Source of the DNA: a virus
IMG/VR virus record: IMGVR_UViG_3300022413_000352
Location: 1 to 64,000 of that record
Reading direction: 5' to 3' (one strand)
Length of the DNA: 64,000 bases
The notes beneath the pieces are model-generated. The model did not search any database and was not told where the DNA came from. It worked only from the letters and a program-made list of their open reading frames with translations. Shown one piece after another: positions 1 through 64,000 of this stretch (the first letter of the stretch is position 1; each line of letters starts with the position of its first letter). Both the position numbers and the translations under genes were made by a program.

Positions 1-189
1 TCAGAGTGCCAAGGGTGAGCGTAGAATCAGCCGTAATCGGTAACGTGCCAGTGGCTGAAGTCGTCAGAGTGCCAAGGGTGATCGTAGAATCAGCCGTAAT
101 CGGTAACGTGCCAGTGGCTGAAGTCGTCAGAGTGCCAAGGGTGATCGTAGAATCAGCCGTAATCGGTAACGTGCCAGTGGCTGAAGTCG
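1..189. repeat. Three tandem 63-bp repeats
   Basis: Copies begin at about 1, 64 and 127. The copy nearest the left edge differs by one base (GAGCG for GATCG), changing Ile to Leu in the encoded repeat. A fourth, diverged unit follows at 190-250. The unit is a multiple of three, so copy number can change without breaking the frame. More copies may lie beyond the edge. Confidence 0.9.
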
Positions 190-316
190 TCAATGCGCCG
201 AGAGTTATTGACGCATCACCAGTGGTTGCGGCGGTTGCAACAGACGATATAATCCATTGACGCCTTAACGGACGCACCCAGCGCTTACGGTAAACTCCAA
301 CAGTCAACCCTGGCAT
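1..316 (-). CDS. Tail fibre-like protein with 21-residue tandem repeats (3' end off window)
   Basis: The reading frame starts at an ATG (314-316) directly after the stop of the preceding gene and stays open to the window edge, so the C-terminus is missing. The first 40 residues (MPGLTVGVYRKRW...) lead into tandem 21-residue units of the type LTTSATGTLPITADSTITLG, each encoded by a near-identical 63-bp unit. The Thr/Ser/Gly-rich beta-prone repeats and the position last in the tail module suggest a fibre shaft or virion adhesin; that role is inferred. The opposite strand is also open through the repeat, but only as a consequence of its periodicity. Confidence 0.7.
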   Translation of the reverse strand, partial: MPGLTVGVYRKRWVRPLRRQWIISSVATAATTGDASITLGALTTSATGTLPITADSTITLGTLTTSATGTLPITADSTITLGTLTTSATGTLPITADSTLTLGTL

Positions 317-319
317 TAA

Positions 320-787
320 TTAGCCCCCGATTTCCTCAAACGTTATGGTGCTACTCATAGTTATGGCGTCTGGCGTTGGTGCAGACGGGAGCTCTAGAAC
401 CACACGACCAGATGGTGAGATCACGATCCGTTCTTCAGGTGTTGGTTGATATACCCAGCCACCTTGAATATTGAACGCATCAGCGCGAATCACCGTAGTT
501 GTTGTGGCTTGCGTGGTGTTGTTGGCCTCTACGGTGCCACCGAATGCGGCGTCGCCCACTTGATGAGCGGCAGCAGTAGGCGTCGTGCCGCCCGATCCAC
601 TGGTCCCAGTGGAGCGAGAAAGCTGTAACGTCAACCCTTCTGCTGCGGCATCCCCGTAGTCTGAGTTTTGACCAATCACGATACTATGAATGACCACCAC
701 ACTGTCAGCCGGAGCGTTAAGTTCCCACAAGTCTTGTATGGCAGACACTGCCACATCTGTAAATGATGCACTATACATGCGTGACAT
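320..787 (-). CDS. Phage structural protein of unknown function
   Basis: A 155-residue protein beginning MSRMYSASFTDVAVSAIQDL, with a central Ser/Gly/Thr-rich stretch (SRSTGTSGSGGTTPTAA) and a beta-rich C-terminal half (VVLELPSAPTPDAITMSSTI). The pattern of a short 'sas..dvavsa.qDLw' start, 'IGQ.SDyGDa' and 'PEER' resembles a family of small uncharacterised proteins found near phage tail genes, probably with a compact beta fold. It lies between the repeat protein and the fibre gene in one tightly packed minus-strand run, with AAGGTGAG before the start. A decoration or fibre-associated role is inferred. Confidence 0.6.
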   Translation of the reverse strand: MSRMYSASFTDVAVSAIQDLWELNAPADSVVVIHSIVIGQNSDYGDAAAEGLTLQLSRSTGTSGSGGTTPTAAAHQVGDAAFGGTVEANNTTQATTTTVIRADAFNIQGGWVYQPTPEERIVISPSGRVVLELPSAPTPDAITMSSTITFEEIGG

Positions 788-790
788 GGC

Positions 791-2506
791 TCACCTTACA
801 AGTAGAGATTGACGTTGGACTTTGCGACGCATAAAGAAGGGAGCACTATCCCCTCCTCCAGCGACAAAGTAAGGGGCAAACCGATAAGCTTGGATATCGA
901 ATGTGGCCTCATTAATGAACGCAATATCAGACCCATTTAGCGCTGCTATAGCACACAGATCAACGGTCCCTGGTATATTTAATTCATCAGGTACTTCAGC
1001 CCAGTCGGTGCCGTCGAAAGAGTATGTCCTGAGGTCTTCCAGATTGTAGTCGTAAAAAGCCACATCCGTTGAATTTAGTGCGCCTAGGGTTGGCCTCACT
1101 GGGTTCCCCGTTATTTTGAGGTCATTCCCAATCTGTGACCAATCAGTGCCATCAAAACGATAAAGTCGTAAATCATCTTGAGTTGTATCAATAAAGGCAA
1201 CATCTGTGGTGTTTAGACCTGCTAAGGCGGGGTTATCACCAACGCCCGTGATAGCTAGGGCATTACCAGTCGGCGTCCAGTCGGTGCCGTCAAAGTCATA
1301 TTTTCGTAGTGAATCATTAGTGCTATCTATAAAGGCCACGCTAGTGCTTGTTAATGCCGCTAGCGCCGCTACACCACCCGCCCCACTTATATTGAGGTCA
1401 TTCCCAATCTGTGACCAATCAGTGCCATCAAAACGATAAAGTCGTAAATCATCTTGAATTGTATCAAAAAAAGCAACGTCTGTGGTGTTTAGACCTGCTA
1501 AGGAGGGATTCCCGGTTGAAGGTATCGCAAGCTCATTCCCGACTGTAACCCAGACACTACCATTAAAGCGATATAGTCTAAGGCTGTCATTGAGACCACC
1601 TATAACAGCCACATCTGTTGAGTTTAGGGCAGCGGCCGCAGGCTTATCTATTCCGGGGATCCCAAAATCATTACCAATCTGAGCCCAGTCGGTGCCGTCA
1701 AAGGAGTATGTCTTGATTGAATCAATAGAACTATCTCCAAGGACAATATCTGTGCTATCTAAACCGACTAAGCCTGGACGTATAATCCCAGGAACAGACA
1801 ATCCATTTCCCACTAATGTCCAGTCTGTACCATCAAAAGAGTACTTCCGCAATTCGTTATTGTTTGTATCACAGTAGGCAACAGTAGTGCTCGACAAGAA
1901 AGCTAAAGCAGGATATGTTATCCCCGGTAAATTGAGGTCATTCCCAATCTGTGACCAGTCGGTTCCATCGAAACGATAAAGTCGTAAATCATCACCATTT
2001 ATATCAATAAAGGCAACATCTGTGGTGTTTAGACCTGCTAAGGCGGGGTTACCCACGCTTCCGACAGCTAGGGGATTACCAGTCAGTGTCCAGTCGGTGC
2101 CGTCAAAATCATATTTGCGTAGTGAATCATTATTGCTATCTATAAAGGCCACGCTAGTGCTTGTTAATGCCGCTAGAGCTGGCTCGCCCGCCCCACTTAT
2201 ATTGAGGTCATTCCCAATCTGTGACCAGCTACTACCGCCCCACCTATAAAGTCGTAAATCATCTTGACTTATATCAAAAAAAGCAACGTCTGTGGTGTTT
2301 AGACCTGCTAGAGCTGAGGTGCCAGCGGATGATATGGTAAGATCAGCCCCATCCTGAGACCAGTCGGTACCATCCCAGTCTAATTTTCTTAATTTGTCAA
2401 GGTTTTGTTCAAAATACGCGATGGACGTCGCAGTCAAATGCGCCATCGCGCAATGTCCACTACCTGCTACAGTTAGGGGCGTCCCAAGCGCCCCCCAACC
2501 TGCCAT
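791..2506 (-). CDS. Beta-propeller-like repeat protein, probable virion adhesin
   Basis: This 571-residue protein consists almost entirely of about twelve repeats of roughly 46 residues. The unit reads approximately LxI.G.G.PALAgLNTTDVAFiD...DDLRLYRFDGTDWSQIGN. Aromatic and Asp positions recur in each unit (FDGTDW), which suits beta-propeller blades or a carbohydrate-binding solenoid; this fold is inferred. No signal peptide is visible. The last 35 residues leave the repeat and end in a basic tail (FFMRRKVQRQSLLVR). Starting only two bases after the preceding stop, it is probably translated by coupling, since no clear ribosome-binding site is seen. Position among fibre genes suggests receptor binding. 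Confidence 0.65.
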   Translation of the reverse strand: MAGWGALGTPLTVAGSGHCAMAHLTATSIAYFEQNLDKLRKLDWDGTDWSQDGADLTISSAGTSALAGLNTTDVAFFDISQDDLRLYRWGGSSWSQIGNDLNISGAGEPALAALTSTSVAFIDSNNDSLRKYDFDGTDWTLTGNPLAVGSVGNPALAGLNTTDVAFIDINGDDLRLYRFDGTDWSQIGNDLNLPGITYPALAFLSSTTVAYCDTNNNELRKYSFDGTDWTLVGNGLSVPGIIRPGLVGLDSTDIVLGDSSIDSIKTYSFDGTDWAQIGNDFGIPGIDKPAAAALNSTDVAVIGGLNDSLRLYRFNGSVWVTVGNELAIPSTGNPSLAGLNTTDVAFFDTIQDDLRLYRFDGTDWSQIGNDLNISGAGGVAALAALTSTSVAFIDSTNDSLRKYDFDGTDWTPTGNALAITGVGDNPALAGLNTTDVAFIDTTQDDLRLYRFDGTDWSQIGNDLKITGNPVRPTLGALNSTDVAFYDYNLEDLRTYSFDGTDWAEVPDELNIPGTVDLCAIAALNGSDIAFINEATFDIQAYRFAPYFVAGGGDSAPFFMRRKVQRQSLLVR

Positions 2507-2508
2507 AA

Positions 2509-2739
2509 TTAGTAACCAGCTGCAAAGTTAGTAACACGAGCCTGCAAGGCAGCGAAAAGGGCGTCAACTTCTGCCACTTCGTCAGATGCTGGCCCGAACT
2601 CTGTTTCAAGGTCAGCCCGGTCTTGCCCGATCCGGTTTTTAACCTGGTTAAGTGCCTGAAATGCACTCTGCACTTGCCCTCTAAAGTCAATGTAACGGTC
2701 TCCACGACGTGCTTGTTTTGCAATGTCTTCGTCAGCCAT
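2509..2739 (-). CDS. Small hypothetical phage protein, helical
   Basis: A 76-residue protein starting MADEDIAKQARRGD. The ATG at 2739 was preferred over a longer frame because AGGAG lies seven bases upstream. The sequence is acidic and predicted mostly helical (FRGQVQSAFQALNQVKNRIGQDRADLETEF...VAEVDALFAALQARV), so it may form a coiled-coil or helical bundle. No family was recognised. It sits between a secreted FN3-like protein and the propeller-like protein in the tail/fibre run. Confidence 0.6.
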   Translation of the reverse strand: MADEDIAKQARRGDRYIDFRGQVQSAFQALNQVKNRIGQDRADLETEFGPASDEVAEVDALFAALQARVTNFAAGY

Positions 2740-2749
2740 AATCAAACTC

Positions 2750-3106
2750 CTATGGTAACGTATACTCAACCGATAATCGAAACTTAACATTGATTGGTAT
2801 CAGCTTGAGAGGCTCACTTCGACTACTCAGACGTGTATCGGTTGACGCCTCTACCGCGACCCACCTGTCATCCTTGTCCACAGCCATATCCTCAAACGTA
2901 ATCCGGGTCAGCACCAGCTCGGCTCGTTCGGTTAGACTGTCCACATCTGGCCCCACAAAGACGCGATACTTCACCACTTCATCTGGCGGGATGGGCCGTC
3001 CGTCTATCAACGTGGTAGACGGATTCCATGTCAGTGTTTGGGCTGCAACAGTACTGGCTACAAGCCCCGCGATAAGTAGCAGTATAATCGATTTCAAATT
3101 ACGCAT
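2750..3106 (-). CDS. Secreted fibronectin type III-like protein
   Basis: This 118-residue protein has an N-terminal Sec signal peptide (MRNLKSIILLLIAGLVASTVAA, then QTLTW). The remainder looks like a single FN3/Ig-like domain: a T-W-N strand, 'YRVFVG', and a terminal '..EPLKLIPINVKFRLSVEYTLP'. The start overlaps the stop of the preceding gene (ATGCGTAA), which argues for this ATG over a longer frame without a signal peptide. Similar small secreted FN3-like proteins occur at 27469-27894 and 27902-28294. A phage gene with an export signal here is unusual. Function is unknown; binding at the cell surface is a guess. Confidence 0.65.
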   Translation of the reverse strand: MRNLKSIILLLIAGLVASTVAAQTLTWNPSTTLIDGRPIPPDEVVKYRVFVGPDVDSLTERAELVLTRITFEDMAVDKDDRWVAVEASTDTRLSSRSEPLKLIPINVKFRLSVEYTLP

Positions 3107-3518
3107 TCCCGTCAATGAGAATAAACGTGGTAATCGTAAACGCTTGAGCTGCTGTAAATTCTGTGGAATCCACTTCGATATCGCCACCACCAGACGTAGC
3201 TGTTACATCCCCGCGCATATGGCATACTGTATCAGCACTGTTATGAATTTCAAAGTGAGCAACCGTTCCGGTAGCATCTGCGCTGGTGTCTTCCCATGTA
3301 CCCAACTTACCTTTTTGACCCGCTGTGGTTGCCCCGGCTGCTTCCAGCCAATCAGAAGGCAATGTCAAAGTGGCTAAGACAGTTCCAGATGATGCAGTGG
3401 CACAATCAGCCGGTTGTGCCCCTGTCCGCATCCGCAAAATAGGCGCAGTACCAATCGCCGTTTCAATCGCATCTAAACGGGCTTCACGTGTGGCAACGCC
3501 GAGTTGTAAATTTGCCAT
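3099..3518 (-). CDS. Conserved phage tail-region protein of unknown function
   Basis: A 139-residue protein with an N-terminal helix (MANLQLGVATREARLDAIETAIG) followed by a Gly/Thr/Ala-rich beta region. The pattern 'a.LdAiEtaiGtaP.L.irTGa.PA.Ca.A.sGtvLat..LPsdW' resembles a widespread family of uncharacterised phage structural proteins. GGAG precedes the ATG. A similar helix (ARLEAIEARLDALEA) ends the small protein at 9586-9846. It is probably a virion or fibre component, inferred from its place in the tail block. Confidence 0.65.
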   Translation of the reverse strand: MANLQLGVATREARLDAIETAIGTAPILRMRTGAQPADCATASSGTVLATLTLPSDWLEAAGATTAGQKGKLGTWEDTSADATGTVAHFEIHNSADTVCHMRGDVTATSGGGDIEVDSTEFTAAQAFTITTFILIDGNA

Positions 3519-3530
3519 ATCAATCTCCAG

Positions 3531-6500
3531 TTAGTGTAAAATCACAGGGTTAATCCGACGCCGAGTGCCCGTAAACGCGCTAACATCTATATCAACCGTC
3601 GATCCAAGAGTGACCTGCGTCGTAGCCACTGGGTCACATGCAGATATTTCCCCAATAGTAACCCCTGGTGCATCCACTTGATCAATGGTGCCAACCACCA
3701 ACCCAGCCGCTTCAATTGCCGCCTCACCTGCGGCTTGAGTGAGCCCGATACAGGTGGGAACTGCCACCGTCGCCGCTGCACTGATATTCAAATCGACAGC
3801 CGATCCGAGCACCACCACTGTCGTCGCCACCGGGCTCTGACTTGCCACTTCACCGACTGTGGTACCGGGCGCATCCACATCCGTTACAACACCCACAACC
3901 AACCCGGCGGCTTCAATTGTGGAAGTCGCAGCCGCCTCAGTTGTGTCCACCACATCGGGAACTGCAACGGTTGAGACCTCATCAGGTGCCGTGCACTCGC
4001 TTCCAAGTGTACCATTCCAAAGGTTATTGGTGCACGTAGTGGCAGTAGGGGTGACGCCGTTCCCTTCTTCGATGATAATCACCGAATCAATATCAATCGA
4101 GCTTGTCAGATCGTTACCCTCGATCAATGTTCTCGTCACACGCCCCGTTACACGTACTGGCACGCTCCCCGTGATGACGTTATTGCGTATCACATTATCA
4201 TTGACTGTGCTGGCTCCCAGGCTTTCTAGTGTCACCACATTATTACCCGTTCCAGTAATCGTTAACCCGGCCAATATTCCCCAGTCTTCCATTACGATGG
4301 TAAACCCGGAATTGATTGAGATCGTAACCGCTTCGCAATTATACGGCTTAACCGTAATTGGATTTGATGAGCTAGCGAACCCAAACTCGGCATCTGCTGT
4401 CAGTGTGTGCGTGCCAGCCCGTAATAAAAACACATCCCCACCGCTGGATGCGTCAAGTATGGTGGTCAGATTGTCACTTGTTTCAACTTGAGTGCCAGTC
4501 GTTTCACAACTCTCGTTATCCACCACACTTCCAGATGGACCCGTACTAATTTCAAATGTGACAATTGCCGGGGTAAATGCCAATGTGCCGCCTGCGGGAT
4601 TTTGACTAATCACGAGACCTACAGCGACGCTTTCGCTACTAGCCTGAGTGACTGTACCGGTACTGAGTCCACTTACTGCGTTAATTGCCGAGGTAGCAGC
4701 AGCCTGAGTCAAGCCCACAACATCTGGAACTTCCGCAGTCATTCCGCCTGCCGTTGACGTATCATATGCCCCTTTATCGGGACCATCACCCAACCAAGGG
4801 CGATGTACCCCTTTACCCGTCGAAAATGTAATAGTTGGAGTCACAGTGATCGTGGTAGCCGAAAGGCCCGTCACTCTTACCGTACTTGGAGTTGCATCTT
4901 CAACTTGAATCGTATCGCCGACATGTAAATAAAATTGATCGTCATAGGTGAAATATTGCCGGGGATTACAGTCAACTGTAATCGTTGACGTATCTGTTCC
5001 ACCGCCGTCTGTAAGCATATAGAAATCACCGCTATCAATCGCGCCCGAACCAGATGCGAGACTAAAATCGTCCGTTGAGACGCCCGCAAACAGAGGATCA
5101 CCAGTAGCACTCGTGGTGCCTTCACTTGTAGATGTCGTAAATGCAGCCAAATCAAGTGATGCAATGTCGGGATCACTACAAAACACCCCATCGGCAATCC
5201 CGTCTTCGTCCCATAAGTACAACGGGCGATCCCCGCTCACTGAATACAGATGATTACTTTTCAGCGTGACACTTCCCGGATCATCCATGTCCCATTGAGA
5301 AATAGCACCCGGTGAATCCAATGTACCAACGAATATGTTGTTTCGGATATCAATATCAGACAACTCAAAGCTATTACCTGTGGGGAAACACTGACCTTTT
5401 AGCCACAACGGGCGGAAGGTGTTATATGCCACGTTACCAAAGTATACCAAGTCATGCGCCCCTTGAGACGCTTCAAAACCCGACCCTGAAGCCGACGATC
5501 CCAGTAGACCGGATGCCACATTGTGTAAGAATGAAATATGGTGGTTTCCCAACGGGCTATTCCCGCTTCCGCCACTAACCGCAAACGCCCGATCTGTTGT
5601 ACAGCCGTTCGCGCTTCCCGCATCTTGAACGGTATTACTTCTAATGATTACCAAATCCGTCAAAGTAGTGGAATCCCCGCCCACGTCAATCCCATCACAT
5701 CCACATTCAATTAGATTTCCCTCAACAAGCACGTTTTGTGAATTCTGGATTGCGATGGAATCAAGGTTTCCGGTTGAGGTATCGTGAGTAAACCGATTGT
5801 TGAGGATTTTAATGTCCTCAGCTTCCTGTACAAAAATACAAAAATCGCCGCCCGTATTTTGGAATACCGAGTTTTGGACAGTAATGTTATTGACTGAGTG
5901 GTCAGACAGTACCACGCAGGAATTCTTAGTGCCGTTGATGACAAGATTATCAAATAAAATGTGGTGAGATGAGTTGTAAGCCCCCACACCCTCGGTCCCT
6001 ATCGCATCAGAAACGGCAGCTCCCACGATCGATATGTCTTGTACATGTACATAGCTTGTGTTGCTCACATATATCACGGGCCAAAACGCATTTGGGTGGC
6101 TGAGTCCCGTCACATTAATAGTGACCGTGCCAGGTGTTTGGGCACGTAAAATAAACGGATCACCCGAAACCCCAGCTTGAGGCTCTGTAATATAAAGAAA
6201 CTCAGGATAGGAGCCTGGACCCACGATCACTTGACCTGGTCCATTATGGCAATTAATACCGCGTTGTATCGTCTGAGCGGGTGTATTCTGACTCTCAATC
6301 ACCAAACAACTGCGAGTGTCATCCCCAGTCTCCTTTGATACCCAATGAGTGGTACCTGCGGGCTCTTCGGCTGGTGTTCCGACTGCTGTAAATTCCGCCA
6401 ACGCCGCAAACTCCCGACCGTTCACAGCATTAATTGCCTTAAACATGACATACCGACCGATTGTATCAGCAGGTAACGTCGTGACAAGAGATGTGGCGGT

Positions 6501-8345
6501 ATCCGATCCCGTATTCGTCGCATCAGGCGTTGGAGGAAACCCACTACCGGAGCTACTCACATAAATTTCAAAGTCAGCTACAACACCATTAAGATGCCCG
6601 CGCCTTGATACCGTGCCAATTTGTGTGAGTTCATACGTTGCGCCCAAATCGAAGACAACAAAATGCGGATACGGAATCGCACTCGGTGTATACCCTGAAT
6701 GCCAATGAGTTAGGATATCCCCATCAAGGGCATTAGAGGCAGGTGCGGTTTCGCTCACCTCCTCTTGGCTACTTACCGAGAAAATAGACATACCACTCTG
6801 TGCAATAGTGTTAGGAATAACAACCACACCTGGATAAGCGCCCATATCAGTCCCTAAACTGTCGGCGTCAATTGCAGGTGATCCCGGATTAAGATTGAAG
6901 TCAGCCGGTTTATCCACAAATAATGGATCGGAATTGACATTCCCCGTACTTCCTGACAAGGAATTAAACGAAGTGAACGTTTGAATAACACCCGAAACAT
7001 AAGGGCCATCACTCAAGCATAACCGCTCACGCAGCGTTCCTTCGTCAGTATTTAAAGGACAATCCCATACCCCAACATCAGTTGTGCCGTCTTTAAACAT
7101 CAGATTGTTAAAAAACGTATTTCCACCAAGACTTAGCCGACCTCCCTCAACCCCTCCCATAATCGTGCCAGGGATTGATTCCGACCCAACCACCAATTGA
7201 CCAAAGACATTGTTATATAATATATTATCGCGGAATTCGTTAAGCTCTGAACGGAAAAATGCAGCGCCCCATTGAGAGTTCAGATACATAACATTATGAT
7301 GAATAATATGATTATGTGTTGTAAATACATAAGTTGTGGCAGTTTGAAGACCTAATTGATTTTGGTATAACTGATTCTCTGTCACCTCCCATGCGTGACA
7401 ACGGCCATCGAGATAAACCCCCCGTGAGTGCCCGCTTACTATATTGCCTTTTACAAGACTATTATGCCCCGCTTCATTACACCAAATACCGTTAGCATCT
7501 CCCGTGTTCACAACAGCTACAGCTGCTGCTGTAATCGTGTTATTCTCGATTGTATGATACCCGTTGCGCCGCTGTGTACCGCCTGGGAATACCTCAACAC
7601 CACCGCTCTCAGCTACTTGAATCCCCACCATAATCGGGCGGGTAGGCGCAAAGTTGACAAACGATCCCCGTCCACCTGTGATCGTGTTGCCTCGTATAAT
7701 ATTTCTGTAACTAGACAAGTTGTAAATATGATAGCCATATGTATCAATAAAGATATTATCGAGAATTTCAATATCCCGGACATTTTTCATAAGAACGGGA
7801 GCCATAAAGTTCTGAAAGTTGTTCCCCACATTCTGAAACGTATTCCCCACAATTTGAATATGATGAACGGTTGTGTCCATTGAATTCGCTGGTGCCCCCG
7901 TCTCACCAGGCGTGAAAAAGTTTACATCACCTTGATTCGATTCTGTATGCTCAATTTGAACCGCGTAGTTAGCAGGGGAATCTTTAAACGTAATACCCTC
8001 TAACCTTACCCAGCTTGTGCCGTTCATAAACCGCCAAGCGCCTAGATATTGGCCCGCGTTGTCATTTTTGAAAAAGACGGTTCCAGTCTGGGGTTTTGGT
8101 TTAAATGTAATATAATTACCGGATGTTCCGCTTCGACTAACCGTTACCGACTCGGTATACGATCCGCCTACGATCTCAATTATATCACCCGCATTCGACG
8201 CATCAGACGCTTGTTGAACGGTGCAAAACGGATCACCAATAGTTCCAACACCTGGACACGTATTCGCTTTATCCGCGTATAAGGTCGCAGCAAACCCGTA
8301 ACTCGGCAACACCAAAAGCGATAATATTACTAGCAGTACCGCCAT
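3531..8345 (-). CDS. Giant secreted parallel beta-helix protein with F5/8C-like and PASTA domains
   Basis: A 1604-residue protein with a Sec signal peptide (MAVLLVILSLLVLPSYGFA). Residues about 20-500 form a right-handed beta-helix (repeated 'N.I....I.GN.i..' turns, pectate-lyase/PbH1 type). Residues about 517-660 look like an F5/8 type C (discoidin) carbohydrate-binding domain (NALDGDILTHWHSG... VVFDLGATYELTQI). A second beta-helix spans about 670-1190. Three PASTA-like modules follow, at about 1203-1262 and 1457-1585 (VPDVVGLTQAAATSAI, AVPDVVDTTEAAATST, AVPTCIGLTQAAGEAA), with a short helix-like stretch between the first and second. Beta-helices are typical of tailspike depolymerases and PASTA repeats of wall-binding proteins. 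A polysaccharide-degrading or surface-binding role is therefore inferred; catalytic residues were not identified. Confidence 0.75.
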   Translation of the reverse strand: MAVLLVILSLLVLPSYGFAATLYADKANTCPGVGTIGDPFCTVQQASDASNAGDIIEIVGGSYTESVTVSRSGTSGNYITFKPKPQTGTVFFKNDNAGQYLGAWRFMNGTSWVRLEGITFKDSPANYAVQIEHTESNQGDVNFFTPGETGAPANSMDTTVHHIQIVGNTFQNVGNNFQNFMAPVLMKNVRDIEILDNIFIDTYGYHIYNLSSYRNIIRGNTITGGRGSFVNFAPTRPIMVGIQVAESGGVEVFPGGTQRRNGYHTIENNTITAAAVAVVNTGDANGIWCNEAGHNSLVKGNIVSGHSRGVYLDGRCHAWEVTENQLYQNQLGLQTATTYVFTTHNHIIHHNVMYLNSQWGAAFFRSELNEFRDNILYNNVFGQLVVGSESIPGTIMGGVEGGRLSLGGNTFFNNLMFKDGTTDVGVWDCPLNTDEGTLRERLCLSDGPYVSGVIQTFTSFNSLSGSTGNVNSDPLFVDKPADFNLNPGSPAIDADSLGTDMGAYPGVVVIPNTIAQSGMSIFSVSSQEEVSETAPASNALDGDILTHWHSGYTPSAIPYPHFVVFDLGATYELTQIGTVSRRGHLNGVVADFEIYVSSSGSGFPPTPDATNTGSDTATSLVTTLPADTIGRYVMFKAINAVNGREFAALAEFTAVGTPAEEPAGTTHWVSKETGDDTRSCLVIESQNTPAQTIQRGINCHNGPGQVIVGPGSYPEFLYITEPQAGVSGDPFILRAQTPGTVTINVTGLSHPNAFWPVIYVSNTSYVHVQDISIVGAAVSDAIGTEGVGAYNSSHHILFDNLVINGTKNSCVVLSDHSVNNITVQNSVFQNTGGDFCIFVQEAEDIKILNNRFTHDTSTGNLDSIAIQNSQNVLVEGNLIECGCDGIDVGGDSTTLTDLVIIRSNTVQDAGSANGCTTDRAFAVSGGSGNSPLGNHHISFLHNVASGLLGSSASGSGFEASQGAHDLVYFGNVAYNTFRPLWLKGQCFPTGNSFELSDIDIRNNIFVGTLDSPGAISQWDMDDPGSVTLKSNHLYSVSGDRPLYLWDEDGIADGVFCSDPDIASLDLAAFTTSTSEGTTSATGDPLFAGVSTDDFSLASGSGAIDSGDFYMLTDGGGTDTSTITVDCNPRQYFTYDDQFYLHVGDTIQVEDATPSTVRVTGLSATTITVTPTITFSTGKGVHRPWLGDGPDKGAYDTSTAGGMTAEVPDVVGLTQAAATSAINAVSGLSTGTVTQASSESVAVGLVISQNPAGGTLAFTPAIVTFEISTGPSGSVVDNESCETTGTQVETSDNLTTILDASSGGDVFLLRAGTHTLTADAEFGFASSSNPITVKPYNCEAVTISINSGFTIVMEDWGILAGLTITGTGNNVVTLESLGASTVNDNVIRNNVITGSVPVRVTGRVTRTLIEGNDLTSSIDIDSVIIIEEGNGVTPTATTCTNNLWNGTLGSECTAPDEVSTVAVPDVVDTTEAAATSTIEAAGLVVGVVTDVDAPGTTVGEVASQSPVATTVVVLGSAVDLNISAAATVAVPTCIGLTQAAGEAAIEAAGLVVGTIDQVDAPGVTIGEISACDPVATTQVTLGSTVDIDVSAFTGTRRRINPVILH

Positions 8346-8348
8346 ATC

Positions 8349-9173
8349 TTAAAACCCCAGTGATGTATATGTAGCTAACACCTGAATCACATACGCATCC
8401 GATAGCGTTGTGTCAGATTCGCCAGCACCTGCAAGCATTTTTAGCTGAATCGTGAGCCTTGAATAGGCACCACATGTGCCCCCTGGGACAAGCGTCAAAG
8501 CTGTCCCCGCGTTTGACATCACCCATCTGTCTTTTGGCACACTGTCGAATTCAATTGTTGCTTTTTGAGCCGCGCCAAAGTTAATCGTGGCGAGATCAGA
8601 TGCCGCATCTTCGCATTTTGCCCAGATATTAAAGTCTAAACTACCCGCTGGGGTTGTCCCATGGTTGATACCTTGTACCCATACATCGATATTAGTGCTC
8701 GCCTTCACATCTGCGCCAAGACCAACGCTTGAGGTTATTTTTCCGCTTGTACTTTTAGTAACGCAACTCACCACACGATGATCTGCAATCTCAGCATTTT
8801 GTGTGGTAATTGCTAATATTTCAGGTACTTCGCAAATCGTTCCATCCACCTCAAAAGACGCTGCTGAAAACGCAACGGGAACCTGTCGCTCATTTGTGAT
8901 TCCGGCATCGATTGCCACCTCAAACCACTTCAGACCCGCACCCCGATCATCACAGACATATAACTCACTAGGGAGCACACCCGTTTTATCGAGTATCACA
9001 GTTGTACCGGATATACAAGGCTCAGCTGGTAGTGACGCCAAGTCAGCCGGAACTTTTGTGGACCCATCTGTATGGAAAATATTGCCTCGGATCATGAGCT
9101 GAGAGGGTGGCTGAGCAAACGCCAGAGACGCCAACAGAAGGCTAAGGCACGATATAATTACGGCTAGTTTCAC
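8349..9173 (-). CDS. Secreted hypothetical protein
   Basis: The likely start is a GTG at 9173, with AGGGGG eight bases upstream. It gives a textbook signal peptide (VKLAVIISCLSLLLASLAFA, then QPPSQ). The frame is also open upstream to an ATG at 9206, which lacks a ribosome-binding site. The mature part (about 250 residues) has paired cysteines (EPCISG, YVCDDRG, TICEV, SCVTK, KCEDA, TCGAY) and a beta-rich C-terminus that could be a jelly-roll. No family was recognised. It overlaps the preceding gene by 32 bases and directly precedes the giant beta-helix gene. The two may be exported and act together; this is inferred from adjacency only. Confidence 0.6.
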   Translation of the reverse strand: MKLAVIISCLSLLLASLAFAQPPSQLMIRGNIFHTDGSTKVPADLASLPAEPCISGTTVILDKTGVLPSELYVCDDRGAGLKWFEVAIDAGITNERQVPVAFSAASFEVDGTICEVPEILAITTQNAEIADHRVVSCVTKSTSGKITSSVGLGADVKASTNIDVWVQGINHGTTPAGSLDFNIWAKCEDAASDLATINFGAAQKATIEFDSVPKDRWVMSNAGTALTLVPGGTCGAYSRLTIQLKMLAGAGESDTTLSDAYVIQVLATYTSLGF

Positions 9174-9582
9174 ACCATTTACCCCCTGAAAAAGTGAATG
9201 ACGCATTGCTGTAGGGTCCGACAATGTCGATCTGAGCGTATGCGGCTGAATTGCCAATTTTAAAATTCCCAGTATCGTGCATAATATGGATTGTGTCGCC
9301 AGATGCCGCCCAAATCGTAATGCGATTACCGTCGGTTGCCGCTGGGGTAGTAGTGATCGTGTCTAGGTTGTCCTCCACACCGCTCTCAGGGGCAATCACT
9401 AAGTCGTAAGCCCACAGCGAGCGCACTGTATCATCCCACCGCGCTTTGTCCACAAAGTTACCAGACCCGAGAGCGGATGGCGCGATCCCGTCAACCGTTG
9501 CGTTGGCGGTTGTCACTTCGGGACTTGCAAACGTTGCAGCACCTGTCGCGATTGTGAGACTTTTAGGAGTAAACCCAGCCAT
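9142..9582 (-). CDS. Tail-region protein of unknown function
   Basis: A 146-residue protein starting MAGFTPKSLTIATGAATFASP, with GGAGG well placed before the ATG. It is beta-rich and low in charge, and ends in a Gly/aromatic stretch (GPYSNASFTFSGGKWCETSRNYIVP). The 'DTITTTPAATDGNRITIWAASGDTIHI' segment resembles a fibre-type head domain. Its last 32 bases overlap the secreted protein that follows. It sits between small proteins just downstream of the gpJ fusion, so a virion accessory role is plausible. Confidence 0.55.
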   Translation of the reverse strand: MAGFTPKSLTIATGAATFASPEVTTANATVDGIAPSALGSGNFVDKARWDDTVRSLWAYDLVIAPESGVEDNLDTITTTPAATDGNRITIWAASGDTIHIMHDTGNFKIGNSAAYAQIDIVGPYSNASFTFSGGKWCETSRNYIVP

Positions 9583-9585
9583 TCG

Positions 9586-9846
9586 TTATGCCTCCAGAGC
9601 ATCTAGCCGTGCTTCGATCGCCTCTAACCGCGCTTGCACGCTCGCATGTATCCCTGCCGGATCGTTGCCTAATTCCGCTGTAATCGATAAAGCATAAGCC
9701 CCTAGATCGTTCACCACTTCAGCATCAATCCGGTAAACACTGTCCGCGTCGGGATTGGCGGAATTCAGGAAAGTCTCTCGGGTATCGACACCGCCCGGCC
9801 AGGCTTGAGTACCGCCTGCAATCACACCGTCGCCTATTTTAGCCAC
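9586..9846 (-). CDS. Small tail-region protein with C-terminal coiled coil
   Basis: An 86-residue protein starting at a GTG (9844-9846) with GGGAG six bases upstream. The C-terminal third (ASVQARLEAIEARLDALEA) has clear heptad spacing and probably trimerises or docks to a partner. The N-terminal part contains 'DTRETFLNSANPDADSVYRIDAEVV'. Its start overlaps the end of the preceding gene by eight bases, suggesting translational coupling. The family was not recognised. Association with the tail tip or fibres is inferred from position. Confidence 0.55.
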   Translation of the reverse strand: MAKIGDGVIAGGTQAWPGGVDTRETFLNSANPDADSVYRIDAEVVNDLGAYALSITAELGNDPAGIHASVQARLEAIEARLDALEA

Positions 9847-10246
9847 TTGATTCTCCCACTACAATCATGAGTTCATCCGCATAAAAACCAGGGTTCTCTG
9901 GCATCTGAACCAGTATCATACCTACCGATGGGGCTGTAAAATAAACACCGTCAACCCGAATGTCTAAGGGTAGAGGCACGTCATCCTGTATGACAAGAGG
10001 GGCAATATCAGGAAATGGATCGATTTGTATCATTGATTCCGCATTCGCCACGACCGGGTTGGGTGACGTCATGACACACTGGGTCTTCTCTGTCAACACC
10101 CCATCCTTAACCGACCACCTGTTGACTTGTCGCATTGAGGGGTGAGCATCAGGAACACCGACTAGACAATCCATTTCCATACCGCCGGATACCCTAAAGA
10201 TTTGGACAATTTTACCGCTTAACTTTTCGTATGCGATTATAGCCAT
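9839..10246 (-). CDS. Hypothetical protein directly downstream of gpJ
   Basis: A 135-residue protein (MAIIAYEKLSGKIVQIFRVSGG...) with no signal peptide or membrane segment. It is acidic and beta-prone, with a central Pro-rich part (DPFPDIAPLVIQDDVPLPLDIRV). The ATG follows an AGGGTG motif and lies seven bases after the stop of the gpJ-like gene. Small proteins in this position often assist fibre folding or attach to the tail tip. No signature supports either, so this remains inference. Confidence 0.55.
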   Translation of the reverse strand: MAIIAYEKLSGKIVQIFRVSGGMEMDCLVGVPDAHPSMRQVNRWSVKDGVLTEKTQCVMTSPNPVVANAESMIQIDPFPDIAPLVIQDDVPLPLDIRVDGVYFTAPSVGMILVQMPENPGFYADELMIVVGESSG

Positions 10247-10252
10247 AACACC

Positions 10253-13200
10253 CTACTTTTTAGTAACAACGACCCGCATTTGAGCGGTTTGTAGCAATAG
10301 ATGAGTGGATGTACCGCCCCCAAATGCCAACGCTGTCACTTTCCACGTTTCTGACCCTCTACCCACTCCAACCACCTCGTTATACATCAGCGTGCATTCG
10401 GACTCGATCCAGTCGTGAGTACCGACCACTCTCGTATCCTGAATACCCGTTTCGTCTCGAATATGAAACTGTAAAAATGTCGTAGAACCCGACTCAGTGG
10501 ACACGCGGCAGCTTACCACTGCGGTGATTTGTAGGTGTTCACCCGCTGAAATGGCAGGGACTACAATGCTCACCACAGGGTCAAATAAGGGGCCAACCGG
10601 AACAGATGTCGCAGTGTGTACGGTTTCTGCCCCAACGAATCCCGTGATGGCCCCGTTTGCAATTTTAATCGTGTCAACCGTTAAATCTTTGATATGAGAG
10701 GTTTCAACAATCTCATCATCAATCTGAGCAACATCTGTAATGATCAAAACACCGGACTGTATGTGATCCGCTGTAATCGTATCTGTTTCAATATGGCTGG
10801 CATTCACGACACCCGTTTGTATTCCGGCTGCACTAACGCCACCCGCTATTGTGTCAAATTGTAAGACTCCATTTTCATCCCAAACCCGAAGCCCCCATGC
10901 AGTATTTCCAACCCCTAAATTACCCATTGCGACACGTAAGACTGGGGGGTCTTGTGCATCAAACGCACCAATTCGCTCTAGAGAGCCGCTTATCTTAAGA
11001 AAAGTCCCGACGCCTAAGGTGAGATCGGCTGTGATATTACCGGCTGTTAATTTGGCGGCAGTTAAGTCGGTGATATGGGCATCAACAATGGTTGCGTCTG
11101 CAATTTGTGCGCTTGTTGTAATCAATTCACTCGTCGATAACCAACCCGAAGTAATACCACCCGCCGTGATATGGATTGCATCAATTTGTCCGGCTGCAAT
11201 ATGATCTGCGAGTATTTCACCCGTTACGATGTTTTCGCCTTTAATCCCCTCGTTCTCAGCTAACGCGATCTTGATACCCGTCACTGTCCGATCAACAATA
11301 TCGCTTCCTGTAATTGGGTCAAGACCCGGATCGCTCGTGGTACCTGAAACACCAGCCGTTGCGCCTGTTGGGAAAAATCCACCCAAATTACCAGACGTAT
11401 CAACCGGGCGAACCCAGAAAAACCACTCTTCATTGTTGTTAAGTGTTGAATTACCAGCATCGACATTGAAATTATAAAATGAGGTATTAGCAGCAGCCCT
11501 CCCGGATAGAAACGAATTGCTTCGATCGTTGGTTAAGGAAGCATGCACCTCAACATGGCTCAGATCAGCGTCAGACGGTGGAATAAAGTTTAAGATAATA
11601 GTACGTAAATAGCCGTTGGCACTAAGAGAAGTCACATCCCCCGGCGGGGTAGCATCCCCTGCGGTCTGTATAATCACCTCGGCGCTAAAATCGGAGACAT
11701 TCCGAATCCGATCAGATGCCGCAATCGATACACCCACTTCGGTAAGCCCCGGAACTGGCGATATCCGATACGATGTACCCTCAACCGATCCAATCGTATA
11801 AAGCCGCTCAGTAGGTACCGCACCAAACCGATAGTTAACCTGATAATGGACGTCCGACCCCTCAGGATCAGTTGACGCATCCCAGTTGATATCCACAAAT
11901 GATATCTGCGCCCCGTCTGCCTGTATTTCTGCCCCTGCGGTAAGCGTCACACCAGTCGGCACTGACGGTGGTAGGGCATCCAATTGCCCAGCACCCAGCC
12001 CATTAGGCATAAAGGATACGGTTGGCGTCCATAGCGCCACTGGGGACAGCCCGAATGGGTCATACGCCCGCATCCGTACAAAATAAGTCAAGGCAGAATC
12101 AAGATCCGTAAGTTCAGTCTTCGTCGCCTTACCGTCAATCGTCTTGTAGACGGTATTGGGCGGAGACGTGGTTTCAAGTAAAATATCATATCGATCAATG
12201 TCGGTCGGTGGGTTGAATGCCGACCAATCAAGTTGTGCCGCTGACAATAACGGTCTGACCACTGGGGTATGGCTACTCATGTCAACCGCTTGGTTGAGGA
12301 TCGCCAGCTGAGCGTAAGTTGAGGATTCAACATCCACATTACTGATCGCCCACACCCGAAACACAATGGCTCGGTGTGGATACGTAAACCCGATACGGAT
12401 CGAATCGTCCAGGTTCAAAGATTTGGGGTAGTTGAAAGATTTCGAGGTGACAATGTCTTCATGTAGTAAAGCAGAGCCAGTACCCGTCCAGACCTGGACA
12501 CGGTAACGGTTAACGAATAGTACCGCTTGACCTTCCTCAAATCCGGCTGGCGCACCCCAGCGGAATTGGACGTCCTCACCGATATACTCAACACTACCGG
12601 TATCAAACAGCCCATCATCGGCTAGCCCTGCCTCAACAAAAGTGCCCGCCTCATTTTTGACAAACAGTTGGACATTCTGGGGCGGACCAGGCGCAAACTC
12701 AGTAGCAGCGCCACCGTGTACATGCAGGATAATATTATAATAACCGACGTTGTTCGGAGTATTGATCCCTGAGACGGGTATGATCCGATATTCATACGTT
12801 AACCCCGGAATAACGGTCGAGTCGCTATAGTTAAACCCTTGAGTAAAACCAATCCGAGAGTACCCACCTGTCAACTCATCGAGCGGATTCATGTCCTCTG
12901 CAAATGTCGCGATCGCCGTCTGGATATTCCCCGCAAGTCCACCCTGTAAAATCTCTCGACGCAGGATGATCGCCCCACCGTATGGGGCATAGCGTCCCTG
13001 TGCGCCAATATCCCATGATAAGAGCACAACGCTTTGTCTAGCACCTGTGCCTAGGCTTTGTAGATTCTCGACCGCTGTAGCACTTACAATCGGCGGAGGT
13101 GGCCCCTGAAGTCGCGGCAAGTTACTGGTAGGCAGAACGGGCCCGGGTGGCTCATTACCGTAAACAAACGAGTTGTGATGCACGCCGGACAACCGCACCC

Positions 13201-16069
13201 ATCCATCTTTAAGCAGTACCACATCCTCAACCCGACCCAATTTGATCGCCGTATTGACTGGTGAATTCTCACCCAGCACCCAGCGTGTATCTTCATCGGT
13301 GGGGACTTGAGAGAACGGGGATGCTACATTTACTACGATATTGTCGTGTGTTCCTACAGCCGTATCGAGAAATTTAACTTCGTATGACCCATCCGGGAAC
13401 ATCACGTAAACATGGTAGGATTTACCCCCGTCAATCGTAATATCTTGATCAACTTTAAATGACGTGGTTGAGTTGCCCGCATCCGGCATCACACGCCCAG
13501 CAACACCCCATCCCATCACATCGTGAGAAATCCCGATGACCATATGCTTTTGGACTAAGATCGCTTCCGGTGGGGCTTCAAACGAAAATGAGAAGGCGGG
13601 GAGTTGGAACAGCCCGAGGGAAATCTTACTAAAAGCCGCGACTTCTACCGGATTGGTGACGCCCCGTAACTCGATTGACTCCGCAAACACTTCAGCTGAT
13701 TGAGCGACAGCTTCGGGATACTCGTAAACTTCTTCTTCGAAGTTATTATCTTCGTTGAGGAACTGCGTCTGTATCACGTTGATGGTGTTGGGATCGCGAA
13801 TCATTGAGAGATCGAAATTGCGGACATTAGACCACGAAAAGACGTAGCTGGCGGGATCGTTCCGGGTCACGCGCGGTGCCCACTTGCCATACAGATAGAT
13901 CAACTCGGTACGGCTCGATTGAAGCATGACCTCAAACACACGCTGCTGAGATACCCGTGTGTCCAATTCCAACGCCATCACATGACGAGGTCTGCCGCTC
14001 ACATCCTCATCACAGTAATCCGCAAACGTTTGGAATGCCGGTAGATCAATCCCAGCGTCAGGGATGCCCATGCCGTAGCGCGTATTGGTCATGTAGTCCA
14101 TTAGACACCAAGCGGGATTAGCTGAATACGCGGGAGTCGCACCAAACGATCCAATTCGGACCTTAACCCCCTTCTTAACCACCGTAATATTGGGAAAGGA
14201 GCCCTGGACTTGTGGATTAAACTGGAATGACCCACCCAACAGTGCCCAGTTGGGGTAAGCCTGAACATTATCAGTTATGTGAGTCACCCCAGAGAGGTGC
14301 GGAATCCATTGGTCGCCCGGATTGTTCCAACGTGGATCGGATACCACAATGTTGATGTCGTAAGTATCTAGAGCTAAGCCCGTTTGCTCAATACCCATAC
14401 GAACGGTACCTGTTTTGGATCCTCGTGCCTGAAATGGCACAGCAGTTGACCATGCCCCCTGCGGATTATTAACTCGATACTTGTAAGTCACTGTAACAAC
14501 ATTGCCTACAATTGAGCCGCCGCCGCCTACGTGGTACAGTCCACCGCGCCATTCGAGGTTAAGACCAAACCCAGTTACGGCTGATTGAGTGGTATAGTCA
14601 TGACCTTCCGCTTGTTCAATTAACTCAAGACCTGACGCAATCGTATTCCGAACATCCCCAAACCCTGTTAAAGGGGTTTGCCCAGCCGTTCCGAGCTTCG
14701 TAATATCTGTGTTAATATCGGGGAAATTCCCGAGCGGTTGCCCATTAATTTCAAGAGTATCAATCTCAATTTCTTCAATCTCACCCTGCCCGAGCGATCC
14801 CAAAAAGTGAAATTTACTTGTATCGTCAGTCAGTTCAATAACACGTAACTCTTGACCGATATCGACTGTCCCAGTATTGGCAGTATAGACGTCGCTGCCT
14901 TTGAGCCCATTAGAAAAAAGCAACTCAAATGTATCAGTCGTAACGGTAGTAATAATCCACTTCTTATTCAGAACACTTCTCAGATTTCCCGTGCCTTCAA
15001 TCCCGGATATTAATACTTTTTGAGAGTGTTGAAACCCATGGGGAGCAGTCGTTTGAATCGTAACAGCGACGCCATCATCGTCATCATTTCCCCGCGTGCC
15101 ACCTGTTACATCCAGTATAGAAAACGTGGTTAAACCCGTACCGTCGTCAACAAACGTATTCCGGTTACTGGTAAACCGTTGTAAATAATGAAGTCCCACA
15201 CGACGGCGACCATATCCAACAGGGATTGGCTGACCTGGACCCCGTGTGGACTGAATCCCATCGGCTGAAAAGGATGGATCAGCAGATCGTATGTTGGCGT
15301 CAGGTGGGGCAAACAGGTAAGAAACAGCAAGCGATACTGCAATAGCAACCACGATCTCAATAATGATAGCGGTGACAGTAGCTGCCTCACCCCACTGTGG
15401 GATCAGAACCCAGTCTTCACCTTCCTGTGGGATCATATCGTCCCACACCTCAACCGGTACCCGTATCGAGTTACGCAGCACCTCTGCCACAACCACACCC
15501 GGCTCAAAGTAATCACGTAAAGGCTTACCTGGATCAAACCCGATTCGCTTGAACCGCAGACTACCATCGATCGCAGTCACCGGGCTCACCAGCATCCGCA
15601 CCCCAAACGCATCTGGCTTCGAGAAGTCAGTGCGATCGGCTATCGGATTTCGAGGAATATCGGCAAAGTCAGTTAGCGTTTCATGCCGACACACCTGCAA
15701 GATACGCGACTGCCACAACCGTAACAGATCGATCGCTGCCCCACGGTTGGCTCTCGTGTGAATGATCTCAGTACGTGACGCGATCATTCCGACATGCTGT
15801 ACCGTTCGGGATGGCACTTTGTAAATAATGACATCCCAAGGTTGTAGGATATCCTCGATTGGTGCCGCACCCGCTTCATCGAACCACACCTCGACAAACT
15901 GTGGCGCAGCTCGGATGTGCGACTCTGGCAGATCAATCCCCAGACCATCCCGGTACAAGTCACGGACCAAATTCCAACACCCATCTGGCTCATACGGACG
16001 ATCGATATAGCCACCGTCTGTTGCCAGTTGTGCAGGACTTGCTATGTACTCAGGCGTAATCGTTGCCAT
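10253..16069 (-). CDS. Tail tip / host-specificity protein (gpJ-like) fused to an NlpC/P60 peptidase
   Basis: A 1938-residue protein. Residues 1-130 look like an NlpC/P60 cysteine peptidase with Cys31 (DGCWNLVRDLY), His92 (TVQHVGMIA) and a further His at 104, matching the lambda K-type tail tip peptidase. A gpI/gpJ-type segment follows (KPLRDYFEPGVVVAEV), with a hydrophobic stretch around 229-250 and a Gly-Pro-rich GQPIPVGYGRRRVG motif. Next come the gpJ central region (MDYMTNTRYGMGIP) and several FN3-like domains at about 1000-1560. The C-terminal repeats (ADHIAAGQIDAIHITAGGITS) resemble the central-fibre part. It should form the tail tip, bind the receptor and cut peptidoglycan during entry. 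Lambda encodes the K and J functions on separate genes, so the fusion is notable. Confidence 0.85.
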   Translation of the reverse strand: MATITPEYIASPAQLATDGGYIDRPYEPDGCWNLVRDLYRDGLGIDLPESHIRAAPQFVEVWFDEAGAAPIEDILQPWDVIIYKVPSRTVQHVGMIASRTEIIHTRANRGAAIDLLRLWQSRILQVCRHETLTDFADIPRNPIADRTDFSKPDAFGVRMLVSPVTAIDGSLRFKRIGFDPGKPLRDYFEPGVVVAEVLRNSIRVPVEVWDDMIPQEGEDWVLIPQWGEAATVTAIIIEIVVAIAVSLAVSYLFAPPDANIRSADPSFSADGIQSTRGPGQPIPVGYGRRRVGLHYLQRFTSNRNTFVDDGTGLTTFSILDVTGGTRGNDDDDGVAVTIQTTAPHGFQHSQKVLISGIEGTGNLRSVLNKKWIITTVTTDTFELLFSNGLKGSDVYTANTGTVDIGQELRVIELTDDTSKFHFLGSLGQGEIEEIEIDTLEINGQPLGNFPDINTDITKLGTAGQTPLTGFGDVRNTIASGLELIEQAEGHDYTTQSAVTGFGLNLEWRGGLYHVGGGGSIVGNVVTVTYKYRVNNPQGAWSTAVPFQARGSKTGTVRMGIEQTGLALDTYDINIVVSDPRWNNPGDQWIPHLSGVTHITDNVQAYPNWALLGGSFQFNPQVQGSFPNITVVKKGVKVRIGSFGATPAYSANPAWCLMDYMTNTRYGMGIPDAGIDLPAFQTFADYCDEDVSGRPRHVMALELDTRVSQQRVFEVMLQSSRTELIYLYGKWAPRVTRNDPASYVFSWSNVRNFDLSMIRDPNTINVIQTQFLNEDNNFEEEVYEYPEAVAQSAEVFAESIELRGVTNPVEVAAFSKISLGLFQLPAFSFSFEAPPEAILVQKHMVIGISHDVMGWGVAGRVMPDAGNSTTSFKVDQDITIDGGKSYHVYVMFPDGSYEVKFLDTAVGTHDNIVVNVASPFSQVPTDEDTRWVLGENSPVNTAIKLGRVEDVVLLKDGWVRLSGVHHNSFVYGNEPPGPVLPTSNLPRLQGPPPPIVSATAVENLQSLGTGARQSVVLLSWDIGAQGRYAPYGGAIILRREILQGGLAGNIQTAIATFAEDMNPLDELTGGYSRIGFTQGFNYSDSTVIPGLTYEYRIIPVSGINTPNNVGYYNIILHVHGGAATEFAPGPPQNVQLFVKNEAGTFVEAGLADDGLFDTGSVEYIGEDVQFRWGAPAGFEEGQAVLFVNRYRVQVWTGTGSALLHEDIVTSKSFNYPKSLNLDDSIRIGFTYPHRAIVFRVWAISNVDVESSTYAQLAILNQAVDMSSHTPVVRPLLSAAQLDWSAFNPPTDIDRYDILLETTSPPNTVYKTIDGKATKTELTDLDSALTYFVRMRAYDPFGLSPVALWTPTVSFMPNGLGAGQLDALPPSVPTGVTLTAGAEIQADGAQISFVDINWDASTDPEGSDVHYQVNYRFGAVPTERLYTIGSVEGTSYRISPVPGLTEVGVSIAASDRIRNVSDFSAEVIIQTAGDATPPGDVTSLSANGYLRTIILNFIPPSDADLSHVEVHASLTNDRSNSFLSGRAAANTSFYNFNVDAGNSTLNNNEEWFFWVRPVDTSGNLGGFFPTGATAGVSGTTSDPGLDPITGSDIVDRTVTGIKIALAENEGIKGENIVTGEILADHIAAGQIDAIHITAGGITSGWLSTSELITTSAQIADATIVDAHITDLTAAKLTAGNITADLTLGVGTFLKISGSLERIGAFDAQDPPVLRVAMGNLGVGNTAWGLRVWDENGVLQFDTIAGGVSAAGIQTGVVNASHIETDTITADHIQSGVLIITDVAQIDDEIVETSHIKDLTVDTIKIANGAITGFVGAETVHTATSVPVGPLFDPVVSIVVPAISAGEHLQITAVVSCRVSTESGSTTFLQFHIRDETGIQDTRVVGTHDWIESECTLMYNEVVGVGRGSETWKVTALAFGGGTSTHLLLQTAQMRVVVTKK

Positions 16070-16076
16070 ATATCGC

Positions 16077-17654
16077 CTATAAAAATGGGGCTTTATCGCG
16101 TGTGTAAATCTCTTTTGGTGACAGTCGATCTTGAGCCATATATCTAGGTTTTAGCTTAAACGTGGATGATGGCAATCCGATTGACGTCACCGCCTCTACT
16201 TCAAATTCCATGGCAGATGCTATTGGGGTATCATTGGGAGCGTTTGGATTGACTAGCCATACCTCAAGCGTCCACAGCGGTGCTATATTTCCCGATTCGA
16301 GATATGCCATATGGTACAGATCAAAAATGCTTGATACCCGCCGATCCACATTCAACACCGTCACAGATACTGATGCAGGGCGAGCGATTGACCCCTCTGA
16401 CAGTCCGGGGACTTGGATAAAAATCGCCTCATATGTTTCCGTTATATATGTTATGTCTTCGTCGTTATTCGTGTATCGGAACTCAACGACCGGATCCTCA
16501 TGAATTGTCAGCTTGTACAACTCTCGTAATTGACTGCCATAAAGAGAGTTAATATTAGTAATGAACCCAGTCGAATATAACCCTGTCTGCTTAGGGAATG
16601 GGGCGCTAAAAGTGACAAACGTTCCAGGAGACGATTGGTTGTTGTACTCTGCTGCTATCCAATCGGCTGAACGGGCAACGACAGAAACACGAACCTCATC
16701 CATCACCCCATTCAATGCCCGAGTCGTTGTTCCGGGGCGTCCTGATATTCTAAAATCAGAAGCGGATGTGATATCTAAACCTGAAAGATTATCATCTGTG
16801 GTAAGAGTAAAGTCAGAAGTAACATCAGAGCCGTTTTTATAAATAAGAAGAGTGTCTGCGCTGTTATCAAACGTCGCAGTGAAATAAAAGAACCCCTCGG
16901 CTACGGTATAAAATCCAGCGTCTCTATAATCTTTGAGAGCCCCTGTCGTTGCTTCCAACACAACCGTTAGGTATCCCCCAGTTGTTAGCCCACCTGTGCC
17001 GATAAAAAACCCAGGGAATGAACCCAGAGCGCCTAGAGGTCTATCAGCTACCCAACAGTCCCCGCCGTTATTAATCGGCATATCAACCCAAAATGAGATG
17101 GTATAGTCACCTGTCCCCGGCTTTAGGGCTGAACCGCAATCAATCGCATCGTCTACCCCGTCAAACTGAATCGCATTATCTATCTGCCCACCGCTAATTA
17201 AATCCCCTGATGTCATGGTTCCCGAACTGGTGCCGTCATTATTGTTCGACGTGCTATCAAGCATCTGTGGCGCACCGCCGCTAGGGTCTTGATTAAGATG
17301 CTGGACCATGGCAAAACTTGAATCCCAAGTACCTGTAATGTTTTCTTGGTTTGCTGCACCGGAATTCCCAAAATACATATATAGTTGTGTATCGGAACTA
17401 CTTGAAATAGAGGGAACTTTAACCCATGCCCACAACTCACCCGTACCGGATGTGAATGATTCTATTTCATGATTGAGTTTCATGTTATCTGATGATGTAA
17501 ACAGAATATCTTGCCCAGCAGATTGGGCTTCTGTAATCAATAATGATTCTGTGACATGAACCAACAATGGAAAATTCACCAGATTGCTGGGCACCTGAGC
17601 ACTATCAATTGTCAATAAGGACGCATAGTCCCAATCATCGCTATACCAAGGCAT
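16077..17654 (-). CDS. Minor tail protein with DUF2341/LamG-like lectin module
   Basis: A 525-residue protein. The N-terminal 100 residues resemble DUF2341 (W.Y...LTID...NFPLLVHV...DILFTSSD). Residues about 110-350 resemble a LamG/concanavalin-like fold (NAIQFDGVDDAIDCGS...YTISFWVDM...GVMDEVRVSV). The last 150 residues look like a minor tail protein of the DUF1833/gpL region (LYKLTIHEDPVVEFRYTNND..., EVEAVTSIGLPSSTFKLKPRYM). It lies between gpJ and the gene at 17654-18229, the usual place of lambda M/L-type tail tip components. The inserted lectin-like domain may add carbohydrate binding to the tail tip. That is inferred from the domain type. Confidence 0.7.
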   Translation of the reverse strand: MPWYSDDWDYASLLTIDSAQVPSNLVNFPLLVHVTESLLITEAQSAGQDILFTSSDNMKLNHEIESFTSGTGELWAWVKVPSISSSSDTQLYMYFGNSGAANQENITGTWDSSFAMVQHLNQDPSGGAPQMLDSTSNNNDGTSSGTMTSGDLISGGQIDNAIQFDGVDDAIDCGSALKPGTGDYTISFWVDMPINNGGDCWVADRPLGALGSFPGFFIGTGGLTTGGYLTVVLEATTGALKDYRDAGFYTVAEGFFYFTATFDNSADTLLIYKNGSDVTSDFTLTTDDNLSGLDITSASDFRISGRPGTTTRALNGVMDEVRVSVVARSADWIAAEYNNQSSPGTFVTFSAPFPKQTGLYSTGFITNINSLYGSQLRELYKLTIHEDPVVEFRYTNNDEDITYITETYEAIFIQVPGLSEGSIARPASVSVTVLNVDRRVSSIFDLYHMAYLESGNIAPLWTLEVWLVNPNAPNDTPIASAMEFEVEAVTSIGLPSSTFKLKPRYMAQDRLSPKEIYTRDKAPFL

Positions 17655-18229
17655 TAGCTATCTACCCCCTGGATCGCAATGGACCAATTCCATAGACCAT
17701 AATTGTCAGCAATCGGACCCATTAACTTGTCGTACCCTGGGATGCGCCCTTGCTCTAATACGATAAGCGCGTTGGGTAAATGGGGTCTGATCAACCCGGT
17801 TGATTCCGTATCTGAGAGCCCAGTCAAAACGAGCGACGTGTTGTTAGCCGTGCTTGCCACCCGGTAATTTCCATCCGCTGAAACAGTATGCGAAACAGTC
17901 ACCCACTGACCTTTTGTAAAATAATGCGGGCTGGAAGTCGTCACAGTGGCAGTCGTTATGTCACTGATTGTCATAGCGTTACGTAGCGGCATCGTCCAAT
18001 CAAAAACGGTTGCACCAAAGTTAATTTCGTTGCTGATGAAATGTCTCAAGATGTTTCGGTTGTTTCCGCTGAGATTACCATACGTCAACACAAAACCAGA
18101 TCGAATCGTACTACCTGGACGTCTACGAATCTCATACCCAGGTTGATCCGGTGTGAATGTCGCGATCGGCACATTCGGCATGACATCATCAACGGACTGT
18201 GGGACTGGAGTGGTCGGCCAAGTTGGCAT
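17654..18229 (-). CDS. Minor tail protein
   Basis: A 191-residue protein. The N-terminus (GYEIRRRPGSTIRSGFVLTYGNLSGNNRNILRHF) and C-terminus (YDKLMGPIADNYGLWNWSIAIQGVDS) match the layout of small minor tail proteins that follow the tape measure gene. A central insert (AMTISDITTATVTTSSPHYFTKGQWVTVSH...) has the look of a small Ig-like/beta module also seen in the gpJ-like and major tail proteins of this genome. Its stop overlaps the start of the next gene by one base. It is probably a tail tip baseplate component. Confidence 0.65.
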   Translation of the reverse strand: MPTWPTTPVPQSVDDVMPNVPIATFTPDQPGYEIRRRPGSTIRSGFVLTYGNLSGNNRNILRHFISNEINFGATVFDWTMPLRNAMTISDITTATVTTSSPHYFTKGQWVTVSHTVSADGNYRVASTANNTSLVLTGLSDTESTGLIRPHLPNALIVLEQGRIPGYDKLMGPIADNYGLWNWSIAIQGVDS

Positions 18230-18231
18230 GG

Positions 18232-20577
18232 TTAACGCCCCGCTCTCTCAAAGCGCCGCTTGACAGCAGACCCGCGACCCTTGTCGATATCGTCTAGAAC
18301 GACGGTCATTACACGTCGATCGATCATCTGTATCTCTTTCTCACGTCTCGCTGCTGTGTCCCTGTCGTCCACCAGAATCAAGTTTAACCCTGAATCCATA
18401 CCACCAGCCATACTACCGCCAGACATGCCACCTGTGGCAAAGCTAGGCGTGTCTAAGGGGCGTCCGGCTTGGATAGAGCGAGCTAGGAATCGCTGCATCG
18501 GTTCACTGAGCACTTGGGAGGGTACGACAAACTCTCGACCGCCGGGATTGTCACCGATGACTGAGAGTTGCTCGCCGTTCGTGACGGTGCCACGGGCTTG
18601 ACTGGTAATACCGCCAACCAATGCACGGGCAGCGGTGCCAGACAGAGATCCACCACCGCCTAAACTACTGCTCAACAACCGAGTAATATTACTAATAGCC
18701 GCCTGAAGCGCCGCATTGGCAAGTGATAGCAGTATGTTACGACCCAGTTGCTTAAATGCCTGCCCCACCGATTGAGTGCCCTGAATGATCCCTTGTAGGC
18801 TTGTCTGGAAGGTCTGACCAATCGATTGAAACACCGACTCAAGCGCCTGAACTGCTGGCAACGTCTTAGCGAACTCATCACGCAGCTTTGCAAGCGCTCG
18901 ACCCTCAGTTTCCCCACCCAGACCTAGCGATCTAATCTCACTTGATGACCGATCAAAACGCTCACGGGGTGTTTCCACACTGAGCTTGACCGCATCAATT
19001 GCTTGCTGGCGTTCCTTGGCAATCTGAACCCGGAACTGCTCAATTTTAAGTGCTGCCTGCTGCCCTTGACGGTTTCGCTCTTGTTCTTCACCTAGGGTTT
19101 TCTCTAAGTCAATCCGGGTTTGTAGCCCATCCAAAAGCTTAGTTAACGCATCGATGCGGTCTTGGTTCCGTAATTTGCCAGGCGCATCAAACGCTTTTTC
19201 TAGCTCGCTACTTACAAGCCCCACTTTCGCTTGTAACAATGATAGGAAATTATCCGACTCTTCACGGGCACGTCTAAACCCATCACCTAGGCCTTGCGTC
19301 GTTTTAAATAATTCATCCAACGTCGCAAGTGACCGCTCTAAACCAGGGGGTAAAATAGGCGGAGGGGGTGTACTGGGTCGCTTTCCGGTAACCGTTATTT
19401 TATCTAGAACCGTAGCCCCCGACGTGATATCACTACCACGCGGCTGATTATTTATGGCATCAAGCGCCGCTTTTTGCGCTCTCGTTGCAAATCCCAACGC
19501 CGCCTTAACATCGTCAATCAACTCGCTGGCTACTTCTTTTATTTTTCCAGTAACCCGAGCATCAAAATCTCTAAATATTTGAATAGTCGCGAATACCCTA
19601 CCGAACGTCGCCAGTTCTTCATTTAAACTTTTAAAGACAAAGACAATCGACTTGCCAAATGCCGAAGTGGCGACAGTAGTGCCCGCTAAGACGCCCCGCA
19701 TTTCGTTAAATATGTCAGTTAGAAACCCAATGCTCTCATTCAAAAAGTCGCTGTCTTTTAAAACCTTACCCGTCTCAGCACTCAGTAAGAAAAAGCTCGT
19801 TTTCAGCTTATTCACTCGTCCGGCAAACGTATCGAACGTCTTTACGTCACCAGCAAGTTTGTTAATTTCTTCCAACATGGGAATTAGGAACTGAGAGGAT
19901 ACCGCAGCACCCGACTGCACCAGTTTATCGACTTCCTGAACACTGACGCCCATCGCGTTGGCTAGAGCTAAGAATGCGGGCAATCCGGCATCGGCAATAC
20001 TTGCCAACTCATTCGTTTGAATCAATCCGCGTGTGGCACTCTGCCCCACCTGAACAAGTACCCGTTCTAATTCCGCAGTATTCACCCCGATTTTGTTACT
20101 GGCTTCAGCAATCTGAGTAAATATTTGTTGGGTTTGACCGGATAGCGATGAACCAGCGGTTGCGGCTGTCAACCGCTTGAATGCGCTTCCCGCTTCTTCA
20201 AAACTCAACCCTAACCGGTTGGATTCAGAGACGACAAAGCGAATCGACTCGGCGCTTTTTGCGCTTGATCCCTGTAGCGCTGTAAACGCCCGCTCCATGC
20301 CCTCTATGGTGACAGATGCCTGTATCGAACTTTGAGCAAACCCAGTGAGTTCACGGATCCCAAAGGCTGCAATAATCGTCCCACCCAACCGTTTTAGGGT
20401 TGTGTTGAACTTGCCGACCTCACGTTCTGCGTTCTTGATCCCGCGTTTAAACTTATCGCTCGACTTTTGACCCTCATTACCCAAGGATTTCGTTTCCTTG
20501 GCGGCATCCTTGATGCCCTTGGTAAAGGGTCTGCTGTCGATCGTCAGTCTAGATTTTACGTCGCCTACTGATGGCAT
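18232..20577 (-). CDS. Tail tape measure protein
   Basis: A 781-residue protein. The N-terminal region (residues about 1-280) has the tape-measure signature: 'GSSAKSAESIRFV...LGLSFEEAGSAFKRLTAATAGSSLSG', 'NKIGVNTAELERVLVQVGQ' and 'GLIQTNELASIADAGLPAFLAL'. A helical middle with coiled-coil segments follows (LEKTLGEEQERNRQGQQAALKIEQFRVQIAKERQQAI), then a hydrophobic Ala/Gly/Leu-rich part (ILLSLANAALQAAISNITRLLSS). It sits directly after the G/GT chaperone genes as in lambda-like phages. By the usual 1.5 A per residue rule, the tail would be a little over 100 nm long. The family also guides DNA ejection. Confidence 0.88.
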   Translation of the reverse strand: MPSVGDVKSRLTIDSRPFTKGIKDAAKETKSLGNEGQKSSDKFKRGIKNAEREVGKFNTTLKRLGGTIIAAFGIRELTGFAQSSIQASVTIEGMERAFTALQGSSAKSAESIRFVVSESNRLGLSFEEAGSAFKRLTAATAGSSLSGQTQQIFTQIAEASNKIGVNTAELERVLVQVGQSATRGLIQTNELASIADAGLPAFLALANAMGVSVQEVDKLVQSGAAVSSQFLIPMLEEINKLAGDVKTFDTFAGRVNKLKTSFFLLSAETGKVLKDSDFLNESIGFLTDIFNEMRGVLAGTTVATSAFGKSIVFVFKSLNEELATFGRVFATIQIFRDFDARVTGKIKEVASELIDDVKAALGFATRAQKAALDAINNQPRGSDITSGATVLDKITVTGKRPSTPPPPILPPGLERSLATLDELFKTTQGLGDGFRRAREESDNFLSLLQAKVGLVSSELEKAFDAPGKLRNQDRIDALTKLLDGLQTRIDLEKTLGEEQERNRQGQQAALKIEQFRVQIAKERQQAIDAVKLSVETPRERFDRSSSEIRSLGLGGETEGRALAKLRDEFAKTLPAVQALESVFQSIGQTFQTSLQGIIQGTQSVGQAFKQLGRNILLSLANAALQAAISNITRLLSSSLGGGGSLSGTAARALVGGITSQARGTVTNGEQLSVIGDNPGGREFVVPSQVLSEPMQRFLARSIQAGRPLDTPSFATGGMSGGSMAGGMDSGLNLILVDDRDTAARREKEIQMIDRRVMTVVLDDIDKGRGSAVKRRFERAGR

Positions 20578-20580
20578 TCG

Positions 20581-20934
20581 CTATCCATTCGCAGCCAATC
20601 GGTGGATAAAATCAACCGCTTCCTGTGTCGGTGCCGTAAGCTCGCCCGGTTCAAACTGTTCAGTGGCTTCATACTCCCGGTTCACCATCAAGAAATCTTG
20701 CAACTTCAAAGCTGGCTGTCCCTTTGGTGCGCTGGCGTGCACTAGAACAGACCGCGCCCATCTCACATCCTCAACTTCATGTGGGTAGCCGCCACACTGA
20801 GCATAGAACCGCTGCCAGTCCAGAAATTCACGGTAGCTCATCTCCCGCAACATGTGGGCTACGGTACGATAGCCACGGGCGGCGGCGATACTGTGGAGGG
20901 CATAACGCCGTTCTCCAAGTCCACCGCTTCCTCG
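20581..20934 (-). CDS. Tail assembly chaperone extension (GT product), made by -1 frameshift
   Basis: This frame is open through the end of the G gene and carries on to 20581, continuing into MLREMSYREFLDWQRFYAQCGGYPHEVEDVRWARSVLVHA. That segment has the 'LREMs..Ef..Wq.fy' pattern of lambda gpT-like (DUF4035-type) proteins. The upstream part (ERRYALHSIAAARGYRTVAH) is sensible protein sequence before any ATG, which indicates expression by frameshifting rather than from an internal start. The coordinates begin at the shift point. The full product would be G residues up to the slippery site fused to this extension. In lambda-like phages the G and GT products coat the tape measure before tail tube assembly. 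Confidence 0.8.
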   Translation of the reverse strand, partial: RGSGGLGERRYALHSIAAARGYRTVAHMLREMSYREFLDWQRFYAQCGGYPHEVEDVRWARSVLVHASAPKGQPALKLQDFLMVNREYEATEQFEPGELTAPTQEAVDFIHRLAANG

Positions 20935-21329
20935 TTTGGGTCCTGCTCATCTACCTCGTAAATGAAAGCAAATGCCGCTTGACCCACTGCTGTGATCGTA
21001 TCCATTGACTTGCGCTTCAGAATCATTCGCCCTTGCTCGTAATTATTAAACAATGGCGTACCATCCTCGTTACACGCACAACGGACAATCACCTCATACC
21101 ACAGAGACAACGCGCGACGCACCTGGATATTAGTCAGAGTCGTCACTTCGTCGCCCGTATTAAGCACACCATCTTCGATCAACTCTTGGACAAGGTCGTT
21201 GATATCAAGCCCGTCTTCTATACCTGGACGACGTACCCAGATCGACCCATCACCCCAGCCCGGAGCCGGAATGGATGTAATGTCCAGATCATCATACGAG
21301 AGCATGTCATCCAGCGTTACCCCAGCCAT
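20859..21329 (-). CDS. Tail assembly chaperone (gpG-like)
   Basis: A 156-residue protein, MAGVTLDDMLSYDDLDITSIP. It contains a 'WVRRPGIEDGLDINDLVQELIEDGVL' segment, a central helical region (TNIQVRRALSLWYEVIVRCACNEDG) and an acidic C-terminus (YEVDEQDPNEEAVDLENG). Size, acidity and position between the major tail protein and tape measure match lambda gpG. The slippery heptamer lies about 130 codons in, and most ribosomes would finish this short form. No catalytic role is expected; it acts in the cytoplasm during tail assembly. Confidence 0.8.
   Translation of the reverse strand: MAGVTLDDMLSYDDLDITSIPAPGWGDGSIWVRRPGIEDGLDINDLVQELIEDGVLNTGDEVTTLTNIQVRRALSLWYEVIVRCACNEDGTPLFNNYEQGRMILKRKSMDTITAVGQAAFAFIYEVDEQDPNEEAVDLENGVMPSTVSPPPVAIVP
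20934..20940 (-). promoter_or_regulatory. Programmed -1 ribosomal frameshift site CCCAAAC
   Basis: On the minus strand the heptamer is read C-CCA-AAC in the G frame (Pro-Asn), fitting the X-XXY-YYZ slippery rule. A one-base backward slip joins G to the T frame, with no stop between them. The G frame terminates about 75 bases later. Confidence 0.85.
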
Positions 21330-21332
21330 CTT

Positions 21333-21995
21333 TTACTCCGATCGCATAATAACCGTATTGAGATCGAGACCCAGCGTCAATTGCTGATGCGTGCCTGACT
21401 CAAAACTACGTGCATAATTATTGATAATGGCCATAAAGCCTTCATAAGTAGGCGTCGTCTCACTGTAAGCGTTGTTTTGTGCCCGAATCCAAACAGTACC
21501 CCGACCGTCTGCCAGTTTGGATAAACCTGATACCATGCCTTGAGTTGTGTCAGCAGGCAACCAATTAAGCACAATACTTCCAGATCCACTTACTGTGGTC
21601 GCAACCTTCTCTATGATACCCGTGCAATCGTCCAAAGATGGCGCTTCAGAGACGTTATAGGTTTGATCAAAGTTTAGCGTGGCCACTTCAGAAATTGTCG
21701 TCCAAGTGGTATTCATCCGCTGCACAGTGCCCGGCGTTACTAATGTGCCCGTAATGTTCCCGTTCACAATCGTGAGCGTATTGGCGTCTGCCGCTGTGCT
21801 CACGATATGGTACGAGTTAAAATTAACCAGCCCCGTGCTACCCACCACTTGCACAATGTCACCAGGCGATGCCCCGATTGCAGTCGCCGCGATCGTCACA
21901 ATACCCGCCGATGGCGTAGCAGTCGTAATCGCCACCGCTGTTTCACTCGTATCATCACCCAATTGAACCGCCACACATCCTGATCTGTACGCCAT
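21333..21995 (-). CDS. Major tail (tube) protein
   Basis: A 220-residue protein starting MAYRSGCVAVQLGDDTSETAVAI. This ATG has GGAGG upstream and was chosen over a frame extending 25 codons further. The body is beta-rich with a C-terminal 'EGFMAIINNYARSFESGTHQQLTLGLDLNTVIM', typical of tail tube subunits. An Ig-like insert (TPSAGIVTIAATAIGASPGDIVQVVGSTGLVNFNSYHIV) is present. It stands directly upstream of the G/GT chaperones, the usual position. It should polymerise into the tail tube around the tape measure. Two hairpins lie in its leader. Confidence 0.75.
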   Translation of the reverse strand: MAYRSGCVAVQLGDDTSETAVAITTATPSAGIVTIAATAIGASPGDIVQVVGSTGLVNFNSYHIVSTAADANTLTIVNGNITGTLVTPGTVQRMNTTWTTISEVATLNFDQTYNVSEAPSLDDCTGIIEKVATTVSGSGSIVLNWLPADTTQGMVSGLSKLADGRGTVWIRAQNNAYSETTPTYEGFMAIINNYARSFESGTHQQLTLGLDLNTVIMRSE

Positions 21996-22014
21996 AATAA
22001 CCTCCGGTGGACTG

Positions 22015-22059
22015 CCTGCTTTAGCTGGCAGGGGATAGGAGTTTGGAGCGAAGCTCCAA
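22015..22059 (-). promoter_or_regulatory. Two stem-loops in the major tail gene leader
   Basis: The first is CCTGC/GCAGG (22015-22019 with 22028-22032). The second is a tight hairpin, TTGGAGC with GCTCCAA around a GAA loop (22043-22059). Both precede the GGAGG site on the minus strand. Neither is followed by a T-tract, so they look like leader or processing structures and not terminators. Confidence 0.45.
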
Positions 22060-22086
22060 TCTCGACTCAATCAAGCGTAAAAGTAA

Positions 22087-22115
22087 TTGCCTCAACCACT
22101 TATTTTCTGTATAAT
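22087..22115 (+). promoter_or_regulatory. Sigma70-like promoter on the plus strand
   Basis: TTGCCT (22087-22092) and a perfect TATAAT (22110-22115) are separated by 17 bases. It points away from the tail genes into the non-coding structured stretch 22120-22390, where no plausible plus-strand gene starts with a ribosome-binding site. It could therefore make a non-coding RNA. Confidence 0.45.
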
Positions 22116-22119
22116 GCCC

Positions 22120-22390
22120 AACAATACGACAGCGTTAGACTCGGAGGTTGAAAGTACCACTTGTCGCTATACGCTGTGCGGCTCTTTCTAAAATAACTAG
22201 TGGGTTCCACGGCGTAGGGTCGTGGGTAAAAGTTATTCCGAAAAGTAGAGAAAACATCCTAAATGCTCCAGTGTGTGCTGCGCTTCGGCCTGGCCGCTGG
22301 TCCGATTTAGGGGCTCGGATCGAGCCTTGCGGAGCTAACGTAGCCTGATGTAAGGGCATGCCTTTCCGCAGAAGCCGCCTCATTTATGGG
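22120..22390. other. Gene-free stretch rich in nested inverted repeats, possible structured RNA
   Basis: Between the major tail gene and the zinc-finger gene, about 400 bases hold no convincing gene. Possible stems are ACAGCGT/ACGCTGT (22129-22135 with 22171-22177), AATAACT/AGTTATT (22192-22198 with 22231-22237) enclosing CCACG/CGTGG (22207-22211 with 22221-22225), GGCTCG/CGAGCC (22312-22326) inside TCCG/CGGA, and AAGG/CCTT (22352-22364). The number of nested pairings is more than expected by eye. Either strand could be the RNA: the plus strand has its own promoter, while the minus strand would be the major tail leader. Confidence 0.4.
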
Positions 22391-22399
22391 GTGGAGTGA

Positions 22400-22621
22400 T
22401 CACCAGTTATCTCCTAAGTGTTCCGCGTCTACCTCACCAGGGTTGTCTTCTGCCACGATCACATCCACTTCAGCCCCAAACGGATCCAATATGCCAGTTC
22501 TCCGAGTTGGGTGACTGGCTTCATGTATCTTCATCACGCTCAAATGAGGCGATACGAACCGACAATGGCCACACGCATAGGAAATGTGCCCCCACATGCT
22601 AGTAACCGATGTAAAACTCAT
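22400..22621 (-). CDS. C2H2-like zinc finger phage protein
   Basis: A 73-residue protein with a single finger-like motif, YACGHCRFVSPHLSVMKIHEASH: Cys-X2-Cys, then a His pair after about 13 residues. The acidic C-terminus (AEVDVIVAEDNPGEVDAEHLGDNW) suggests protein binding as much as DNA binding. Its ATG overlaps the preceding stop (ATGA), so it is coupled to the 22618-23058 gene. It lies among head-tail joining genes. Function is unknown. Confidence 0.6.
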   Translation of the reverse strand: MSFTSVTSMWGHISYACGHCRFVSPHLSVMKIHEASHPTRRTGILDPFGAEVDVIVAEDNPGEVDAEHLGDNW

Positions 22622-23058
22622 GTCCGCTCCCTATGGTAAATGGCGTTAAACGAAAACAGCCACCGATCTTTCTCATCGGCAAGCGATAGTGGGGCAGGCG
22701 GTTGTAAGATTTCCGCATACTCATAGATCACACCCGTCAGTGTCCGGCGCTTCACCATGATTAAATCAACCGCTTCATACACGAGCCACAACGTCGCCCA
22801 TGCATCCTGATACGCGCTTGCCACGTTTCCAGCATGCCCCACCGGACGACTACGCATGAGGTGTTGAATGGCGATCGGATCTACGATTGACCCGACAGTA
22901 TCATCCAACGTACGGACAGGAGGCAAGCCGCCAGTTGGACGCAGCGCAAGCTGAAAGTCTGGAGCCCCATCGCCATCTTCTAAGTCTGGCTTATAAATGG
23001 ACAATGTTTCAAGTCCAGCCTGGGCGTTGATGTATGTATGAAGCTCGTCAAGTATCAT
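22618..23058 (-). CDS. Probable tail terminator / minor capsid-type joining protein
   Basis: A 146-residue protein, MILDELHTYINAQAGLETLSIYKPDLEDGDGAPDFQLALRPTGG. The layout is an N-terminal helix with 'yi......l..i....l', a 'P.....l...GG.pp' stretch, strands, and a C-terminal 'DRWLFSFNAIYHRER'. This matches small minor capsid/tail terminator proteins of phages. The start at 23058 was chosen because a terminator lies just upstream of the longer frame. Its place upstream of the major tail protein is where tail terminators usually lie. Family assignment is moderate. Confidence 0.6.
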   Translation of the reverse strand: MILDELHTYINAQAGLETLSIYKPDLEDGDGAPDFQLALRPTGGLPPVRTLDDTVGSIVDPIAIQHLMRSRPVGHAGNVASAYQDAWATLWLVYEAVDLIMVKRRTLTGVIYEYAEILQPPAPLSLADEKDRWLFSFNAIYHRERT

Positions 23059-23071
23059 GGTGCGCTCGCAT

Positions 23072-23117
23072 AAAAAAAGGCCGGGATAGAGAAGGGGCAG
23101 CAACTCTATCCCAGCCC
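23072..23117 (-). terminator. Rho-independent terminator
   Basis: On the minus strand GGGCTGGGATAGAG (23104-23117) pairs with CTCTATCCCGGCC (23079-23091) and is followed by seven T residues (23078-23072). It would stop transcription coming from the head-tail joining genes. The terminator gene and tail genes downstream therefore need read-through or their own promoter. Confidence 0.85.
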
Positions 23118-23170
23118 TATTTAGGTACCAACCACCCGACAGAGGTCAGCCCTATAGATACCGGATACCG

Positions 23171-23407
23171 TTATTTAATTCTTTTGACTTCGTGCCCGGA
23201 CAGTGACCCGATTTGTAGTACACCGTCCTCAATGGCGATTTCTAAAACCAGTTTACCATAAAAATCTCTCTGACAACAATCACTGGTTAGGCGAGTCAAT
23301 AATTCAAGGATATGATCAATCGCCTCAACATTGGCTTGATGCGACACACGAGAATCTGGCGATCGGGGTCTTGAGTAATTACTTCGAGACGAGATCGGGC
23401 GAGTCAT
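23171..23407 (-). CDS. Small hypothetical phage protein
   Basis: A 78-residue protein with a basic, disordered N-terminus (MTRPISSRSNYSRPRSPDSRVSH) and a folded C-terminal part (NVEAIDHILELLTRLTSDCCQRDFYGKLVLEIAIEDGVLQIGSLSGHEVKRI). The start codon overlaps the upstream stop (TAATG), indicating coupled translation. The C-terminal portion looks like a small alpha/beta DNA- or protein-binding fold. No family was recognised. It ends just before the terminator. Confidence 0.55.
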   Translation of the reverse strand: MTRPISSRSNYSRPRSPDSRVSHQANVEAIDHILELLTRLTSDCCQRDFYGKLVLEIAIEDGVLQIGSLSGHEVKRIK

Positions 23408-23838
23408 TACACAGAGAACGCGACGTGAACCGCGAAATCCTGCGCGAACGTCGCCCGCATGAGTAACGTCGGCTGCTCTAGGAATTTGAAGGAACCATCG
23501 CGAGCATAGTAACTGTATTTAGCGCCACTCGGTGAAAAACCGCCAGTACGGCCTGATCTCGGATTCTCATGCACATCAAAAGCATAATCAGCCGTATACG
23601 AGATAGCGCCCGTGTACACCTGCCCTGGTTTAGCGTACTCAATCACCATCGTATCTTTGAGGTGGGGTTCAGTGGGCTCTTTGAGGTCTTCGGGCAAGCC
23701 GTACGGTACAAGCGCCTGCGAATTCTTAGCGAGTTCGTCAAGCTGACCATCGATAAATTTAGTAATAACCCCAGGTAACTTGTTCCCAAGGGTTTTGATG
23801 TCATCGTCAAATTGTTTCAGATCGAGTATCAATTCCAT
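23407..23838 (-). CDS. Head-tail joining protein (HK97 gp10-like)
   Basis: A 143-residue protein with an N-terminal helical region (LDLKQFDDDIKTLGNKLPGVITKFIDGQLDELAKNSQALVP). A central part with 'TGAISYTADYAFDVHENPR' and a C-terminal 'FKFLEQPTLLMRATFAQDFAVHVAFSV' follow. The order of helix, Y-A-.-.-vH-E pattern and aromatic-rich end fits HK97 gp10-type minor tail/head-tail joining proteins. It overlaps the preceding gene by 32 bases and the next by one. Confidence 0.65.
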   Translation of the reverse strand: MELILDLKQFDDDIKTLGNKLPGVITKFIDGQLDELAKNSQALVPYGLPEDLKEPTEPHLKDTMVIEYAKPGQVYTGAISYTADYAFDVHENPRSGRTGGFSPSGAKYSYYARDGSFKFLEQPTLLMRATFAQDFAVHVAFSV

Positions 23839-24190
23839 CAGTGCCCCCGATCACAGTGCCAGGCATGTCAAATCCATACGCTTCCTCAGTATTCTTCACC
23901 CCTAACCACTCAGGTGGGCGGAATCCATGAGGGACCACCTCAAACCGTTCACGTATGAACATCCCCCAGATATCCGACGTTGCTTTAATCACCACTGTCA
24001 CAAAATCAGGATGCGGATTCTCTTCTAGCCTAAAGTATTCAATGGCTTCATCACTGTCAATATCGGATAGATAGACATCATACCCCTCTTTGACAGGTGT
24101 GACAATATAGCGACTATCCATATAGCGGCGATCTTCAACCTGTATGGAAGGACGGGACTCACGTCTGCCAGTGGTGCTAAACCGTGCCAT
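23807..24190 (-). CDS. Hypothetical head-tail region protein
   Basis: A 127-residue protein, MARFSTTGRRESRPSIQVEDRRYMDSRYIVTPVKEGYDVYLSDIDSDEAIEYFRL. It starts after AGAAAGGG and is first in the minus-strand tail transcript. It is divergent from the DUF1353 gene across a 49-base spacer containing GTATAC, which could serve as a -10 element on both strands. A beta strand-rich middle (PDFVTVVIKATSDIWGMFIRERFEVVPHGF) is visible. No family was recognised; an adaptor or head-completion role is inferred from position. Confidence 0.55.
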   Translation of the reverse strand: MARFSTTGRRESRPSIQVEDRRYMDSRYIVTPVKEGYDVYLSDIDSDEAIEYFRLEENPHPDFVTVVIKATSDIWGMFIRERFEVVPHGFRPPEWLGVKNTEEAYGFDMPGTVIGGTDGIDTRSETI

Positions 24191-24239
24191 ACTTACCCTT
24201 TCTACAAGCTGTGTATACTTAACTCAGGGAGAAAAATAA

Positions 24240-24725
24240 ATGATCACTCACGTCTCACCTATTATTAAACCATTAGAGCCCACACCACTGTTTTCCCGCC
24301 GTAGGTGGCTCATCGTCCAGGATTGGCGACATCAGCTACCCGATCACACGATCTGCCTCATTCCCAAAGGCACTGTGATTGACGGTGCTAGTGTCCCTCG
24401 ACCATTCAACGCGCTAGTGTCCCCAACAGGGAGTCTATTCATACCGAGCATCATTCACGATTTCGGATACCAATGTGATTACCTGCTTGTGGATGAGGAC
24501 AGCGTCATTGAAAAGCGACATGAAAACGCCGGACGTAAACACTGGGATGATTTATTCTTCACAGTCGCCGAGCAACACGGACAACGATCAACCGCCTATC
24601 ATCGTATGATATGGGCAACAATCCGCATGTTTGGTGGCATTGCATGGTCCCATTGTCGTAAGCCACGAGATGAGTCGTTTTACCAACATCAAGATAGTCC
24701 CGAGGAACCAGATGGCGATGCTTGA
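24240..24725 (+). CDS. DUF1353-like phage protein
   Basis: A 161-residue protein containing 'IPKGTVIDGASVPRPFNALVSPTGSLFIPSIIHDFGYQ', the DUF1353 hallmark (i..Gf.tDgASvP... aa..HD..y). The family is common in phage accessory regions and its biochemical role is not established. AGGGAG lies eight bases before the ATG. It is the only plus-strand gene between 1 and 33470, and its last 37 bases overlap the VRR-NUC gene tail-to-tail. Its isolation suggests a separately inserted accessory gene. Confidence 0.75.
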   Translation: MITHVSPIIKPLEPTPLFSRRRWLIVQDWRHQLPDHTICLIPKGTVIDGASVPRPFNALVSPTGSLFIPSIIHDFGYQCDYLLVDEDSVIEKRHENAGRKHWDDLFFTVAEQHGQRSTAYHRMIWATIRMFGGIAWSHCRKPRDESFYQHQDSPEEPDGDA

Positions 24726-25033
24726 TTTTGTAACGTGTGGATCACTTCATCGATGTCGGATGGACGCCACAGGAAAACCTCAGGCGGTTGGGTGACTTCT
24801 CGGAACGCATCGAGCCAACCGGTTTGATACGGCGACACACGACCCTTTTCGGTCTTGAGCTCGGCGACGATTTGACGACCATGCCCTAACATGACAAGAT
24901 CGGGGAAGCCTGGCGCTGATTTACGACTATCATGGGTGTGATATACCGTCCAATTTAACATGCACGCAGTACGAATTAATTGGCTCTGAAACTGCTTTTC
25001 AGTAATATGTTTATACAGTTCAGGATGCTTCAA
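24689..25033 (-). CDS. VRR-NUC domain nuclease
   Basis: A 114-residue protein with the small stand-alone VRR-NUC pattern: 'EKQFQSQLIRTACMLNWTVYHT', 'SAPGFPDLVMLGHGRQIVAELKTEKGRVSPYQTGWLDAF'. The catalytic GxPDL...E-x-K residues are present (PDL, AELKTEKG), followed by Q. It starts at TTG with GGAG eight bases upstream, overlapping the preceding stop (TTGA), so it is coupled to the exonuclease. Such enzymes act as structure-specific or Holliday junction nucleases in phages; the exact substrate is unknown here. Confidence 0.85.
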   Translation of the reverse strand: MKHPELYKHITEKQFQSQLIRTACMLNWTVYHTHDSRKSAPGFPDLVMLGHGRQIVAELKTEKGRVSPYQTGWLDAFREVTQPPEVFLWRPSDIDEVIHTLQNQASPSGSSGLS

Positions 25034-25674
25034 AATGGCAACTCCACCTGATTATCAACCGTTATCTCTCGCAACCGATCAATCGTCGCCATACAATCGC
25101 CCAACGCCCGATGCCCACCATTGAGTGGTTGAAATTTGAAGTCGTCGTAGTAAGAATTCCAATCGTTCACCCATGTGGCGTATATTTTCATGGCACAGAA
25201 CCAATTTGTCGGGATATCTGGGCGTCCGATCACAGTGGGGCATCTCGTTGAAAACGGCGTCAAGCCATACAACTCAGAGCCCCTAAGAAGCATTTCAGTA
25301 TCGAACGACTTGTTGTAGACCAGCACCATAGACGCCGAGTTAAATATGTCCACAATTTCTTCATACACATCCCCAAATGTTGGCTTATCCGCCACATCCC
25401 TGTTGCTAATGCCGTGAATTTTGGTCGCGTAGTGTGGAATCGGTAATTTGGGCTTAATCAGGGAATCAAAGAGGACAGTGCCGTATAAACTCACAATCGC
25501 GATCTCTACGATTTCCGCTTCTTTATTCGACAGTAACCCGGTGGTTTCGGTATCCATCACGACGACACCCGGATCCTCAAACATGCGCGTTGTCCACTCA
25601 ACCGCTTTGATCTTCCGCTCGTGTCGCCACTCTATTGAGCCCTTTTTCACTTCGTTCATCCTGATCTCGCGCAC
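25030..25674 (-). CDS. DnaQ-like 3'-5' exonuclease (DEDDh type)
   Basis: A 214-residue protein with Exo I motif 'VVVMDTETTGLL' (Asp41, Glu43), Exo II 'LVYNKSFDTEML' and Exo III 'GGHRALGDCMATIDRL' (His and Asp). It probably degrades DNA 3'-5' for proofreading or recombination. The start is uncertain: a GTG at 25674 or an ATG at 25659. Either overlaps the end of the preceding secreted protein gene. It is coupled to the VRR-NUC gene downstream, forming a DNA-metabolism pair inside an otherwise secreted/structural run. Confidence 0.85.
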   Translation of the reverse strand: MREIRMNEVKKGSIEWRHERKIKAVEWTTRMFEDPGVVVMDTETTGLLSNKEAEIVEIAIVSLYGTVLFDSLIKPKLPIPHYATKIHGISNRDVADKPTFGDVYEEIVDIFNSASMVLVYNKSFDTEMLLRGSELYGLTPFSTRCPTVIGRPDIPTNWFCAMKIYATWVNDWNSYYDDFKFQPLNGGHRALGDCMATIDRLREITVDNQVELPF

Positions 25675-27338
25675 CCAGAGCTAGGAGGTCTGATTACCAA
25701 TGTTCTCCCAATATCTGGTGCTAGTCCGTTAAATGGGTAGTTGACTGTGTTCCCAAGCTCTACCATTACCGTGCGATCTAGTGTGATTGTGTTTGAAGCG
25801 GAGTTTCGTGCCACCACAGTCGCGATGTTTCCTTGATCTAATCCAATCTGGACAGTATCCCCAGTTACCCGTCCATGTCCTGGACTAAAACAACTCTCGT
25901 CACTTAGGGTGAGAATATTGCCGTTAATAGCCGATACCGTTGCGAGACTTACCCCATCGTCAATACCGGGTGAACCGGCAGCTAATTCGTATGAACTCAC
26001 ACCCTCAACAAACGGAAATGGGCTTGTCTCAAAAATAGGAGTACCTACAAGTGAGTTAGCATCTTGCCCAGTTCCCGACCGCCATAAAGCTAACGTGGCG
26101 AAAAATGTGGTGGTCTCCGCTTCCTCCCAAAATACATCGGCTTCTCGACTAAACAAGTTACCATCTGAACGCCAGGTGAACGGACCGTCTTTCGTCTCGA
26201 TGTTTCGTATATCTGCGAAATCAGTCGTCACACTTGGAGCCACGAGCGCCATATTATTCAGCAACGCCCCTTCTCCCGACAATCGGGAGTATAGCGTCCG
26301 AAATTGGGCGAGGTTGGTTTCAAGAACAGATACATTGTGAGCCACGCAGGTATCAAGTGTCGCTGGAGCAGTAATGGCAGTCCCACCGACGATGATCGCT
26401 CGGCCATTCTGATCAACCGAGATATTCCGACGAATGATAACGCCACGTGTTTGTATTCCAGCTTGCTCCGCACTCGCGACTATACACACGCCGATATTGT
26501 CGAGACAGACATTATCTTCCATCGTAACGTTCGTCGCGCCATCTACATAGAGCGCAGTATGCTCGCTGGCAGTGCCTGAGTTTTTTACCACGTTATTGGC
26601 GATAAGTCCGTTAGTGGGGATCCCCTCATTTAACCGACCAATCACATCAATCCCGATCATTGACACATTATCAAGGATGTTTCCCGTAATCGTAAACCCG
26701 TCAATTGCCCTCGAAAGCGTAAGAGCTTCGTCATATGCTCCAGCCTCTCCTGTCACTAGATTTGTCAGCTCATTATCTGTGATCTCAATGTCACATATCT
26801 GACCAAACTTCGTTTGATTCTCACTGCCGTCAAGCCAGATGCCATGCCCATCAACTCCAACGGCATCGATCTGATCATGGATGGCTAAATTCTTAATAAC
26901 CACGCTATTTACTCGGCATGCACCTGTTTCAAACCCATTTGTGCCTACAAAAACACCCGCACCAGTGTGGTCGCGTATCGTAAATCCGTCTAAAACAATC
27001 CCACCTGATGATGCTGTAATCCTAATTTGCTGCCCGCTTCCCGTCAAAGTTCCATCGATGATCGCAGTGCGTGGCCCCTTTAGCGTAATCGGGTTCTCTT
27101 TAGTACAGTTCCAGCCTGTAATGGTTACAAGCCCAGCATACGACCCTGCCACCATATTGATCGTGTCACCACACCCAGCAGGGCCGTCAAATGTAACCGC
27201 TCTGGCCAAGGTTAGCCACGCATTACCCTCGCTTAGCCCGTCCGCAGAATCATTACCAGTTGTACTAACAAAGTAATCAGTCGCGAGCGCATGAGAAAAA
27301 GATAGACAGATGATCAGAAAGGCCAGAATATGTGCCAT
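25656..27338 (-). CDS. Secreted right-handed beta-helix protein
   Basis: A 560-residue protein with a Sec signal peptide (MAHILAFLIICLSFSHALA, then TDYFVSTTGNDSADG). The 'yfVst.GnDsadG.se..aw.tl..Av' start is typical of secreted PbH1 beta-helix proteins. Repeated turns follow (IVLDGFTIRDHTGAGVFVG, CDIEITDNELTNLV, FTITGNILDNVSMIGIDV, VTMEDNVCLDNIG). GGAGG precedes the ATG. The fold matches polysaccharide lyases and tailspike depolymerases; catalytic residues were not identified. A second, larger beta-helix protein lies at 3531-8345. Both carry export signals, unusual for virion proteins. Confidence 0.75.
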   Translation of the reverse strand: MAHILAFLIICLSFSHALATDYFVSTTGNDSADGLSEGNAWLTLARAVTFDGPAGCGDTINMVAGSYAGLVTITGWNCTKENPITLKGPRTAIIDGTLTGSGQQIRITASSGGIVLDGFTIRDHTGAGVFVGTNGFETGACRVNSVVIKNLAIHDQIDAVGVDGHGIWLDGSENQTKFGQICDIEITDNELTNLVTGEAGAYDEALTLSRAIDGFTITGNILDNVSMIGIDVIGRLNEGIPTNGLIANNVVKNSGTASEHTALYVDGATNVTMEDNVCLDNIGVCIVASAEQAGIQTRGVIIRRNISVDQNGRAIIVGGTAITAPATLDTCVAHNVSVLETNLAQFRTLYSRLSGEGALLNNMALVAPSVTTDFADIRNIETKDGPFTWRSDGNLFSREADVFWEEAETTTFFATLALWRSGTGQDANSLVGTPIFETSPFPFVEGVSSYELAAGSPGIDDGVSLATVSAINGNILTLSDESCFSPGHGRVTGDTVQIGLDQGNIATVVARNSASNTITLDRTVMVELGNTVNYPFNGLAPDIGRTLVIRPPSSGCARSG

Positions 27339-27468
27339 CAAAACCTCCGAACCCCTATGCTCGGGGTAGGGTTATCATTTCCCACCAAATAGTCTGTAGA
27401 GAATTCTACAACCTACGCTCCTTTATGCCGCCCCCATCGTCTGCCCCTTTTGGCTGTACCGTATCCTC

Positions 27469-27894
27469 TTACGGCATCTGTTGAACTGTCGAGGGTGTAC
27501 ACATCGGCTCGCCCCACATTTGCCCATTTCCGTCTTTCATATACACACACTGGAATATTGCCGTTACTTGTTCGATCATCACGTTAAGTGGCTGATTTTT
27601 TGGTCCCTGACGCCCATCTATCGACGCTGTAATCGTGAACCAATCACCATGCTTGAGACCTAGCGACTCGCATGTCGCCTCTGCTTTGTTATCGTCTCCT
27701 GATACCTGATACGTATCAATCTCTACCGCGTTTATTTGCGGCATGGTCATCACCGCTTCAGAACTATCCGCTTTGTAGATGTGATATCCAACCGTCCGCT
27801 CTGATGCAGGACGTTCCCACGATACATAACAAGCCTGAGCCGATACGATCGTGGGCAGTAGTAATACGACTAAACCGACCAATAATCGCTTCAT
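27469..27894 (-). CDS. Secreted FN3-like protein
   Basis: A 141-residue protein with signal peptide MKRLLVGLVVLLLPTIVSA and then an FN3-like domain (CYVSWERPASERTVGYHIYKADSS...GDWFTITASIDGRQG). Four cysteines remain in the mature part, suited to disulfides in the periplasm. AGGAG precedes the ATG. It is paired with the similar secreted protein at 27902-28294, seven bases upstream, and is followed by a 130-base gap before the beta-helix gene. Role unknown. Confidence 0.65.
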   Translation of the reverse strand: MKRLLVGLVVLLLPTIVSAQACYVSWERPASERTVGYHIYKADSSEAVMTMPQINAVEIDTYQVSGDDNKAEATCESLGLKHGDWFTITASIDGRQGPKNQPLNVMIEQVTAIFQCVYMKDGNGQMWGEPMCTPSTVQQMP

Positions 27895-27901
27895 GATGCT
27901 C

Positions 27902-28294
27902 CTAACGATAGTTTACTGTAATGTTCTTTACAGCAGGGGGAATGCAAATCTCGTTACTGAATTCACTTGCAATCGGGGCTTTCGTTTCAATGACTTCGCC
28001 CATGGTAAGCATGGAAAAACAAAGCGGTTGGTCACGGGTAAAGACAAAGCTAAAACGTCTCACATCAATCGGTACGTATATCATATCCTCGTAGGGTTGC
28101 GGCATGTCGGCTAGATCGCATACGAGAACATCACCCCTAGACGATTCACCCCATGCAAGATAGAAACTTTTAGCGATTACACCCGCGTTTTCGGCGTCAT
28201 CATAATCCCACGCCATCGTGATTTTTGGCACGAAGTCTTGGGCGTAACTAATCGACGCTGCCAACAGAATAATCAACAGAGTCAATGCTTTCAT
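27902..28294 (-). CDS. Secreted FN3-like protein
   Basis: A 130-residue protein with signal peptide MKALTLLIILLAASISYA, then 'QDFVPKITMAWDYDDAENAGVIAKSFYLAWG', an FN3/Ig-like opening strand pattern. Cys residues at the middle and end could form disulfides. GAGG lies before the ATG. It overlaps the end of the upstream gene by 47 bases. Along with 27469-27894 and 2750-3106 it forms a small set of exported single-domain proteins in this genome. Function unknown. Confidence 0.65.
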   Translation of the reverse strand: MKALTLLIILLAASISYAQDFVPKITMAWDYDDAENAGVIAKSFYLAWGESSRGDVLVCDLADMPQPYEDMIYVPIDVRRFSFVFTRDQPLCFSMLTMGEVIETKAPIASEFSNEICIPPAVKNITVNYR

Positions 28295-28481
28295 GGTTAC
28301 CTCGTTTGTACTCGACTAGGGCAAGTAAAGCCGATTGGTGCTCAAGTAATGTCTTAGCGTGCCAGGACTTGAATAACGGATTGAGACCCACGATCGATAG
28401 CCGACCATCACGGACGCGGAAGGTGCCGCCCGCTTTTATGATCGAATCGTAGACTTCCGTTGTCGTGATATCTCGCCTCAT
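28248..28481 (-). CDS. Small phage protein with TubC-like docking pattern
   Basis: A 77-residue protein, MRRDITTTEVYDSIIKAGGTFRVRDGRLSIVGLNPLFKSWHAKTLLEHQSALLALVEYKRG. The pattern 'i...Gg.f.v.dGrL.i.g.......... .l..h...Lla.l' resembles the TubC N-terminal docking domain seen in many small phage proteins. GGAG is eight bases before the ATG at 28481. It overlaps the small membrane protein frame upstream by 74 bases. The function in phages is not established. Confidence 0.6.
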   Translation of the reverse strand: MRRDITTTEVYDSIIKAGGTFRVRDGRLSIVGLNPLFKSWHAKTLLEHQSALLALVEYKRGNHESIDSVDYSVGSVD

Positions 28482-28581
28482 AGTAGTCACTCCAGCACAC
28501 AAATAGCCTGATTATTCCACCCAATGCAAATATGGCACACAACACCCATACGCCAATATACCAGTAAATAAAAAAGGACAT
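28408..28581 (-). CDS. Small membrane protein, possible lysis accessory
   Basis: A 57-residue protein with one long hydrophobic segment (FFIYWYIGVWVLCAIFALGGIIRLFVCW) and a charged C-terminal tail (SDYYEARYHDNGSLRFDHKSGRHLPRP). AAAGGGG lies three bases before this ATG, which is rather close. Near the endolysin gene, a one-helix membrane protein may be a holin or antiholin; this is inference. It overlaps the next gene by 74 bases in another frame. Confidence 0.5.
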   Translation of the reverse strand: MSFFIYWYIGVWVLCAIFALGGIIRLFVCWSDYYEARYHDNGSLRFDHKSGRHLPRP

Positions 28582-28595
28582 ACACCCCTTTGCCA

Positions 28596-28639
28596 CAAGG
28601 CGCGACTACCTGCCACCTACGGTACATAGTCGCGCCTTG
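28596..28639. repeat. 13-bp perfect inverted repeat
   Basis: CAAGGCGCGACTA (28596-28608) pairs with TAGTCGCGCCTTG (28627-28639) around an 18-base loop. It lies between the endolysin gene and the small membrane gene. There is no T-tract on either side, so it is more likely a processing/stability hairpin or a protein-binding site than a standard terminator. Confidence 0.75.
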
Positions 28640-28689
28640 CTGGAGTACCCCACTACGACCGAGGCAGGTCAGTGGTAGCAGGGGTTTCG

Positions 28690-29001
28690 TTATTTCATAC
28701 CTCGCCATGCAATTGAGTAATGATTCCCATCTTCAAACCGACCGCCCCAGCTCCCACCGATGCTTTCCCAGTATTCACCAAGTGGCTCGTGTGACTTTGT
28801 TGATCTGAGATAGCGACCGTTTTTGAACAAGTTAAGATCAACCGCTAAGCGCTTACAATGCAGGCTTTTATCGTGCCCATGCGTAACCTCAGGCGAGCGG
28901 TAAGTGTCCCCGAAAGTAACCTCATACCCAAGTATCTCAGCATGTAGTATGAGCCTGGCTACCATGCCCGCGAATTTGGATTGCGTCTCTCGTAATGTCA
29001 T
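28690..29001 (-). CDS. Endolysin, M15-type L-alanyl-D-glutamate/D-Ala-D-Ala peptidase
   Basis: A 103-residue enzyme starting MTLRETQSKFAGMVARLI. The zinc site is visible as 'SLHCKRLAVDLNLF' (His48, Asp55) and 'DGNHYS' (His94), with the catalytic acidic residue probably in 'GEYWESIGGSWGGRF'. Length and pattern match phage peptidase_M15_4 endolysins that cut peptide crosslinks in peptidoglycan. No signal peptide is present, so it needs a holin or similar for release. Its ATG overlaps the stop of a 29-residue membrane peptide gene (ATGA), giving a coupled lysis pair. Confidence 0.88.
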   Translation of the reverse strand: MTLRETQSKFAGMVARLILHAEILGYEVTFGDTYRSPEVTHGHDKSLHCKRLAVDLNLFKNGRYLRSTKSHEPLGEYWESIGGSWGGRFEDGNHYSIAWRGMK

Positions 29002-29087
29002 CGGAAGCTCTGGTAGGCGCAATATAGTGGCGTACCTAAAACAAGTAATACAATCAATATTTTAAGGGCAATGTTGGCGGATGTCAT
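28998..29087 (-). CDS. 29-residue membrane peptide coupled to the endolysin
   Basis: A short frame (MTSANIALKILIVLLVLGTPLYCAYQSFR) with a well-placed AAGGA before the ATG and one hydrophobic helix. Its TGA overlaps the endolysin ATG. The ribosome-binding site, membrane segment and ATGA junction make a real gene likely despite its size. It could be a pinholin-like or lysis-regulating peptide; this is inferred from context only. Confidence 0.55.
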   Translation of the reverse strand: MTSANIALKILIVLLVLGTPLYCAYQSFR

Positions 29088-29405
29088 AACATTCCTTTAA
29101 CGGGGAGTGACGCACTTTCACACTCCCCGTCAGTCACTCAGACATGCGCGCCGGGCGGTACGATCCCGAGCCTGAGTGCTTTAATTTGGGAACGCAGCGA
29201 GAGCACCTTATACTCACTGCGCCCACCACTCAGATCCAAACCGTGGAGAGGGTTCACGGCATCTGAGCGTTACTGAAACGGTGAGAGAGGGCGACTGTAT
29301 ATCCTCTCTCACCTAGTCGCCTGATAACCCAGCCCCCAGAAATGAATTCTCAGGCGTTTTATACTCAATGAATACCAGTACAAGTGTTCACACTATAAAA
29401 TGCCT
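29088..29405 (-). promoter_or_regulatory. Gene-free leader with several strong stem-loops before the lysis genes
   Basis: No gene was found in this 318-base stretch. It holds ACGGGGAGTG/CACTCCCCGT (29100-29109 with 29121-29130), just before the ribosome-binding site of the lysis peptide. A two-level stem (CTCAGAT/ATCTGAG enclosing CCGTG/CACGG) lies at about 29230-29265. A perfect 11-bp hairpin GGTGAGAGAGG/CCTCTCTCACC lies at 29280-29290 with 29303-29313, and GGCGACT/AGTCGCC can pair in competition with it. Alternative pairings suggest a regulatory leader or a small RNA. Confidence 0.5.
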
Positions 29406-29771
29406 TTAAAGGGTATTCTCGTGCGTTACAGGCGGTAATTCGAGCCAGCAGTTGACGCCTTGGATCATACGGCGCGACAGATTCACGTCTGAGAGGTTCC
29501 AGGGTTGCCCACGTTGCCCATCCATAATTTCCTTGACCAATTGCTCGCATTCAACACGAATTGGGATATTTGACACGTTCTCGGCTGTTAGACGCCCTAA
29601 TAGGAAGTTGAGGGCATAATGTTCAACATGGTGCTTACGGCATCCGTTCCGAATAACGGCGTTAGAGTACAACGTAACGCCATGCTCATCGCTATATCCA
29701 AACATCCCAACGAAATTATTCTTGCCACTCTTAAGCTCGTTCACTTCAACGTATCCATGTGCTTCAGACAT
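29406..29771 (-). CDS. Hypothetical phage protein
   Basis: A 121-residue protein starting MSEAHGYVEVNELKSGKNNFVGMFGYSDEHGVTLYSN. The ATG at 29771 has GGAGG upstream, so the longer frame is not used. The 'C....VEHYALNFLLGRLTAENVSNIPIRVECEQLVKEIM' part is helical. It overlaps the end of the zinc-ribbon gene by eight bases and belongs to the same coupled early run of small genes. Family not recognised. Confidence 0.55.
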   Translation of the reverse strand: MSEAHGYVEVNELKSGKNNFVGMFGYSDEHGVTLYSNAVIRNGCRKHHVEHYALNFLLGRLTAENVSNIPIRVECEQLVKEIMDGQRGQPWNLSDVNLSRRMIQGVNCWLELPPVTHENTL

Positions 29772-29883
29772 TATCTTCCTCCGCAGCAACCGCACACTCA
29801 TAGCAGAGCGGATCCTCGGCACGGTATGGGTAATGGGTTGGAAGTCGTTCGCCGCATGAGATGCAAAACGTGTAGGTTGGCAC
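29764..29883 (-). CDS. 39-residue zinc-ribbon protein
   Basis: A short frame starting at GTG (29881-29883), with AAAGGGG eight bases upstream. It encodes PTYTFCISCGERLPTHYP and then YRAEDPLCYECAVAAEED. Two Cys-X2-Cys pairs spaced about 20 residues apart give a plausible zinc knuckle. The start overlaps the preceding stop (TAGTG) and the stop overlaps the next gene, so it fits the tight operon. Probably a small regulatory protein; role unknown. Confidence 0.55.
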   Translation of the reverse strand: MPTYTFCISCGERLPTHYPYRAEDPLCYECAVAAEEDNV

Positions 29884-30086
29884 TATTCATACCCCTTTGT
29901 AATACTCTTAGACGCTTCGATATCTCTCATCAACTTATTGCTCCGCGACCACGACACCAAATCTTCAGCCACCAAGATCAGCATCTTGATTTCACGGTAC
30001 GATAAATCATCCATTTTGCCCCTGGCAATGATGCAGTCCTCATTCACCGCTGCCATGAATATATCAACGTAAGTTTGTTCATTCAT
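29883..30086 (-). CDS. Small hypothetical protein
   Basis: A 67-residue, mostly helical protein (MNEQTYVDIFMAAVNEDCIIARGKMDDLSYREIKMLILVAEDLVSWSRSNK). AAAGGGG lies six bases before the ATG, the motif shared by many early genes here. Start and stop overlap its neighbours by one and about three bases. No family was recognised. Confidence 0.55.
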   Translation of the reverse strand: MNEQTYVDIFMAAVNEDCIIARGKMDDLSYREIKMLILVAEDLVSWSRSNKLMRDIEASKSITKGYE

Positions 30087-30295
30087 CAGTCGCCCCTTTC
30101 GTCTACCAAATCAAGCAACGACTCAAGCGCAGCCCCATGGCTCGGAAATAGACTTGAATAATCCATGAATCGTTGCTTAACGCCACTGTAACAGCGAATG
30201 CCTAACATCGATGATCGGCTGCGCTCATGCCATTTTTCTTGAGGCGTGTCCCGCCAATCTTTTCGCTTGTCCACAGTGCCACCTTCATCAGGCAT
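30086..30295 (-). CDS. Small hypothetical protein
   Basis: A 69-residue protein with a charged N-terminus (DKRKDWRDTPQEKWHERSRSSMLG) and a C-terminal part (GVKQRFMDYSSLFPSHGAALESLLDLV). AGAGGAAAAG precedes the ATG. It overlaps the upstream zinc-binding gene by eight bases. It may be a small DNA- or protein-binding factor, but nothing specific supports that. Confidence 0.5.
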   Translation of the reverse strand: MPDEGGTVDKRKDWRDTPQEKWHERSRSSMLGIRCYSGVKQRFMDYSSLFPSHGAALESLLDLVDERGD

Positions 30296-30476
30296 TAAAC
30301 TTTTCCTCTAACTCGATTACCTCACACGCTTCACACAGCACCTCGGATTCCAACTGCCCGGTGTTGATTTTCAGATCATCACCACATATCGGGCAGAATG
30401 AGAATAGGACTTCTTGGAATATGTCATCGGGTGGTAGATCGTCTTCGTAGCGATGGAAATACTCGGTGATTTTCAT
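30288..30476 (-). CDS. Small zinc-ribbon protein
   Basis: A 62-residue protein with two Cys pairs (FCPICGDDLKI and EVLCEACEVIEL) about 25 residues apart, a typical zinc ribbon. The ATG at 30476 follows AAAGGGG by six bases. It is first in the minus-strand run of small genes. A TTGCAT-17-TATCAT promoter and a strong palindrome lie just upstream. The overall acidity suggests a protein-interaction role. Confidence 0.6.
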   Translation of the reverse strand: MKITEYFHRYEDDLPPDDIFQEVLFSFCPICGDDLKINTGQLESEVLCEACEVIELEEKFNA

Positions 30477-30496
30477 GGTTTGCCCCTTTGTGCTGG

Positions 30497-30523
30497 AGCA
30501 AGTTATCATTTTGATAACTTGCT
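30497..30523. promoter_or_regulatory. 27-bp palindrome, candidate operator
   Basis: AGCAAGTTATCA and TGATAACTTGCT flank a TTT centre with perfect symmetry. It lies between the minus-strand promoter (30556-30584) and the ribosome-binding site of the first gene. A dimeric repressor bound here would block that transcript. On the plus strand it is followed by TTTT and could also act as a weak terminator. Confidence 0.55.
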
Positions 30524-30555
30524 TTTGCCTTACCCCTCACTCAATCTCTAACTAT

Positions 30556-30584
30556 ATGATAGCCTAGTACGAAACATAATGCAA
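30556..30584 (-). promoter_or_regulatory. Sigma70-like promoter for the small-gene run
   Basis: On the minus strand TTGCAT and TATCAT are separated by 17 bases, about 80 bases before the start at 30476. It is the best promoter candidate for the 30476-28248 genes. Confidence 0.5.
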
Positions 30585-30599
30585 GGGAAAAGCGACGTA

Positions 30600-31056
30600 A
30601 AATGTGGAAATCGAGGGCAGTGAAAAATAGTTTGAAAAACCGTTAATTCTGGCACGATTTTTTGCATCGCGCGTATCGCGTTATATAGGATACGAAAATG
30701 GACATCGAAAAAAGTGCCCGATGCCTGTCTATTCCGGATACTCCGAATCGGTGATTTTACTTGACGATTTCCATCAAGTAAAAAACCCGGTATTAAAGTT
30801 GACATTTCATTCTTGTAAAAATACTTGACACTGTAAGTCCTTTATTATCTATGCGAATTCGGAGTTTCCGGAGTTATCGGTGTTTCGCAGTATCTTCGGT
30901 ATTCTTCGTAGTTACTGTTTCAGAGTTTTCGTGGTAAACCGACCCTTGTTTTTTTGTTCGGAGTAACAAATATCTGTAAAAAATGATTTTTTATTATTAT
31001 TATTATTATTTACACCCTATATTAGTCAGATAGCTATATACCTATACTGATGGTAA
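30600..31056. other. AT-rich gene-free region with inverted motifs, possible origin or control region
   Basis: No credible gene lies here. An 18-base motif, ATTCGGAGTTTCCGGAGT, at about 30865-30882 (plus) recurs inverted at about 30733-30751 with two differences. Between them are TTACTTGA/TCAAGTAA (about 30757-30781) and two TTGACA motifs. An (ATT)n run lies near 30995-31012. Upstream of a primase/helicase terminator and between two transcripts, it could hold a replication origin. This is inference. Confidence 0.35.
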
Positions 31057-31093
31057 AATATCAGGAGGACAAGCAATCTGTCCCCCTGATATC
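31057..31093 (-). terminator. Rho-independent terminator after the primase/helicase gene
   Basis: On the minus strand ATATCAGG-GGGACA pairs with TGTCC-CCTGATAT around a short loop, followed by TTTT. It starts ten bases past the stop codon. Confidence 0.65.
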
Positions 31094-31102
31094 AGTCAAG
31101 CA

Positions 31103-33082
31103 CTATTGATTTTCCGGCCACATATCCTTAGGTAACTGTAAGAAATCCCCTTGCGTGTCCGTTGTATTACCCCTAGCCACCTTAACGACTTCTAGCCCTA
31201 GCCGATGCCTAACCTCATGCAAAGTCGTTCGCTTGAAGTCTTGCTGCTCTGCTAGCGTGGTGATTTCAACCCGATTCCATTTACAATCCGGGGCGTTGTA
31301 TAGCAGTTCATACAGCCACACAAAACACCGATTCCGCTCAATCGGTGCGGGTCCACGTCCACTTGGATTAAGGTCTTCGCCAGTGAATGGTGAAACCCCA
31401 CCCCATGAGAATTCACCCTCAACCCTAGAAAAGCGCATTGATTTTGGAATACGCCCATGGTTGAGTTTTACCACTGAGAGGATGGCGTAGTTGTTATCCT
31501 GTGGATCGCCGTTCACAGTCAGGACGGCTCTAGGCACGCTGCTAAACTCATGACTACCCGCGATCCCATAAGCCGCGCTAGTCTGTGCCGCTTTCGGTGG
31601 ATGTGCGATAAGCACAATCGCGAGCTTGTATTGTTCAGCGAGCCGAGAGAGCCCCAGCATAATCGGACGGACATGCTCACCCTTGTTCATGTCCTTACCT
31701 GGCGGAAAGAACGACTGGAACGGGTCAAATATCACCATTCTGGGTCGGTACTTCTCAAAGGTCCGAGCCAGTAACGTCAATTGATCCAGATAAACGGGAT
31801 AGATCGTTTCCTTTTCTTGCCCGTATGGCACGAGTTCCGAGCTTTGGGTACCGGGTATGATTTTAACATTACTGGGGTCATACCCAGCCGCTTGTAATCT
31901 TGGGATGATACTAGCGGAAGGTGAATCTTCACCTGGATAAATAAGCACTGTCCCTGGTTCCACTTTACAGGTTGGCTTACCGTATTTGTCCGGTAGAAAT
32001 CCTCCGATAGTAACAGTGGCACCAATACCATAGACAGCGGTGGACTTCCCTGAACCACCCTTGCCCGCAATGATGGATAGATCGCCAGTAGGAATGTAAT
32101 TTTCCCATAACCACGTATGCTCAACTGGCTTGAATTCATCCGGGCGCTTAACGATAAGTGATCGGGTCGGCATAAATAACCTCGATGTTTCCGCTTTGGT
32201 TTTAGGCTTTACATAGTCCTCGGTTAGTGATGCTAATTCCACCAACTCATTGATTGTGTGCCCATCTTCTAACCAATCATAGACATCATCCTTCTCACTC
32301 AACCCCTCAAACGTGAGAATTTGGCAGCGCTGGCGGACTTTCCATAGACTACTAGCAATATCAAGGGCGTATAACTTTCCAGCATCGTCATTATCTGGTA
32401 TAATGACAATGTTGGAGGCACCCATAAGCGAGGTCGCATAACCCGTCGCATGTGGTTGTGTCCAGCCTTTAGAGCCGCCTGCTGAAGTGGTCGCGCAAAG
32501 GTTTTCTTGCAACAACCTGTCGGCACACTTCTCGCCCTCGACGATGTAAATAGTGTCTCCGTGTTCTATGGCGTCGATCACTGCCGGTAGCTGGTACAGG
32601 TAGCGTTCGACGCCGTTCATATTCCATTGTGTTTGCCCCTGCCAATCCGTATGACACTGACGGAATGTTTTCTTTCCGTTTGCATCCTCATACCGATGAA
32701 CCTGATACGCCTCAGTCCCCTCACCATCGTAATAGGACCACGTATTTACTAGCTCTTTAGGCACTGGCGGCTTAGGTGGTGCCTTTTCAATCGGTGCACG
32801 GGGTACGGATTGAATATAATTGGGTCGGCGTTGTCCAAAGCGGATATCGTGCCCCGTTGTCTGCTCTATGGCGTCACAGATATCCCTCCATCTACATCCG
32901 CTGAAACAATTTACCTCGATACCTCTAGGGCTATCCTTTAGCGATAGAGACGGGTTAGTGTCATTGTGAGCGGGACAGTTGGTCATCCATCCATCAGGGA
33001 CACGCGCGGCTTTATCTGTTCGGGATAACAACAGTGCGAGTTCTTGTGCTGTAATATCGGAACGGTCGGGATTTATCGGCAT
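31103..33082 (-). CDS. Primase-helicase: CHC2-like zinc, TOPRIM and RecA/RepA-type ATPase
   Basis: A 659-residue protein. A zinc-binding primase start is seen around residue 33 (CPAHNDTNPSLSLKD...CFSGC). A TOPRIM domain follows near 175 (IYIVEGEKCADRLL, and IIPDNDDAGKLYA). A RecA-like ATPase lies near 335 (LSIIAGKGGSGKSTAVYG, Walker A; PRMVIFDPFQSFF, Walker B). The C-terminal end (RNRCFVWLYELLYN...EITTLAEQQDFKRTTLHEVRHRLG) looks like a winged-helix. It should prime and unwind DNA at the phage fork. The ATG at 33082 lies just past the stop of the Cro-like gene. Confidence 0.85.
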   Translation of the reverse strand: MPINPDRSDITAQELALLLSRTDKAARVPDGWMTNCPAHNDTNPSLSLKDSPRGIEVNCFSGCRWRDICDAIEQTTGHDIRFGQRRPNYIQSVPRAPIEKAPPKPPVPKELVNTWSYYDGEGTEAYQVHRYEDANGKKTFRQCHTDWQGQTQWNMNGVERYLYQLPAVIDAIEHGDTIYIVEGEKCADRLLQENLCATTSAGGSKGWTQPHATGYATSLMGASNIVIIPDNDDAGKLYALDIASSLWKVRQRCQILTFEGLSEKDDVYDWLEDGHTINELVELASLTEDYVKPKTKAETSRLFMPTRSLIVKRPDEFKPVEHTWLWENYIPTGDLSIIAGKGGSGKSTAVYGIGATVTIGGFLPDKYGKPTCKVEPGTVLIYPGEDSPSASIIPRLQAAGYDPSNVKIIPGTQSSELVPYGQEKETIYPVYLDQLTLLARTFEKYRPRMVIFDPFQSFFPPGKDMNKGEHVRPIMLGLSRLAEQYKLAIVLIAHPPKAAQTSAAYGIAGSHEFSSVPRAVLTVNGDPQDNNYAILSVVKLNHGRIPKSMRFSRVEGEFSWGGVSPFTGEDLNPSGRGPAPIERNRCFVWLYELLYNAPDCKWNRVEITTLAEQQDFKRTTLHEVRHRLGLEVVKVARGNTTDTQGDFLQLPKDMWPENQ

Positions 33083-33084
33083 GA

Positions 33085-33297
33085 TCAATATCTTTCCTTG
33101 GCAATGTAGCAATAGTCTCGAACGTACCCGAGTTTAGCAGCCATCTTAGCAGTTACTTCACGGCGACGTGTCAGCATCTCGCTCAATTGGCTGGGTGAGA
33201 TATCCAACTCAATCGCAGCTTCCCGTTGGCTGCTGTAAGTGCCAATGAATTCCACCAGTGCGTCATACATTTGGTCAGTAGTTAATAGGGTCGGCAT
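33085..33297 (-). CDS. Cro-like helix-turn-helix regulator
   Basis: A 70-residue protein with one HTH: 'SSQREAAIELDISPSQLSEMLTRRREVTAKMAAKLGY'. It starts after AGGAGG with eight bases spacing. A second ATG only five bases upstream is out of frame and reaches a stop after six codons. It is the first gene of the primase transcript, opposite the rightward early genes, the standard arrangement of a Cro-type switch protein. The two promoters at 33346-33427 are its likely targets. Confidence 0.75.
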   Translation of the reverse strand: MPTLLTTDQMYDALVEFIGTYSSQREAAIELDISPSQLSEMLTRRREVTAKMAAKLGYVRDYCYIAKERY

Positions 33298-33345
33298 GCC
33301 ATAATCCTCCTGTTTTGTATTTTGCGAATCACTAAAACTATGTAT

Positions 33346-33374
33346 ACTATAGTACCCAACGCCTACCTTGTCAA
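33346..33374 (-). promoter_or_regulatory. Strong sigma70 promoter for the Cro-like/primase transcript
   Basis: TTGACA and TATAGT with a 17-base spacer on the minus strand, about 40 bases before the Cro-like gene. A GTATAC repeat overlaps the -10 region. Confidence 0.75.
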
Positions 33375-33399
33375 GCCATAAAATAATACCCGATTTATG

Positions 33400-33427
33400 T
33401 TGACAACATGCTAAAACATTGTATATT
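33400..33427 (+). promoter_or_regulatory. Sigma70 promoter for the rightward early genes
   Basis: TTGACA and TATATT with a 16-base spacer, about 45 bases before the ATG at 33471. It faces away from the leftward promoter only 25 bases off, so the two can be co-regulated. Confidence 0.7.
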
Positions 33428-33470
33428 TGTAGTAGGTAGTCAGTTAAAACAAATTGTAAAGGGGTATGAC

Positions 33471-33665
33471 ATGGTTAAGTACAATAAAGTGGTCGCGATT
33501 CAGTATGCCGAACGCCAAGTGGAATTGCTGGAGATTATTTGCGAGCACACGAACAGAAAACGGGGCGAGCACCTACGGGAAGCGCTGGATAAGCATATCG
33601 AGAAAGTGGGTGAAGAGCTGAGTAAAAAGGGGATTCATATTTGGGCGGAACCGGCGGTGAAGTGA
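33471..33665 (+). CDS. Small ribbon-helix-helix-like DNA-binding protein
   Basis: A 64-residue protein, MVKYNKVVAIQYAERQVELLEIICEHTNRKRGEHLREALDKHIEKV. A short strand followed by two helices, with 'ertxxxxREALdk..e', fits the RHH/Arc fold. The ATG at 33471 has AAAGGGG six bases upstream. It is the first gene of the plus-strand early operon, so it may be an early regulator or nicking-accessory protein. Fold assignment is moderate. Confidence 0.55.
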   Translation: MVKYNKVVAIQYAERQVELLEIICEHTNRKRGEHLREALDKHIEKVGEELSKKGIHIWAEPAVK

Positions 33666-33706
33666 TACCGACAATAGCATTAAAAGAATTAATGGAAAGG
33701 GTTAAA

Positions 33707-34048
33707 ATGCCAATAATAGACGATGAAAAACCACGTGGGAGTGACGCTGCGTTTAGAGCGGAATGGGTTCACCAGATAATCGGTGGGATTTCTGTAGAAA
33801 TAGAAAAATTACATAATAGGATTACAAGTGAACAATATGACTATGATGGTTTTCATAGTCTAGGTCCGTTTAAAGACGACGATGAGAACTATAAAGTGAA
33901 TCTGAATGCATTAGACCTGTACCTTAGTGATATAGAGGACTTGTTCCGCGAAACTCGCAAAACAAGGCAACGTATAAATTATCGCCTAAACAAGTTGGGG
34001 TGTGAAACATGGAAACAATTCAGCATGAAACAGCACAAGGAATACTAG
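33707..34048 (+). CDS. Hypothetical early protein
   Basis: A 113-residue helical protein (MPIIDDEKPRGSDAAFRAEWVHQIIGGISVEIEKLHNRI...YLSDIEDLFRETRKTRQRINYRLNKLG). The ATG at 33707 follows AAAGGG, preferred over an upstream ATG. It ends just before the DUF3102-like gene. No family was recognised; a small coiled-coil segment may mediate interaction. Confidence 0.5.
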   Translation: MPIIDDEKPRGSDAAFRAEWVHQIIGGISVEIEKLHNRITSEQYDYDGFHSLGPFKDDDENYKVNLNALDLYLSDIEDLFRETRKTRQRINYRLNKLGCETWKQFSMKQHKEY

Positions 34049-34050
34049 CA

Positions 34051-35271
34051 ATGCCAGAGTTGACCCAAGAAGTGATGGCGTTTCAAGAGCCTGACACTAC
34101 GCCTACTTCCGAGCCAGGGCGTAGCCTCGCAGCCACTAAAGAAGAGAGGTTAGCGGTATATAGTGATCAGTGCTATCAAAGCCGAGATAAGGCTTTAGAT
34201 GCATTCTTACAGCTTGGTACGGCGCTACATTATGCCCGTGAAGAGTTCCCATCTAATAATTTGTTTGGAGAATGGCTAAAGACTGAGGTGCCGTGGTTGG
34301 GGGCAAGGGAGGCTTATCGGCTTCGGATTGCAGCCGAACGATATGTGATATCCGTTCGGCAAAATTTGCCGAACGGCTTACTGGACTCAAAATTATCTTG
34401 GGGGGCTATAACTGAAATCGTCGAATCCAACGCCCCCGAGGAAATCAAAACAGCCATTGACGAAATCGTCATAGGCGACGGCATTAAACTAACCGCCGCT
34501 CAAATCCGAGAGCTGATGGCAAAAGCCCAAGAGCAAGAGGATGCCTTGAAACAACGGTCTGTAGACGAAGTGCTTACCGACGCTCAAATAGCCGAGATTC
34601 GCGCTAATGCCATACGCGATCTAAGGGAACAGATGAACCAAGAGCACACCGAGCGCATCGAAGCTTTAAAAGCCGAAAAGGAGAAAGAAAAAAATCAGGC
34701 GATATTCGACTCCCATGCTAATCTAATCAAAGAGATAGGAGACCTTCAGGCAAAGATTGATGAGTTTGACAATCAAGATGATCTCCAAGGGCGCATCGAT
34801 GAGTTAATATTAGAGCTGAATAAAAAAACAGAAACCATTGAAACGATGGAGGTTTCAGAACTAAATGAAGTCCAGAGGTTAAAAGGCGAGTTATTAGATG
34901 CGGAGACCGGGTTGAAGGAGCGCAATGATTTACTCATTGAGGTTAATAAGCTCAAGGCTCGATTAAAAGAAGCTCGCACACCGATTATAATCGATGGTGA
35001 ACATAAGTCCCCGGATCAGATAAGGGACTGTTTTGTAGGTATATGGGGATCATTTGAGCCGTTATTAGTATGTATAAAACGGTTGGCATTGCTAATGTCG
35101 GGAGATGAGGAATCCCAAGAAATTGTTATTGATTACGCTCGACCCGAGTTCAATGCAATGATCACGCACTTATGTCAGGCATTGGATGAATTACCCCCAA
35201 TTGTAAAGGAGGCGTTGAGCACGGCAAAACTTGATAGCGGAACTATTATTGACGTTACACCAGGGAGGTAG
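34051..35271 (+). CDS. DUF3102-like protein with long coiled coil
   Basis: A 406-residue protein. The N-terminal 120 residues match the DUF3102 layout: 'KALDAFLQLGTALHYAREEFPSNNLFGEWLKTEVPWLGAREAYRLRIAAERY', and then HTH-like parts. The middle (about 170-310) is coiled coil (LREQMNQEHTERIEALKAEKEKEKNQ; EIGDLQAKIDEFDNQDDLQGRIDELILELNKKTETIE). AAGGA precedes the ATG at 34051. Members of this family occur near phage and plasmid replication genes and may bind DNA through the N-terminal part. Function is not established. Confidence 0.6.
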   Translation: MPELTQEVMAFQEPDTTPTSEPGRSLAATKEERLAVYSDQCYQSRDKALDAFLQLGTALHYAREEFPSNNLFGEWLKTEVPWLGAREAYRLRIAAERYVISVRQNLPNGLLDSKLSWGAITEIVESNAPEEIKTAIDEIVIGDGIKLTAAQIRELMAKAQEQEDALKQRSVDEVLTDAQIAEIRANAIRDLREQMNQEHTERIEALKAEKEKEKNQAIFDSHANLIKEIGDLQAKIDEFDNQDDLQGRIDELILELNKKTETIETMEVSELNEVQRLKGELLDAETGLKERNDLLIEVNKLKARLKEARTPIIIDGEHKSPDQIRDCFVGIWGSFEPLLVCIKRLALLMSGDEESQEIVIDYARPEFNAMITHLCQALDELPPIVKEALSTAKLDSGTIIDVTPGR

Positions 35272-35275
35272 GGTA

Positions 35276-36046
35276 GTGGAAAATCTAAATTTAGCTAAAC
35301 AGCCTGAGCCTATTGGACCTATTATTAATGAACACCTGTATCGGATATTAGACGGTCCTGCTATTGCATTGGTTGAGTTGGTTGCAGCGAGTAAACACGG
35401 GAAAAAATTTACTAAGGAGGAATTACAACAATCCATTGGGTGGCATCGACAAGTACAGCCATCATTACATGATTCAAAAGGTGCCCCTCTTGCCGATGAT
35501 GACAAAAGGAAATCTGAAAAAGCTGCCACTATAGCAGAAAGGAATAGATGGACAGAAACACTTTCAAAGTTTAGAGACTTTCATGCCCAGTATATCCGAT
35601 GTGACCACAGGGGATTGATAGAGGAAATGGTTCGTGTCAATAAGAAATCACCAAGGTCAAAAGTTGAAACAGATATGGGCATGAGGGTGAATTCCTATCA
35701 TAAGTATAGGATTGTAAAGGGTCCAGAATCAATCGTAGTTGCATTGCGTTTCAACAGAGTTCAGCGCAGAAAAACATCCAGGGTATCTCCAAAGTTCCAA
35801 TGGTTACGAGAGTACTCAAGGGGCATTGTATCTGAGAGAGTTCTCGGCATTATCATTAAACGGGAGGAGTTAAATAGAAAAGCCGAGTTGGCAGTTGCTG
35901 AGTACCGAGCGAGTGAAGATGAGTTAATGTACGAGCTTCTCAGTATTTCAGGGGCTATTCAACTGGGCTTGTTTGACGAAATAGACGATCCACTTGATAT
36001 GCTCCCACCAGGTCGCAACGACATTGAGGAAGAAGTAGACGAATAA
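35276..36046 (+). CDS. Hypothetical early protein
   Basis: A 256-residue protein starting at GTG (35276) after AGGGAGG at a good distance. A longer frame would overlap the preceding gene. It is charged and mainly helical (KKFTKEELQQSIGWHRQVQPSLHD; MGMRVNSYHKYRIVKGPESIVVALRFNRVQRRKTSR), with an acidic C-terminus. No domain was recognised. Its place in the early operon suggests a replication or DNA-binding role, by inference only. It is followed by a strong palindrome. Confidence 0.55.
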   Translation: MENLNLAKQPEPIGPIINEHLYRILDGPAIALVELVAASKHGKKFTKEELQQSIGWHRQVQPSLHDSKGAPLADDDKRKSEKAATIAERNRWTETLSKFRDFHAQYIRCDHRGLIEEMVRVNKKSPRSKVETDMGMRVNSYHKYRIVKGPESIVVALRFNRVQRRKTSRVSPKFQWLREYSRGIVSERVLGIIIKREELNRKAELAVAEYRASEDELMYELLSISGAIQLGLFDEIDDPLDMLPPGRNDIEEEVDE

Positions 36047-36062
36047 ATCTCAAGCCATTAAA

Positions 36063-36096
36063 TCCTTCGATGGCCTCACGTGAGGCCATCGAAGGA
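36063..36096. repeat. 34-bp perfect palindrome
   Basis: TCCTTCGATGGCCTCAC and its exact complement meet without a spacer at 36079/36080. It lies in the 94-base gap between two early genes. No T-run follows, so it may be a dimer-binding site or an mRNA hairpin that separates upstream from downstream transcripts. Confidence 0.8.
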
Positions 36097-36140
36097 AAGA
36101 ACTAATCAATTAAAGCATTTTAGCGCTAAAGGGGCAAAGC

Positions 36141-36341
36141 ATGAATAAGAACGTCATCGACTTTGAAGCCGCCAAACGCCACGAGGAAATCCGAGACATT
36201 GCTTTAGACATTTACGTCACCTCTGTGGCTGAGAACATGGACCTAAGCGTATCCGATCTTGACTTCAACCTAACCGCCGCATGGGAAGCCGCCGCACAGT
36301 TCGTGGACTTTGCGGAAAACAAAAAACGTGAGCTGAGGTAA
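36141..36341 (+). CDS. Small hypothetical early protein
   Basis: A 66-residue acidic protein (MNKNVIDFEAAKRHEEIRDIALDIYVTSVAENMDLSVSDLDFNLTAAWEAAAQFVDFAENKKREL) of mostly helical character. AAAGGGG lies six bases before the ATG. Its stop is five bases before the chosen start of the next gene. The 'viDFeaak' beginning is seen in small phage proteins of unknown role. Confidence 0.55.
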   Translation: MNKNVIDFEAAKRHEEIRDIALDIYVTSVAENMDLSVSDLDFNLTAAWEAAAQFVDFAENKKRELR

Positions 36342-36346
36342 TGCCT

Positions 36347-36880
36347 ATGGATATGATAGTCAAAGTCCCACAGTCCCATCTATCCCTTAAGTGGAAAAAG
36401 ATTTTCTTTAGGGGTAATGACTTGGGATTATCGAAAGGGCAAATATGGGGCTGTGAGAGCGTGACAGAGCTACAGGCATTAGTTGATGTGGCTTACAAAG
36501 AAATTGTCAACCGACACCATCCAGACCGACTGCTTACATCCGACTCTAAGCACGTACCGTGGGAAAAGGGGATGCCGCGACCGGTACAATATGAGTACGA
36601 ACTAGGCGTCTGGCTATCGATCCCAGAGGCATCCCGTCAGTTTGGGATACATCCGGCGACATTGGTTAGGCGACTAAAACGGGGGCATACGCTATATGAA
36701 TCTGTTCATAAAACGCCAGGGAAGGTTATGTTTCGGACTCAACAGAGTCCATCCTTACTGAGGAAGGCGCACATTGCACGACGGTTCTTCAATCAACTTG
36801 TAGTGTTACCGGCAAGATCGACAGAGGTGACCGGGTTTGTGGTTTCCGATAGCTTACCCTTGGGTATGGAAAGGTGGTAA
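36347..36880 (+). CDS. J-domain-like protein with HTH
   Basis: A 177-residue protein. Residues about 35-65 (GCESVTELQALVDVAYKEIVNRHHPDRLL) carry the HPD tripeptide (58-60) after a helix, as in J-domains that stimulate Hsp70. Residues about 88-115 (WLSIPEASRQFGIHPATLVRRLKRGHTL) look like a DNA-binding HTH. GAGG is eight bases before the ATG at 36347. An earlier ATG at 36341 is too close to it. In lambda, phage replication needs DnaJ/DnaK, so a phage co-chaperone acting at the origin is an appealing but untested idea. Confidence 0.5.
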   Translation: MDMIVKVPQSHLSLKWKKIFFRGNDLGLSKGQIWGCESVTELQALVDVAYKEIVNRHHPDRLLTSDSKHVPWEKGMPRPVQYEYELGVWLSIPEASRQFGIHPATLVRRLKRGHTLYESVHKTPGKVMFRTQQSPSLLRKAHIARRFFNQLVVLPARSTEVTGFVVSDSLPLGMERW

Positions 36881-36882
36881 CA

Positions 36883-37263
36883 ATGAAAACAGCCTTGATC
36901 GCATTTACCACACTGATTTTACTCATGGCATGTGGTGCTGGGAGTGGAGATACGCGCGACGACTTCATAATTGATGATCTCGTGATCAGCGTCGATGATC
37001 ACGAAGCCGGGGCGCTTCGATTAGTCATGAGTCAACTCACCATTTTTGATCAGGGTCAAGAGATCTTTTGTGGCGGTGCAACCCAAGAAACCCAGATTGA
37101 TGATGGCATGGGGGGGCATGTAACCTGTATCTATACGTGTCAGGGGTCAGTGATCGGAATGGATGAGAGATTCTACACCGTTCAGATGGAGTGGCGACGG
37201 ACAGACAACAATCAACTATACGCCGATGCTGTTGAGATCGAGCAAGATTTGTTATGTGAATGA
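36883..37263 (+). CDS. Lipoprotein, paralogue of the 55591 gene
   Basis: A 126-residue protein with a lipoprotein signal (MKTALIAFTTLILLMAC) whose Cys sits at residue 17. The mature part contains 'HVTCIYTCQG' and 'FYTVQMEWRR', ending in LLCE. The same arrangement is found in the lipoprotein at the end of the T4SS cluster (TCQQRC...YYAWLVWRR...VICVE), so the two are probably paralogues. AGGTGG precedes the ATG. Surface or periplasmic anchoring is expected. Superinfection exclusion or a T4SS-linked role are both possible. Confidence 0.65.
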   Translation: MKTALIAFTTLILLMACGAGSGDTRDDFIIDDLVISVDDHEAGALRLVMSQLTIFDQGQEIFCGGATQETQIDDGMGGHVTCIYTCQGSVIGMDERFYTVQMEWRRTDNNQLYADAVEIEQDLLCE

Positions 37264-37277
37264 AACTAACTGGTGAA

Positions 37278-37318
37278 ATGTGGGTTTGTGGGTTTGTGGG
37301 TTTGTGGAAATGTGGGTG
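37278..37318 (+). repeat. Tandem TTTGTGGG octamers, G-rich
   Basis: At least three direct copies of TGTGGGTT follow the lipoprotein stop, continuing into TGTGGAAATGTGGGTGTG. Four GGG runs occur within about 35 bases, enough for a G-quadruplex on the plus strand. The block lies before a terminator. Confidence 0.75.
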
Positions 37319-37348
37319 TGCCTCTAGAAATAATTAGATGCGCTACTT

Positions 37349-37382
37349 TAAAAACCGCTGAGAGAGATCGGCGGTTTTTTTT
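37349..37382 (+). terminator. Rho-independent terminator
   Basis: AAAACCGC pairs with GCGGTTTT around a TGAGAGAGATCG loop, followed by eight T residues. It ends the first plus-strand early transcript, before the promoter of the RecT operon. Confidence 0.85.
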
Positions 37383-37404
37383 GTGTTTAAGTGCATTTTA
37401 GTGG

Positions 37405-37434
37405 TTGCCATACATGGACAATATATGCTAAGAT
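37405..37434 (+). promoter_or_regulatory. Sigma70-like promoter for the excisionase-like/RecT operon
   Basis: TTGCCA and TAAGAT are separated by 18 bases, about 40 bases upstream of the TTG start at 37475. Confidence 0.5.
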
Positions 37435-37474
37435 TATAGACAGTTAATCAAGTCAAATAGAAAGGGGCTTATTT

Positions 37475-37669
37475 TTGGAACCACTACTAATCAGCGCTGA
37501 TAAAGCATTCGAGTTGATCGGTGTTAAACGAGCTAAGGGCTACCAGATGATCAAGTCTGGCGAGTTACCCACGGTCAAAATTGGGAATCTTCACAAGGTA
37601 TCCGTCGCACAGTTGAAGCAATGGGTACTTGATAGAACCGAAGCAATGGAAGGGGCACAACATGACTGA
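37475..37669 (+). CDS. Excisionase/AlpA-like helix-turn-helix protein
   Basis: A 64-residue protein of the MerR-like small HTH type: 'LLISADKAFELIGVKRAKGYQMIKSGELPTVKIGNLHKVSVAQLKQWV'. It starts at TTG with AAAGGGG seven bases upstream. The 'sadkA.eliGv.r...y.mi.sGeLp.vkiG....vs...l..Wv' signature is common to excisionases and small phage regulators. It overlaps RecT by eight bases. No integrase was found in the window, so excision is not shown; regulation is as likely. Confidence 0.65.
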   Translation: MEPLLISADKAFELIGVKRAKGYQMIKSGELPTVKIGNLHKVSVAQLKQWVLDRTEAMEGAQHD

Positions 37670-38705
37670 GACAGCAGTAGCCACACGTGACAATGCAGTA
37701 AGCCAAATACCCGACCGAGTTCAGTCTGAGATATTACCGGCATTGATGAACGCCAAAGCGCTCAACCCGGCATTTGATGATCGAATGGTGACCTCATTCC
37801 AGGCGCACCTTGAGATGGCGTTTGCACAAGAGCCAAGACTTCGGGAATGCACGCCGATATCGATCTTTAAGGCGGTATCGAGCTGTATCATAAACGGGTT
37901 GCTGCCGACCCGAGACGCCCATCTGGTACCATTCGGTAAAGATGTTACCCTACTACCCGAAGCCAAGGGACTAGTTAAAGCATTGAAGCGTCACCCGGAC
38001 ATCGTCGATTTCCAGACGGGCTTGGTTCACTCAGGTGATGAGTTCAGTGATGGGGCGATGTTTGAGGAACCGTATCATCGGAAAAGCCGCGATCCAAATC
38101 CTGGGAAGTTCCAAGGCTCTTACTGTGTCGTCTTGTTTAAAGATCGCCATAAAAAGTGTGAGTTCGTTTCAGCGATGCGACTCGACCAATTACGTAAGAT
38201 GAGCCGTAGCGCGGACGGGCCAGCATGGAAAGGCAGTCCTGGTGAGATGCAGCGAGCCAAAGCAATCCAGGCATGGGTCTCACGATACGGGCATGAGTAT
38301 CTATCTCCCGACTTGATCCAACCGCTGATGGATGTGGAATCAGCACCGATCCAGCTTGAAGCGGTAACAGACGAGGAAGAGGCTGCGATGATCGAGAACT
38401 TGTTCGGGTCAAGCGACAAGGATGGATACCAGCATCCGGCAATGGCGCAAATCCAAAATATCCCGACACCATCATGGCCTGTGGAAGAGCCGGAGCCGGA
38501 GAGACTAGAAGCCGACATATCAGAGGCGGAGCACCAAGCCGCAATCGATCAGATCGAATGCCTCAGAACACTTTACAAGTTCGAGACACGGCGCATGACC
38601 GCAGCTATCAAATTGTATGGGAAGGACACGGTTGATGAGCTGACGTATGCTGAGAAATTGAAACTAATTAAATCGATGTCTCAAGCTGGAGATACCCCAC
38701 AATAA
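37662..38705 (+). CDS. RecT-like single-strand annealing protein
   Basis: A 347-residue protein. The region 'SFQAHLEMAFAQEPRLRECTPISIFKAVSSCIINGLLPTRDAHLVPFGKDVTLLPEAKGLVKALKRHP' matches RecT-type recombinases, with 'SAMRLDQLRKMSRSADGPAWKG' further on. It binds single-stranded DNA and anneals complementary strands for phage recombination. The C-terminal tail adds a helical segment (MTAAIKLYGKDTVDELTYAEKLKLI). The ATG at 37662 follows AAGGGG. A dedicated RecE-type partner is not adjacent; the DnaQ-like exonuclease at 25030 may serve, by inference. Confidence 0.85.
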   Translation: MTETAVATRDNAVSQIPDRVQSEILPALMNAKALNPAFDDRMVTSFQAHLEMAFAQEPRLRECTPISIFKAVSSCIINGLLPTRDAHLVPFGKDVTLLPEAKGLVKALKRHPDIVDFQTGLVHSGDEFSDGAMFEEPYHRKSRDPNPGKFQGSYCVVLFKDRHKKCEFVSAMRLDQLRKMSRSADGPAWKGSPGEMQRAKAIQAWVSRYGHEYLSPDLIQPLMDVESAPIQLEAVTDEEEAAMIENLFGSSDKDGYQHPAMAQIQNIPTPSWPVEEPEPERLEADISEAEHQAAIDQIECLRTLYKFETRRMTAAIKLYGKDTVDELTYAEKLKLIKSMSQAGDTPQ

Positions 38706-38792
38706 ACGAAGCATTCACTCGTAGTGAGTGCTTGGCGATAGGTGAAACAATGCCCGTTGCGTAGCTTATCGCCACCTCAAAGGGAGACGAAA

Positions 38793-39272
38793 ATGCCTGT
38801 AAAATTAACGATCGAGCAAGCCAAGAAACGATTCAAACATAACAGTGAGCTAACTGAGACCGGTTGCAGGGAATGGAAGAAGACGATCACTCTTCGGGGC
38901 TATGCGAGTTGGCCGACCGGAATTCCGTATTTTAAGACGAACCTGGGACATCGAATCGCCTGGATACTTGAGAATGGTGAGATTCCCAAAGGCGCAAAGA
39001 TCATCCACACCTGCAAAAATAAGACCTGCATAAATATTGACCACCTAAGAATTTTACATACCGACACCTCAATCAAAAATAAGGTAATGATTCAGCGACA
39101 AGATGATGATGGGAAGTGGATTGATATGATGGCATTCCCTTCCGACTCAAACGGAAACGCAGACGACTCTGACGCATTTCGAATGGCATTACATAGGGCG
39201 AGGATGTACACCGATGCGCCAGTAAGAAAATCATTTCGGCGAGTCACAAAAAACAAGAAAGCCAAGGGGTAA
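38793..39272 (+). CDS. HNH endonuclease
   Basis: A 159-residue protein with an HNH_3-type core, 'GHRIAWILENGEIPKGAKIIHTCKNKTCINIDHLRI': the H-x-C...C-x-N..HL pattern. It starts after AAGGGAG. Flanking segments (CREWKKTITLRGYASWP) recall DNA-binding parts of homing HNH enzymes, so this may be a free-standing homing endonuclease. Packaging-associated HNH proteins usually lie beside terminase, which this does not. A long basic C-terminus (RKSFRRVTKNKKAKG) is present. Confidence 0.75.
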   Translation: MPVKLTIEQAKKRFKHNSELTETGCREWKKTITLRGYASWPTGIPYFKTNLGHRIAWILENGEIPKGAKIIHTCKNKTCINIDHLRILHTDTSIKNKVMIQRQDDDGKWIDMMAFPSDSNGNADDSDAFRMALHRARMYTDAPVRKSFRRVTKNKKAKG

Positions 39273-39275
39273 GGC

Positions 39276-39527
39276 GTGGAAAAGATCTCAATTGACCAAG
39301 CATGGGAAGCATACTCGATCGAAGTCCTAAAGGCGTCTGATGTATTCGCTGGCAGTGCCCAATACAACCGGATACGTCGAGCATTTTACTGTGGGGCAAT
39401 GGTGTATTTTGAGTTCACTCAGTTGATCTGCCAGGAACCCGACCCAGAGGTTGGACTTGAGAGTATTAACGGGATCGCTGTTGAACTCGACTCATTTGCC
39501 ACAGGGATGCAAGAGGGGCGCTGGTGA
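39276..39527 (+). CDS. Small conserved-type phage protein
   Basis: An 83-residue protein starting at GTG after AAGGGG with six bases spacing. The sequence (MEKISIDQAWEAYSIEVLKASDVFAGSAQYNRIRRAFYCGAMVYFEFTQLI...ELDSFATGMQEGRW) resembles small uncharacterised proteins at the end of phage early operons. It is the last gene of this run, followed by a long hairpin. Function unknown. Confidence 0.55.
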   Translation: MEKISIDQAWEAYSIEVLKASDVFAGSAQYNRIRRAFYCGAMVYFEFTQLICQEPDPEVGLESINGIAVELDSFATGMQEGRW

Positions 39528-39531
39528 TCGT

Positions 39532-39597
39532 AAGCGCTTCCCACCATCTTTGGGAGAGAGCTAATCCTTCGGGCTCTCTCCGTCGATGGTGACGCTT
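39532..39597. terminator. Long three-tier hairpin after the early operon
   Basis: AAGCG/CGCTT, CACCATC/GATGGTG (39542-39548 with 39585-39591) and GGAGAGAGC/GCTCTCTCC (39553-39561 with 39573-39581) form one nested stem. It lies just after the stop at 39527 and overlaps the 3' end of a possible minus-strand small gene. It lacks a T-run, so it may act as a transcript-end stabiliser or an RNA element. Confidence 0.55.
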
Positions 39598-39719
39598 GAC
39601 CCTAGTCCGGCACCTACCTTAAAGCAAGAATCAAAATTGCTCAGTGAGTATCCTATTGCACCGATTTTGACATCGGGCATTCGCCATGTTTGGCGACAAA
39701 GGAAGCCTTGCTTTTCCAT
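39561..39719 (-). CDS. 52-residue hypothetical protein
   Basis: A short frame with AGGAGAGAG well placed before the ATG. It encodes MEKQGFLCRQTWRMPDVKIG and then AIGYSLSNFDSCFKVGAGLG, ending SSVTIDGESPKD. The good ribosome-binding site and folded-looking sequence support a real gene; no family was recognised. Its stop lies inside the three-tier hairpin at the end of the opposite operon, so the two transcripts converge here. Confidence 0.45.
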   Translation of the reverse strand: MEKQGFLCRQTWRMPDVKIGAIGYSLSNFDSCFKVGAGLGSSVTIDGESPKD

Positions 39720-40178
39720 ATCTCTCTCCTAAAAAGATTGTGGGTTGGTCGCTGTGTGAGCGTACCATTCCAGAGTTAGGCAGCTGTTGCCACCATACGA
39801 TAAAAGGGGTGCTCTATTTTGTGCCAACCGTCTTATGGTTTTTGACCAACAGTTAGCGAATGAACACACCATCAAAGCACGAGGGCTCTCTTTTATCGTT
39901 TGCTATATCCTCACTCACATTGGGCACACTTTATAAGTGTGAGCATATGCTTTTACACGAGAGCTGTATGTGAGGCTAGGGTTCGCAAAACCCATAGAAG
40001 CGACCCAACAGCACAAGGGATGTTGACGCGCTACTAGCACCTAAAAAGGTGGCTAACTAATGAGTAAATGTTACGGTAAATTTGGTGGGAAATCAAGCGA
40101 ATCATTCACTTGGCATTAACGAAACAACCCTTTTCCCCAAAGGTAATATTTGCGCGTCATTACCAAGTGCCGGGTATA
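39720..40178. other. Gene-free region between early genes and the lyase gene
   Basis: No gene with a plausible start is seen in this 459-base stretch. It contains a near-palindrome CACACTT-TAT-AAGTGTG at 39925-39941, a candidate operator, and a short GGGTT/AACCC hairpin near 39985-40000. No tRNA or attachment-site-like repeat was recognised. Confidence 0.5.
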
Positions 40179-41957
40179 TTATCCACCGCTACAATTAGAC
40201 ACTGTTGGGTATGGATTTATGTTTTCCATCTGTCCAAATTGAAATAAAATCCCGGGCATGTGGCACCAAGCCGCTTCATATCCTGTCCCGCAGCCACCCG
40301 ATGAGTTAGGGTTTGACAGATACCCCGGCCCACCCCCCGTGTGCTTATATCCGTTCAGTAGGGTTGTATCTTGATAGTAGCGGTTACCGACGGCTGAGAT
40401 AATGTCGTTCACATGTTTAGTGTTTGTTGCGCCTTGTACGCCCGTACTCGTAAAGTCGCTGCAATCCCCATCAATTCGGTAGCGTGCGTCTGTCGCCTTT
40501 CCCGCGTCATCAGTCCCGTAAATGACAACAGTTCCATCCACTAATTTGTGCAGATACTGAAGGGCAAGTTTTAGGCTTTTTGGTCCGCCAAGATTGTGGG
40601 GGTAGCCGTCAGTAGTTGAGTAATCATATAAAGAAGTGTCACCAGTACGGGCGAAGGCTTCGGCTATATAGCTTGCTGGGCCTAGCACATTGGCGGGGTA
40701 GTAAAAACCCTTACACGGGTTTACGTTCAGTCCGTCTTCAAACCTGTCATTCCAACGGTAGGTGTCCCCTATCGCACCTGAAGGGTACATCCCATATCGT
40801 ACCATCTCGAAGAACCAACGCTTACCCAACTCTTTTAGATATGTATTGTCTAGTAAGATGCCAACAAGGGCAAAGTGTACGGTACCGCCCGCAGACTGGT
40901 TAGCCCATGATCCTTGTCCCCATGACCAAAAATTTCCCCCAAAATATAAATTATAGGCTGGGTCTTGGGGGGTGCCATCTTCGTCATAATTGTCAGCATT
41001 ACGATTTGGAAATCGTTTTTCTGCCCGAGAGATGCGCTCATGTCGCTCAAATCGTAAGCCACCCTTCAGAAACCACGCATCAATCGTGTTTCGATCAGGT
41101 GTGGGAATATAGTTGCGAATATAGCTATATCCGATCACCAATTTAGTCAGCCACGCATGGATACGTAAATAGGGATGAGTTCCATATTTTGGTGTTTCTT
41201 CCAGAATAGCAAGGCATGTGGCCCCACTCCATAAACTCGTGCTAGCCCAGTCTGTTCCGGTTGTTCCCGCTTGGGTAAGTAATTGATCTTTTACGGCATC
41301 TCTGTATGTGGTATTGCCCGTGACGGCAAAATAGAATGCGGCGTCTTTTAACTCTTTACCCGTACCAAATCCGAGCCCTGAAGTCTCGGTTGTATCGTAG
41401 CATGTGCCTGTCGTATTACCAGCCCAACCTGAGGCGCTTGGTGTTGCCAGGAAATCTGAAGCCCTAGACACAATCCGATCCCAGTCACCAGGGCTGTTTG
41501 TACTCACATCACCTGCTGTTTTGTAAGGTCCAGACGTTGATCGTGATAACCATTCTGTCACCTCTGCCTCTGTATGAAACATCCCTAAATAGGCAGGGTC
41601 GAGCGTTTTGGCATATTGTATGGTAGCACATGCCGATTCATTGTCGGCTGCATCCTTAGCGGTCACACAGTATGAATACGTGGTGTTATTAGGGCGTCCT
41701 GTGTCGCTGTATGCTGTTGTTGGGTGACTGACGGATGTCGCCTCGGTGGTAGGTGTGCAAATTCCTTGACATCTTTTTACTGAGTAACTCGTGACCCCTA
41801 CAGCGTCTGTCGAGGCATCCCAATCTAAGTCAAGTTGAGTCTTGGATATCGGGGTAACAACAAAATTTCCAGGCACCGTTGGCGCAGTAACGTCTTGACC
41901 GAAAGCGCTCAGTGGGAAAAGAACAAGCGCAGCGATGAATAGCCGAGTGATGATCAT
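40179..41957 (-). CDS. Secreted FN3 plus alginate-lyase-like polysaccharide-degrading protein
   Basis: A 592-residue protein with a signal peptide (MIITRLFIAALVLFPLSAFG). Residues about 24-120 are an FN3 domain (APTVPGNFVVTPISKTQLDLDWDASTDAVGVTSYSVKRC). The rest is helical and Trp/Tyr-rich, resembling (alpha/alpha)6 polysaccharide lyases: 'DWDRIVSRASDFLATPS', 'ELKDAAFYFAVTGNTTYRDAVKDQLL', 'WLTKLVIGYSYIRNYI'. Tyr/His/Arg-rich stretches could hold the active site but cannot be assigned. It is transcribed divergently from the T4SS cluster. Alginate or another surface polysaccharide is the likely substrate; this is inferred. Confidence 0.65.
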   Translation of the reverse strand: MIITRLFIAALVLFPLSAFGQDVTAPTVPGNFVVTPISKTQLDLDWDASTDAVGVTSYSVKRCQGICTPTTEATSVSHPTTAYSDTGRPNNTTYSYCVTAKDAADNESACATIQYAKTLDPAYLGMFHTEAEVTEWLSRSTSGPYKTAGDVSTNSPGDWDRIVSRASDFLATPSASGWAGNTTGTCYDTTETSGLGFGTGKELKDAAFYFAVTGNTTYRDAVKDQLLTQAGTTGTDWASTSLWSGATCLAILEETPKYGTHPYLRIHAWLTKLVIGYSYIRNYIPTPDRNTIDAWFLKGGLRFERHERISRAEKRFPNRNADNYDEDGTPQDPAYNLYFGGNFWSWGQGSWANQSAGGTVHFALVGILLDNTYLKELGKRWFFEMVRYGMYPSGAIGDTYRWNDRFEDGLNVNPCKGFYYPANVLGPASYIAEAFARTGDTSLYDYSTTDGYPHNLGGPKSLKLALQYLHKLVDGTVVIYGTDDAGKATDARYRIDGDCSDFTSTGVQGATNTKHVNDIISAVGNRYYQDTTLLNGYKHTGGGPGYLSNPNSSGGCGTGYEAAWCHMPGILFQFGQMENINPYPTVSNCSGG

Positions 41958-42002
41958 ATGCACGCCATCCTTTTGAAATTACAGTGTGACTTACTACTAT
42001 AT

Positions 42003-42030
42003 TTTATATGGCTAATACAAAAGGATGCAA
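42003..42030 (-). promoter_or_regulatory. Sigma70-like promoter for the lyase gene
   Basis: TTGCAT and TATAAA with a 16-base spacer on the minus strand, about 45 bases before the lyase start. The XRE gene starts about 80 bases away on the other strand, so the promoters of both are close enough for shared control. Confidence 0.45.
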
Positions 42031-42108
42031 ACATTTACTACTCAATATTTTAGTTGTTTACCTACGCTTTTTGTGGTACCATTTTATACATTAGAGAAAG
42101 GTTTTCCT

Positions 42109-42321
42109 ATGACATTGGGTGAACGTCTACGGTTGTTACGTATGAGCCATGGATTGACACAAAATGACCTTGCACGTTTAGCTGGTGTAACACGTCCGTT
42201 GATAAGTCGTCTAGAGCGGAACCAACGGGCTGGGATAAACCTTAAAACCGCAAGGTTATTGGCTCAAGCAATGAACATATCCATTGACGAGCTAGTGGGT
42301 GATTCTCAAATAGTAGATTAA
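42109..42321 (+). CDS. XRE-family transcriptional regulator
   Basis: A 70-residue HTH protein: 'LGERLRLLRMSHGLTQNDLARLAGVTRPLISRLERNQRAGINLKTARLLAQAMNISIDELV', the complete XRE/Cro-CI fold with no extra domain. GAAAGG lies before the ATG at 42109. It stands at the head of the T4SS cluster and divergent from the lyase gene, so it is the likely repressor of one or both. It could equally be a phage immunity regulator. Confidence 0.85.
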   Translation: MTLGERLRLLRMSHGLTQNDLARLAGVTRPLISRLERNQRAGINLKTARLLAQAMNISIDELVGDSQIVD

Positions 42322-42323
42322 TA

Positions 42324-42386
42324 CTGCTGACCAGGAGCTACATGCCTGCAAAACCCGATCAGCAGCAAAGTAGAGTCTAAAGACTC
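42324..42386 (+). promoter_or_regulatory. Two hairpins in the pilin gene leader
   Basis: CTGCTGA (42324-42330) can pair with TCAGCAG (42359-42365), and GAGTCT with AGACTC around AA (42373-42386). They lie between the regulator stop and the GGAG before the pilin gene. They could limit read-through or stabilise the pilin message. Confidence 0.4.
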
Positions 42387-42414
42387 ATCTCATGATATCA
42401 CAAGGAGTTACTCA

Positions 42415-42852
42415 ATGCACCAGTCTCGTAGCATCACATCTATCAACACCCTAATAGTGATCGCATCAATCATTCTAGTTGATACCGCCCTCGCATCCAC
42501 AGGTGTGACGCCATCTCCGGGGCAAACCCCAGCTGCTGCTCAAACTGTGTTCTCAAGCTGGGATAGTATCGTGTCTTCAAATGTGATTCCATTGGGTGCA
42601 TTAGCTGTCGGTATTGCTGCCATTTTTGCTGGCATTCGAGCTGGCAGTGGTGGACTTATTGGTGGTGGAATCATTGGGTTATTGGCTGCCATTCTTATGA
42701 CAGCGCTACCTGCAATTGTTCAGGAAGGCGCAGCTGGTGCCTCATGGGGATTAGCCGCATCGGCACAGAGTAACATCCTCACAACCCTGCTGCCGTTCAC
42801 TCTCGCGGTTCACGCCGTCGTGCGATACACCCGCCAGCGCTTGTTGGTATAG
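42415..42852 (+). CDS. VirB2/TraA-like conjugative pilin
   Basis: A 145-residue precursor with a long signal peptide (MHQSRSITSINTLIVIASIILVDTALA). Two hydrophobic segments follow (NVIPLGALAVGIAAIFAGIRAGSGGLIGGGIIGLLAAILMTALPAIV), as in VirB2/TrbC pilins. Gly-rich spacing between the two helices is typical. Next to a VirB3-like gene it is the expected major pilin of the T4SS. AAGGAG precedes the ATG. A third hydrophobic stretch near the C-terminus is longer than in most pilins. Confidence 0.75.
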   Translation: MHQSRSITSINTLIVIASIILVDTALASTGVTPSPGQTPAAAQTVFSSWDSIVSSNVIPLGALAVGIAAIFAGIRAGSGGLIGGGIIGLLAAILMTALPAIVQEGAAGASWGLAASAQSNILTTLLPFTLAVHAVVRYTRQRLLV

Positions 42853-42854
42853 CT

Positions 42855-43175
42855 ATGGCATCTGCACTATGGAACAGCGCCCCAACACAGCAAGACGAGC
42901 CGTTGACGATCTTTGGTGGTTTGCGTGCAGTTGACGCTGCGCTCACGTTCTTTACGTTCTTCAGTTCATACATGTTACTACAGGCATTTACCACCTTGAG
43001 ATACCTACTCGTGTTTGGGTCCGCCATCGGACTCAGTATCGCGTTCTATCTCGCGCTGTTAGGTGTCAGGCAGATTGGCCCCGACGGGTTTCATTGGTCG
43101 TTTCTGCACTGGTTTGGCGTTATACCGATTCGTGGCGCAGTACCAGCCAAAGGTGTAAAGCATGAACCTTTTTAA
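42855..43175 (+). CDS. VirB3/TraL-like inner membrane protein
   Basis: A 106-residue protein. It has a soluble N-terminus (MASALWNSAPTQQDEPLTIFGGLRAVDAALTFF) and two close membrane segments (FFTFFSSYMLLQAFTTLRYLLVFGSAIGLSIAFYLAL). Length, topology and position right after the pilin gene fit VirB3/TraL, which works with the VirB4 ATPase in pilus assembly. It starts three bases after the pilin stop and overlaps the next gene by 14 bases. Confidence 0.7.
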   Translation: MASALWNSAPTQQDEPLTIFGGLRAVDAALTFFTFFSSYMLLQAFTTLRYLLVFGSAIGLSIAFYLALLGVRQIGPDGFHWSFLHWFGVIPIRGAVPAKGVKHEPF

Positions 43176-43359
43176 TACTATCGATTTGGGATATGCGATT
43201 GTTGTTGCGGGTGCTATTAGCCTTGGGATGTCTATTGCGTTAACGGCATTTGCCGCAGTGTCTATCGTGTTCAGATTAGGCATCGGGATTATCATGGGGC
43301 TGATCGTTTTGCGCCTCTTAGAAGCGATTGCAGCGGGAGACGTCCATGGACTTATTTGA
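43162..43359 (+). CDS. Small two-helix membrane protein of the T4SS cluster
   Basis: A 65-residue protein with two hydrophobic helices (LGYAIVVAGAISLGMSIALTAFAAVSIVF and GIGIIMGLIVLRLLEAIAA). It overlaps both neighbours and so is coupled between TraL and TraE. A homologue in known systems was not recognised; it could be an extra pilin-like or scaffold subunit. Confidence 0.55.
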   Translation: MNLFNTIDLGYAIVVAGAISLGMSIALTAFAAVSIVFRLGIGIIMGLIVLRLLEAIAAGDVHGLI

Positions 43360-44011
43360 CACGTCTGCACCCCGTGAACATGCTAGAGCAATAGTGCTTA
43401 TATTTGCGCTAGTGCTCAGTATTGCAGGTAACGTCGTATCAGTCTTCTGGTACGGCGGTAAGACGATTCACTATATCCCGGTGACGTCAACGGGTGAAGT
43501 GGGCGCGATGCAAACCAGTCGTCCAGGTGAATTCCCGGTATCCATTCAACGCAACGTGGCAGAGCTAGTCGTCCTTACACTGGGCAACACGACGTCAGAT
43601 AGCCTGATGGCGTCAATCCAAACGGTGCGCCCTTACCTTAGTCCTGCAACTTACACCGCGTTACATGCTCAAGGGACATCCGAAGTAAGCCCTATGCAAA
43701 CCGCTGATATCTCAATCATGACGACTGATCTCAAGCTAGAAAACGTCGCTCCGGTTGGCTTGCTTAGGCGGTTTCGGTTTAGCGCCATGCGTCGTATGTA
43801 TAGCTACGGTATGGCGCTCGATCCTCACCCAGTAACGGTTGTTGTTGACGTTATGCCGCCGCAGGTGGGCACAGGGCTCGCAAGCTCATTGCAGGTATCT
43901 CATATCGCGTGGCCAGAACTGAAAATCAAGGATGGCAGCTTTCAAGATTTCAGTTTTACCGAACAATTAATCAATGCACATGTGCCATTTAGACGCGGAG
44001 TAACAAAGTGA
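43346..44011 (+). CDS. TraE/VirB8-like T4SS protein
   Basis: A 221-residue protein with a cytoplasmic start, one N-terminal membrane segment (AIVLIFALVLSIAGNVVSVFWY) and a periplasmic domain. Its 'VAELVVLTLGNTTSDSLMASIQTVRPYLSPATYTAL' resembles TraE of F-type systems. The order L-(small)-E-K-B matches F plasmid order. It should form part of the inner membrane complex. GGGAG precedes the ATG at 43346. Confidence 0.75.
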   Translation: MDLFDTSAPREHARAIVLIFALVLSIAGNVVSVFWYGGKTIHYIPVTSTGEVGAMQTSRPGEFPVSIQRNVAELVVLTLGNTTSDSLMASIQTVRPYLSPATYTALHAQGTSEVSPMQTADISIMTTDLKLENVAPVGLLRRFRFSAMRRMYSYGMALDPHPVTVVVDVMPPQVGTGLASSLQVSHIAWPELKIKDGSFQDFSFTEQLINAHVPFRRGVTK

Positions 44012-44748
44012 TAAAACGCGGAGGGTTAGCAGCTCTTTTTCTGTGCATACTCACTACGACTCTATCCGCTCATGAAATCGAAGTGATGTATGATCGCCAA
44101 GACGCCGTTAAAGTTGCCGTTCACTATAAGAAAATGACAACGATCGCCTTTTGGGATGTGGTCGCCAACGTGAGCACTACGATACCAGCAACGACGTTAG
44201 ATATTCGCAAAGACGAGTTGTTCCCACATACGATTACCCTGTCCAATCTGAAAAAAAAGACGACTGGCACGGTATACGTAACGCTCGCTAGCGGGGTTGT
44301 GGTTCATATCGACATCCGGTACTGGGGTAGGATCACTCAGAAAGTTATTGTCAAAGACGCCCGTACAGAAGCTCAGAAGGCTGTACAACAAGCCAAAGCC
44401 AAAACCGGCATGACGATAGACGAGCGCACTCTTCGGACACTGTGGGCTGTCCAGTGGGGCCTGAAGACGGATACGAGCGTACAAGTCACCAAACAAAGCC
44501 AACTACTCAACCGTAACGATCACCGTGAGGTCGTTTTGACCACAAGATACCAGACGGTGGGGTTTACTGGTTTTACTCAGTCTATCCACAACCGATCGTC
44601 TGAGCCAATCCAGATACACCCGGCAACCGTTACAACCGATTGTGATCTATTCAGTGTGAGCGTCGAAGGCGCGTATACGGTGCAGCCAGGACAACGGGCT
44701 GTGGTTCACATCGTATGCAAGGGAGCCACTCATGCCACGTTTCGCTGA
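44008..44748 (+). CDS. TraK/VirB9-like outer-membrane complex protein
   Basis: A 246-residue protein with a signal peptide (MIKRGGLAALFLCILTTTLSA). An N-terminal secretin-like beta domain follows (PHTITLSNLKKKTTGTVYVTLASGVVVHIDIRYWG), then 'IVKDARTEAQKAVQQAKAKTG'. The C-terminal beta part (TRYQTVGFTGFTQSIHNRSSEPIQI...) suits a TraK-like fold. Its ATG overlaps the TraE stop, and its end overlaps TraB by 17 bases. It is expected to build the outer-membrane channel with TraB and TraV. Confidence 0.75.
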   Translation: MIKRGGLAALFLCILTTTLSAHEIEVMYDRQDAVKVAVHYKKMTTIAFWDVVANVSTTIPATTLDIRKDELFPHTITLSNLKKKTTGTVYVTLASGVVVHIDIRYWGRITQKVIVKDARTEAQKAVQQAKAKTGMTIDERTLRTLWAVQWGLKTDTSVQVTKQSQLLNRNDHREVVLTTRYQTVGFTGFTQSIHNRSSEPIQIHPATVTTDCDLFSVSVEGAYTVQPGQRAVVHIVCKGATHATFR

Positions 44749-45871
44749 GGCTTTCCTAAGGCTACTTTCTCACTGGATCACAGTTGTTGTCGGTATCGTG
44801 GTGATTACAGCAGCCGTGTTTGTCTATAACCGATCTGCTCAGAGCCAGGATACAACACCCTTAGCAACCTATCACACCGGTGGGTTGGCACCCAGTGAAG
44901 ACGCCGGTATTTTGGGCGGGATAGCGGCTCAACAACAAAAAACGGACGTGCTGACACGGCAACTACACGACATGAAAGCGAAGCTAGAGCAACTTGAGCG
45001 CAAACCCGATCCCCCATCGAACACTAAAGCGAATCAGTTGTTGCGGGAACAACTCAGAGCACTACAAGCCCAAGTCGCGCAAAACAACGCGCTTCGCAAT
45101 AGGTCTACCCCGGCGCAGCTACCCCCTCAACCTCCGCCTGTTTCTGTGAGGGTTATTCAGGGTTCCCGCGCAGGCGTCACAGTGTCTAACCGGATTCAAG
45201 TAGCTGGAAATCGCGCTGCATCACCCACAGCACCTGCACCGTACTTACCCCCACAATCGTTTGCTAGGGGGCGCGTTAAGGATGGCTATACTGGACTCGC
45301 CAGTATCGAAACTTTCCCGGTGACGATTGAGGTAACATCCGCATTTAATGCGCCAAACGGGCACACTGTCCCACTCACGGGCTGCCGGTTTGGCGCGACT
45401 TCGACGCCTGAAGAACTGACGGCACGCGGGCGCTTAGCCCTAACCCGGATCACCTGCGTCAATGCCAACGGGATCACCATTGAACGTCCGATTTCAGGCT
45501 ATGTGACAGCCGCTGACAATATCAACGGACAGATTGCGCAAGTCTTTTGGCACGAGAGAGAAGTGGTGGCGGCATTCGCTAAGAGTGCGGTTCCGGCTGC
45601 TCTGGTCTCTCTCTTTAAAGAAACCCGCCGAGTGGTGGATGTTGCGACGCTTACTGGCGTTCTGGTGCAGTCGAGCAACACCGTAGCTCAAGAAGTGGCG
45701 GGGCGGATGGCGGATATCTACTTAGATAAGGCTGAGAAACTGGCGTCACCCATTATCTGGGTAGCGCCTGACACACCCATTTACATTTACATCACGCAAG
45801 GGGCACGGCTTGATGGGCTTCAAACAATCGAACCCACACGTGAGCCACTAGCCCGGAGGATTTTGAAATGA
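44732..45871 (+). CDS. TraB/VirB10-like channel scaffold protein
   Basis: A 379-residue protein with an N-terminal membrane segment (HWITVVVGIVVITAAVFVYN), a coiled coil (LTRQLHDMKAKLEQLERKPD...LREQLRALQAQVAQNN) and a Pro-rich stretch (PAQLPPQPPPVSV). A C-terminal VirB10-type barrel follows (IEVTSAFNAPNGHTVPLTGCRFGATS... YIYITQGARLDGLQ). The architecture is the energy-transducing scaffold that links the inner and outer membranes. The lengths and order match F-type TraB. Confidence 0.85.
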   Translation: MPRFAEAFLRLLSHWITVVVGIVVITAAVFVYNRSAQSQDTTPLATYHTGGLAPSEDAGILGGIAAQQQKTDVLTRQLHDMKAKLEQLERKPDPPSNTKANQLLREQLRALQAQVAQNNALRNRSTPAQLPPQPPPVSVRVIQGSRAGVTVSNRIQVAGNRAASPTAPAPYLPPQSFARGRVKDGYTGLASIETFPVTIEVTSAFNAPNGHTVPLTGCRFGATSTPEELTARGRLALTRITCVNANGITIERPISGYVTAADNINGQIAQVFWHEREVVAAFAKSAVPAALVSLFKETRRVVDVATLTGVLVQSSNTVAQEVAGRMADIYLDKAEKLASPIIWVAPDTPIYIYITQGARLDGLQTIEPTREPLARRILK

Positions 45872-46329
45872 TACGGTATCTGATTCTCATTCTAGGCGTA
45901 CTCGCTTTAATGCCAGCTTGTGCCAAGTACAATACTCATCTTGGGCGGGTGAATCACGACAACAGCCCATTCACGTCGTCACAACAGGGCGCTGCAAGCG
46001 TGTCGTACGGCGGTGCGCCTATCAATATCGTGCCCCAATTGGTTTTGCCCATTACTCGTACTGTTTGGATCAAAGGGCATCGACGCCCGAATGGCGATTA
46101 CGTAGGTGATTACCCCCTGACAATCGTATTTACACAGGGGCAATTTGAGCACGTACAGAAACAGAACCCAGTCATTCCGCAATCTATTTCACTAGCTGAT
46201 GGTTACCACGAACCAGGCAAGGCAATAACGGATCGCCTACCGACTATGACGTTACCTACAGGTGCCCAGTTACAGGGTGTCATTGAAGCCACCAAATCGC
46301 GATTAGGGGCTGCCAATGATACCAAGTAA
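45868..46329 (+). CDS. TraV-like lipoprotein
   Basis: A 153-residue protein with a lipoprotein signal ending in LMPAC (Cys18). TraV is the outer membrane lipoprotein of F-type T4SSs and forms the pore with TraK and TraB. The gene order here is TraB-TraV-TraC. Similarity beyond the lipobox, size and position is weak, so the name is from context. It overlaps the preceding and following genes by a few bases. Confidence 0.65.
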   Translation: MIRYLILILGVLALMPACAKYNTHLGRVNHDNSPFTSSQQGAASVSYGGAPINIVPQLVLPITRTVWIKGHRRPNGDYVGDYPLTIVFTQGQFEHVQKQNPVIPQSISLADGYHEPGKAITDRLPTMTLPTGAQLQGVIEATKSRLGAANDTK

Positions 46330-48742
46330 TATGTTGCTACCCTATGGCACGATGCTGGACGACAAAGGTATTGTGTTGCTTCACAGACCTGCTAAGTTTG
46401 GACCGCTTAGCCGATTTGCCTTAGGTTGTGTGTTTGAGGTAACGCCCCTGGATATCGATCTACTTTCAGAAAGCGAAGTGGAACGAGCAGCGGCAGACGT
46501 CAAAGCGCTTATCTTAAACTTGAAGCCGTCGGCAATCCTAGACGTACGGTTGGATATGCGCCCCATTACGAACGTTCCGGCATGGGACAAGGCTCACGAA
46601 ACGCAGCATGATCCCGATACACAGCTTGTGCGTGAGCACATTGCCAATGGGATGCCCCACACGCCAGGCGCTAGCCCGATGCGGCTTACTGAGTGTAAAG
46701 TGACGATTGGCTACCGCTACCCTCTTAAAGGCAATACCCGGCAGATACGCCAAATCTTAGACGTCCTAGCTCAGATTAAACCGTGGGGTAATGCGGCAGC
46801 GGCAACGGTATTGAAAGAGCGCCTAGAAGCCGAGTTTAACGAACAGCTTGTGGCGTTTGAATCCACAGTTACCGGTATCGAGAGATCCTTGCGCCTATTG
46901 GATCTTACCCCGGTTCGACTGGATGGTACTGGGCTTATCAGTGCACTCAACCGGGCGGCGGGGCCAGATGCGACAGCGCCCACTGTGTACGACCCGGATA
47001 TGAGTATTGGTGAGCAAATACATGTACCGTACGATCTGGGTGATACAACTATAAAAACGGTCAATCATACCGCTACCGTCTACACGTTAGAGCGCAGTGC
47101 AGCCGATGCGTTTGCTGGCATTCTGGGCGCATGTCGCACGCCTGAGGTAAATGTACACGGGTTGCCACTCGGTGAATTGGGTACACCGCTCTCCATTGCA
47201 GTGACAATCATGGTTAAGGATCAAGCCAGGAAGCGTACCACGTTATCGCTCAAGCACAGTCTAGCAAACTTGCTCAAGGTGGGTGGGCTGGGTGAAGAAC
47301 GGAAAGACGCTGAACAGCAAGTAGACGCTCTCGGTGAACTCATTGCAGCCATGGCAGACGGTAGTGAGCAAGTACACGACGCGATGGTAAGTGCAGTGCT
47401 GTGGACCCGAAATGGTGAGACCCTCACTGATAGTCTATTTCAGAAAATGTCGTTGGACATGGCGATACACTGGTATAAAGAGCCGTTTATCGCCAGCACG
47501 TTATTCTTACGTGGTTTACCGATTGGGTGTGATCCCGGCTTTCCAAATGAAAACTTCGTGCGTCGCTCACGTCAGATTGCGACTCGTACACTTGCCCGCT
47601 TAGTGCCGCTGTGGGGCGCATTCCAGGGAAGCCGAACCCCAACCGCGCTTTATGTGAACCGTCGCGGCGAGCCTGTGTTCTTTGATTTGTTCGATCGCAC
47701 GGGTACCCCTCATATGACGATTGTGGGCAAGTCCCGGCGGGGAAAGTCAGCTTTTCTCAATACCTATATTAATCAGATTAGCCCGGACGACTACCTCGTC
47801 TATATTCTTGATCGATATGGCTCATACGACGAAATGGCACGCCGTCGAAAGGGTAAGCTGGTTAAGTTTAACGCCACAACTCCAATTTGTATTGGTCCTA
47901 TGGAAGGCGCTTTAGACGCACGCCACTGTCAGCATATGGCAATGATTATTGAAGAAATGGCAATGGCAGGCTTTCAGGATCAACACGTAAGCCCGGACGA
48001 ACGAACGCTGATTGGTAATTACATTCAAGACTGGGCGCTCAAGGGGCCGACAGCTCAAACCATGTCTGACTTTGTGGCGTACTTAGGCAGCAATGGTGAT
48101 ACATTTGCCAGACAGCTACAACTACTACTAGGTCCGTATATCAAGGATGGACGGTATGCCCCGTTTATCGACGGACCCAATCAATTGGGCATTGCCGACA
48201 GCTCGTTTTGGGTAGCGGATATCGCCGGATTAGAGGACTTTCCCGAACTACAGTCGATCATTATCGCATCTCTATTTACCTCACTTGAGCGGCATATCAC
48301 AAACTCGGATCTAATGAATATCCGTAAAATTCTCGCAGCCGATGAGGTGTCTTTCCTGATACGCAACCCACAGGCGGCAGAGTTCTTGCGCAAGTTGGCT
48401 GTTGCTCTGGCGCGGTTTTTTGCGTCGTTTGTCCTGATCTCACAATCGATGAGTGATTTTTTAACCGATCTGGGATCAGCCGCTGTAAAGATGAGTGATA
48501 CCCATATCTTTTTTAACCTTGGACGACAAGAGCTTCATGAAATATCCGAAGTTTTTAAGCTGTCGGAGCACACGGCTGACTCAATTGTAAGCCTGCGTAA
48601 ATATGAGGATTGTTCAGAGTGTGTCATCCGCTTTGAAGAAGGTGAAGGCGGTGCGGGAATCATTCGCGTGGTACCGCCACCCGAGTTTATCCAAGCCATA
48701 GGGCAATCTGAAGCCCATAGAGCGGCCAGAGGAGTTGTCTGA
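46316..48742 (+). CDS. TraC/VirB4-type secretion ATPase
   Basis: An 808-residue protein. Walker A is 'IVGKSRRGKSAF' (about residue 470) and Walker B 'ILAADEVSFLI' (about 673), with 'LDRYGSYDEMARRRKGK' between them. The N-terminal half has the TraC-type region (ALDVRLD..., RQIRQILDVLAQIKPWG) and the C-terminal part the usual sensor stretch (LISQSMSDFLTDLG...AVKMSDTHIFFNLG). It powers pilus assembly and substrate transfer at the inner membrane. Length matches F TraC. Confidence 0.9.
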   Translation: MIPSNMLLPYGTMLDDKGIVLLHRPAKFGPLSRFALGCVFEVTPLDIDLLSESEVERAAADVKALILNLKPSAILDVRLDMRPITNVPAWDKAHETQHDPDTQLVREHIANGMPHTPGASPMRLTECKVTIGYRYPLKGNTRQIRQILDVLAQIKPWGNAAAATVLKERLEAEFNEQLVAFESTVTGIERSLRLLDLTPVRLDGTGLISALNRAAGPDATAPTVYDPDMSIGEQIHVPYDLGDTTIKTVNHTATVYTLERSAADAFAGILGACRTPEVNVHGLPLGELGTPLSIAVTIMVKDQARKRTTLSLKHSLANLLKVGGLGEERKDAEQQVDALGELIAAMADGSEQVHDAMVSAVLWTRNGETLTDSLFQKMSLDMAIHWYKEPFIASTLFLRGLPIGCDPGFPNENFVRRSRQIATRTLARLVPLWGAFQGSRTPTALYVNRRGEPVFFDLFDRTGTPHMTIVGKSRRGKSAFLNTYINQISPDDYLVYILDRYGSYDEMARRRKGKLVKFNATTPICIGPMEGALDARHCQHMAMIIEEMAMAGFQDQHVSPDERTLIGNYIQDWALKGPTAQTMSDFVAYLGSNGDTFARQLQLLLGPYIKDGRYAPFIDGPNQLGIADSSFWVADIAGLEDFPELQSIIIASLFTSLERHITNSDLMNIRKILAADEVSFLIRNPQAAEFLRKLAVALARFFASFVLISQSMSDFLTDLGSAAVKMSDTHIFFNLGRQELHEISEVFKLSEHTADSIVSLRKYEDCSECVIRFEEGEGGAGIIRVVPPPEFIQAIGQSEAHRAARGVV

Positions 48743-49992
48743 TGCACCGCACTGTTATTGCGCTCATTCTGTTAGCTCTCAGCGCTCATGCCGTGGTTGC
48801 TCAAACCATATTCGAGGAAGGGCTTAACGCCAACCTATCAGGCATAAGCGTGACACACAATCCCAATTACTTCAGGGGATCGCTAAACTTCGACCCGATC
48901 CTACCCCCAAACCGCACCACATTATTTCGCGGGCGGGCAGAGTCCGGTGATTTTTGTAACTTCGATTTAGTGGCGACGATGTTCCAAGAATTCGCTGAGC
49001 TGCCCGGTTTGCTGATTGAGCTGTTGCCGCTGATTATTGCGGGGATCGGCATCCACTTTCTATGCGCCACGTTCCCAGAGCAGTGCTCGTTGATGAAGGA
49101 TATTAAGAACTACGCCAATCTCGTTTTACGGTTTCAACGGGCTAGTTGTAATGAAGTAGTCGAGTCTGCGATGTATGGCGGAGTTGAGGCGAGTAACAGT
49201 GCCCTGGGCGAATGTTTCCGTGACGCCGCCCCAGGCGAATCAAGTCAAGCGGTATGGCGTCGCTGTCGTGAAGATCGCGGCGGCTTTATCCCACTACCAA
49301 ATGGCGGTAGAGGAACGGAAGTTGACGTGATTGCCATAATTCTAGAAACGGCTGGCGTTCCCCCTGAAGATGCAGCTCGAATCCAAGGGTATACGGGATC
49401 ATTTACGATCTTCTCCCAGGGTAACGTTTTCTCAACCGCGAAGACTGCCCCAACAGAGTCGGCAATCACTTACTATGCTGCTCGAAAAGAGGAATTTGCC
49501 GAGACGGTGGCTGAATTGGTGTCGGATGCCGTAGGTGGCAATCAACCGTCTGCTGAGCAACTCGCGGGGGTATCCGTTCCTGGTACGCCGTTACCTGTGG
49601 CAGCAATCGACTCTATAGCGGGTGAGCGCAACGCCACGATGCGAGCCTATAAATCTCAGGCATTAGCAGCACAACTGGCACTGGCTAGGTCCAAGTGGGA
49701 CTTGACTGAGGACTTGCACAAGCTTGAGAAAGCGATACAGGCTTCTGAGATCACGCCGGATCAAGCCAAAGTAGCGCACTTGGCACTCGCCAACTTTAAG
49801 CATGAGATTAACCGGTTAGAAGAGCTAAAAAAGATCGTCGATGAGCACTACCGCCCGGCTGTCGAAGGCTTGCTAGAAGCACGGGCGAATCAATTGCTAG
49901 AGGCGACGATCGCATCTGCACAGGTTCAGCCAACGCAGAATTCCGCCAGCCGTTATCCGGATGGTCAAACCTCATTCGGTTACTCACAATAG
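48742..49992 (+). CDS. TraH/PFL_4711-like periplasmic T4SS protein
   Basis: A 416-residue protein with a signal peptide (MHRTVIALILLALSAHAVVA). A 'SGDFCNFDLVATMFQEFAELPGLLIELLPLIIAGIGIHF' stretch and Cys pairs (CSLMKDI, ASCNEVV, ECFRDA, RRCREDRGG) recall TraH and the related PFL_4711 family of integrative elements. The C-terminal half is helical (LTEDLHKLEKAIQASEITPDQAKVAHLAL). The ATG overlaps the TraC stop. In F, TraH helps pilus assembly and retraction. Identity is moderate and based on pattern and place. Confidence 0.55.
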   Translation: MHRTVIALILLALSAHAVVAQTIFEEGLNANLSGISVTHNPNYFRGSLNFDPILPPNRTTLFRGRAESGDFCNFDLVATMFQEFAELPGLLIELLPLIIAGIGIHFLCATFPEQCSLMKDIKNYANLVLRFQRASCNEVVESAMYGGVEASNSALGECFRDAAPGESSQAVWRRCREDRGGFIPLPNGGRGTEVDVIAIILETAGVPPEDAARIQGYTGSFTIFSQGNVFSTAKTAPTESAITYYAARKEEFAETVAELVSDAVGGNQPSAEQLAGVSVPGTPLPVAAIDSIAGERNATMRAYKSQALAAQLALARSKWDLTEDLHKLEKAIQASEITPDQAKVAHLALANFKHEINRLEELKKIVDEHYRPAVEGLLEARANQLLEATIASAQVQPTQNSASRYPDGQTSFGYSQ

Positions 49993-50001
49993 GTTAACAC
50001 T

Positions 50002-50442
50002 ATGTTTATATTCCCGTTAACCCTATCAGAGGCAAGCGGCACCTTCGTTGGGCTGGAAGCCCAGGCACTGATTCGTTCAGCCCTTGGACCTGCACCGGCC
50101 CTAGTAATCTTATCGGGTGCGGCATTTATCGGGCTTGGAATGATACGGGGGCACCGTCGGCTAGTTGATCTTGCGTTTTATCTGTTCGCCAGTTTACTCA
50201 CGCTCTCTTTGATATGGCCCGCATCGTCTTCCGTTTCCCCCTCAGATGTGCAATCACAAGCAGCGTCAGGGCAAGCCATTCAAGACGCATCGGGTTTGCT
50301 ACCAGGGCGAGCGGGGTTACAAATTCCAAGGGTAGAGGTGGAATTGCTGCGGGCCATATCGGGTATGTGGGTAAACGTTGCCAGAGCAATTAACAGCGAC
50401 GGGGATCGCCCCTTCAGTGAAGTTGCCCGATCTCGTGGTTGA
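50002..50442 (+). CDS. TraG_N/VirB6-like protein, N-terminal part
   Basis: A 146-residue protein with hydrophobic segments (PAPALVILSGAAFIGLGMIR, VDLAFYLFASLLTLSLIWP). The C-terminal half (RVEVELLRAISGMWVNVARAINS) continues in sense into the next gene, which starts within its stop codon. Together they resemble the N-terminal membrane domain of TraG/VirB6-like proteins. The split into two frames appears genuine because both halves have starts, and coupling is by TGATG. Confidence 0.6.
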   Translation: MFIFPLTLSEASGTFVGLEAQALIRSALGPAPALVILSGAAFIGLGMIRGHRRLVDLAFYLFASLLTLSLIWPASSSVSPSDVQSQAASGQAIQDASGLLPGRAGLQIPRVEVELLRAISGMWVNVARAINSDGDRPFSEVARSRG

Positions 50443-51395
50443 TGCGTCAAGGCTTGTCTGGGGAGGCAACGGCACTTATTCGGGAATGGACATCAGCGTG
50501 CGTGATGCCAGCTCGCAAACGACTCTTAGACAGAGGCGGCGGTGCCAACTCAGAAGAGTTGCTGCCGTTCCCTGGTAGCGCCTTGCATGGCGTCATGGGC
50601 GATATCACCGTGCAAATGGGCAATGACTTTATCCTGTGTGGTCCCCAATCGGATGTGATCATGACGGTGGCGAGAACTGAAGTCGAAGGATTCTTGTCAC
50701 CCGGCGGAAACAGTATGAGCCAGATATGGTCATCAGAGCTTAGTATTGCCCCGGCTGAAGTGGTGAAGTTTCTCATCATGCGGGAGGTAAGAAGAGCCAG
50801 TGGGCCAGAAATACAACCCGTATCATTAACGGGGCTCTATGCGACCATGCGTGTCATCACATCGATGAGCGGCGGGATCAAGGATGCAGCGATCGGCACA
50901 TTAAATTTACAAGGCGGCGATGTCTTAGCTGGATTAGGTAGCGCGTTGACAGGTGGGGTATCGAGTGCCGTATCTGATCTCGCGGTTTCAGTCCAGGCTC
51001 TAGTTGGAAAAGCACTATTTGTCACTAAGTTTAGCAGTGACATTGTGGGCGTTTTGCAGGCGGTGATCTTGGCTGTTTTCCCATTTGTGGCGCTAGTGGC
51101 TCTAACCCCCGGCAAGCATATCCTTACACTGGTTTCCTACGTTTATTTGCTTGTGGCGATTTACTCAATGCCGTTTGCATGGGCACTTGTAGATCTGCTC
51201 TCTGATATCGCGCTGTCGCAAGCTGGTAGCCTTACCCTTGTTACGAACCCAGTAGTAACCCTTGAAGCAATGGCATCCGCGTTAATCATTGTTACGATAG
51301 GGACTTGGGTTGCCCTGTTCGGTTTAGCGTTTGCGATTCTACTGCCTATTGCTGGCGGGGCTTCTATGGTAATTCGTGGTGCAAGAGGAGTGTAA
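50442..51395 (+). CDS. TraG_N/VirB6-like inner membrane protein, main part
   Basis: A 317-residue protein. The N-terminal portion (EATALIREWTSACVMPARKRLLDRGG) has the TraG_N-type W...CV.PA pattern. Several hydrophobic helices follow (VVGVLQAVILAVFPFVALVALTPGKHILTLVSYVYLLVAIYSMPFAW, MASALIIVTIGTWVALFGLAFAILLPIAG). This is the mating-channel/VirB6-type component. Its ATG overlaps the previous stop. Unlike F TraG, the large periplasmic C-terminal domain is absent. Confidence 0.65.
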   Translation: MRQGLSGEATALIREWTSACVMPARKRLLDRGGGANSEELLPFPGSALHGVMGDITVQMGNDFILCGPQSDVIMTVARTEVEGFLSPGGNSMSQIWSSELSIAPAEVVKFLIMREVRRASGPEIQPVSLTGLYATMRVITSMSGGIKDAAIGTLNLQGGDVLAGLGSALTGGVSSAVSDLAVSVQALVGKALFVTKFSSDIVGVLQAVILAVFPFVALVALTPGKHILTLVSYVYLLVAIYSMPFAWALVDLLSDIALSQAGSLTLVTNPVVTLEAMASALIIVTIGTWVALFGLAFAILLPIAGGASMVIRGARGV

Positions 51396-51397
51396 AA

Positions 51398-51793
51398 ATG
51401 TTGGAACAAAAAACATTCTACGATAAGAATCACACGGCATGGTTGAACCGCCCCGGACCCGCTAGAGGATTCCCATTATGGTGGTTATTTATCTATGCGT
51501 TCATTCCCGGACAAGTGATCCGCCTGCTACTCAGTCAACCGTTCTGGGTTGGATTGGCGATTTCATCTGTTGTAGCGCTCGCCCTGCTGGTGGTTTGCGC
51601 GTATGTCAGTTTCGCGTGGCGTGTCAACCAAACGTGCCCCGAATGCCAAACTACGAAAACGAGAGGATATACACGATGTTCAGGTTGTGGTTACCCGTCT
51701 TCATGGTCGTCGGATTCGTCACAGCCGCAGACGCGCAAGAGTCCTGTGTATTCGCTGGACACGCGATCCCGTGCACGGTTGAAACGAGTGTAA
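51398..51793 (+). CDS. Membrane protein with zinc ribbon
   Basis: A 131-residue protein, MLEQKTFYDKNHTAWLNRPGPARGF, with two membrane segments (FPLWWLFIYAFIPGQVIRLLL, VGLAISSVVALALLVVCAYV). A CPECQ...CSGCGYP zinc ribbon follows at residues about 80-100. Its last 118 bases overlap the following gene in a different frame. The ribbon lies at the start of that overlap, so the tail is probably real. Role in the T4SS is not known. Confidence 0.55.
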   Translation: MLEQKTFYDKNHTAWLNRPGPARGFPLWWLFIYAFIPGQVIRLLLSQPFWVGLAISSVVALALLVVCAYVSFAWRVNQTCPECQTTKTRGYTRCSGCGYPSSWSSDSSQPQTRKSPVYSLDTRSRARLKRV

Positions 51794-52164
51794 CCACAGG
51801 CGAATCGATTACCCTTGAGCCGATCACTAAAACGGATTGGCAATTCCTTGAGCGTGATATGGCTCGCGACGCCACAGCCTTACACGCTGAACTTTTGAAC
51901 AACACAACGTTAGAGAATGCCAAACGCTATGCGCTATCTGAGATTTACCGACAATACAGGGGCATGCAAGCCATGAAGCTAGCCACCTACGTCCGGGCTC
52001 AGATCATGGCGCAAATGCGGGCTAAGTACGGCGATCTCGATGAGCTTGGGTTGATTGAAGCGGCAGTAATTGAGTCCGGAATGCCCGTTATCAGTGTCCC
52101 CGATTTGGTAAAGACGCTGAAGCCTGGTGATCTCATGCGCGCAGGAGTGCCCAATGGTCAGTAG
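51676..52164 (+). CDS. Exported hypothetical protein in the T4SS cluster
   Basis: A 162-residue protein with a signal peptide (MFRLWLPVFMVVGFVTAADA) and a helical mature domain (RDMARDATALHAELLNNTTLENAKRYALSEIYRQYRGMQAMKLATYVRAQIMAQM). GAGG precedes the ATG. It may be a periplasmic partner of the channel; no family was recognised. It overlaps the upstream zinc-ribbon gene by 118 bases and the transglycosylase by 11. Confidence 0.55.
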   Translation: MFRLWLPVFMVVGFVTAADAQESCVFAGHAIPCTVETSVTTGESITLEPITKTDWQFLERDMARDATALHAELLNNTTLENAKRYALSEIYRQYRGMQAMKLATYVRAQIMAQMRAKYGDLDELGLIEAAVIESGMPVISVPDLVKTLKPGDLMRAGVPNGQ

Positions 52165-52594
52165 CTATGTGATAGCCGCGCTCTTAGCTAGCACGTGTCC
52201 AACCGTACCGCATGAACTTGTCCACGCCATTGTAGCAGTTGAATCCTCAGGCGATCCCTACGTGCTGAATGTTGGCGTTGGGAGTACCTGGAAAGCGTAT
52301 CGCTTCGATGACATTGACGATGCAAAGGTGTTTTTACAGGCGGCGTTGCAAGTTACTCAAAACGTCGATATCGGGTTGATGCAAGTGAATTGGAAGTGGT
52401 GGGGTAAACATATTGGAGTTACGGCTAGCGAGTTACTCGACGTACCCACGAACCTGCGGGTGGGGTGCGATATCCTCAGTCGGGAATTAGCGGGTAAGGG
52501 TCCATTGTGGCAAAGGATTGGGCGTTACCATAGCCGTACGCCATGGCGGAATGAACAGTATGCGTTAAAGGTGATTCATGAGACGATCCGCTAG
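52154..52594 (+). CDS. VirB1-like lytic transglycosylase
   Basis: A 146-residue enzyme. 'HAIVAVESSGDPYVLNV' holds the catalytic Glu of the SLT family (ES.G.p), and 'DIGLMQVNWKWW' the second SLT motif. A weak N-terminal export signal (MVSSYVIAALLASTC) is present. It should open the peptidoglycan for T4SS assembly. AGGAG precedes the ATG at 52154. The same protein could in principle also serve the phage during entry or exit. Confidence 0.85.
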   Translation: MVSSYVIAALLASTCPTVPHELVHAIVAVESSGDPYVLNVGVGSTWKAYRFDDIDDAKVFLQAALQVTQNVDIGLMQVNWKWWGKHIGVTASELLDVPTNLRVGCDILSRELAGKGPLWQRIGRYHSRTPWRNEQYALKVIHETIR

Positions 52595-53558
52595 TCTGTT
52601 AACCCTGATACTGTGCCTATCCAGTAACGCATATGCTCAGTTGGACTTCACCACGCTGATTAATCCCGCGTGTGCTGACTTCAAAGTGTTGGGCAGTTGC
52701 TCTTGTACCAATGTCCTACAGTTTGACCAGGTTTGCACCCGTGTGTCTTACCATCAGCCAAAACTACTTATTGAGACGGTTCCAATCCCCGGTGATACCT
52801 ATTTAGGCGGCATCCTTTCGCCCGCATTGCTTGTCGGACTTGTGACAGCTGGCGAAGCTCTGGCGTTTGCCGGTGGATCGGGTGCTGCACCGCTTGACTC
52901 TGGGCACAACCAACTGAGCTTTAGAGAAGCCCATGTATTCACAATCCCGCCAATCTTCCCGTATGGGTGTAACGCTTGTGATGAACAAGGTGAGCCAGAG
53001 CCGACTACCGTCACCTTAAACTACGCATCCGAATTGGACTTTCCAAACTGGCGTTATTTACCTGACGGAATCGCTCAACCACTGCCAATCGCTGGCTTAT
53101 CTCTCGCCGGTGTTTGGGGTAGTTTGTACCCACGGACGGGTAAATCAGCCCACGATAGTCCCCCGGTTGCTGCTGCATTAATGGCATGGCGAGCTGCAAC
53201 AATCGCCTACAACCCAGCGCCAGGACCAGGAGGTATTGTACCTCATACAGTCCTCCAACCCGCTATTGGCATTCCCCCTGTCTGCTTTCAGTGCGCTAAG
53301 CCAACGCTTTCCAAGTGTGGATTGGTAGGAATGAACCCGTTGCACTGGCAGCTTGAGAAAGTTGAACCACGGGGGCGCAACGTTTTCATTCTATGGGAAA
53401 GGCGCATTTGCTGTGTCGATCCATCCACGGCAGCATGCGGGCTTGCAGGGCTTGCGGTAACTGGTGGGGGTGCTGATAATTTTTGTGACATTCCATATGA
53501 CCCCGTATTCGGTATTGTCCCCGGTATGCCCATAGATATCCCATTCGATGGGCACTAA
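52578..53558 (+). CDS. TraU/PFL_4710-like exported T4SS protein
   Basis: A 326-residue protein with a signal peptide (MRRSASLLTLILCLSSNAYA). The 'INPACADFKVLGSCSCTNVLQFDQVCTRVSYHQPKLLIETVP' stretch resembles the Cys-rich start of TraU and of the TIGR03756/PFL_4710 family (P.C..w.v.G.C......f.C.v..sv...hP). Many further Cys pairs (GCNACDEQG, PPVCFQCAKP, RRICCVDP) suggest disulfide-rich folding. TraU-type proteins are needed for DNA transfer in F-like systems. Moderate confidence in identity. Confidence 0.65.
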   Translation: MRRSASLLTLILCLSSNAYAQLDFTTLINPACADFKVLGSCSCTNVLQFDQVCTRVSYHQPKLLIETVPIPGDTYLGGILSPALLVGLVTAGEALAFAGGSGAAPLDSGHNQLSFREAHVFTIPPIFPYGCNACDEQGEPEPTTVTLNYASELDFPNWRYLPDGIAQPLPIAGLSLAGVWGSLYPRTGKSAHDSPPVAAALMAWRAATIAYNPAPGPGGIVPHTVLQPAIGIPPVCFQCAKPTLSKCGLVGMNPLHWQLEKVEPRGRNVFILWERRICCVDPSTAACGLAGLAVTGGGADNFCDIPYDPVFGIVPGMPIDIPFDGH

Positions 53559-53901
53559 TGTGAACCCAATACAAGCCATATTCACAGAGAAATACAGCCA
53601 CCTAGTAGCTCTCTCAGGCGCACGACTCACGCTGCTTATCCCTTACCTGTGGTTCTTGTTACTTGTGGTTATCGTCGGTGGATACGAGGGCAATGACTGG
53701 CGCAGACAACGACTTTATGCGGGCTACTACCGCTTGATCTTAGCCACTGCCACCATACTCTTTGTGGGTATGCTAGTCGCACTCGGAGCATGGTTAATTA
53801 TGCCCAGTCTGATGCAGCCACACATAACAGCCATTGGCTTAGCTGTAATCGGGTTTGCACTCGGTTGGACAGCAATGGCTGGGCGTCCGGTAATGAGGTA
53901 A
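53548..53901 (+). CDS. Small membrane protein upstream of the coupling protein
   Basis: A 117-residue protein with three hydrophobic segments (LTLLIPYLWFLLLVVIVGGY, LILATATILFVGMLVALGAWLIM, ITAIGLAVIGFALGWTAM) and a basic loop (GNDWRRQRLYAGYY). It starts inside the TraU-like gene by 11 bases and ends three bases before the VirD4 gene. A partner or membrane anchor of the coupling protein is possible; no family was recognised. Confidence 0.55.
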   Translation: MGTNVNPIQAIFTEKYSHLVALSGARLTLLIPYLWFLLLVVIVGGYEGNDWRRQRLYAGYYRLILATATILFVGMLVALGAWLIMPSLMQPHITAIGLAVIGFALGWTAMAGRPVMR

Positions 53902-53903
53902 AA

Positions 53904-55691
53904 ATGTCCATTACAATCCCGTTTCCCAATCGTCAACTGTTAATCGAGTTTGGCTTTATCATTGCAGTGTGTGCGATCGCATTCATAGTTGTACTGCCGA
54001 TGCTCGATGTCTTTCCTTACGGACATGCATTCTTCATTGCTTGGCTATTCTGGAGAGCACACTGGGTCGCTAAACAACTACTGATGCGCGGTAGCTGGAT
54101 GAACCCGCAATCAGCCAAACCGTTACCCGTTAAACCCAACCCAAATGGCATTGTACTCGGCGATGGTTTTACTTGGACAGGTGACCACGTGGACGCTATT
54201 CAGCGCTATGTGCATGTCGCCAAATCGCTACCACAAGATGATGGTAAGCGCGGTGGATCGCCTGCGATTCACGGCTGCGGTTCTCACCGCGATCGCTCAG
54301 TCATTTTGCCCTATGAACGGCTGCGTAGTCACGTGGCTATTGAGGGCTCAACCCAGAGCGGAAAGACGGTGCTACTCGCCAACATGATTAGCCAAGCCAT
54401 TGCGATTAACCAGGGTGCGGTAGTTATCATGGATCCAAAAGGTAGCGATCAGCTCTACTACACGGCAAAGGCAATGGCTGAACGCTGTGGGCGCAAGTTC
54501 GCGTTAATTCGCCCGCGAACACCCTTGCTTAGTTCTCGGTTTAACGTGTTATCGTCATGCGAGGAAGCTGTTGATATGCCGGGGCGGTTGCGCCCGATCT
54601 TCCCTGAAGGCCGTGAAGCGTATTTCAAGGAAGAACCGTTATCCATTTGGCTGAGAGTCGCTGCTATGCACAAGGCGCTGGGGATCACATGGGATATTCG
54701 CGATATCCATAACGCCGTGATGGATTTAGACACGCTACGCTGGACACTGGCGCAGTATATGGCGCTCAAAGGCATTGGCTTTAGAGGATTACGCCGTACA
54801 GATATGCCCGACGTTGATATGCTGAAAAATAAGTATGTCGAGATGGGAAAAGACGATCCGTTAATTCCCGGTATTCTGCGGCCGCTAACCCGTAAACAAG
54901 AAACTCATCAAGAGCGCTGCGGCAACTTAGACGTCGCGCTTAGTGGTGTGGTGGACATCGAGCACGCTGAAATATTTGGAGCACAAGACGCACTCACTTG
55001 GCGGGACATTGACGAGGGCAACATGGTTGTAATCTTTCGCACCGATTCACTCGTCACCCAACAGATCGGGCGCAACATCGCGTCTCTGTTCTTCCAGGAT
55101 TTCATGGGCTATATGGGGCTGCGGTACCTCACGAGCGGAACCAGTCGTATTCCAATTACAATGTTCGTTGATGAAGTTGGCGAGATCGTTTATCCCGACT
55201 TTCGGCAAGCAATCAATAAGGTGGGTGAGGCCGGTGGGCGTCTTATCCTCACATGGCAAACTAAATCCGATCTGGATGCCACGCTTGGGAAGTTCCAGGC
55301 GGATGTGATCCGGGCGAATTGTCAATCGCGGATCACCATGCGGATTGCGGATGATGAGACCGCCGATATTCTATCGAGACAATCACCTAAAGTTCGAGTA
55401 ACTCGGCTTACAGGTAACCGATCCATGTTGATGGGATCAAACTCTGGTAAGGGTATATCTGTCGAGCACGAGGATGTGCCTCTACTCGAAGCAAACATTT
55501 TACAAGGGCAACAGGTAGGGCAAGGATTCTTCAGATTAGATGGATCGCTATTCCATTTTAATATTCCATTTTCTGAAAGTGAGGTACCCAATGACTCAAC
55601 GCCTACTAATAGTTTTAGTTACTCTATTTGTACTCAGTGCTTGCAGTGGCTCAGGTGGTTTGGACGATCAAGACTTTCCTCAAACTCGTGA
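53904..55691 (+). CDS. VirD4/TraD-type coupling ATPase
   Basis: A 595-residue protein with N-terminal membrane segments (FGFIIAVCAIAFIVVLPML, FFIAWLFWRAHWVAKQLL). Walker A is 'VAIEGSTQSGKTVLLA' (about residue 147), followed by VIMDPKGSDQLYY, and Walker B is 'TMFVDEVGEIV' (about 417). The C-terminal part has 'RLILTWQTKSDLDATLGKFQADVIRANCQSRITMRIADDET'. These are the T4CP hallmarks. It should bring DNA or protein substrates to the T4SS, implying substrate transfer and not only pilus formation. GAGGTAAAA precedes the ATG. The end overlaps the lipoprotein gene by 101 bases. Confidence 0.9.
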   Translation: MSITIPFPNRQLLIEFGFIIAVCAIAFIVVLPMLDVFPYGHAFFIAWLFWRAHWVAKQLLMRGSWMNPQSAKPLPVKPNPNGIVLGDGFTWTGDHVDAIQRYVHVAKSLPQDDGKRGGSPAIHGCGSHRDRSVILPYERLRSHVAIEGSTQSGKTVLLANMISQAIAINQGAVVIMDPKGSDQLYYTAKAMAERCGRKFALIRPRTPLLSSRFNVLSSCEEAVDMPGRLRPIFPEGREAYFKEEPLSIWLRVAAMHKALGITWDIRDIHNAVMDLDTLRWTLAQYMALKGIGFRGLRRTDMPDVDMLKNKYVEMGKDDPLIPGILRPLTRKQETHQERCGNLDVALSGVVDIEHAEIFGAQDALTWRDIDEGNMVVIFRTDSLVTQQIGRNIASLFFQDFMGYMGLRYLTSGTSRIPITMFVDEVGEIVYPDFRQAINKVGEAGGRLILTWQTKSDLDATLGKFQADVIRANCQSRITMRIADDETADILSRQSPKVRVTRLTGNRSMLMGSNSGKGISVEHEDVPLLEANILQGQQVGQGFFRLDGSLFHFNIPFSESEVPNDSTPTNSFSYSICTQCLQWLRWFGRSRLSSNS

Positions 55692-55986
55692 GCAAGAGTT
55701 TGCTGAGGAAGCGCTGTTTCGTGCGCTGGATCGGGTTGAAGTAAGTTGCGAAGTTGTAAGCTGTCACGGTGATGGAATTCATACAGAAGTGGTTGATCTT
55801 GTTTTCAACAATATCAATGCGACGTGCCAGCAACGCTGCATGCGAGTCGAAGTCGCCGGAGAAGAGCCGCGACACTATTATGCATGGTTGGTGTGGCGGC
55901 GGATTCCAAATACCTGCTACCACGCTGAAAAGTATGAGGTTCTGTTGATGAAAGAAGTACCTGTAATCTGTGTCGAAACACACTGA
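55591..55986 (+). CDS. Lipoprotein at the end of the T4SS cluster
   Basis: A 131-residue protein with a lipoprotein signal (MTQRLLIVLVTLFVLSAC). The mature part has paired Cys (SCEVVSC, TCQQRC) and a 'YYAWLVWRR' motif, then ends near VICVE. The lipoprotein at 36883-37263 shares this order, which points to duplication. It may be a VirB7-type, entry-exclusion or superinfection-exclusion lipoprotein; none of these is proven. It overlaps the coupling protein gene and ends nine bases from the convergent phage gene. Confidence 0.6.
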   Translation: MTQRLLIVLVTLFVLSACSGSGGLDDQDFPQTREQEFAEEALFRALDRVEVSCEVVSCHGDGIHTEVVDLVFNNINATCQQRCMRVEVAGEEPRHYYAWLVWRRIPNTCYHAEKYEVLLMKEVPVICVETH

Positions 55987-55994
55987 GATGGTAT

Positions 55995-56483
55995 TTATCT
56001 ATGATAATGATCATAATGCGGGGGATCAATATAGTCGGGTTCTTTTACTTTTGGGTTTGGGTACAGAGGATGGATTATAGTATCTTTAGTAGTTTTTTGA
56101 TTAGCAGGCTTTACATTGATTTTTGGTAACTTATAATACGGATCGTATTCCTCAATACGAAAGGGTCTATTTATTATTCTCGGTTTATAAGTCTCAAGGT
56201 GGAACTCTTTCTGCTTAACTTGTATTTCAGTTACAGCTTTTAACACATCATATTGGAATTCATCCACTTTATCAGCCAACCGGTTGACTTGATGATTCAG
56301 CCTTGCGATAGCATTACGAAGTTCAACGATCTCATGCGTTCGCACTGCCCCAGCGTGTGGCTGTAAATTGTGATTTTGCAGTAGTATCCAAGTAGCGGTG
56401 AGGGGTAACCCTAAGATTGGAAGAAGCCAGCCGACAAGTGATTTCCAACTAACCGGGGAATTCCCGCCGCCGGTAGCAACCAT
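55995..56483 (-). CDS. Membrane-anchored coiled-coil protein
   Basis: A 162-residue protein with one N-terminal hydrophobic segment (SWKSLVGWLLPILGLPLTATWILLQ), then a coiled coil (HEIVELRNAIARLNHQVNRLADKVDEFQYDVLKAVTEI). A Pro/Tyr/Lys-rich tail follows (PNPKVKEPDYIDPPHYDHYHR). It faces the T4SS cluster head-on and is the last gene of the head module. The architecture recalls inner-membrane spanins or tail anchors. Function unknown. Confidence 0.55.
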   Translation of the reverse strand: MVATGGGNSPVSWKSLVGWLLPILGLPLTATWILLQNHNLQPHAGAVRTHEIVELRNAIARLNHQVNRLADKVDEFQYDVLKAVTEIQVKQKEFHLETYKPRIINRPFRIEEYDPYYKLPKINVKPANQKTTKDTIIHPLYPNPKVKEPDYIDPPHYDHYHR

Positions 56484-56501
56484 ACGGCTACCTCCAACTG
56501 T

Positions 56502-56753
56502 TTAAGATGTATCTTGAACGCTGAAAACGACCCAACCCCCTTGTTCATAGAGGGGTACATCATGTTCGGGAATCAATACAAAGCCGCGCCCTTGCCCGAC
56601 GCGCTCACGATATGCCGCGAGTGACTTGGTATCGGTGTAGCTGATTAGAGTTTTACTGTCCATGTCCCCATAGTAAGCGGGATCAGCACTTTCAGACTTT
56701 GGGCACCAAATAGACGCGATTTGCTCTTCTAGGCTGAGTTTCGCTGGCTCCAT
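56502..56753 (-). CDS. Small hypothetical head-region protein
   Basis: An 83-residue protein starting MEPAKLSLEEQIASIWCPKSESADPAYYGDMDSKTLISYTDTKSLAAYRERVGQG. The ATG at 56753 follows GGGAGAT, so the longer frame is not used. The N-terminus contains a helix with a single Cys, and the C-terminal half is beta-like (FVLIPEHDVPLYEQGGWVVFSV). It overlaps the upstream gene by 25 bases. A head-completion role is inferred from its position only. Confidence 0.5.
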   Translation of the reverse strand: MEPAKLSLEEQIASIWCPKSESADPAYYGDMDSKTLISYTDTKSLAAYRERVGQGRGFVLIPEHDVPLYEQGGWVVFSVQDTS

Positions 56754-57067
56754 AAGACATATCTCCCGCTCGCGTTGTCCTTCCACTCTCGCGCAGTTAT
56801 TTCGATCATGACGCGCCTACCCCGACGGTTTGAATCGTAGACCTCAACCCGTCCATTACGATTTAGAGGCACTTCAGGCTCGACAGACGCCTGATACGCC
56901 TCAACAATCGTTTCAGTTGGTGGCTCGACGTGAACCACCGGCTCTGAAGTATCCTTATCTTCCCACCGGGTATGTACCTTGGAATTAAAGTCGGTCAGAT
57001 TAATTGAAACCCGACCGACAGATGAATCCCAAGGGCATACCACAGCGATAGTTTCAAGCTGTGGCAT
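56729..57067 (-). CDS. Hypothetical head-region protein
   Basis: A 112-residue protein immediately downstream of the capsid gene (nine bases). The N-terminal half (MPQLETIAVVCPWDSSVGRVSINLTDFN) is beta-like, with an acidic middle and a C-terminal 'RVEVYDSNRRGRRVMIEITAREWKDNA'. The position after the major capsid protein is usual for decoration or head-completion proteins, but no family was recognised. Confidence 0.5.
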   Translation of the reverse strand: MPQLETIAVVCPWDSSVGRVSINLTDFNSKVHTRWEDKDTSEPVVHVEPPTETIVEAYQASVEPEVPLNRNGRVEVYDSNRRGRRVMIEITAREWKDNASGRYVLWSQRNSA

Positions 57068-57076
57068 TTAACTTCC

Positions 57077-58237
57077 TTAGCTAGTCGGATAAACCCTCAC
57101 GGCCATTTTCTCGTTGAGGACTTTCACGCCGTAGAAAACATCGAGGACCATAACCTCACGACTGAGAGCGCCGTCCAGGTATCGCCACGCTCTTACCGAC
57201 ATGCCTGACTGAGGATCTACAGCGGTAAAACTATTTGCCGCTACAGACGGTCCTGGAAGGTTAGCGAAAGCGATCGCCATACTATGTTCGTGGAACATGA
57301 GCGAGTTCAGACGACCGGCTGTATCCACGTAGTCCGTAAACGTAACAACCGGATCGCCAGTCGTAGCCACTGCCAGAGGTGGACTGAACGTAATAGTAAG
57401 GGAAGTGGTTGCAACGGTGGCGTCAGCCGTTAGCACGTAGCGCGTTGTATCACCTGCGATTGCGAAGTTGTCACCCTTTTTAAACGCTTGGGTATCCGTC
57501 ATGGCAGCCACAACCATAGTGGTCGCTCCTGCCGCCGTGTCCGGTGCTGTTCCAGCCACATCACCGCCACCGCTACCAGTCCCGGGGGTAAATGTCGGTA
57601 CTTGTTGGCTACTGAAAACCTCAGTATTGAAACGAGTGCCCAGAGTACCACGCATCAACGGACCTGTTGCAGCCGCACCCGCGTTGTTCTGGCTTGACCA
57701 AAACGGCGCTTTGAGCATGGAAGCTTCCATTTGGGAATCGATCATGTAATGGAAACGACCGGGCTCGTCGATATCCACCGCGTTATCGCGAAGGATTTTA
57801 CGGGGCAGTAGAATCTCATCTTCATCGATATTCGCTGAGGCGTAACCGTGAACGTAGGGAATATCAAGATAGAGATCGCGTAGTGAGGTATCGATTGCCA
57901 AACCCAACGCATAAGCCGCAGGAGCGATATGATCTTGAATCACTGACTCGCCCGTGATCGCTAATTCGTTATGAGGCACGGCAAACCGCACTTCTTTAAA
58001 CTGATCGATTACAATATTGATCGAACTCGGCGTGAGATCAACCACGCTGCCAGGGGCGGATTGCGCTGTGAACGTTCCGGGCTTGCGAATCTGGATCGTA
58101 TCGCCAAGATTGACCGCACGACGTTCGAGGTCATAACCACGATGCACACGCGCTGCCATGCCTAAAACATTACGTAAATGTCTTAGAGATTCCATGGCGT
58201 AGAATATAGGATTATAGGGCGAAATTGTATTTGCCAT
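57077..58237 (-). CDS. Major capsid protein (P22 coat-like)
   Basis: A 386-residue protein, MANTISPYNPIFYAMESLRHLRNVLGMAARVHRGYDLERRAVNLGDTIQIRKPGTFTAQ. The layout matches P22-type coat proteins: an N-terminal helix, 'GDTI.IRkPg.f', an E-loop-like region, and 'AVPHNELAITGESVIQDHIAPAAYALG'. A Gly/Ala/Thr-rich insert (PGTGSGGGDVAGTAPDTAAGAT) lies in the middle. It forms the HK97-fold capsid lattice, with the scaffold gene directly upstream. The leader carries three related hairpins. Confidence 0.8.
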   Translation of the reverse strand: MANTISPYNPIFYAMESLRHLRNVLGMAARVHRGYDLERRAVNLGDTIQIRKPGTFTAQSAPGSVVDLTPSSINIVIDQFKEVRFAVPHNELAITGESVIQDHIAPAAYALGLAIDTSLRDLYLDIPYVHGYASANIDEDEILLPRKILRDNAVDIDEPGRFHYMIDSQMEASMLKAPFWSSQNNAGAAATGPLMRGTLGTRFNTEVFSSQQVPTFTPGTGSGGGDVAGTAPDTAAGATTMVVAAMTDTQAFKKGDNFAIAGDTTRYVLTADATVATTSLTITFSPPLAVATTGDPVVTFTDYVDTAGRLNSLMFHEHSMAIAFANLPGPSVAANSFTAVDPQSGMSVRAWRYLDGALSREVMVLDVFYGVKVLNEKMAVRVYPTS

Positions 58238-58272
58238 GAGGGCACCTATGCGGTTTAGTGATTGAATATAAC

Positions 58273-58387
58273 CAGCTTACGGACACCGCGCTGATAGTGT
58301 CTGAAAATCGGCCTATCCACGGACACCGCGATAGGTGTGGACTGAACGGACGGTGGAACAACTGGGGTCACGGACACCGCAACCCCA
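58273..58387 (-). promoter_or_regulatory. Three hairpins with an identical apical motif in the capsid gene leader
   Basis: On the minus strand the 11-mer GCGGTGTCCGT occurs three times (plus-strand 58279-58289, 58319-58329, 58370-58380). Each copy is enclosed by a different stem: GCTG/CAGC (58273-58276 with 58290-58293), CCTATC/GATAGG (58312-58335) and TGGGGT/ACCCCA (58363-58387). The motif can itself fold as CGG-TGT-CCG. Different stems around one loop show that pairing is conserved while sequence is not. The stems extend with G-U pairs only on the minus strand, matching the capsid message. Confidence 0.75.
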
Positions 58388-58443
58388 ATCGTTGAAAATC
58401 CCACCTTAACTATATTTTACTCAAACGTTGTAATTATATCAAC

Positions 58444-59295
58444 TTAGCCGTTTGGCATGGCGATATTCACTTCGCCAGACATGACCCGATCCCGGACTTG
58501 CTCGTAGTCTGCAAGATTGCCAACCTGCTCACCTGGAATCGTCCAGGTGCCAGATGAGTCAAGGTGACCATTCTGGACGCTGCCTGAACCAACCGATTCC
58601 TTCAGTGACCAGGGCGACGATGAAACAAAGTTGGCGACGTATTCCTCCATACTGATCCGCTCTTGGTCTTTGCCATATAAGGGCATCTCACCCTCGTATG
58701 CGTTTGGCTTCATATCGTCGCCCTCGATACGCCAGGGCTTAGCCAGAGAGCCAACCAGATGATCCACCAACTCATCACGCACATGTTGTTTGTGTAACTC
58801 GTTCGCCAGCCGCTCATTGATACTCAACTCGGCATGTTTACTCATAAGCGACTCATAGCGAGAGTCCTTCTGCTGACTTGCTTGGTTTGCGGCTTCAAGT
58901 CGGTGCTCAAGATCGGCGATCGCGTTCCGGTATTTCATCTCAGCGGCTTCGGCGTGTTTGCCTTCGGATAAAAGCCGCTCTTGCTCAAGCTGATCTTTCT
59001 GAGCCCGCAGAGCCTCAAGCTCGCCCATCGCTTCCCGTGCTTTATCGGGATCGATACCGTCAAACCCAGCCATCTTGTCTTGATACCCCTTCAGCTCACC
59101 CTGCATCTGATCAATACGCCGCTGCCGGGCGGCACGTTCCGCTTTTTCGTTACTCAATACGTTATTCAGTTTGTCGATGTCGGTATACTGATCACTGAGC
59201 CGGACTACCCCAGACGTACCGTTAACAAACTCATACATCTCACGAAAGGGCTCAGGGACTTGGTCAAGGCTATCGAATTGTTCTGGTAGTGCCAT
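58444..59295 (-). CDS. Capsid scaffolding protein
   Basis: A 283-residue acidic, helical protein. The central coiled coil runs over about residues 45-160 (NVLSNEKAERAARQRRIDQMQGELKGYQDKM; ALRAQKDQLEQERLLSEGKHAEAAEMKYRNAIADLEHRLEAANQ). Conserved-looking 'VVRLSDQYTDIDKLN' starts it. Between the MuF-like and capsid genes, this is the standard scaffold position. It directs capsid assembly and is lost or cleaved later. GAGG precedes the ATG. Confidence 0.8.
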   Translation of the reverse strand: MALPEQFDSLDQVPEPFREMYEFVNGTSGVVRLSDQYTDIDKLNNVLSNEKAERAARQRRIDQMQGELKGYQDKMAGFDGIDPDKAREAMGELEALRAQKDQLEQERLLSEGKHAEAAEMKYRNAIADLEHRLEAANQASQQKDSRYESLMSKHAELSINERLANELHKQHVRDELVDHLVGSLAKPWRIEGDDMKPNAYEGEMPLYGKDQERISMEEYVANFVSSSPWSLKESVGSGSVQNGHLDSSGTWTIPGEQVGNLADYEQVRDRVMSGEVNIAMPNG

Positions 59296-59298
59296 ACT

Positions 59299-60498
59299 TT
59301 ACCTCAAATTAGATGCTGTGGTCTCGCCATATCGTTCAGTCAACTCGGTCACGCTAAGTTGCCGCCCTGTGGTAGACCGGATCAAGTCTCGTAACGTTAA
59401 TTTACCATCACGCCATAAATTGTACGTACCCGTTCCAAGGATTTCACGTTGTTCGGTTGCGGTTTGCCTCCTTAAAAATGCGTCAAATGTGGTATTGTCG
59501 GGAATCTTCCCATCTAACGCTTGCCGCTGTGACTGATTCAATTCTTTAACTCGCGCCTTGGTATAAGCCCGATCGCTCTTTTCAATATCGCTTACACGTC
59601 GAAGCTCGGGCGTGTAAAAGTTCCGTTCACCCACATGGTAGGGCATCCCACCTAGATAGGCATGGCTTTGACGCCCATCGAGACGCCGCAACGGCTCAAG
59701 GCTCGGTATCCGGTAGCGGTTGCCGTGCCGAGCAATACTAATCGCTACCGTTCGAGTATCAAATGTGGCGACGTCCCGGATGGATCGGATAAAATCATCG
59801 TTATTTTTATACATCGTGATCCGGGCTTGGTTGTGCACAGCGCTCTGCCAAGTCCGGTAAAACGCTTGCGACTGAGCCGAAGTGACACTTGCCACACTAC
59901 GCGGTCCCAACCGTCCAGCAGTAGACCCTCTCAACCCAACGAGTAAATCGTTTAAAGTCGGACCTTCCGTCAATGATCCCAGCCACGCACTACGCAACCG
60001 TCGGGTGAAATTATCCCGGATATTCTCTAACCATACCGTAGCTTCGCCTCGGAACACATTGGGCGTACCTGGTCCTGCCGGGCTGGGAAACACCGTTGTA
60101 TCGATAGTCTGCTCAATTTGGGCGGGGGTAATGGTGTTACGCATGAGGGGCGCGCCTGTGGCACGATTGATGAGATCGGCGTGTAGATTTAACTCAGATG
60201 CAACGGTGTCCCCTAATGTCTCTTTAAGGGCGTCATATAGACTATCTTTACCCAACAAAGCGGTATCAACTAGCGGTAGAATTTCGTCCATCAGACGATC
60301 CAACCGAGCCCGCTGCGCTGCCAGACGCACCACGTTTGTTGGATCGCGACTTGTGCGCCGAGTCAACGTCTCGATGGCATCTATCAGATGCAGTAATCGC
60401 CTATTGATCAGTCTGCGCTGATTCGCTGCGAGTCTCTCGATCCGTATCTGCTGATTCATCGTCGCGTTCAGTATTTTGTCGTTCGCCGATTCCGCCAT
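59299..60498 (-). CDS. MuF-like head morphogenesis protein
   Basis: A 399-residue protein located between portal and scaffold. It is basic and helical. Regions such as 'TVWLENIRDNFTRRLRSAWLGSLTEGPTLNDLLVGLRG' and 'AQSQAFYRTWQSAVHNQARITMYKNN' recall the Mu gpF type, with a C-terminal 'GRQSHAYLGGMPYHVGE'. It overlaps the portal gene by 98 bases. In this family the protein travels with the head and may be injected. Confidence 0.7.
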   Translation of the reverse strand: MAESANDKILNATMNQQIRIERLAANQRRLINRRLLHLIDAIETLTRRTSRDPTNVVRLAAQRARLDRLMDEILPLVDTALLGKDSLYDALKETLGDTVASELNLHADLINRATGAPLMRNTITPAQIEQTIDTTVFPSPAGPGTPNVFRGEATVWLENIRDNFTRRLRSAWLGSLTEGPTLNDLLVGLRGSTAGRLGPRSVASVTSAQSQAFYRTWQSAVHNQARITMYKNNDDFIRSIRDVATFDTRTVAISIARHGNRYRIPSLEPLRRLDGRQSHAYLGGMPYHVGERNFYTPELRRVSDIEKSDRAYTKARVKELNQSQRQALDGKIPDNTTFDAFLRRQTATEQREILGTGTYNLWRDGKLTLRDLIRSTTGRQLSVTELTERYGETTASNLR

Positions 60499-62026
60499 TT
60501 GTGAACTCGTTGGTTAAAAGTTCATCCGCTTCAAGTTCCCGCCTAGCTTGCCAGGTTTCAAAGTCCCCGATATGTTCCGGTGCCAGCATCTCACCCTGTG
60601 ACAACTGATGATGGACGTCTTGTGCCGTCATCGTGCCGCTTTGTAAACTAGTGACTAGCGACATCAGCATCTGTGGGGTGAGTCCAACCGGTAGAAAGTC
60701 GGTATTGATCTGGACGGATACCCGCTCATCATCCGGGTCTTCTGTCAATCCCATCCAGTAACAATGCTTACGTAGCGCTTTCGTGACGCCCATCGACACC
60801 ATGTTGACACGGCTTTGTAGGATCGACTGTTCACCCATGTGACGCCATGCCACCGTCTCAGCAGCTTCGACACCACGTGCCGCTTGCTGATTCGATAGTA
60901 ACCGCGATCCCAGTACAGCCATCTCAGCTTTGACTGCTTCAAGTTGCTCACGTAAGGCGTCAGACTGTGCGCCACCGGGTTCAACTAGAATGACTTGGGT
61001 GTTTTCACGGGTGGCGATATTCTGGACAGCCGTACCACCCAACCGAATCGGGTCAGTTCCCAAATCGGGTCCAACCACAAATAGCGTCTTGAGCATTGTC
61101 CAGTGCAGGGACCATTTCAACGCGGCTGACGTTTGATAGTATGAGATACACTTTTCAGCCAGTGCCAATAAGTCCGGTTTAGGCGGGGTAACGTCCAAAT
61201 CATTCGCGTTGATCATGACAAATGGAATAAAGGACAGCGGCGCTTCAAAACGAGTCGGAACAACCCGGGATTCTAGGACAAATTCCTCTGCACCGTTCTC
61301 GCTTTGATTCTTTGTCCAGGTTACAACCGCATATCTTGGGGCTGTCACCGATTGATTACCCACATTTACGACCGGCATCTCTGTAATGACTAACTCTTGC
61401 CAGATGGTACTGACTTCCTTTTCGTAGGGGTCATCCTTCTTAGGCATGATCCGCTCTTCTTCCAAGATCACGCGAGTGAGGATCGGAAGTCCCAACCGGT
61501 CGGTACGATCCCAATTAATGATAGATTCAGCCGGTACGCTTTTCCAATGTGGTCGGCGCTGATCAGCTGGCGTTCGACTATCCGGTTGATCCACCATGAT
61601 ACCGACGCGGGAAGTCGTGAGCATCTGTTTCATAACTTCGGCGCAAAACGCATCGAGAGGCAATCCAGTGTTAGTAATATCTGACAAGTGAGGATCAACC
61701 CGTGCCCGCCACTCTTCCGGCATTTCGATCTCTACCGGCTTACGAAAAATCAACCCTAGAAAGCCCTCAACCGTCCGTTCAGCCGCGCCAAACCAGTCGG
61801 CAAAGTCGAGATACGTGTCATAGTCGTTTTCTGCTATGTTACTGTAAACAGATGGCGTAGAGTCGGTATACTGAAGAGTACCCGCGTAATAGTCCGGCAT
61901 ACCTGACGGCGCACGCAAATAGGTGGTGCGCTTCTCTTTGATTGCAGTTTGACCATTGACGCTATCGCGGCATTTTATCCACTGTTGGTAGCGTTTGGTG
62001 TAGTCAGGATGCCGACTGTTTTGCAT
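60401..62026 (-). CDS. Portal protein
   Basis: A 541-residue protein. 'HPDYTKRYQQWIKCRDSVNGQTAIKEKRTTYLRAPSGM' and 'YLDFADWFGAAERTVEGFLGLIFRKPVEIEMP' followed by 'AEVMKQMLTTSRVGIMVDQP' are typical of the DUF4055-type portal. The middle helical region 'YYQTSAALKWSLHWTMLKTLFVVG' is the clip/stem area. It forms the dodecameric ring to which terminase and the tail attach. AGGATT precedes the ATG. Confidence 0.85.
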   Translation of the reverse strand: MQNSRHPDYTKRYQQWIKCRDSVNGQTAIKEKRTTYLRAPSGMPDYYAGTLQYTDSTPSVYSNIAENDYDTYLDFADWFGAAERTVEGFLGLIFRKPVEIEMPEEWRARVDPHLSDITNTGLPLDAFCAEVMKQMLTTSRVGIMVDQPDSRTPADQRRPHWKSVPAESIINWDRTDRLGLPILTRVILEEERIMPKKDDPYEKEVSTIWQELVITEMPVVNVGNQSVTAPRYAVVTWTKNQSENGAEEFVLESRVVPTRFEAPLSFIPFVMINANDLDVTPPKPDLLALAEKCISYYQTSAALKWSLHWTMLKTLFVVGPDLGTDPIRLGGTAVQNIATRENTQVILVEPGGAQSDALREQLEAVKAEMAVLGSRLLSNQQAARGVEAAETVAWRHMGEQSILQSRVNMVSMGVTKALRKHCYWMGLTEDPDDERVSVQINTDFLPVGLTPQMLMSLVTSLQSGTMTAQDVHHQLSQGEMLAPEHIGDFETWQARRELEADELLTNEFTNGGIGERQNTERDDESADTDRETRSESAQTDQ

Positions 62027-62029
62027 GTT

Positions 62030-63451
62030 TTAGAATCCTAATGCTCTAACCTTGGCTACGGTTGGCGGTTCGTACCCACTAATAGCGTACCGGGTTTCAT
62101 CGTAAATATGATCCTCTGAATCGGTATCCACGTCCATGTTGTTCTTTTCGTTCAACGGCAACACCGGTATCGTCCGCACAAACTGCCGACACGTATCGAA
62201 TACATACAGCCCCGGACCCTCATTCGGTGAATGTAACGCATTGTAAAACCGCGATCGCATATTGACCAATCCGGTTGCTCGACTTCCTGGACCTTTACTC
62301 GATCGTTCCCAGCGCATACCTAAGCCGTCCTCTATCGTGGATCCGTTGGTTACATCAAATATTTGGTTATCAGCCGGGCCCGGTTTCATCTGAGCAATCC
62401 CGTACAGATTACACACCTGCTCTTCAGCATCCCGGATCATGCGCCCCATCTCATTGTATGATAAGCGCAGCCCCTCATTAGATTTGCCATTCCAGCCATA
62501 CAACTCGCCGATTCGGATCATGGTATGCGGTGGAAAGTAGCGCCCGTCGCTCGTTTCTTCACCATTACTTACCGCCCAAAATCCCACAGAGAACGGGGCA
62601 GAGCTGCCGTAGTCAAATGACCGGAAGAACGCCCAACTAGACGGTGGTACGAACGGCGTTAGAATATGCGTCTGAGGATCCCACACATCCGCAAATGCCG
62701 CACCCTCTGCAATGTCCCAGTCGCCGTAACGCCAAGCCCTTAGTAATGATTCATTGCCAGCAGCCGATGCCACGATCCGCTCCCAATACAGAGGATCGTT
62801 TGCCATCAGGATTAGATTCTGATCCAACGTCGAGGGGATGTAAACCCGTTCCACCTTAATCTCAATATTACCAATGGTATCGACTGAGGTAAATGGCGTA
62901 AACGGTGGGGCAGGGTCGATATACCGGGCTTTGACCCACTGATGCCCAACACCCCCAGGGTTTGCTGTGGCTCTGAAATAGGTGGGAATACCGGCAGACG
63001 ATCTCAAAGTAGCACGCAGCATATCGATCGCGCGGGAATCCGGCCACTGAGTGAGTTCATCGACAGCCACGAGTGAGTAACTAAACCCTTGCTGTAGTGA
63101 GGCATCTTTAACCGACTGCAAATGCCGCATCCGAAAGATAGCGCCATTTTGCCAGCGCCATGTCTTTTCAGTGTGGTTAAAATGCCCGCCCGATGCCACG
63201 TATGGGAAGATGGCACGAGAGCGCTCGATCAGTTCTTCTAGTTCAGGGTATGATCGCCGAACCAGTAAACATCTTGCAGAGTCTGGATAAGCCGCGATAT
63301 GAGCCGCGATATCACCAAGCAAAGCATCCGACTTGCCCCCACCACGAGCGCCACCAAATAACGCATCTGGACCGGGATACGAGACAAACGAGTGTTGACG
63401 TGGCATGGGAGTCCATACAACTTTTGTGGTTGGCTCCATTACGGTACTCAA
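62030..63451 (-). CDS. Terminase large subunit
   Basis: A 473-residue protein. Walker A 'LFGGARGGGKSDALL' is at residues 33-41 and Walker B 'YSLVAVDELTQW' at about 127-135, followed by an ATPase coupling motif (FRATANPGG). The C-terminal nuclease part contains 'FFRSFDYGSSAPFSVGFW' with the first acidic residue. It is the packaging motor and endonuclease. A TTG start at 63451 has GGGAG eight bases upstream and overlaps the small subunit stop; an ATG at 63439 is an alternative. Confidence 0.92.
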   Translation of the reverse strand: MSTVMEPTTKVVWTPMPRQHSFVSYPGPDALFGGARGGGKSDALLGDIAAHIAAYPDSARCLLVRRSYPELEELIERSRAIFPYVASGGHFNHTEKTWRWQNGAIFRMRHLQSVKDASLQQGFSYSLVAVDELTQWPDSRAIDMLRATLRSSAGIPTYFRATANPGGVGHQWVKARYIDPAPPFTPFTSVDTIGNIEIKVERVYIPSTLDQNLILMANDPLYWERIVASAAGNESLLRAWRYGDWDIAEGAAFADVWDPQTHILTPFVPPSSWAFFRSFDYGSSAPFSVGFWAVSNGEETSDGRYFPPHTMIRIGELYGWNGKSNEGLRLSYNEMGRMIRDAEEQVCNLYGIAQMKPGPADNQIFDVTNGSTIEDGLGMRWERSSKGPGSRATGLVNMRSRFYNALHSPNEGPGLYVFDTCRQFVRTIPVLPLNEKNNMDVDTDSEDHIYDETRYAISGYEPPTVAKVRALGF

Positions 63452-64000
63452 TCCACTATCTCCCGTGATTCAGTCTCAATCGAATTCGCTGCTGACCATT
63501 CAGCGACACTAGACGCCTTAGCTGGTAACTCAGTCGTGTAGTTTACCTCTAATGTATGGACATTATCCTTTTCGTACATCCCCAGATGACGTGCCGCCAT
63601 GTCCAACGCCTTCAACTTATCCCATGTCCGAACCGATACCGTCCGCGTTCCACTTGGCTTGTCCGTAATGACCACACTCGCGATCGCCGCCACTGCGTCA
63701 TCACTCATCTCTCGTGCCGGTCGAAACTGAAGTGCGCCTTTTTCCCAATCCAAAATCTCGCGCATGTCCGCAAACGCGATTCGGGCAATTTCTTTTAATA
63801 CCCGTGGTACTGTTAGCTCACCGCTGTTTCCGTTGTGTCCGTGCCAGGAAGCGGCAAGGGCTTCGCGTATCTTATCTTGTTGTAGTAGATTATTCGCGAT
63901 CTGTTGGGCACGCTTTTCACTGACTTCCGTATAACCCGCTTCATTGTAAGCCTTTACAGGATCAAAGCCACATAATGGGAGTTGACGGACAAATTCTGCT
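63448..64000 (-). CDS. Terminase small subunit (5' end off window)
   Basis: The frame is open to the right edge without a start. Upstream of the first internal ATG it reads AEFVRQLPLCGFDPVKAYNE and further on IARIAFADMREILDW. An HTH-like start, 'kReal...' and 'RVLKEIARIAFADmR' are the terminase_2 hallmarks. It binds the packaging site and hands DNA to the large subunit. Translation is coupled to the large subunit (TTG overlapping TGA). Confidence 0.85.
   Translation of the reverse strand, partial: AEFVRQLPLCGFDPVKAYNEAGYTEVSEKRAQQIANNLLQQDKIREALAASWHGHNGNSGELTVPRVLKEIARIAFADMREILDWEKGALQFRPAREMSDDAVAAIASVVITDKPSGTRTVSVRTWDKLKALDMAARHLGMYEKDNVHTLEVNYTTELPAKASSVAEWSAANSIETESREIVD

What the first reader, a model, noticed from the sequence alone, without database searches (positions are those of the whole stretch)
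42109..55986. A near-complete type IV secretion system encoded inside a tailed-phage genome
Nineteen plus-strand genes give the order pilin/TraA, TraL, small membrane protein, TraE, TraK, TraB, TraV, TraC, TraH-like, TraG_N (split), VirB1, TraU-like, VirD4, essentially F-plasmid order. Both flanks are phage: early genes and a lyase on the left, head genes on the right. Walker motifs of VirB4 and VirD4, SLT motifs and VirB10 architecture are intact, so it does not look decayed. Tailed phages with their own conjugation-type apparatus are, to my knowledge, hardly described. The phage might spread by conjugation as well as by virions, use the pilus for host contact, or deliver protein effectors.
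Basis: partly seen in the sequence, partly recalled or inferred. Interest (0 to 1): 0.95.

Follow-up and report, generated by a model that had tools for sequence, protein, structure and literature searches.

The report
Tailed phage carrying a conjugation machine
A probably complete, circular ~67-kb tailed-phage genome carries its own 13.6-kb set of genes for the needle-like machine that plasmids use to pass DNA from cell to cell (an F-type type IV secretion system), a combination I found in no other phage record that I examined and which, if functional, would give one virus two routes of spread.

Summary
Window 42.1-56.0 kb encodes 19 co-oriented genes. VirB4/TraC, VirD4/TraD, TraU, VirB10/TraB and a transglycosylase are confirmed by profiles; TraE and TraG_N are weakly supported; pilin, TraL, TraK and TraV rest on order and topology. 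'TraH-like' has no support. Both flanks are phage: TerL, portal and capsid on one side, primase, RecT and tail genes on the other. The record's two ends lie in the same 63-bp in-frame repeat (173-bp identity), so it is probably a whole circular or permuted genome broken at a repeat, not phage fragments around foreign DNA. Junctions fall between complete genes, 8 bp apart on the right. Composition matches the head and tail modules, and a lipoprotein ending the T4SS operon has a probable paralogue in the phage early operon. None of three relaxase families was found, so canonical self-conjugation is unproven. Every TraC relative found is at most 27% identical: no recent capture from a known plasmid. 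In 50,697 phage records, F-type T4SS matches were few; the three records examined show no phage structural genes, and some fecal scaffolds were not examined. Best reading: a phage whose T4SS moves its own DNA between cells; effector export is the main rival.

The parts
42103..42321 (+). Cro/C1-type HTH regulator, first gene of the T4SS block
   Evidence: Pfam HTH_3 1.7e-14; start read from sequence
41966..42027 (.). 10-bp inverted repeat CATCCTTTTG-N42-CAAAAGGATG between the divergent lyase and HTH genes; candidate operator
   Evidence: a repeat this long arose in 7 of 500 shuffles
42415..42852 (+). pilin-like (TraA/VirB2 position)
   Evidence: hydrophobic N-terminus plus two TM stretches; no profile support
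42855..43175 (+). TraL/VirB3-position membrane protein
   Evidence: order and TM only
43162..43359 (+). small membrane protein, two TM stretches
43346..44011 (+). TraE/VirB8-like
   Evidence: Pfam TraE 0.063; best hhalign family TraE, weak; one N-terminal TM
44008..44748 (+). TraK/VirB9-position exported protein
   Evidence: order, signal-like N-terminus; weak hhalign; AlphaFold uninformative
44732..45871 (+). TraB/VirB10
   Evidence: Pfam TrbI 4.1e-8, PRK13729 TraB 5.5e-10, hhalign 98%
45868..46329 (+). TraV/VirB7-position lipoprotein
   Evidence: lipobox-like N-terminus and order only
46316..48742 (+). TraC/VirB4 ATPase
   Evidence: TIGR02746 3.4e-54; Walker A GKSRRGKS; PDB 4ag5 4e-6
48742..49992 (+).
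   Evidence: no Pfam, NCBIfam or PHROG match; TraH not supported
50002..50442 (+). membrane protein, probable N-terminal part of a split TraG_N
   Evidence: two TM stretches, overlaps the next ORF by 4 bp
50439..51395 (+). TraG_N/VirB6-like
   Evidence: Pfam TraG_N 0.0033; best hhalign family TraG, weak
51398..51793 (+). membrane protein with zinc-ribbon-like cysteines
   Evidence: sequence
51676..52164 (+). exported helical protein, unassigned
   Evidence: sequence; no NCBIfam match
52151..52594 (+). SLT transglycosylase (VirB1-like)
   Evidence: Pfam SLT 6.2e-7; hhalign 93%
52578..53558 (+). TraU, a marker of F-type systems
   Evidence: Pfam TraU 7.4e-16; hhalign 92%
53548..53901 (+). membrane protein with three TM stretches
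53904..55691 (+). TraD/VirD4 coupling protein
   Evidence: TIGR03743 9.6e-55; TraG-D_C 2.9e-14
55588..55986 (+). lipoprotein ending the T4SS operon; probable paralogue of 36874-37263
   Evidence: local score 61, 0 of 5000 shuffles as high
36874..37263 (+). early-operon lipoprotein, probable paralogue of the T4SS lipoprotein
55995..63451 (-). phage head module: TerL, portal, head morphogenesis, scaffold-like, major capsid and small genes
   Evidence: PHROG 979, 145, 241, 283
320..24190 (-). phage tail module: fibres, tail protein J, tape measure, chaperone-like
   Evidence: PHROG 31 1.3e-78, 2335 9.3e-31; Phage_TAC_1 0.0074
1..316 (-). N-terminal part of a fibre-like gene that runs off the left end within a 63-bp repeat and continues, in the same frame, at the right end of the 66,902-bp record
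25030..39527 (.). phage replication and early region: exonuclease, primase/helicase (-); RecT, HNH (+)

Best explanation
A ~67-kb siphovirus-type phage of a Gram-negative host carries an F-class (MPF_F) type IV secretion system as a resident accessory module. While the phage persists in a living cell, its HTH gene probably controls the operon; the products build an envelope channel (VirB4/VirB10/VirB6/TraU plus lipoprotein and pilin) and the VirD4-type protein feeds it substrate. The most likely substrate is the element's own DNA, passed to neighbouring cells with a relaxase supplied in trans or of an unrecognised type. Shown: the genes, their order, intact ATPase motifs and the phage flanks. 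Strongly indicated: circular closure. Inferred: expression, assembly, substrate and benefit.
For: T4SS core confirmed by independent profiles. Phage genes on both sides and probable circular closure through an in-frame 63-bp repeat with 173 bp identity. Complete genes at both junctions, 8 bp between convergent stops on the right. Tetranucleotide profiles of the two T4SS halves correlate 0.56-0.70 with the head and tail modules, similar to those modules among themselves (0.57-0.79). Lipoprotein paralogy between T4SS and early operon. A coupling protein of the TIGR03743 family, named for conjugative transfer, is present. TraC sits on a very long branch with no close relative, so this is not a fresh copy of a known plasmid.
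Against: No relaxase: PF03432, PF07514 and PF08751 find nothing, Pfam found none among the ORFs scanned, and no unassigned ORF shows a convincing HUH-type motif. TraW, TrbC, TraN, TraF and TraH not recognised. No integrase or partition gene recognised, so persistence in a living host is not shown. One contig only, no reads and no sister genome.
Confidence: 0.4

Rival explanations
1. The T4SS exports protein rather than DNA: with a coupling protein but no relaxase it delivers phage-encoded effectors into neighbouring cells, killing competitors or preparing them for infection.
For: Coupling protein present and no relaxase found; several unassigned exported ORFs in the operon.
Against: No recognisable effector or immunity pair was annotated; the coupling protein's best profiles are conjugative ones.
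Confidence: 0.25
2. The surface apparatus or its lipoproteins serve attachment, biofilm contact or exclusion of other phages and plasmids, without moving cargo.
For: Pilin-position gene; two related lipoproteins, one in the early operon and one ending the T4SS operon; F-type systems can build a surface structure (general knowledge).
Against: Both ATPases, including the cargo-coupling one, are kept with intact motifs, which a mere surface structure would not need.
Confidence: 0.12
3. A passenger: T4SS genes captured from a plasmid or ICE by recombination and carried without function for the phage.
For: About a fifth of the genome with no essential phage role visible; missing F-type components.
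Against: All ORFs open and tightly packed, composition matched, TraC far from any known plasmid.
Confidence: 0.15
4. Assembly artefact: a plasmid or ICE fragment joined into a phage contig.
For: Single metagenomic contig; reads not available; ends broken in a repeat.
Against: It would need two misjoins, both exactly between complete genes; composition matches the head and tail modules; lipoprotein paralogy with the early operon.
Confidence: 0.07

Closest known systems
F-type (MPF_F) conjugation systems of F, SXT/IncC and related plasmids and ICEs
   Same: Gene order from pilin position through TraE, TraK, TraB, TraV, TraC to TraU and TraD; TraC, TraB, TraU and TraD families confirmed.
   Different: About 20-27% identity in TraC; no relaxase found; TraW, TrbC, TraN, TraF and TraH not recognised; located in a tailed-phage genome.
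F-like cluster of the P. aeruginosa H15 plasmid and of the Pseudomonas genome locus L097 (L008, L097)
   Same: TraC groups with these in the tree (support 90/93); L008 also has a transglycosylase match nearby.
   Different: Long branches on both sides, so the grouping is unsure; no window phage protein matched these loci by tblastn.
Phages with related terminases: MW202444 (Manatee Spring), Rhodobacter phage RcRudolph, Pseudomonas phages such as PaMx11 and Ab18
   Same: TerL about 46%, 42% and 39-40% identical.
   Different: Portal matched only RcRudolph of the two examined, and weakly; no T4SS is annotated in MW202444 or in the first 50 kb of RcRudolph.
Conjugative prophage Phi1207.3 of Streptococcus pyogenes (PMC4260502)
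   Same: A prophage reported to move between cells by a process meeting the operational definition of conjugation.
   Different: The authors say the mechanism still needs to be elucidated, and the text names no type IV system or relaxase.
Phage-plasmids and P1-like plasmids with oriT or relaxase (PMC12977533)
   Same: Elements combining phage and plasmid features.
   Different: The conjugation-transmissible P1-like cases described there lack essential phage genes; here the virion genes are present.

Membership tests
F-type (MPF_F) type IV secretion system | TraC/VirB4 ATPase of F type | tested here: met
   TIGR02746 3.4e-54, above other VirB4 models, though below that model's own equivalog cut-off
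F-type (MPF_F) type IV secretion system | TraU | tested here: met
   Pfam 7.4e-16, over cut-off
F-type (MPF_F) type IV secretion system | TraB/VirB10 | tested here: met
   Pfam score 33.7 against a cut-off of 35
F-type (MPF_F) type IV secretion system | TraE, TraK, TraV, TraL, TraA | tested here: inconclusive
   order and topology agree; profiles weak or silent
F-type (MPF_F) type IV secretion system | TraW, TrbC, TraN, TraF, TraH | tested here: not met
   no profile support; very divergent versions among unassigned ORFs not excluded
Self-transmissible conjugative element | coupling protein (VirD4/TraD) | tested here: met
   TIGR03743 9.6e-55
Self-transmissible conjugative element | relaxase | tested here: not met
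   PF03432, PF07514, PF08751 absent from the whole record; no convincing motif; other relaxase families not searched record-wide
Self-transmissible conjugative element | origin of transfer | not testable with these tools
   no predictor; an inverted repeat near 42.0 kb is only a candidate operator
Tailed phage (Caudoviricetes) | terminase, portal, major capsid, tape measure, tail protein J | tested here: met
   PHROG matches
Phage-plasmid | plasmid replication and partition genes with phage genes | tested here: inconclusive
   primase/helicase present; no partition gene recognised among the ORFs scanned

The most novel reading that the evidence does not exclude
A virus with two horizontal transmission modes encoded in one genome: tailed virions for spread between separated cells and a self-encoded F-type conjugation channel for contact spread, long co-evolved rather than recently fused.
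Probability: 0.3. Interest if true: 0.95.

Novelty: new variant of a known kind. Interest (0 to 1): 0.78.

Why it matters
Phages and conjugative elements are treated as separate classes of mobile DNA. A phage with its own conjugation-type apparatus would bypass receptor-based resistance, blur that division and give a natural case for testing whether viral and conjugative transfer can be encoded and regulated together.

Tried and rejected
IMG/VR scans with TraC, capsid, TraD (single and paired alignments), TraC fragments and TraU found no further T4SS-bearing contig; these use short exact peptide patterns and tblastn confirmation against a very divergent protein, so absence is weak evidence. 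The TerL scan gave 80 phage loci, none with a T4SS hit within the stored flanks. AlphaFold of TraK and TraE without relatives was poor (pLDDT 40 and 38), so no fold search was made. Phage-collection hits to F-type proteins were checked as precedents: AB571791 is a Salmonella genomic island; the ORF list of the 17-kb fecal scaffold MT835823 shows T4SS-like genes and I saw no phage gene, though it was not profile-searched; for the 83-kb scaffold MT835474, ten large ORFs gave topoisomerase, RecD, coupling protein, TraG-type ATPase and leucine-rich repeats and no phage structural family. The other matching records were not examined: fecal scaffolds MT835634, MT835704, MT835596, MT836227, MT836458, MT835940, MT836954 and MT836123, and AFYI01000007, a 501-kb Salmonella record matched at an annotated PFGI-1-class TraD. 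A genome-collection scan gave only two Pseudomonas loci. Promoter and terminator scans were not enriched over shuffles.

Full report
Observation. The window is the first 64,000 bases of a 66,902-bp virus record. Between 42.1 and 56.0 kb lie 19 genes on the plus strand, mostly overlapping. Curated profiles identify TraC/VirB4, TraD/VirD4, TraU, TraB/VirB10 and an SLT transglycosylase; TraG_N and TraE score weakly. Profile comparison with families assembled from plasmids, including F, gave TraB 98%, TraC 100%, TraD 99%, TraU 92% and SLT 93%; TraE and TraG were the top-scoring families for their proteins but at 6-8%, and there was no signal for TraA, TraL, TraV or TraH.

Phage context. To the right, on the minus strand, are small genes, the major capsid protein, a scaffold-like gene, head morphogenesis, portal and TerL, then an ORF in the position of TerS (not profile-tested). 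To the left are primase/helicase, exonuclease, RecT, HNH and, on the minus strand from 24 kb to the start, tail genes including tape measure and tail protein J. The record's right end and left end lie in the same 63-bp repeat: the longest exact match between the last and first 400 bases is 173 bp, and the repeat is 21 codons, so a fibre-like gene reads in one frame across the join, its N-terminus on the left and its C-terminus on the right. I infer a circular or circularly permuted genome broken at a repeat; this remains to be shown with reads. On that reading the late genes form one minus-strand block from 24 kb through the join to 56.0 kb, and the T4SS faces its end.

Against chimerism. Both junctions fall between complete genes; on the right the two stops are 8 bp apart. 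Tetranucleotide profiles of the T4SS halves correlate 0.56-0.70 with the head and tail modules, against 0.57-0.79 among those modules, whereas the lyase gene and the early region are less typical. The last gene of the T4SS operon is a lipoprotein with a probable paralogue in the early operon (local score 61; none of 5000 shuffles as high; next best window protein 47). These argue for residence in the phage, but only reads can exclude a misassembly.

Relatives. tblastn of TraC and TraD against 72,556 plasmids finds only distant matches, about 21-25% identical in the records listed. In 398 genomes of one phylum and 175 of one order the best TraC matches are 26-27%. In a TraC tree the window sits on a very long branch, joined with moderate support and a long-branch warning to Pseudomonas sequences. 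So the system is a divergent lineage, not a recent copy of a known plasmid.

Precedents. Against 50,697 phage records, window TraC and TraD, F TraC and TraU and an IncT TraC match two Salmonella records and several unannotated human-fecal scaffolds. I examined three of these records: the island AB571791, the 17-kb scaffold MT835823 by its ORF list and the 83-kb scaffold MT835474 by Pfam on ten large ORFs; none showed phage structural genes. The remaining records were not examined, so a phage among them is not excluded. PHROGs gave no T4SS family: P-loop cross-matches to FtsK-like and terminase families, and a few weak matches to families of unknown function. Paper searches found no description of a tailed phage with a T4SS; the nearest is the conjugative prophage Phi1207.3, whose transfer mechanism is reported as not elucidated, and phage-plasmid work describes conjugation-transmissible P1-like plasmids that lack essential phage genes. 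The library lacks most subscription papers, and one key phage-plasmid paper was not held.

Mechanism. The ATPases carry intact motifs and the coupling protein is of a conjugative family, so cargo transport is more likely than a bare surface structure. The absence of three relaxase families and of a convincing relaxase motif is the main difficulty for self-conjugation; a relaxase in trans or of an unrecognised type is possible. I put DNA transfer at 0.40, protein export at 0.25, passenger status at 0.15, surface or exclusion function at 0.12 and artefact at 0.07. An F-type system with outer-membrane components implies a Gram-negative host (general knowledge).

Verdict. Both components are known kinds; the combination in one apparently complete tailed-phage genome is, as far as I could search, undescribed. 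I rate it a new variant of a known kind, with a categorically new reading possible if dual transmission is shown.

Noticed in passing
Its composition is unlike the rest of the genome.
   Followed up: partly
1-2400 and right end of the record (L002): Tandem 63-bp and about 135-bp repeats in fibre-like genes; the 63-bp repeat is where the record is broken.
   Followed up: partly
3531-8345 (-): 1604-aa fibre-like protein with beta-helix, F5/8 type C and PASTA domains, the last unusual in a phage tail protein.
   Followed up: no
41966-42027: 10-bp inverted repeat bracketing the divergent lyase/HTH promoter region; candidate operator.
   Followed up: partly
28690-29022 (-): 110-aa protein that looks like an M15-type peptidase and may be the phage endolysin; judged by eye, no NCBIfam match.
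   Followed up: no
L110, L111 (MT835474) and L006 (MT835823): Records filed as phage in the public collection that look like conjugative-element fragments.
   Followed up: partly

Follow-up and report, generated by a model that had tools for sequence, protein, structure and literature searches.

Three hairpins with one shared tip in a phage capsid leader: a probable protein-binding RNA operator and similar arrays in related phages

The leader of the major capsid gene in the window (the whole 64,000-nucleotide stretch analysed, positions 1 to 64,000 of the 66,902-base IMG/VR virus record IMGVR_UViG_3300022413_000352) carries three hairpins that present one common tip on different stems. We put at roughly 0.6 the probability that they act in the capsid mRNA leader as an array of protein-binding RNA operators controlling capsid translation, with the scaffold protein as its probable reader. 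Judged from the sequence, the array is most likely an undescribed RNA switch tuning the amount of shell protein; no published description of such arrays was found in the open-access literature. Arrays of small hairpins before scaffold or capsid genes are present in many related phages, with differing loops. On a broader proposal, they would belong to a widespread, so far undescribed class of RNA operators for head assembly in tailed DNA phages; each phage's own scaffold would read them and so provide feedback on the scaffold-to-coat ratio, and the loops (UGU, GNGAN, ACGG/AUGN and others) would have been rewritten repeatedly as scaffold and RNA co-evolved. We give this proposal about even odds.

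The array lies between a scaffold-type gene upstream (58444-59295, minus strand) and a P22-type major capsid gene downstream (57077-58237, minus strand; PF11651 at E=3e-17, phrog_283 at E=4e-55), which are 206 nt apart. As the sequence-only reading had noted, the 11-mer GCGGTGTCCGT appears three times before the capsid gene, with exact minus-strand matches at 58370-58380, 58319-58329 and 58279-58289 (spacing 51 and 40 bases). All copies in the 66.9-kb record are in this leader, an exact search having found 0 others. When folded in isolation, each copy gives a GCGG-UGU-CCGU tip, in which one pair is G-U, above a lower stem of its own with 6 to 11 pairs. Hairpin 1 (58359-58391, minus strand) is a continuous stem of 15 pairs including the G-U pair, with 0 nt of 3' bulge and a UGU triloop (MFE -23.2 kcal/mol, z -5.4). 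Hairpin 2 (58312-58335, minus strand) has a CCTATC/GATAGG stem and a 1-nt 3' bulge (-11.7 kcal/mol, z -2.1), and hairpin 3 (58271-58295, minus strand) an ATCAGC/GCTGGT stem and a 2-nt 3' bulge (-10.0 kcal/mol, z -2.2). When the flanks were shuffled with the 11-mers fixed, 0 of 50,000 shuffles equalled the 6, 6 and 4 Watson-Crick pairs seen in the window; the 216-nt leader as a whole was also more stable than its own shuffles (z=-3.2, with 1 shuffle in 200 equally stable). The earlier claim that every copy is enclosed in its own stem thus stands, but not in the form of simple perfect stems around an 11-nt loop, given the inner G-U stem and the 3' bulge. The second small inner stem that had been suggested proved to be part of the folded tip. 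Just upstream of the array, a promoter-like TTGATA-17-TAAAAT element (58414-58442, minus strand) with 10 of 12 matches, where 0.6 chance sites are expected in the region, weakly suggests a promoter.

The window leader had no covariance-model match in Rfam 15, even at E<=1, and no close relative carrying the 11-mer was found in the collections searched. Single-protein searches of IMG/VR with the window capsid and portal as queries likewise returned no close relatives, and paired 11-mers elsewhere occurred only in unrelated, repetitive sequence without matching stems. Among the capsid homologues, none carried the 11-mer without stems, the case that had been named as refuting a functional RNA. 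Since the window virus lacks a close relative, the evidence on stem covariation across genomes was taken from distant ones.

A capsid-protein alignment search yielded 80 virus loci at about 34-43% identity, which were reduced to 62 non-redundant loci for a blind census of hairpins, tallied by loop sequence over the 1 kb ahead of the capsid gene and compared with 20 shuffles. Read directly, the leaders of these capsid relatives show serial small hairpins before the scaffold gene. The census gave observed against expected counts of 13/0.7 for GGGAA, 11/0.65 for GGGAG, 10/0.2 for GGGAT, 4/0.05 for GTGAT and 6/1.0 for GCGAA; these GNGAN hairpins cluster at -1000 to -850 from the capsid start, that is, immediately before the scaffold gene, and are three per locus in 12 of the 62 loci and two in 7. 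Typical arrays consist of gggcGTGATgccc, gagcGTGATgctc and ggcGTGAAgcc (locus L148) or of gagcGGGAAgctc, cagcGGGATgctg and ggcGGGATgcc (L136), while L128 carries three GGGAY hairpins directly before the capsid gene. On the capsid tree, array loci are found in both main branches, which makes the design old; the window's own branch is long and uncertain. Among named bacterial genomes, a scan turned up 5 capsid relatives, one of them (L257) with a GGGAA array. At the gathering threshold, no Rfam 15 match was obtained in 11 relatives, nor in L236, L242, L129, L148 and L136, and four whole virus records held no other GNGAN array outside coding sequence.

Pairing in these relatives was assessed at sites picked by the heptamer CGNGANG and position only. 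At least 2 flanking pairs accompanied the heptamer at 55 of 77 leader sites against 87 of 951 elsewhere (p=1.6e-34), and at 20 of 45 against 50 of 553 in 51 further loci (p=5.6e-9); these p-values are overstated since related loci are not fully independent, which leaves the effect size unaffected. In 65 distinct hairpins not selected for pairing, 85.8% of cells pair, and the same hairpins contain 67 double changes against 22.6 in shuffles (0 of 500), with a covariation score of 0.605 compared to at most 0.23 when the partner was slid. The relatives share the window's architecture with other common loops and covarying stems, which upholds the original suggestion that the capsid leader contains a functional RNA, probably a regulatory site that binds a protein.

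The nearest match to the window is locus L129 (capsid about 42% identical), with three UGU-triloop hairpins before the capsid gene; its relative L259 has two UGG-triloop hairpins in that place, seen by eye only. A different loop marks the cultured Escherichia phages ChristophMerian and Seurat (both Queuovirinae) and Klebsiella phage K9PH25C2, which have ACGG hairpins before the scaffold and capsid genes, and their Pseudomonas, Vibrio and Providencia relatives have AUGN tetraloop hairpins in the same places. In a blind count of all 256 tetraloops over 14 genomes of Queuovirinae and their kin, ACGG and ATGG came to 11 each, ATGA to 7 and ATGT to 3, all others to at most 2; in Seurat, the leaders of the scaffold and capsid genes hold every ACGG hairpin with at least 5 pairs, three in all, and a fourth ACGG hairpin besides. 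Flyfo siphovirus Tbat2_3 (GGAU/GGAA) and Vibrio phage MAR10 (GGG triloop) also fit the design. Clustering by exact loop reached 0 of 300 shuffles for K9PH25C2 and Seurat and 1-5 of 300 for several others; this method gives per-genome significance only where loops are identical and misses most arrays since their loops are degenerate, and it missed the window because the stems are bulged. Overall, the loop is common within a genome and differs between lineages, whereas the stems are free to vary, a pattern expected if a trans-acting protein reads the loop. In the genomes checked, the arrays are confined or nearly confined to head-gene leaders.

Several other structures were seen in the same leaders. 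In L131 (about 3010-3060, i.e., -990 to -940 from the capsid start), and similarly in L144, an intrinsic terminator with the apical hairpin TACGGTGTCCGTA stands shortly before the GNGAA array; between these two loci, the inner hairpin of the terminator is kept and the outer stem differs. Conservation of the window tip as such found only partial support, since its recurrences, as the hairpin CGGTGTCCGT just before the GNGAA array of L131-L133 and L144, are inside the terminator. In Nanhaivirus-like phages including R5C (L150, L157, L162, L167, L176, L177, L187, L189, L192 and L193), the scaffold gene is preceded by a triloop hairpin, GGC-AGA-GCC, which lies at about -870 to -940 relative to the capsid start. 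Some phages of this group (L156, L165, L172 and L187) carry, ahead of the capsid gene, a long GCGCTCGTCG...CGACGAGCGC hairpin. The capsid leaders of L239, L240, L241 and L245 (Queuovirinae and kin) contain a long imperfect palindrome, e.g., GGCTCATGCTACATTGCGATCAATGTGGCATGAGCC, ahead of the capsid hairpins, which is possibly a promoter or regulator site.

The feature common to the array groups is the scaffold family, phrog_206/784, while the capsid family differs (phrog_283 vs phrog_247). With an array defined as at least two hairpins with one common loop and different stems in a scaffold or capsid leader, the window has a three-hairpin array in the capsid leader, next to a phrog_206/784-like scaffold. 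Queried alone, the window scaffold had no PHROG match, and compared with 12 phrog_206-type scaffolds it reached an hhalign probability of 98.8%. Its AF2 model is mostly coiled coil (pLDDT 78), has no recognisable RNA-binding fold and gave only chance coiled-coil matches in a fold search. No array was seen where a related capsid goes with another scaffold family (L224, L227, L228), nor in P22, albeit in a small sample, and two phrog_206 phages (L226 and L229) are also without one. Given this small sample and these two array-less phages, the scaffold is the favoured ligand by inference. Nothing pointed to the small zinc proteins that had been listed among candidate binders.

When the whole leader is folded, hairpins 2 and 3 have a competitor, an alternative pairing in which the left arm of hairpin 2, CACCTATCGCGGT (58325-58337, minus strand), forms 12 pairs with one bulged C to the putative capsid ribosome-binding region ACCGCATAGGTG (58243-58254, minus strand), recognised by its Shine-Dalgarno-like AGGTG. 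The fold with this region closed is predicted at -71.6 kcal/mol and that with three local hairpins and the region free at -69.4 kcal/mol, a gap of 2.2 kcal/mol that is within model error. The complementarity was matched in 7 of 150 shuffles in the window (p about 0.05); an analogous pairing in locus L129 is statistically stronger (0 of 150).

In the mechanism proposed for the array, a head-assembly protein, most likely the neighbouring scaffold, would read the common tip and thereby adjust translation of the capsid, or in other lineages of the scaffold or both, so that shell and scaffold would be kept in proportion. Several sites could make the response to free protein steep. In the window, the ribosome-binding region would be freed when hairpin 2 is held in its local form and closed when hairpin 2 is released; because the arm of hairpin 2 can pair alternatively with that region, activation of capsid translation is predicted. 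In some relatives, the last hairpin contains or abuts the Shine-Dalgarno sequence, as with the TGAC-GGGAG-GTCA hairpins before the ATG in L134, L140 and L204, and repression is predicted there instead. This direction of control, activating in the window and repressing in some relatives, is the least certain step of the mechanism.

The loops might also be read by a host RNA-binding protein, such as CsrA/RsmA, Hfq or a ribosomal-protein-like regulator, rather than by a phage protein. CsrA/RsmA targets and sponges (RsmZ, CsrB) are indeed built of several common-loop hairpins, some over a Shine-Dalgarno sequence, and require GGA in the loop; some GGGAN loops hold this GGA, and the last hairpin is often at the Shine-Dalgarno sequence. 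Nevertheless, GGA is absent from the window tip GCGGUGUCCGU and from most loop classes, including GTGAT, GCGAA, ACGG, AUGN and UGU, and CsrA was rejected on this ground as the reader even of the GGGAN loops. The specificity of a host protein should stay steady, yet the loop differs between related phages, including Queuovirinae of different gammaproteobacteria, and the arrays' confinement to head leaders also speaks against a host reader, which we regard as unlikely. About as improbable, if not slightly more so, are hairpins that serve as 5' stabilisers or RNase processing sites guarding abundant head-gene mRNAs with no specific ligand. Their stability when folded would suit such a role, as would a place ahead of genes that are among the most strongly expressed in phages, but the role would need stems rather than conserved loops, and here the loops are fixed and the stems variable, many of them with only 3-4 pairs and thus weak barriers.

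Transcription antitermination offers another parallel, as lambda/P22 boxB and HK022 put are likewise small phage hairpins, the boxB pentaloop, next to a boxA where early operons begin, being read by an N-type protein, and sites of this kind could bring a factor to RNA polymerase. GNGAN looks like a GNRA-like loop to which one base has been added, and the terminator with the CGGTGTCCG hairpin stands just before the array in L131 and L144. On the other hand, the loops are not known boxB loops, the sites are directly before scaffold or capsid start codons and not at operon starts, and no terminator was seen to follow in the window leader, which makes antitermination a doubtful explanation. An element acting in DNA (operator, cruciform or single-stranded promoter) is very unlikely: inverted repeats can be protein sites in DNA too, but a fixed asymmetric loop on variable stems is unlike a duplex DNA operator, and the loop motif stands on the leader's coding strand. 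Together with this strand and the position, an excess of G-U pairs over A-C mismatches (27 vs 14, p=0.06) favours RNA over DNA, the G-U excess only weakly. The promoters of the N4 virion RNA polymerase combine a conserved short fixed-stem hairpin with an N4-type virion polymerase; the stems are not conserved here, and no such polymerase was seen among the large ORFs scanned.

The operator reading has closer models in translational control. In RNA phages (MS2, PP7, Q-beta), a small hairpin near a gene start is bound by a capsid-related protein and controls translation. The arrays resemble these coat operators in having small hairpins near a gene start, but comprise two to four hairpins with lineage-specific loops in tailed DNA phages, and their ligand is a proposed one. 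The T4 proteins gp32, gp43 and RegA, with their autogenous operators, also bind leader RNA and control translation, at mostly single sites in replication genes, as opposed to repeated same-loop hairpins in head genes; a review is available (PMC3014915). Control of the scaffold-to-coat ratio in tailed phages is an old question. In P22, the scaffold protein was reportedly found decades ago, in work by King and Casjens, to limit its own synthesis after transcription, and we know of no mapped RNA site for this feedback. The gene order portal-scaffold-coat is alike, but in P22 gene 8 is preceded by 13 nt and gene 5 by none, so that there is no array.

If the scaffold reads the loops, the laboratory E. 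coli phages Seurat and ChristophMerian (a K-12 phage) would offer defined, mutable RNA sites, and across the lineages nature would have provided a series of RNA-protein pairs that differ in specificity. The arrays would then be a control layer in many environmental phages that was missed by Rfam and by the gene annotations examined here.

Apart from the array, the window encodes an F-type conjugation module (43328-55986, plus strand) with TrbI/TraB-like, TraC/TraG P-loop, TraG_N-like and TraU proteins and the coupling protein TraD, on a contig that also has the head and tail blocks of a siphophage. This combination suggests a conjugative phage-plasmid, a prophage in a conjugative element or a chimeric contig. 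The same repeat AGAATCAGCCGTAATCGGTAACGTGCCAGTGGCTGAAG is found at both record ends (window 1-60; record 66843-66902), which suggests a circular genome broken within a repeated gene. A 1604-aa protein (3531-8345, minus strand) with PASTA repeats, F5/8 type C and beta-helix domains is probably a receptor-binding tail protein.
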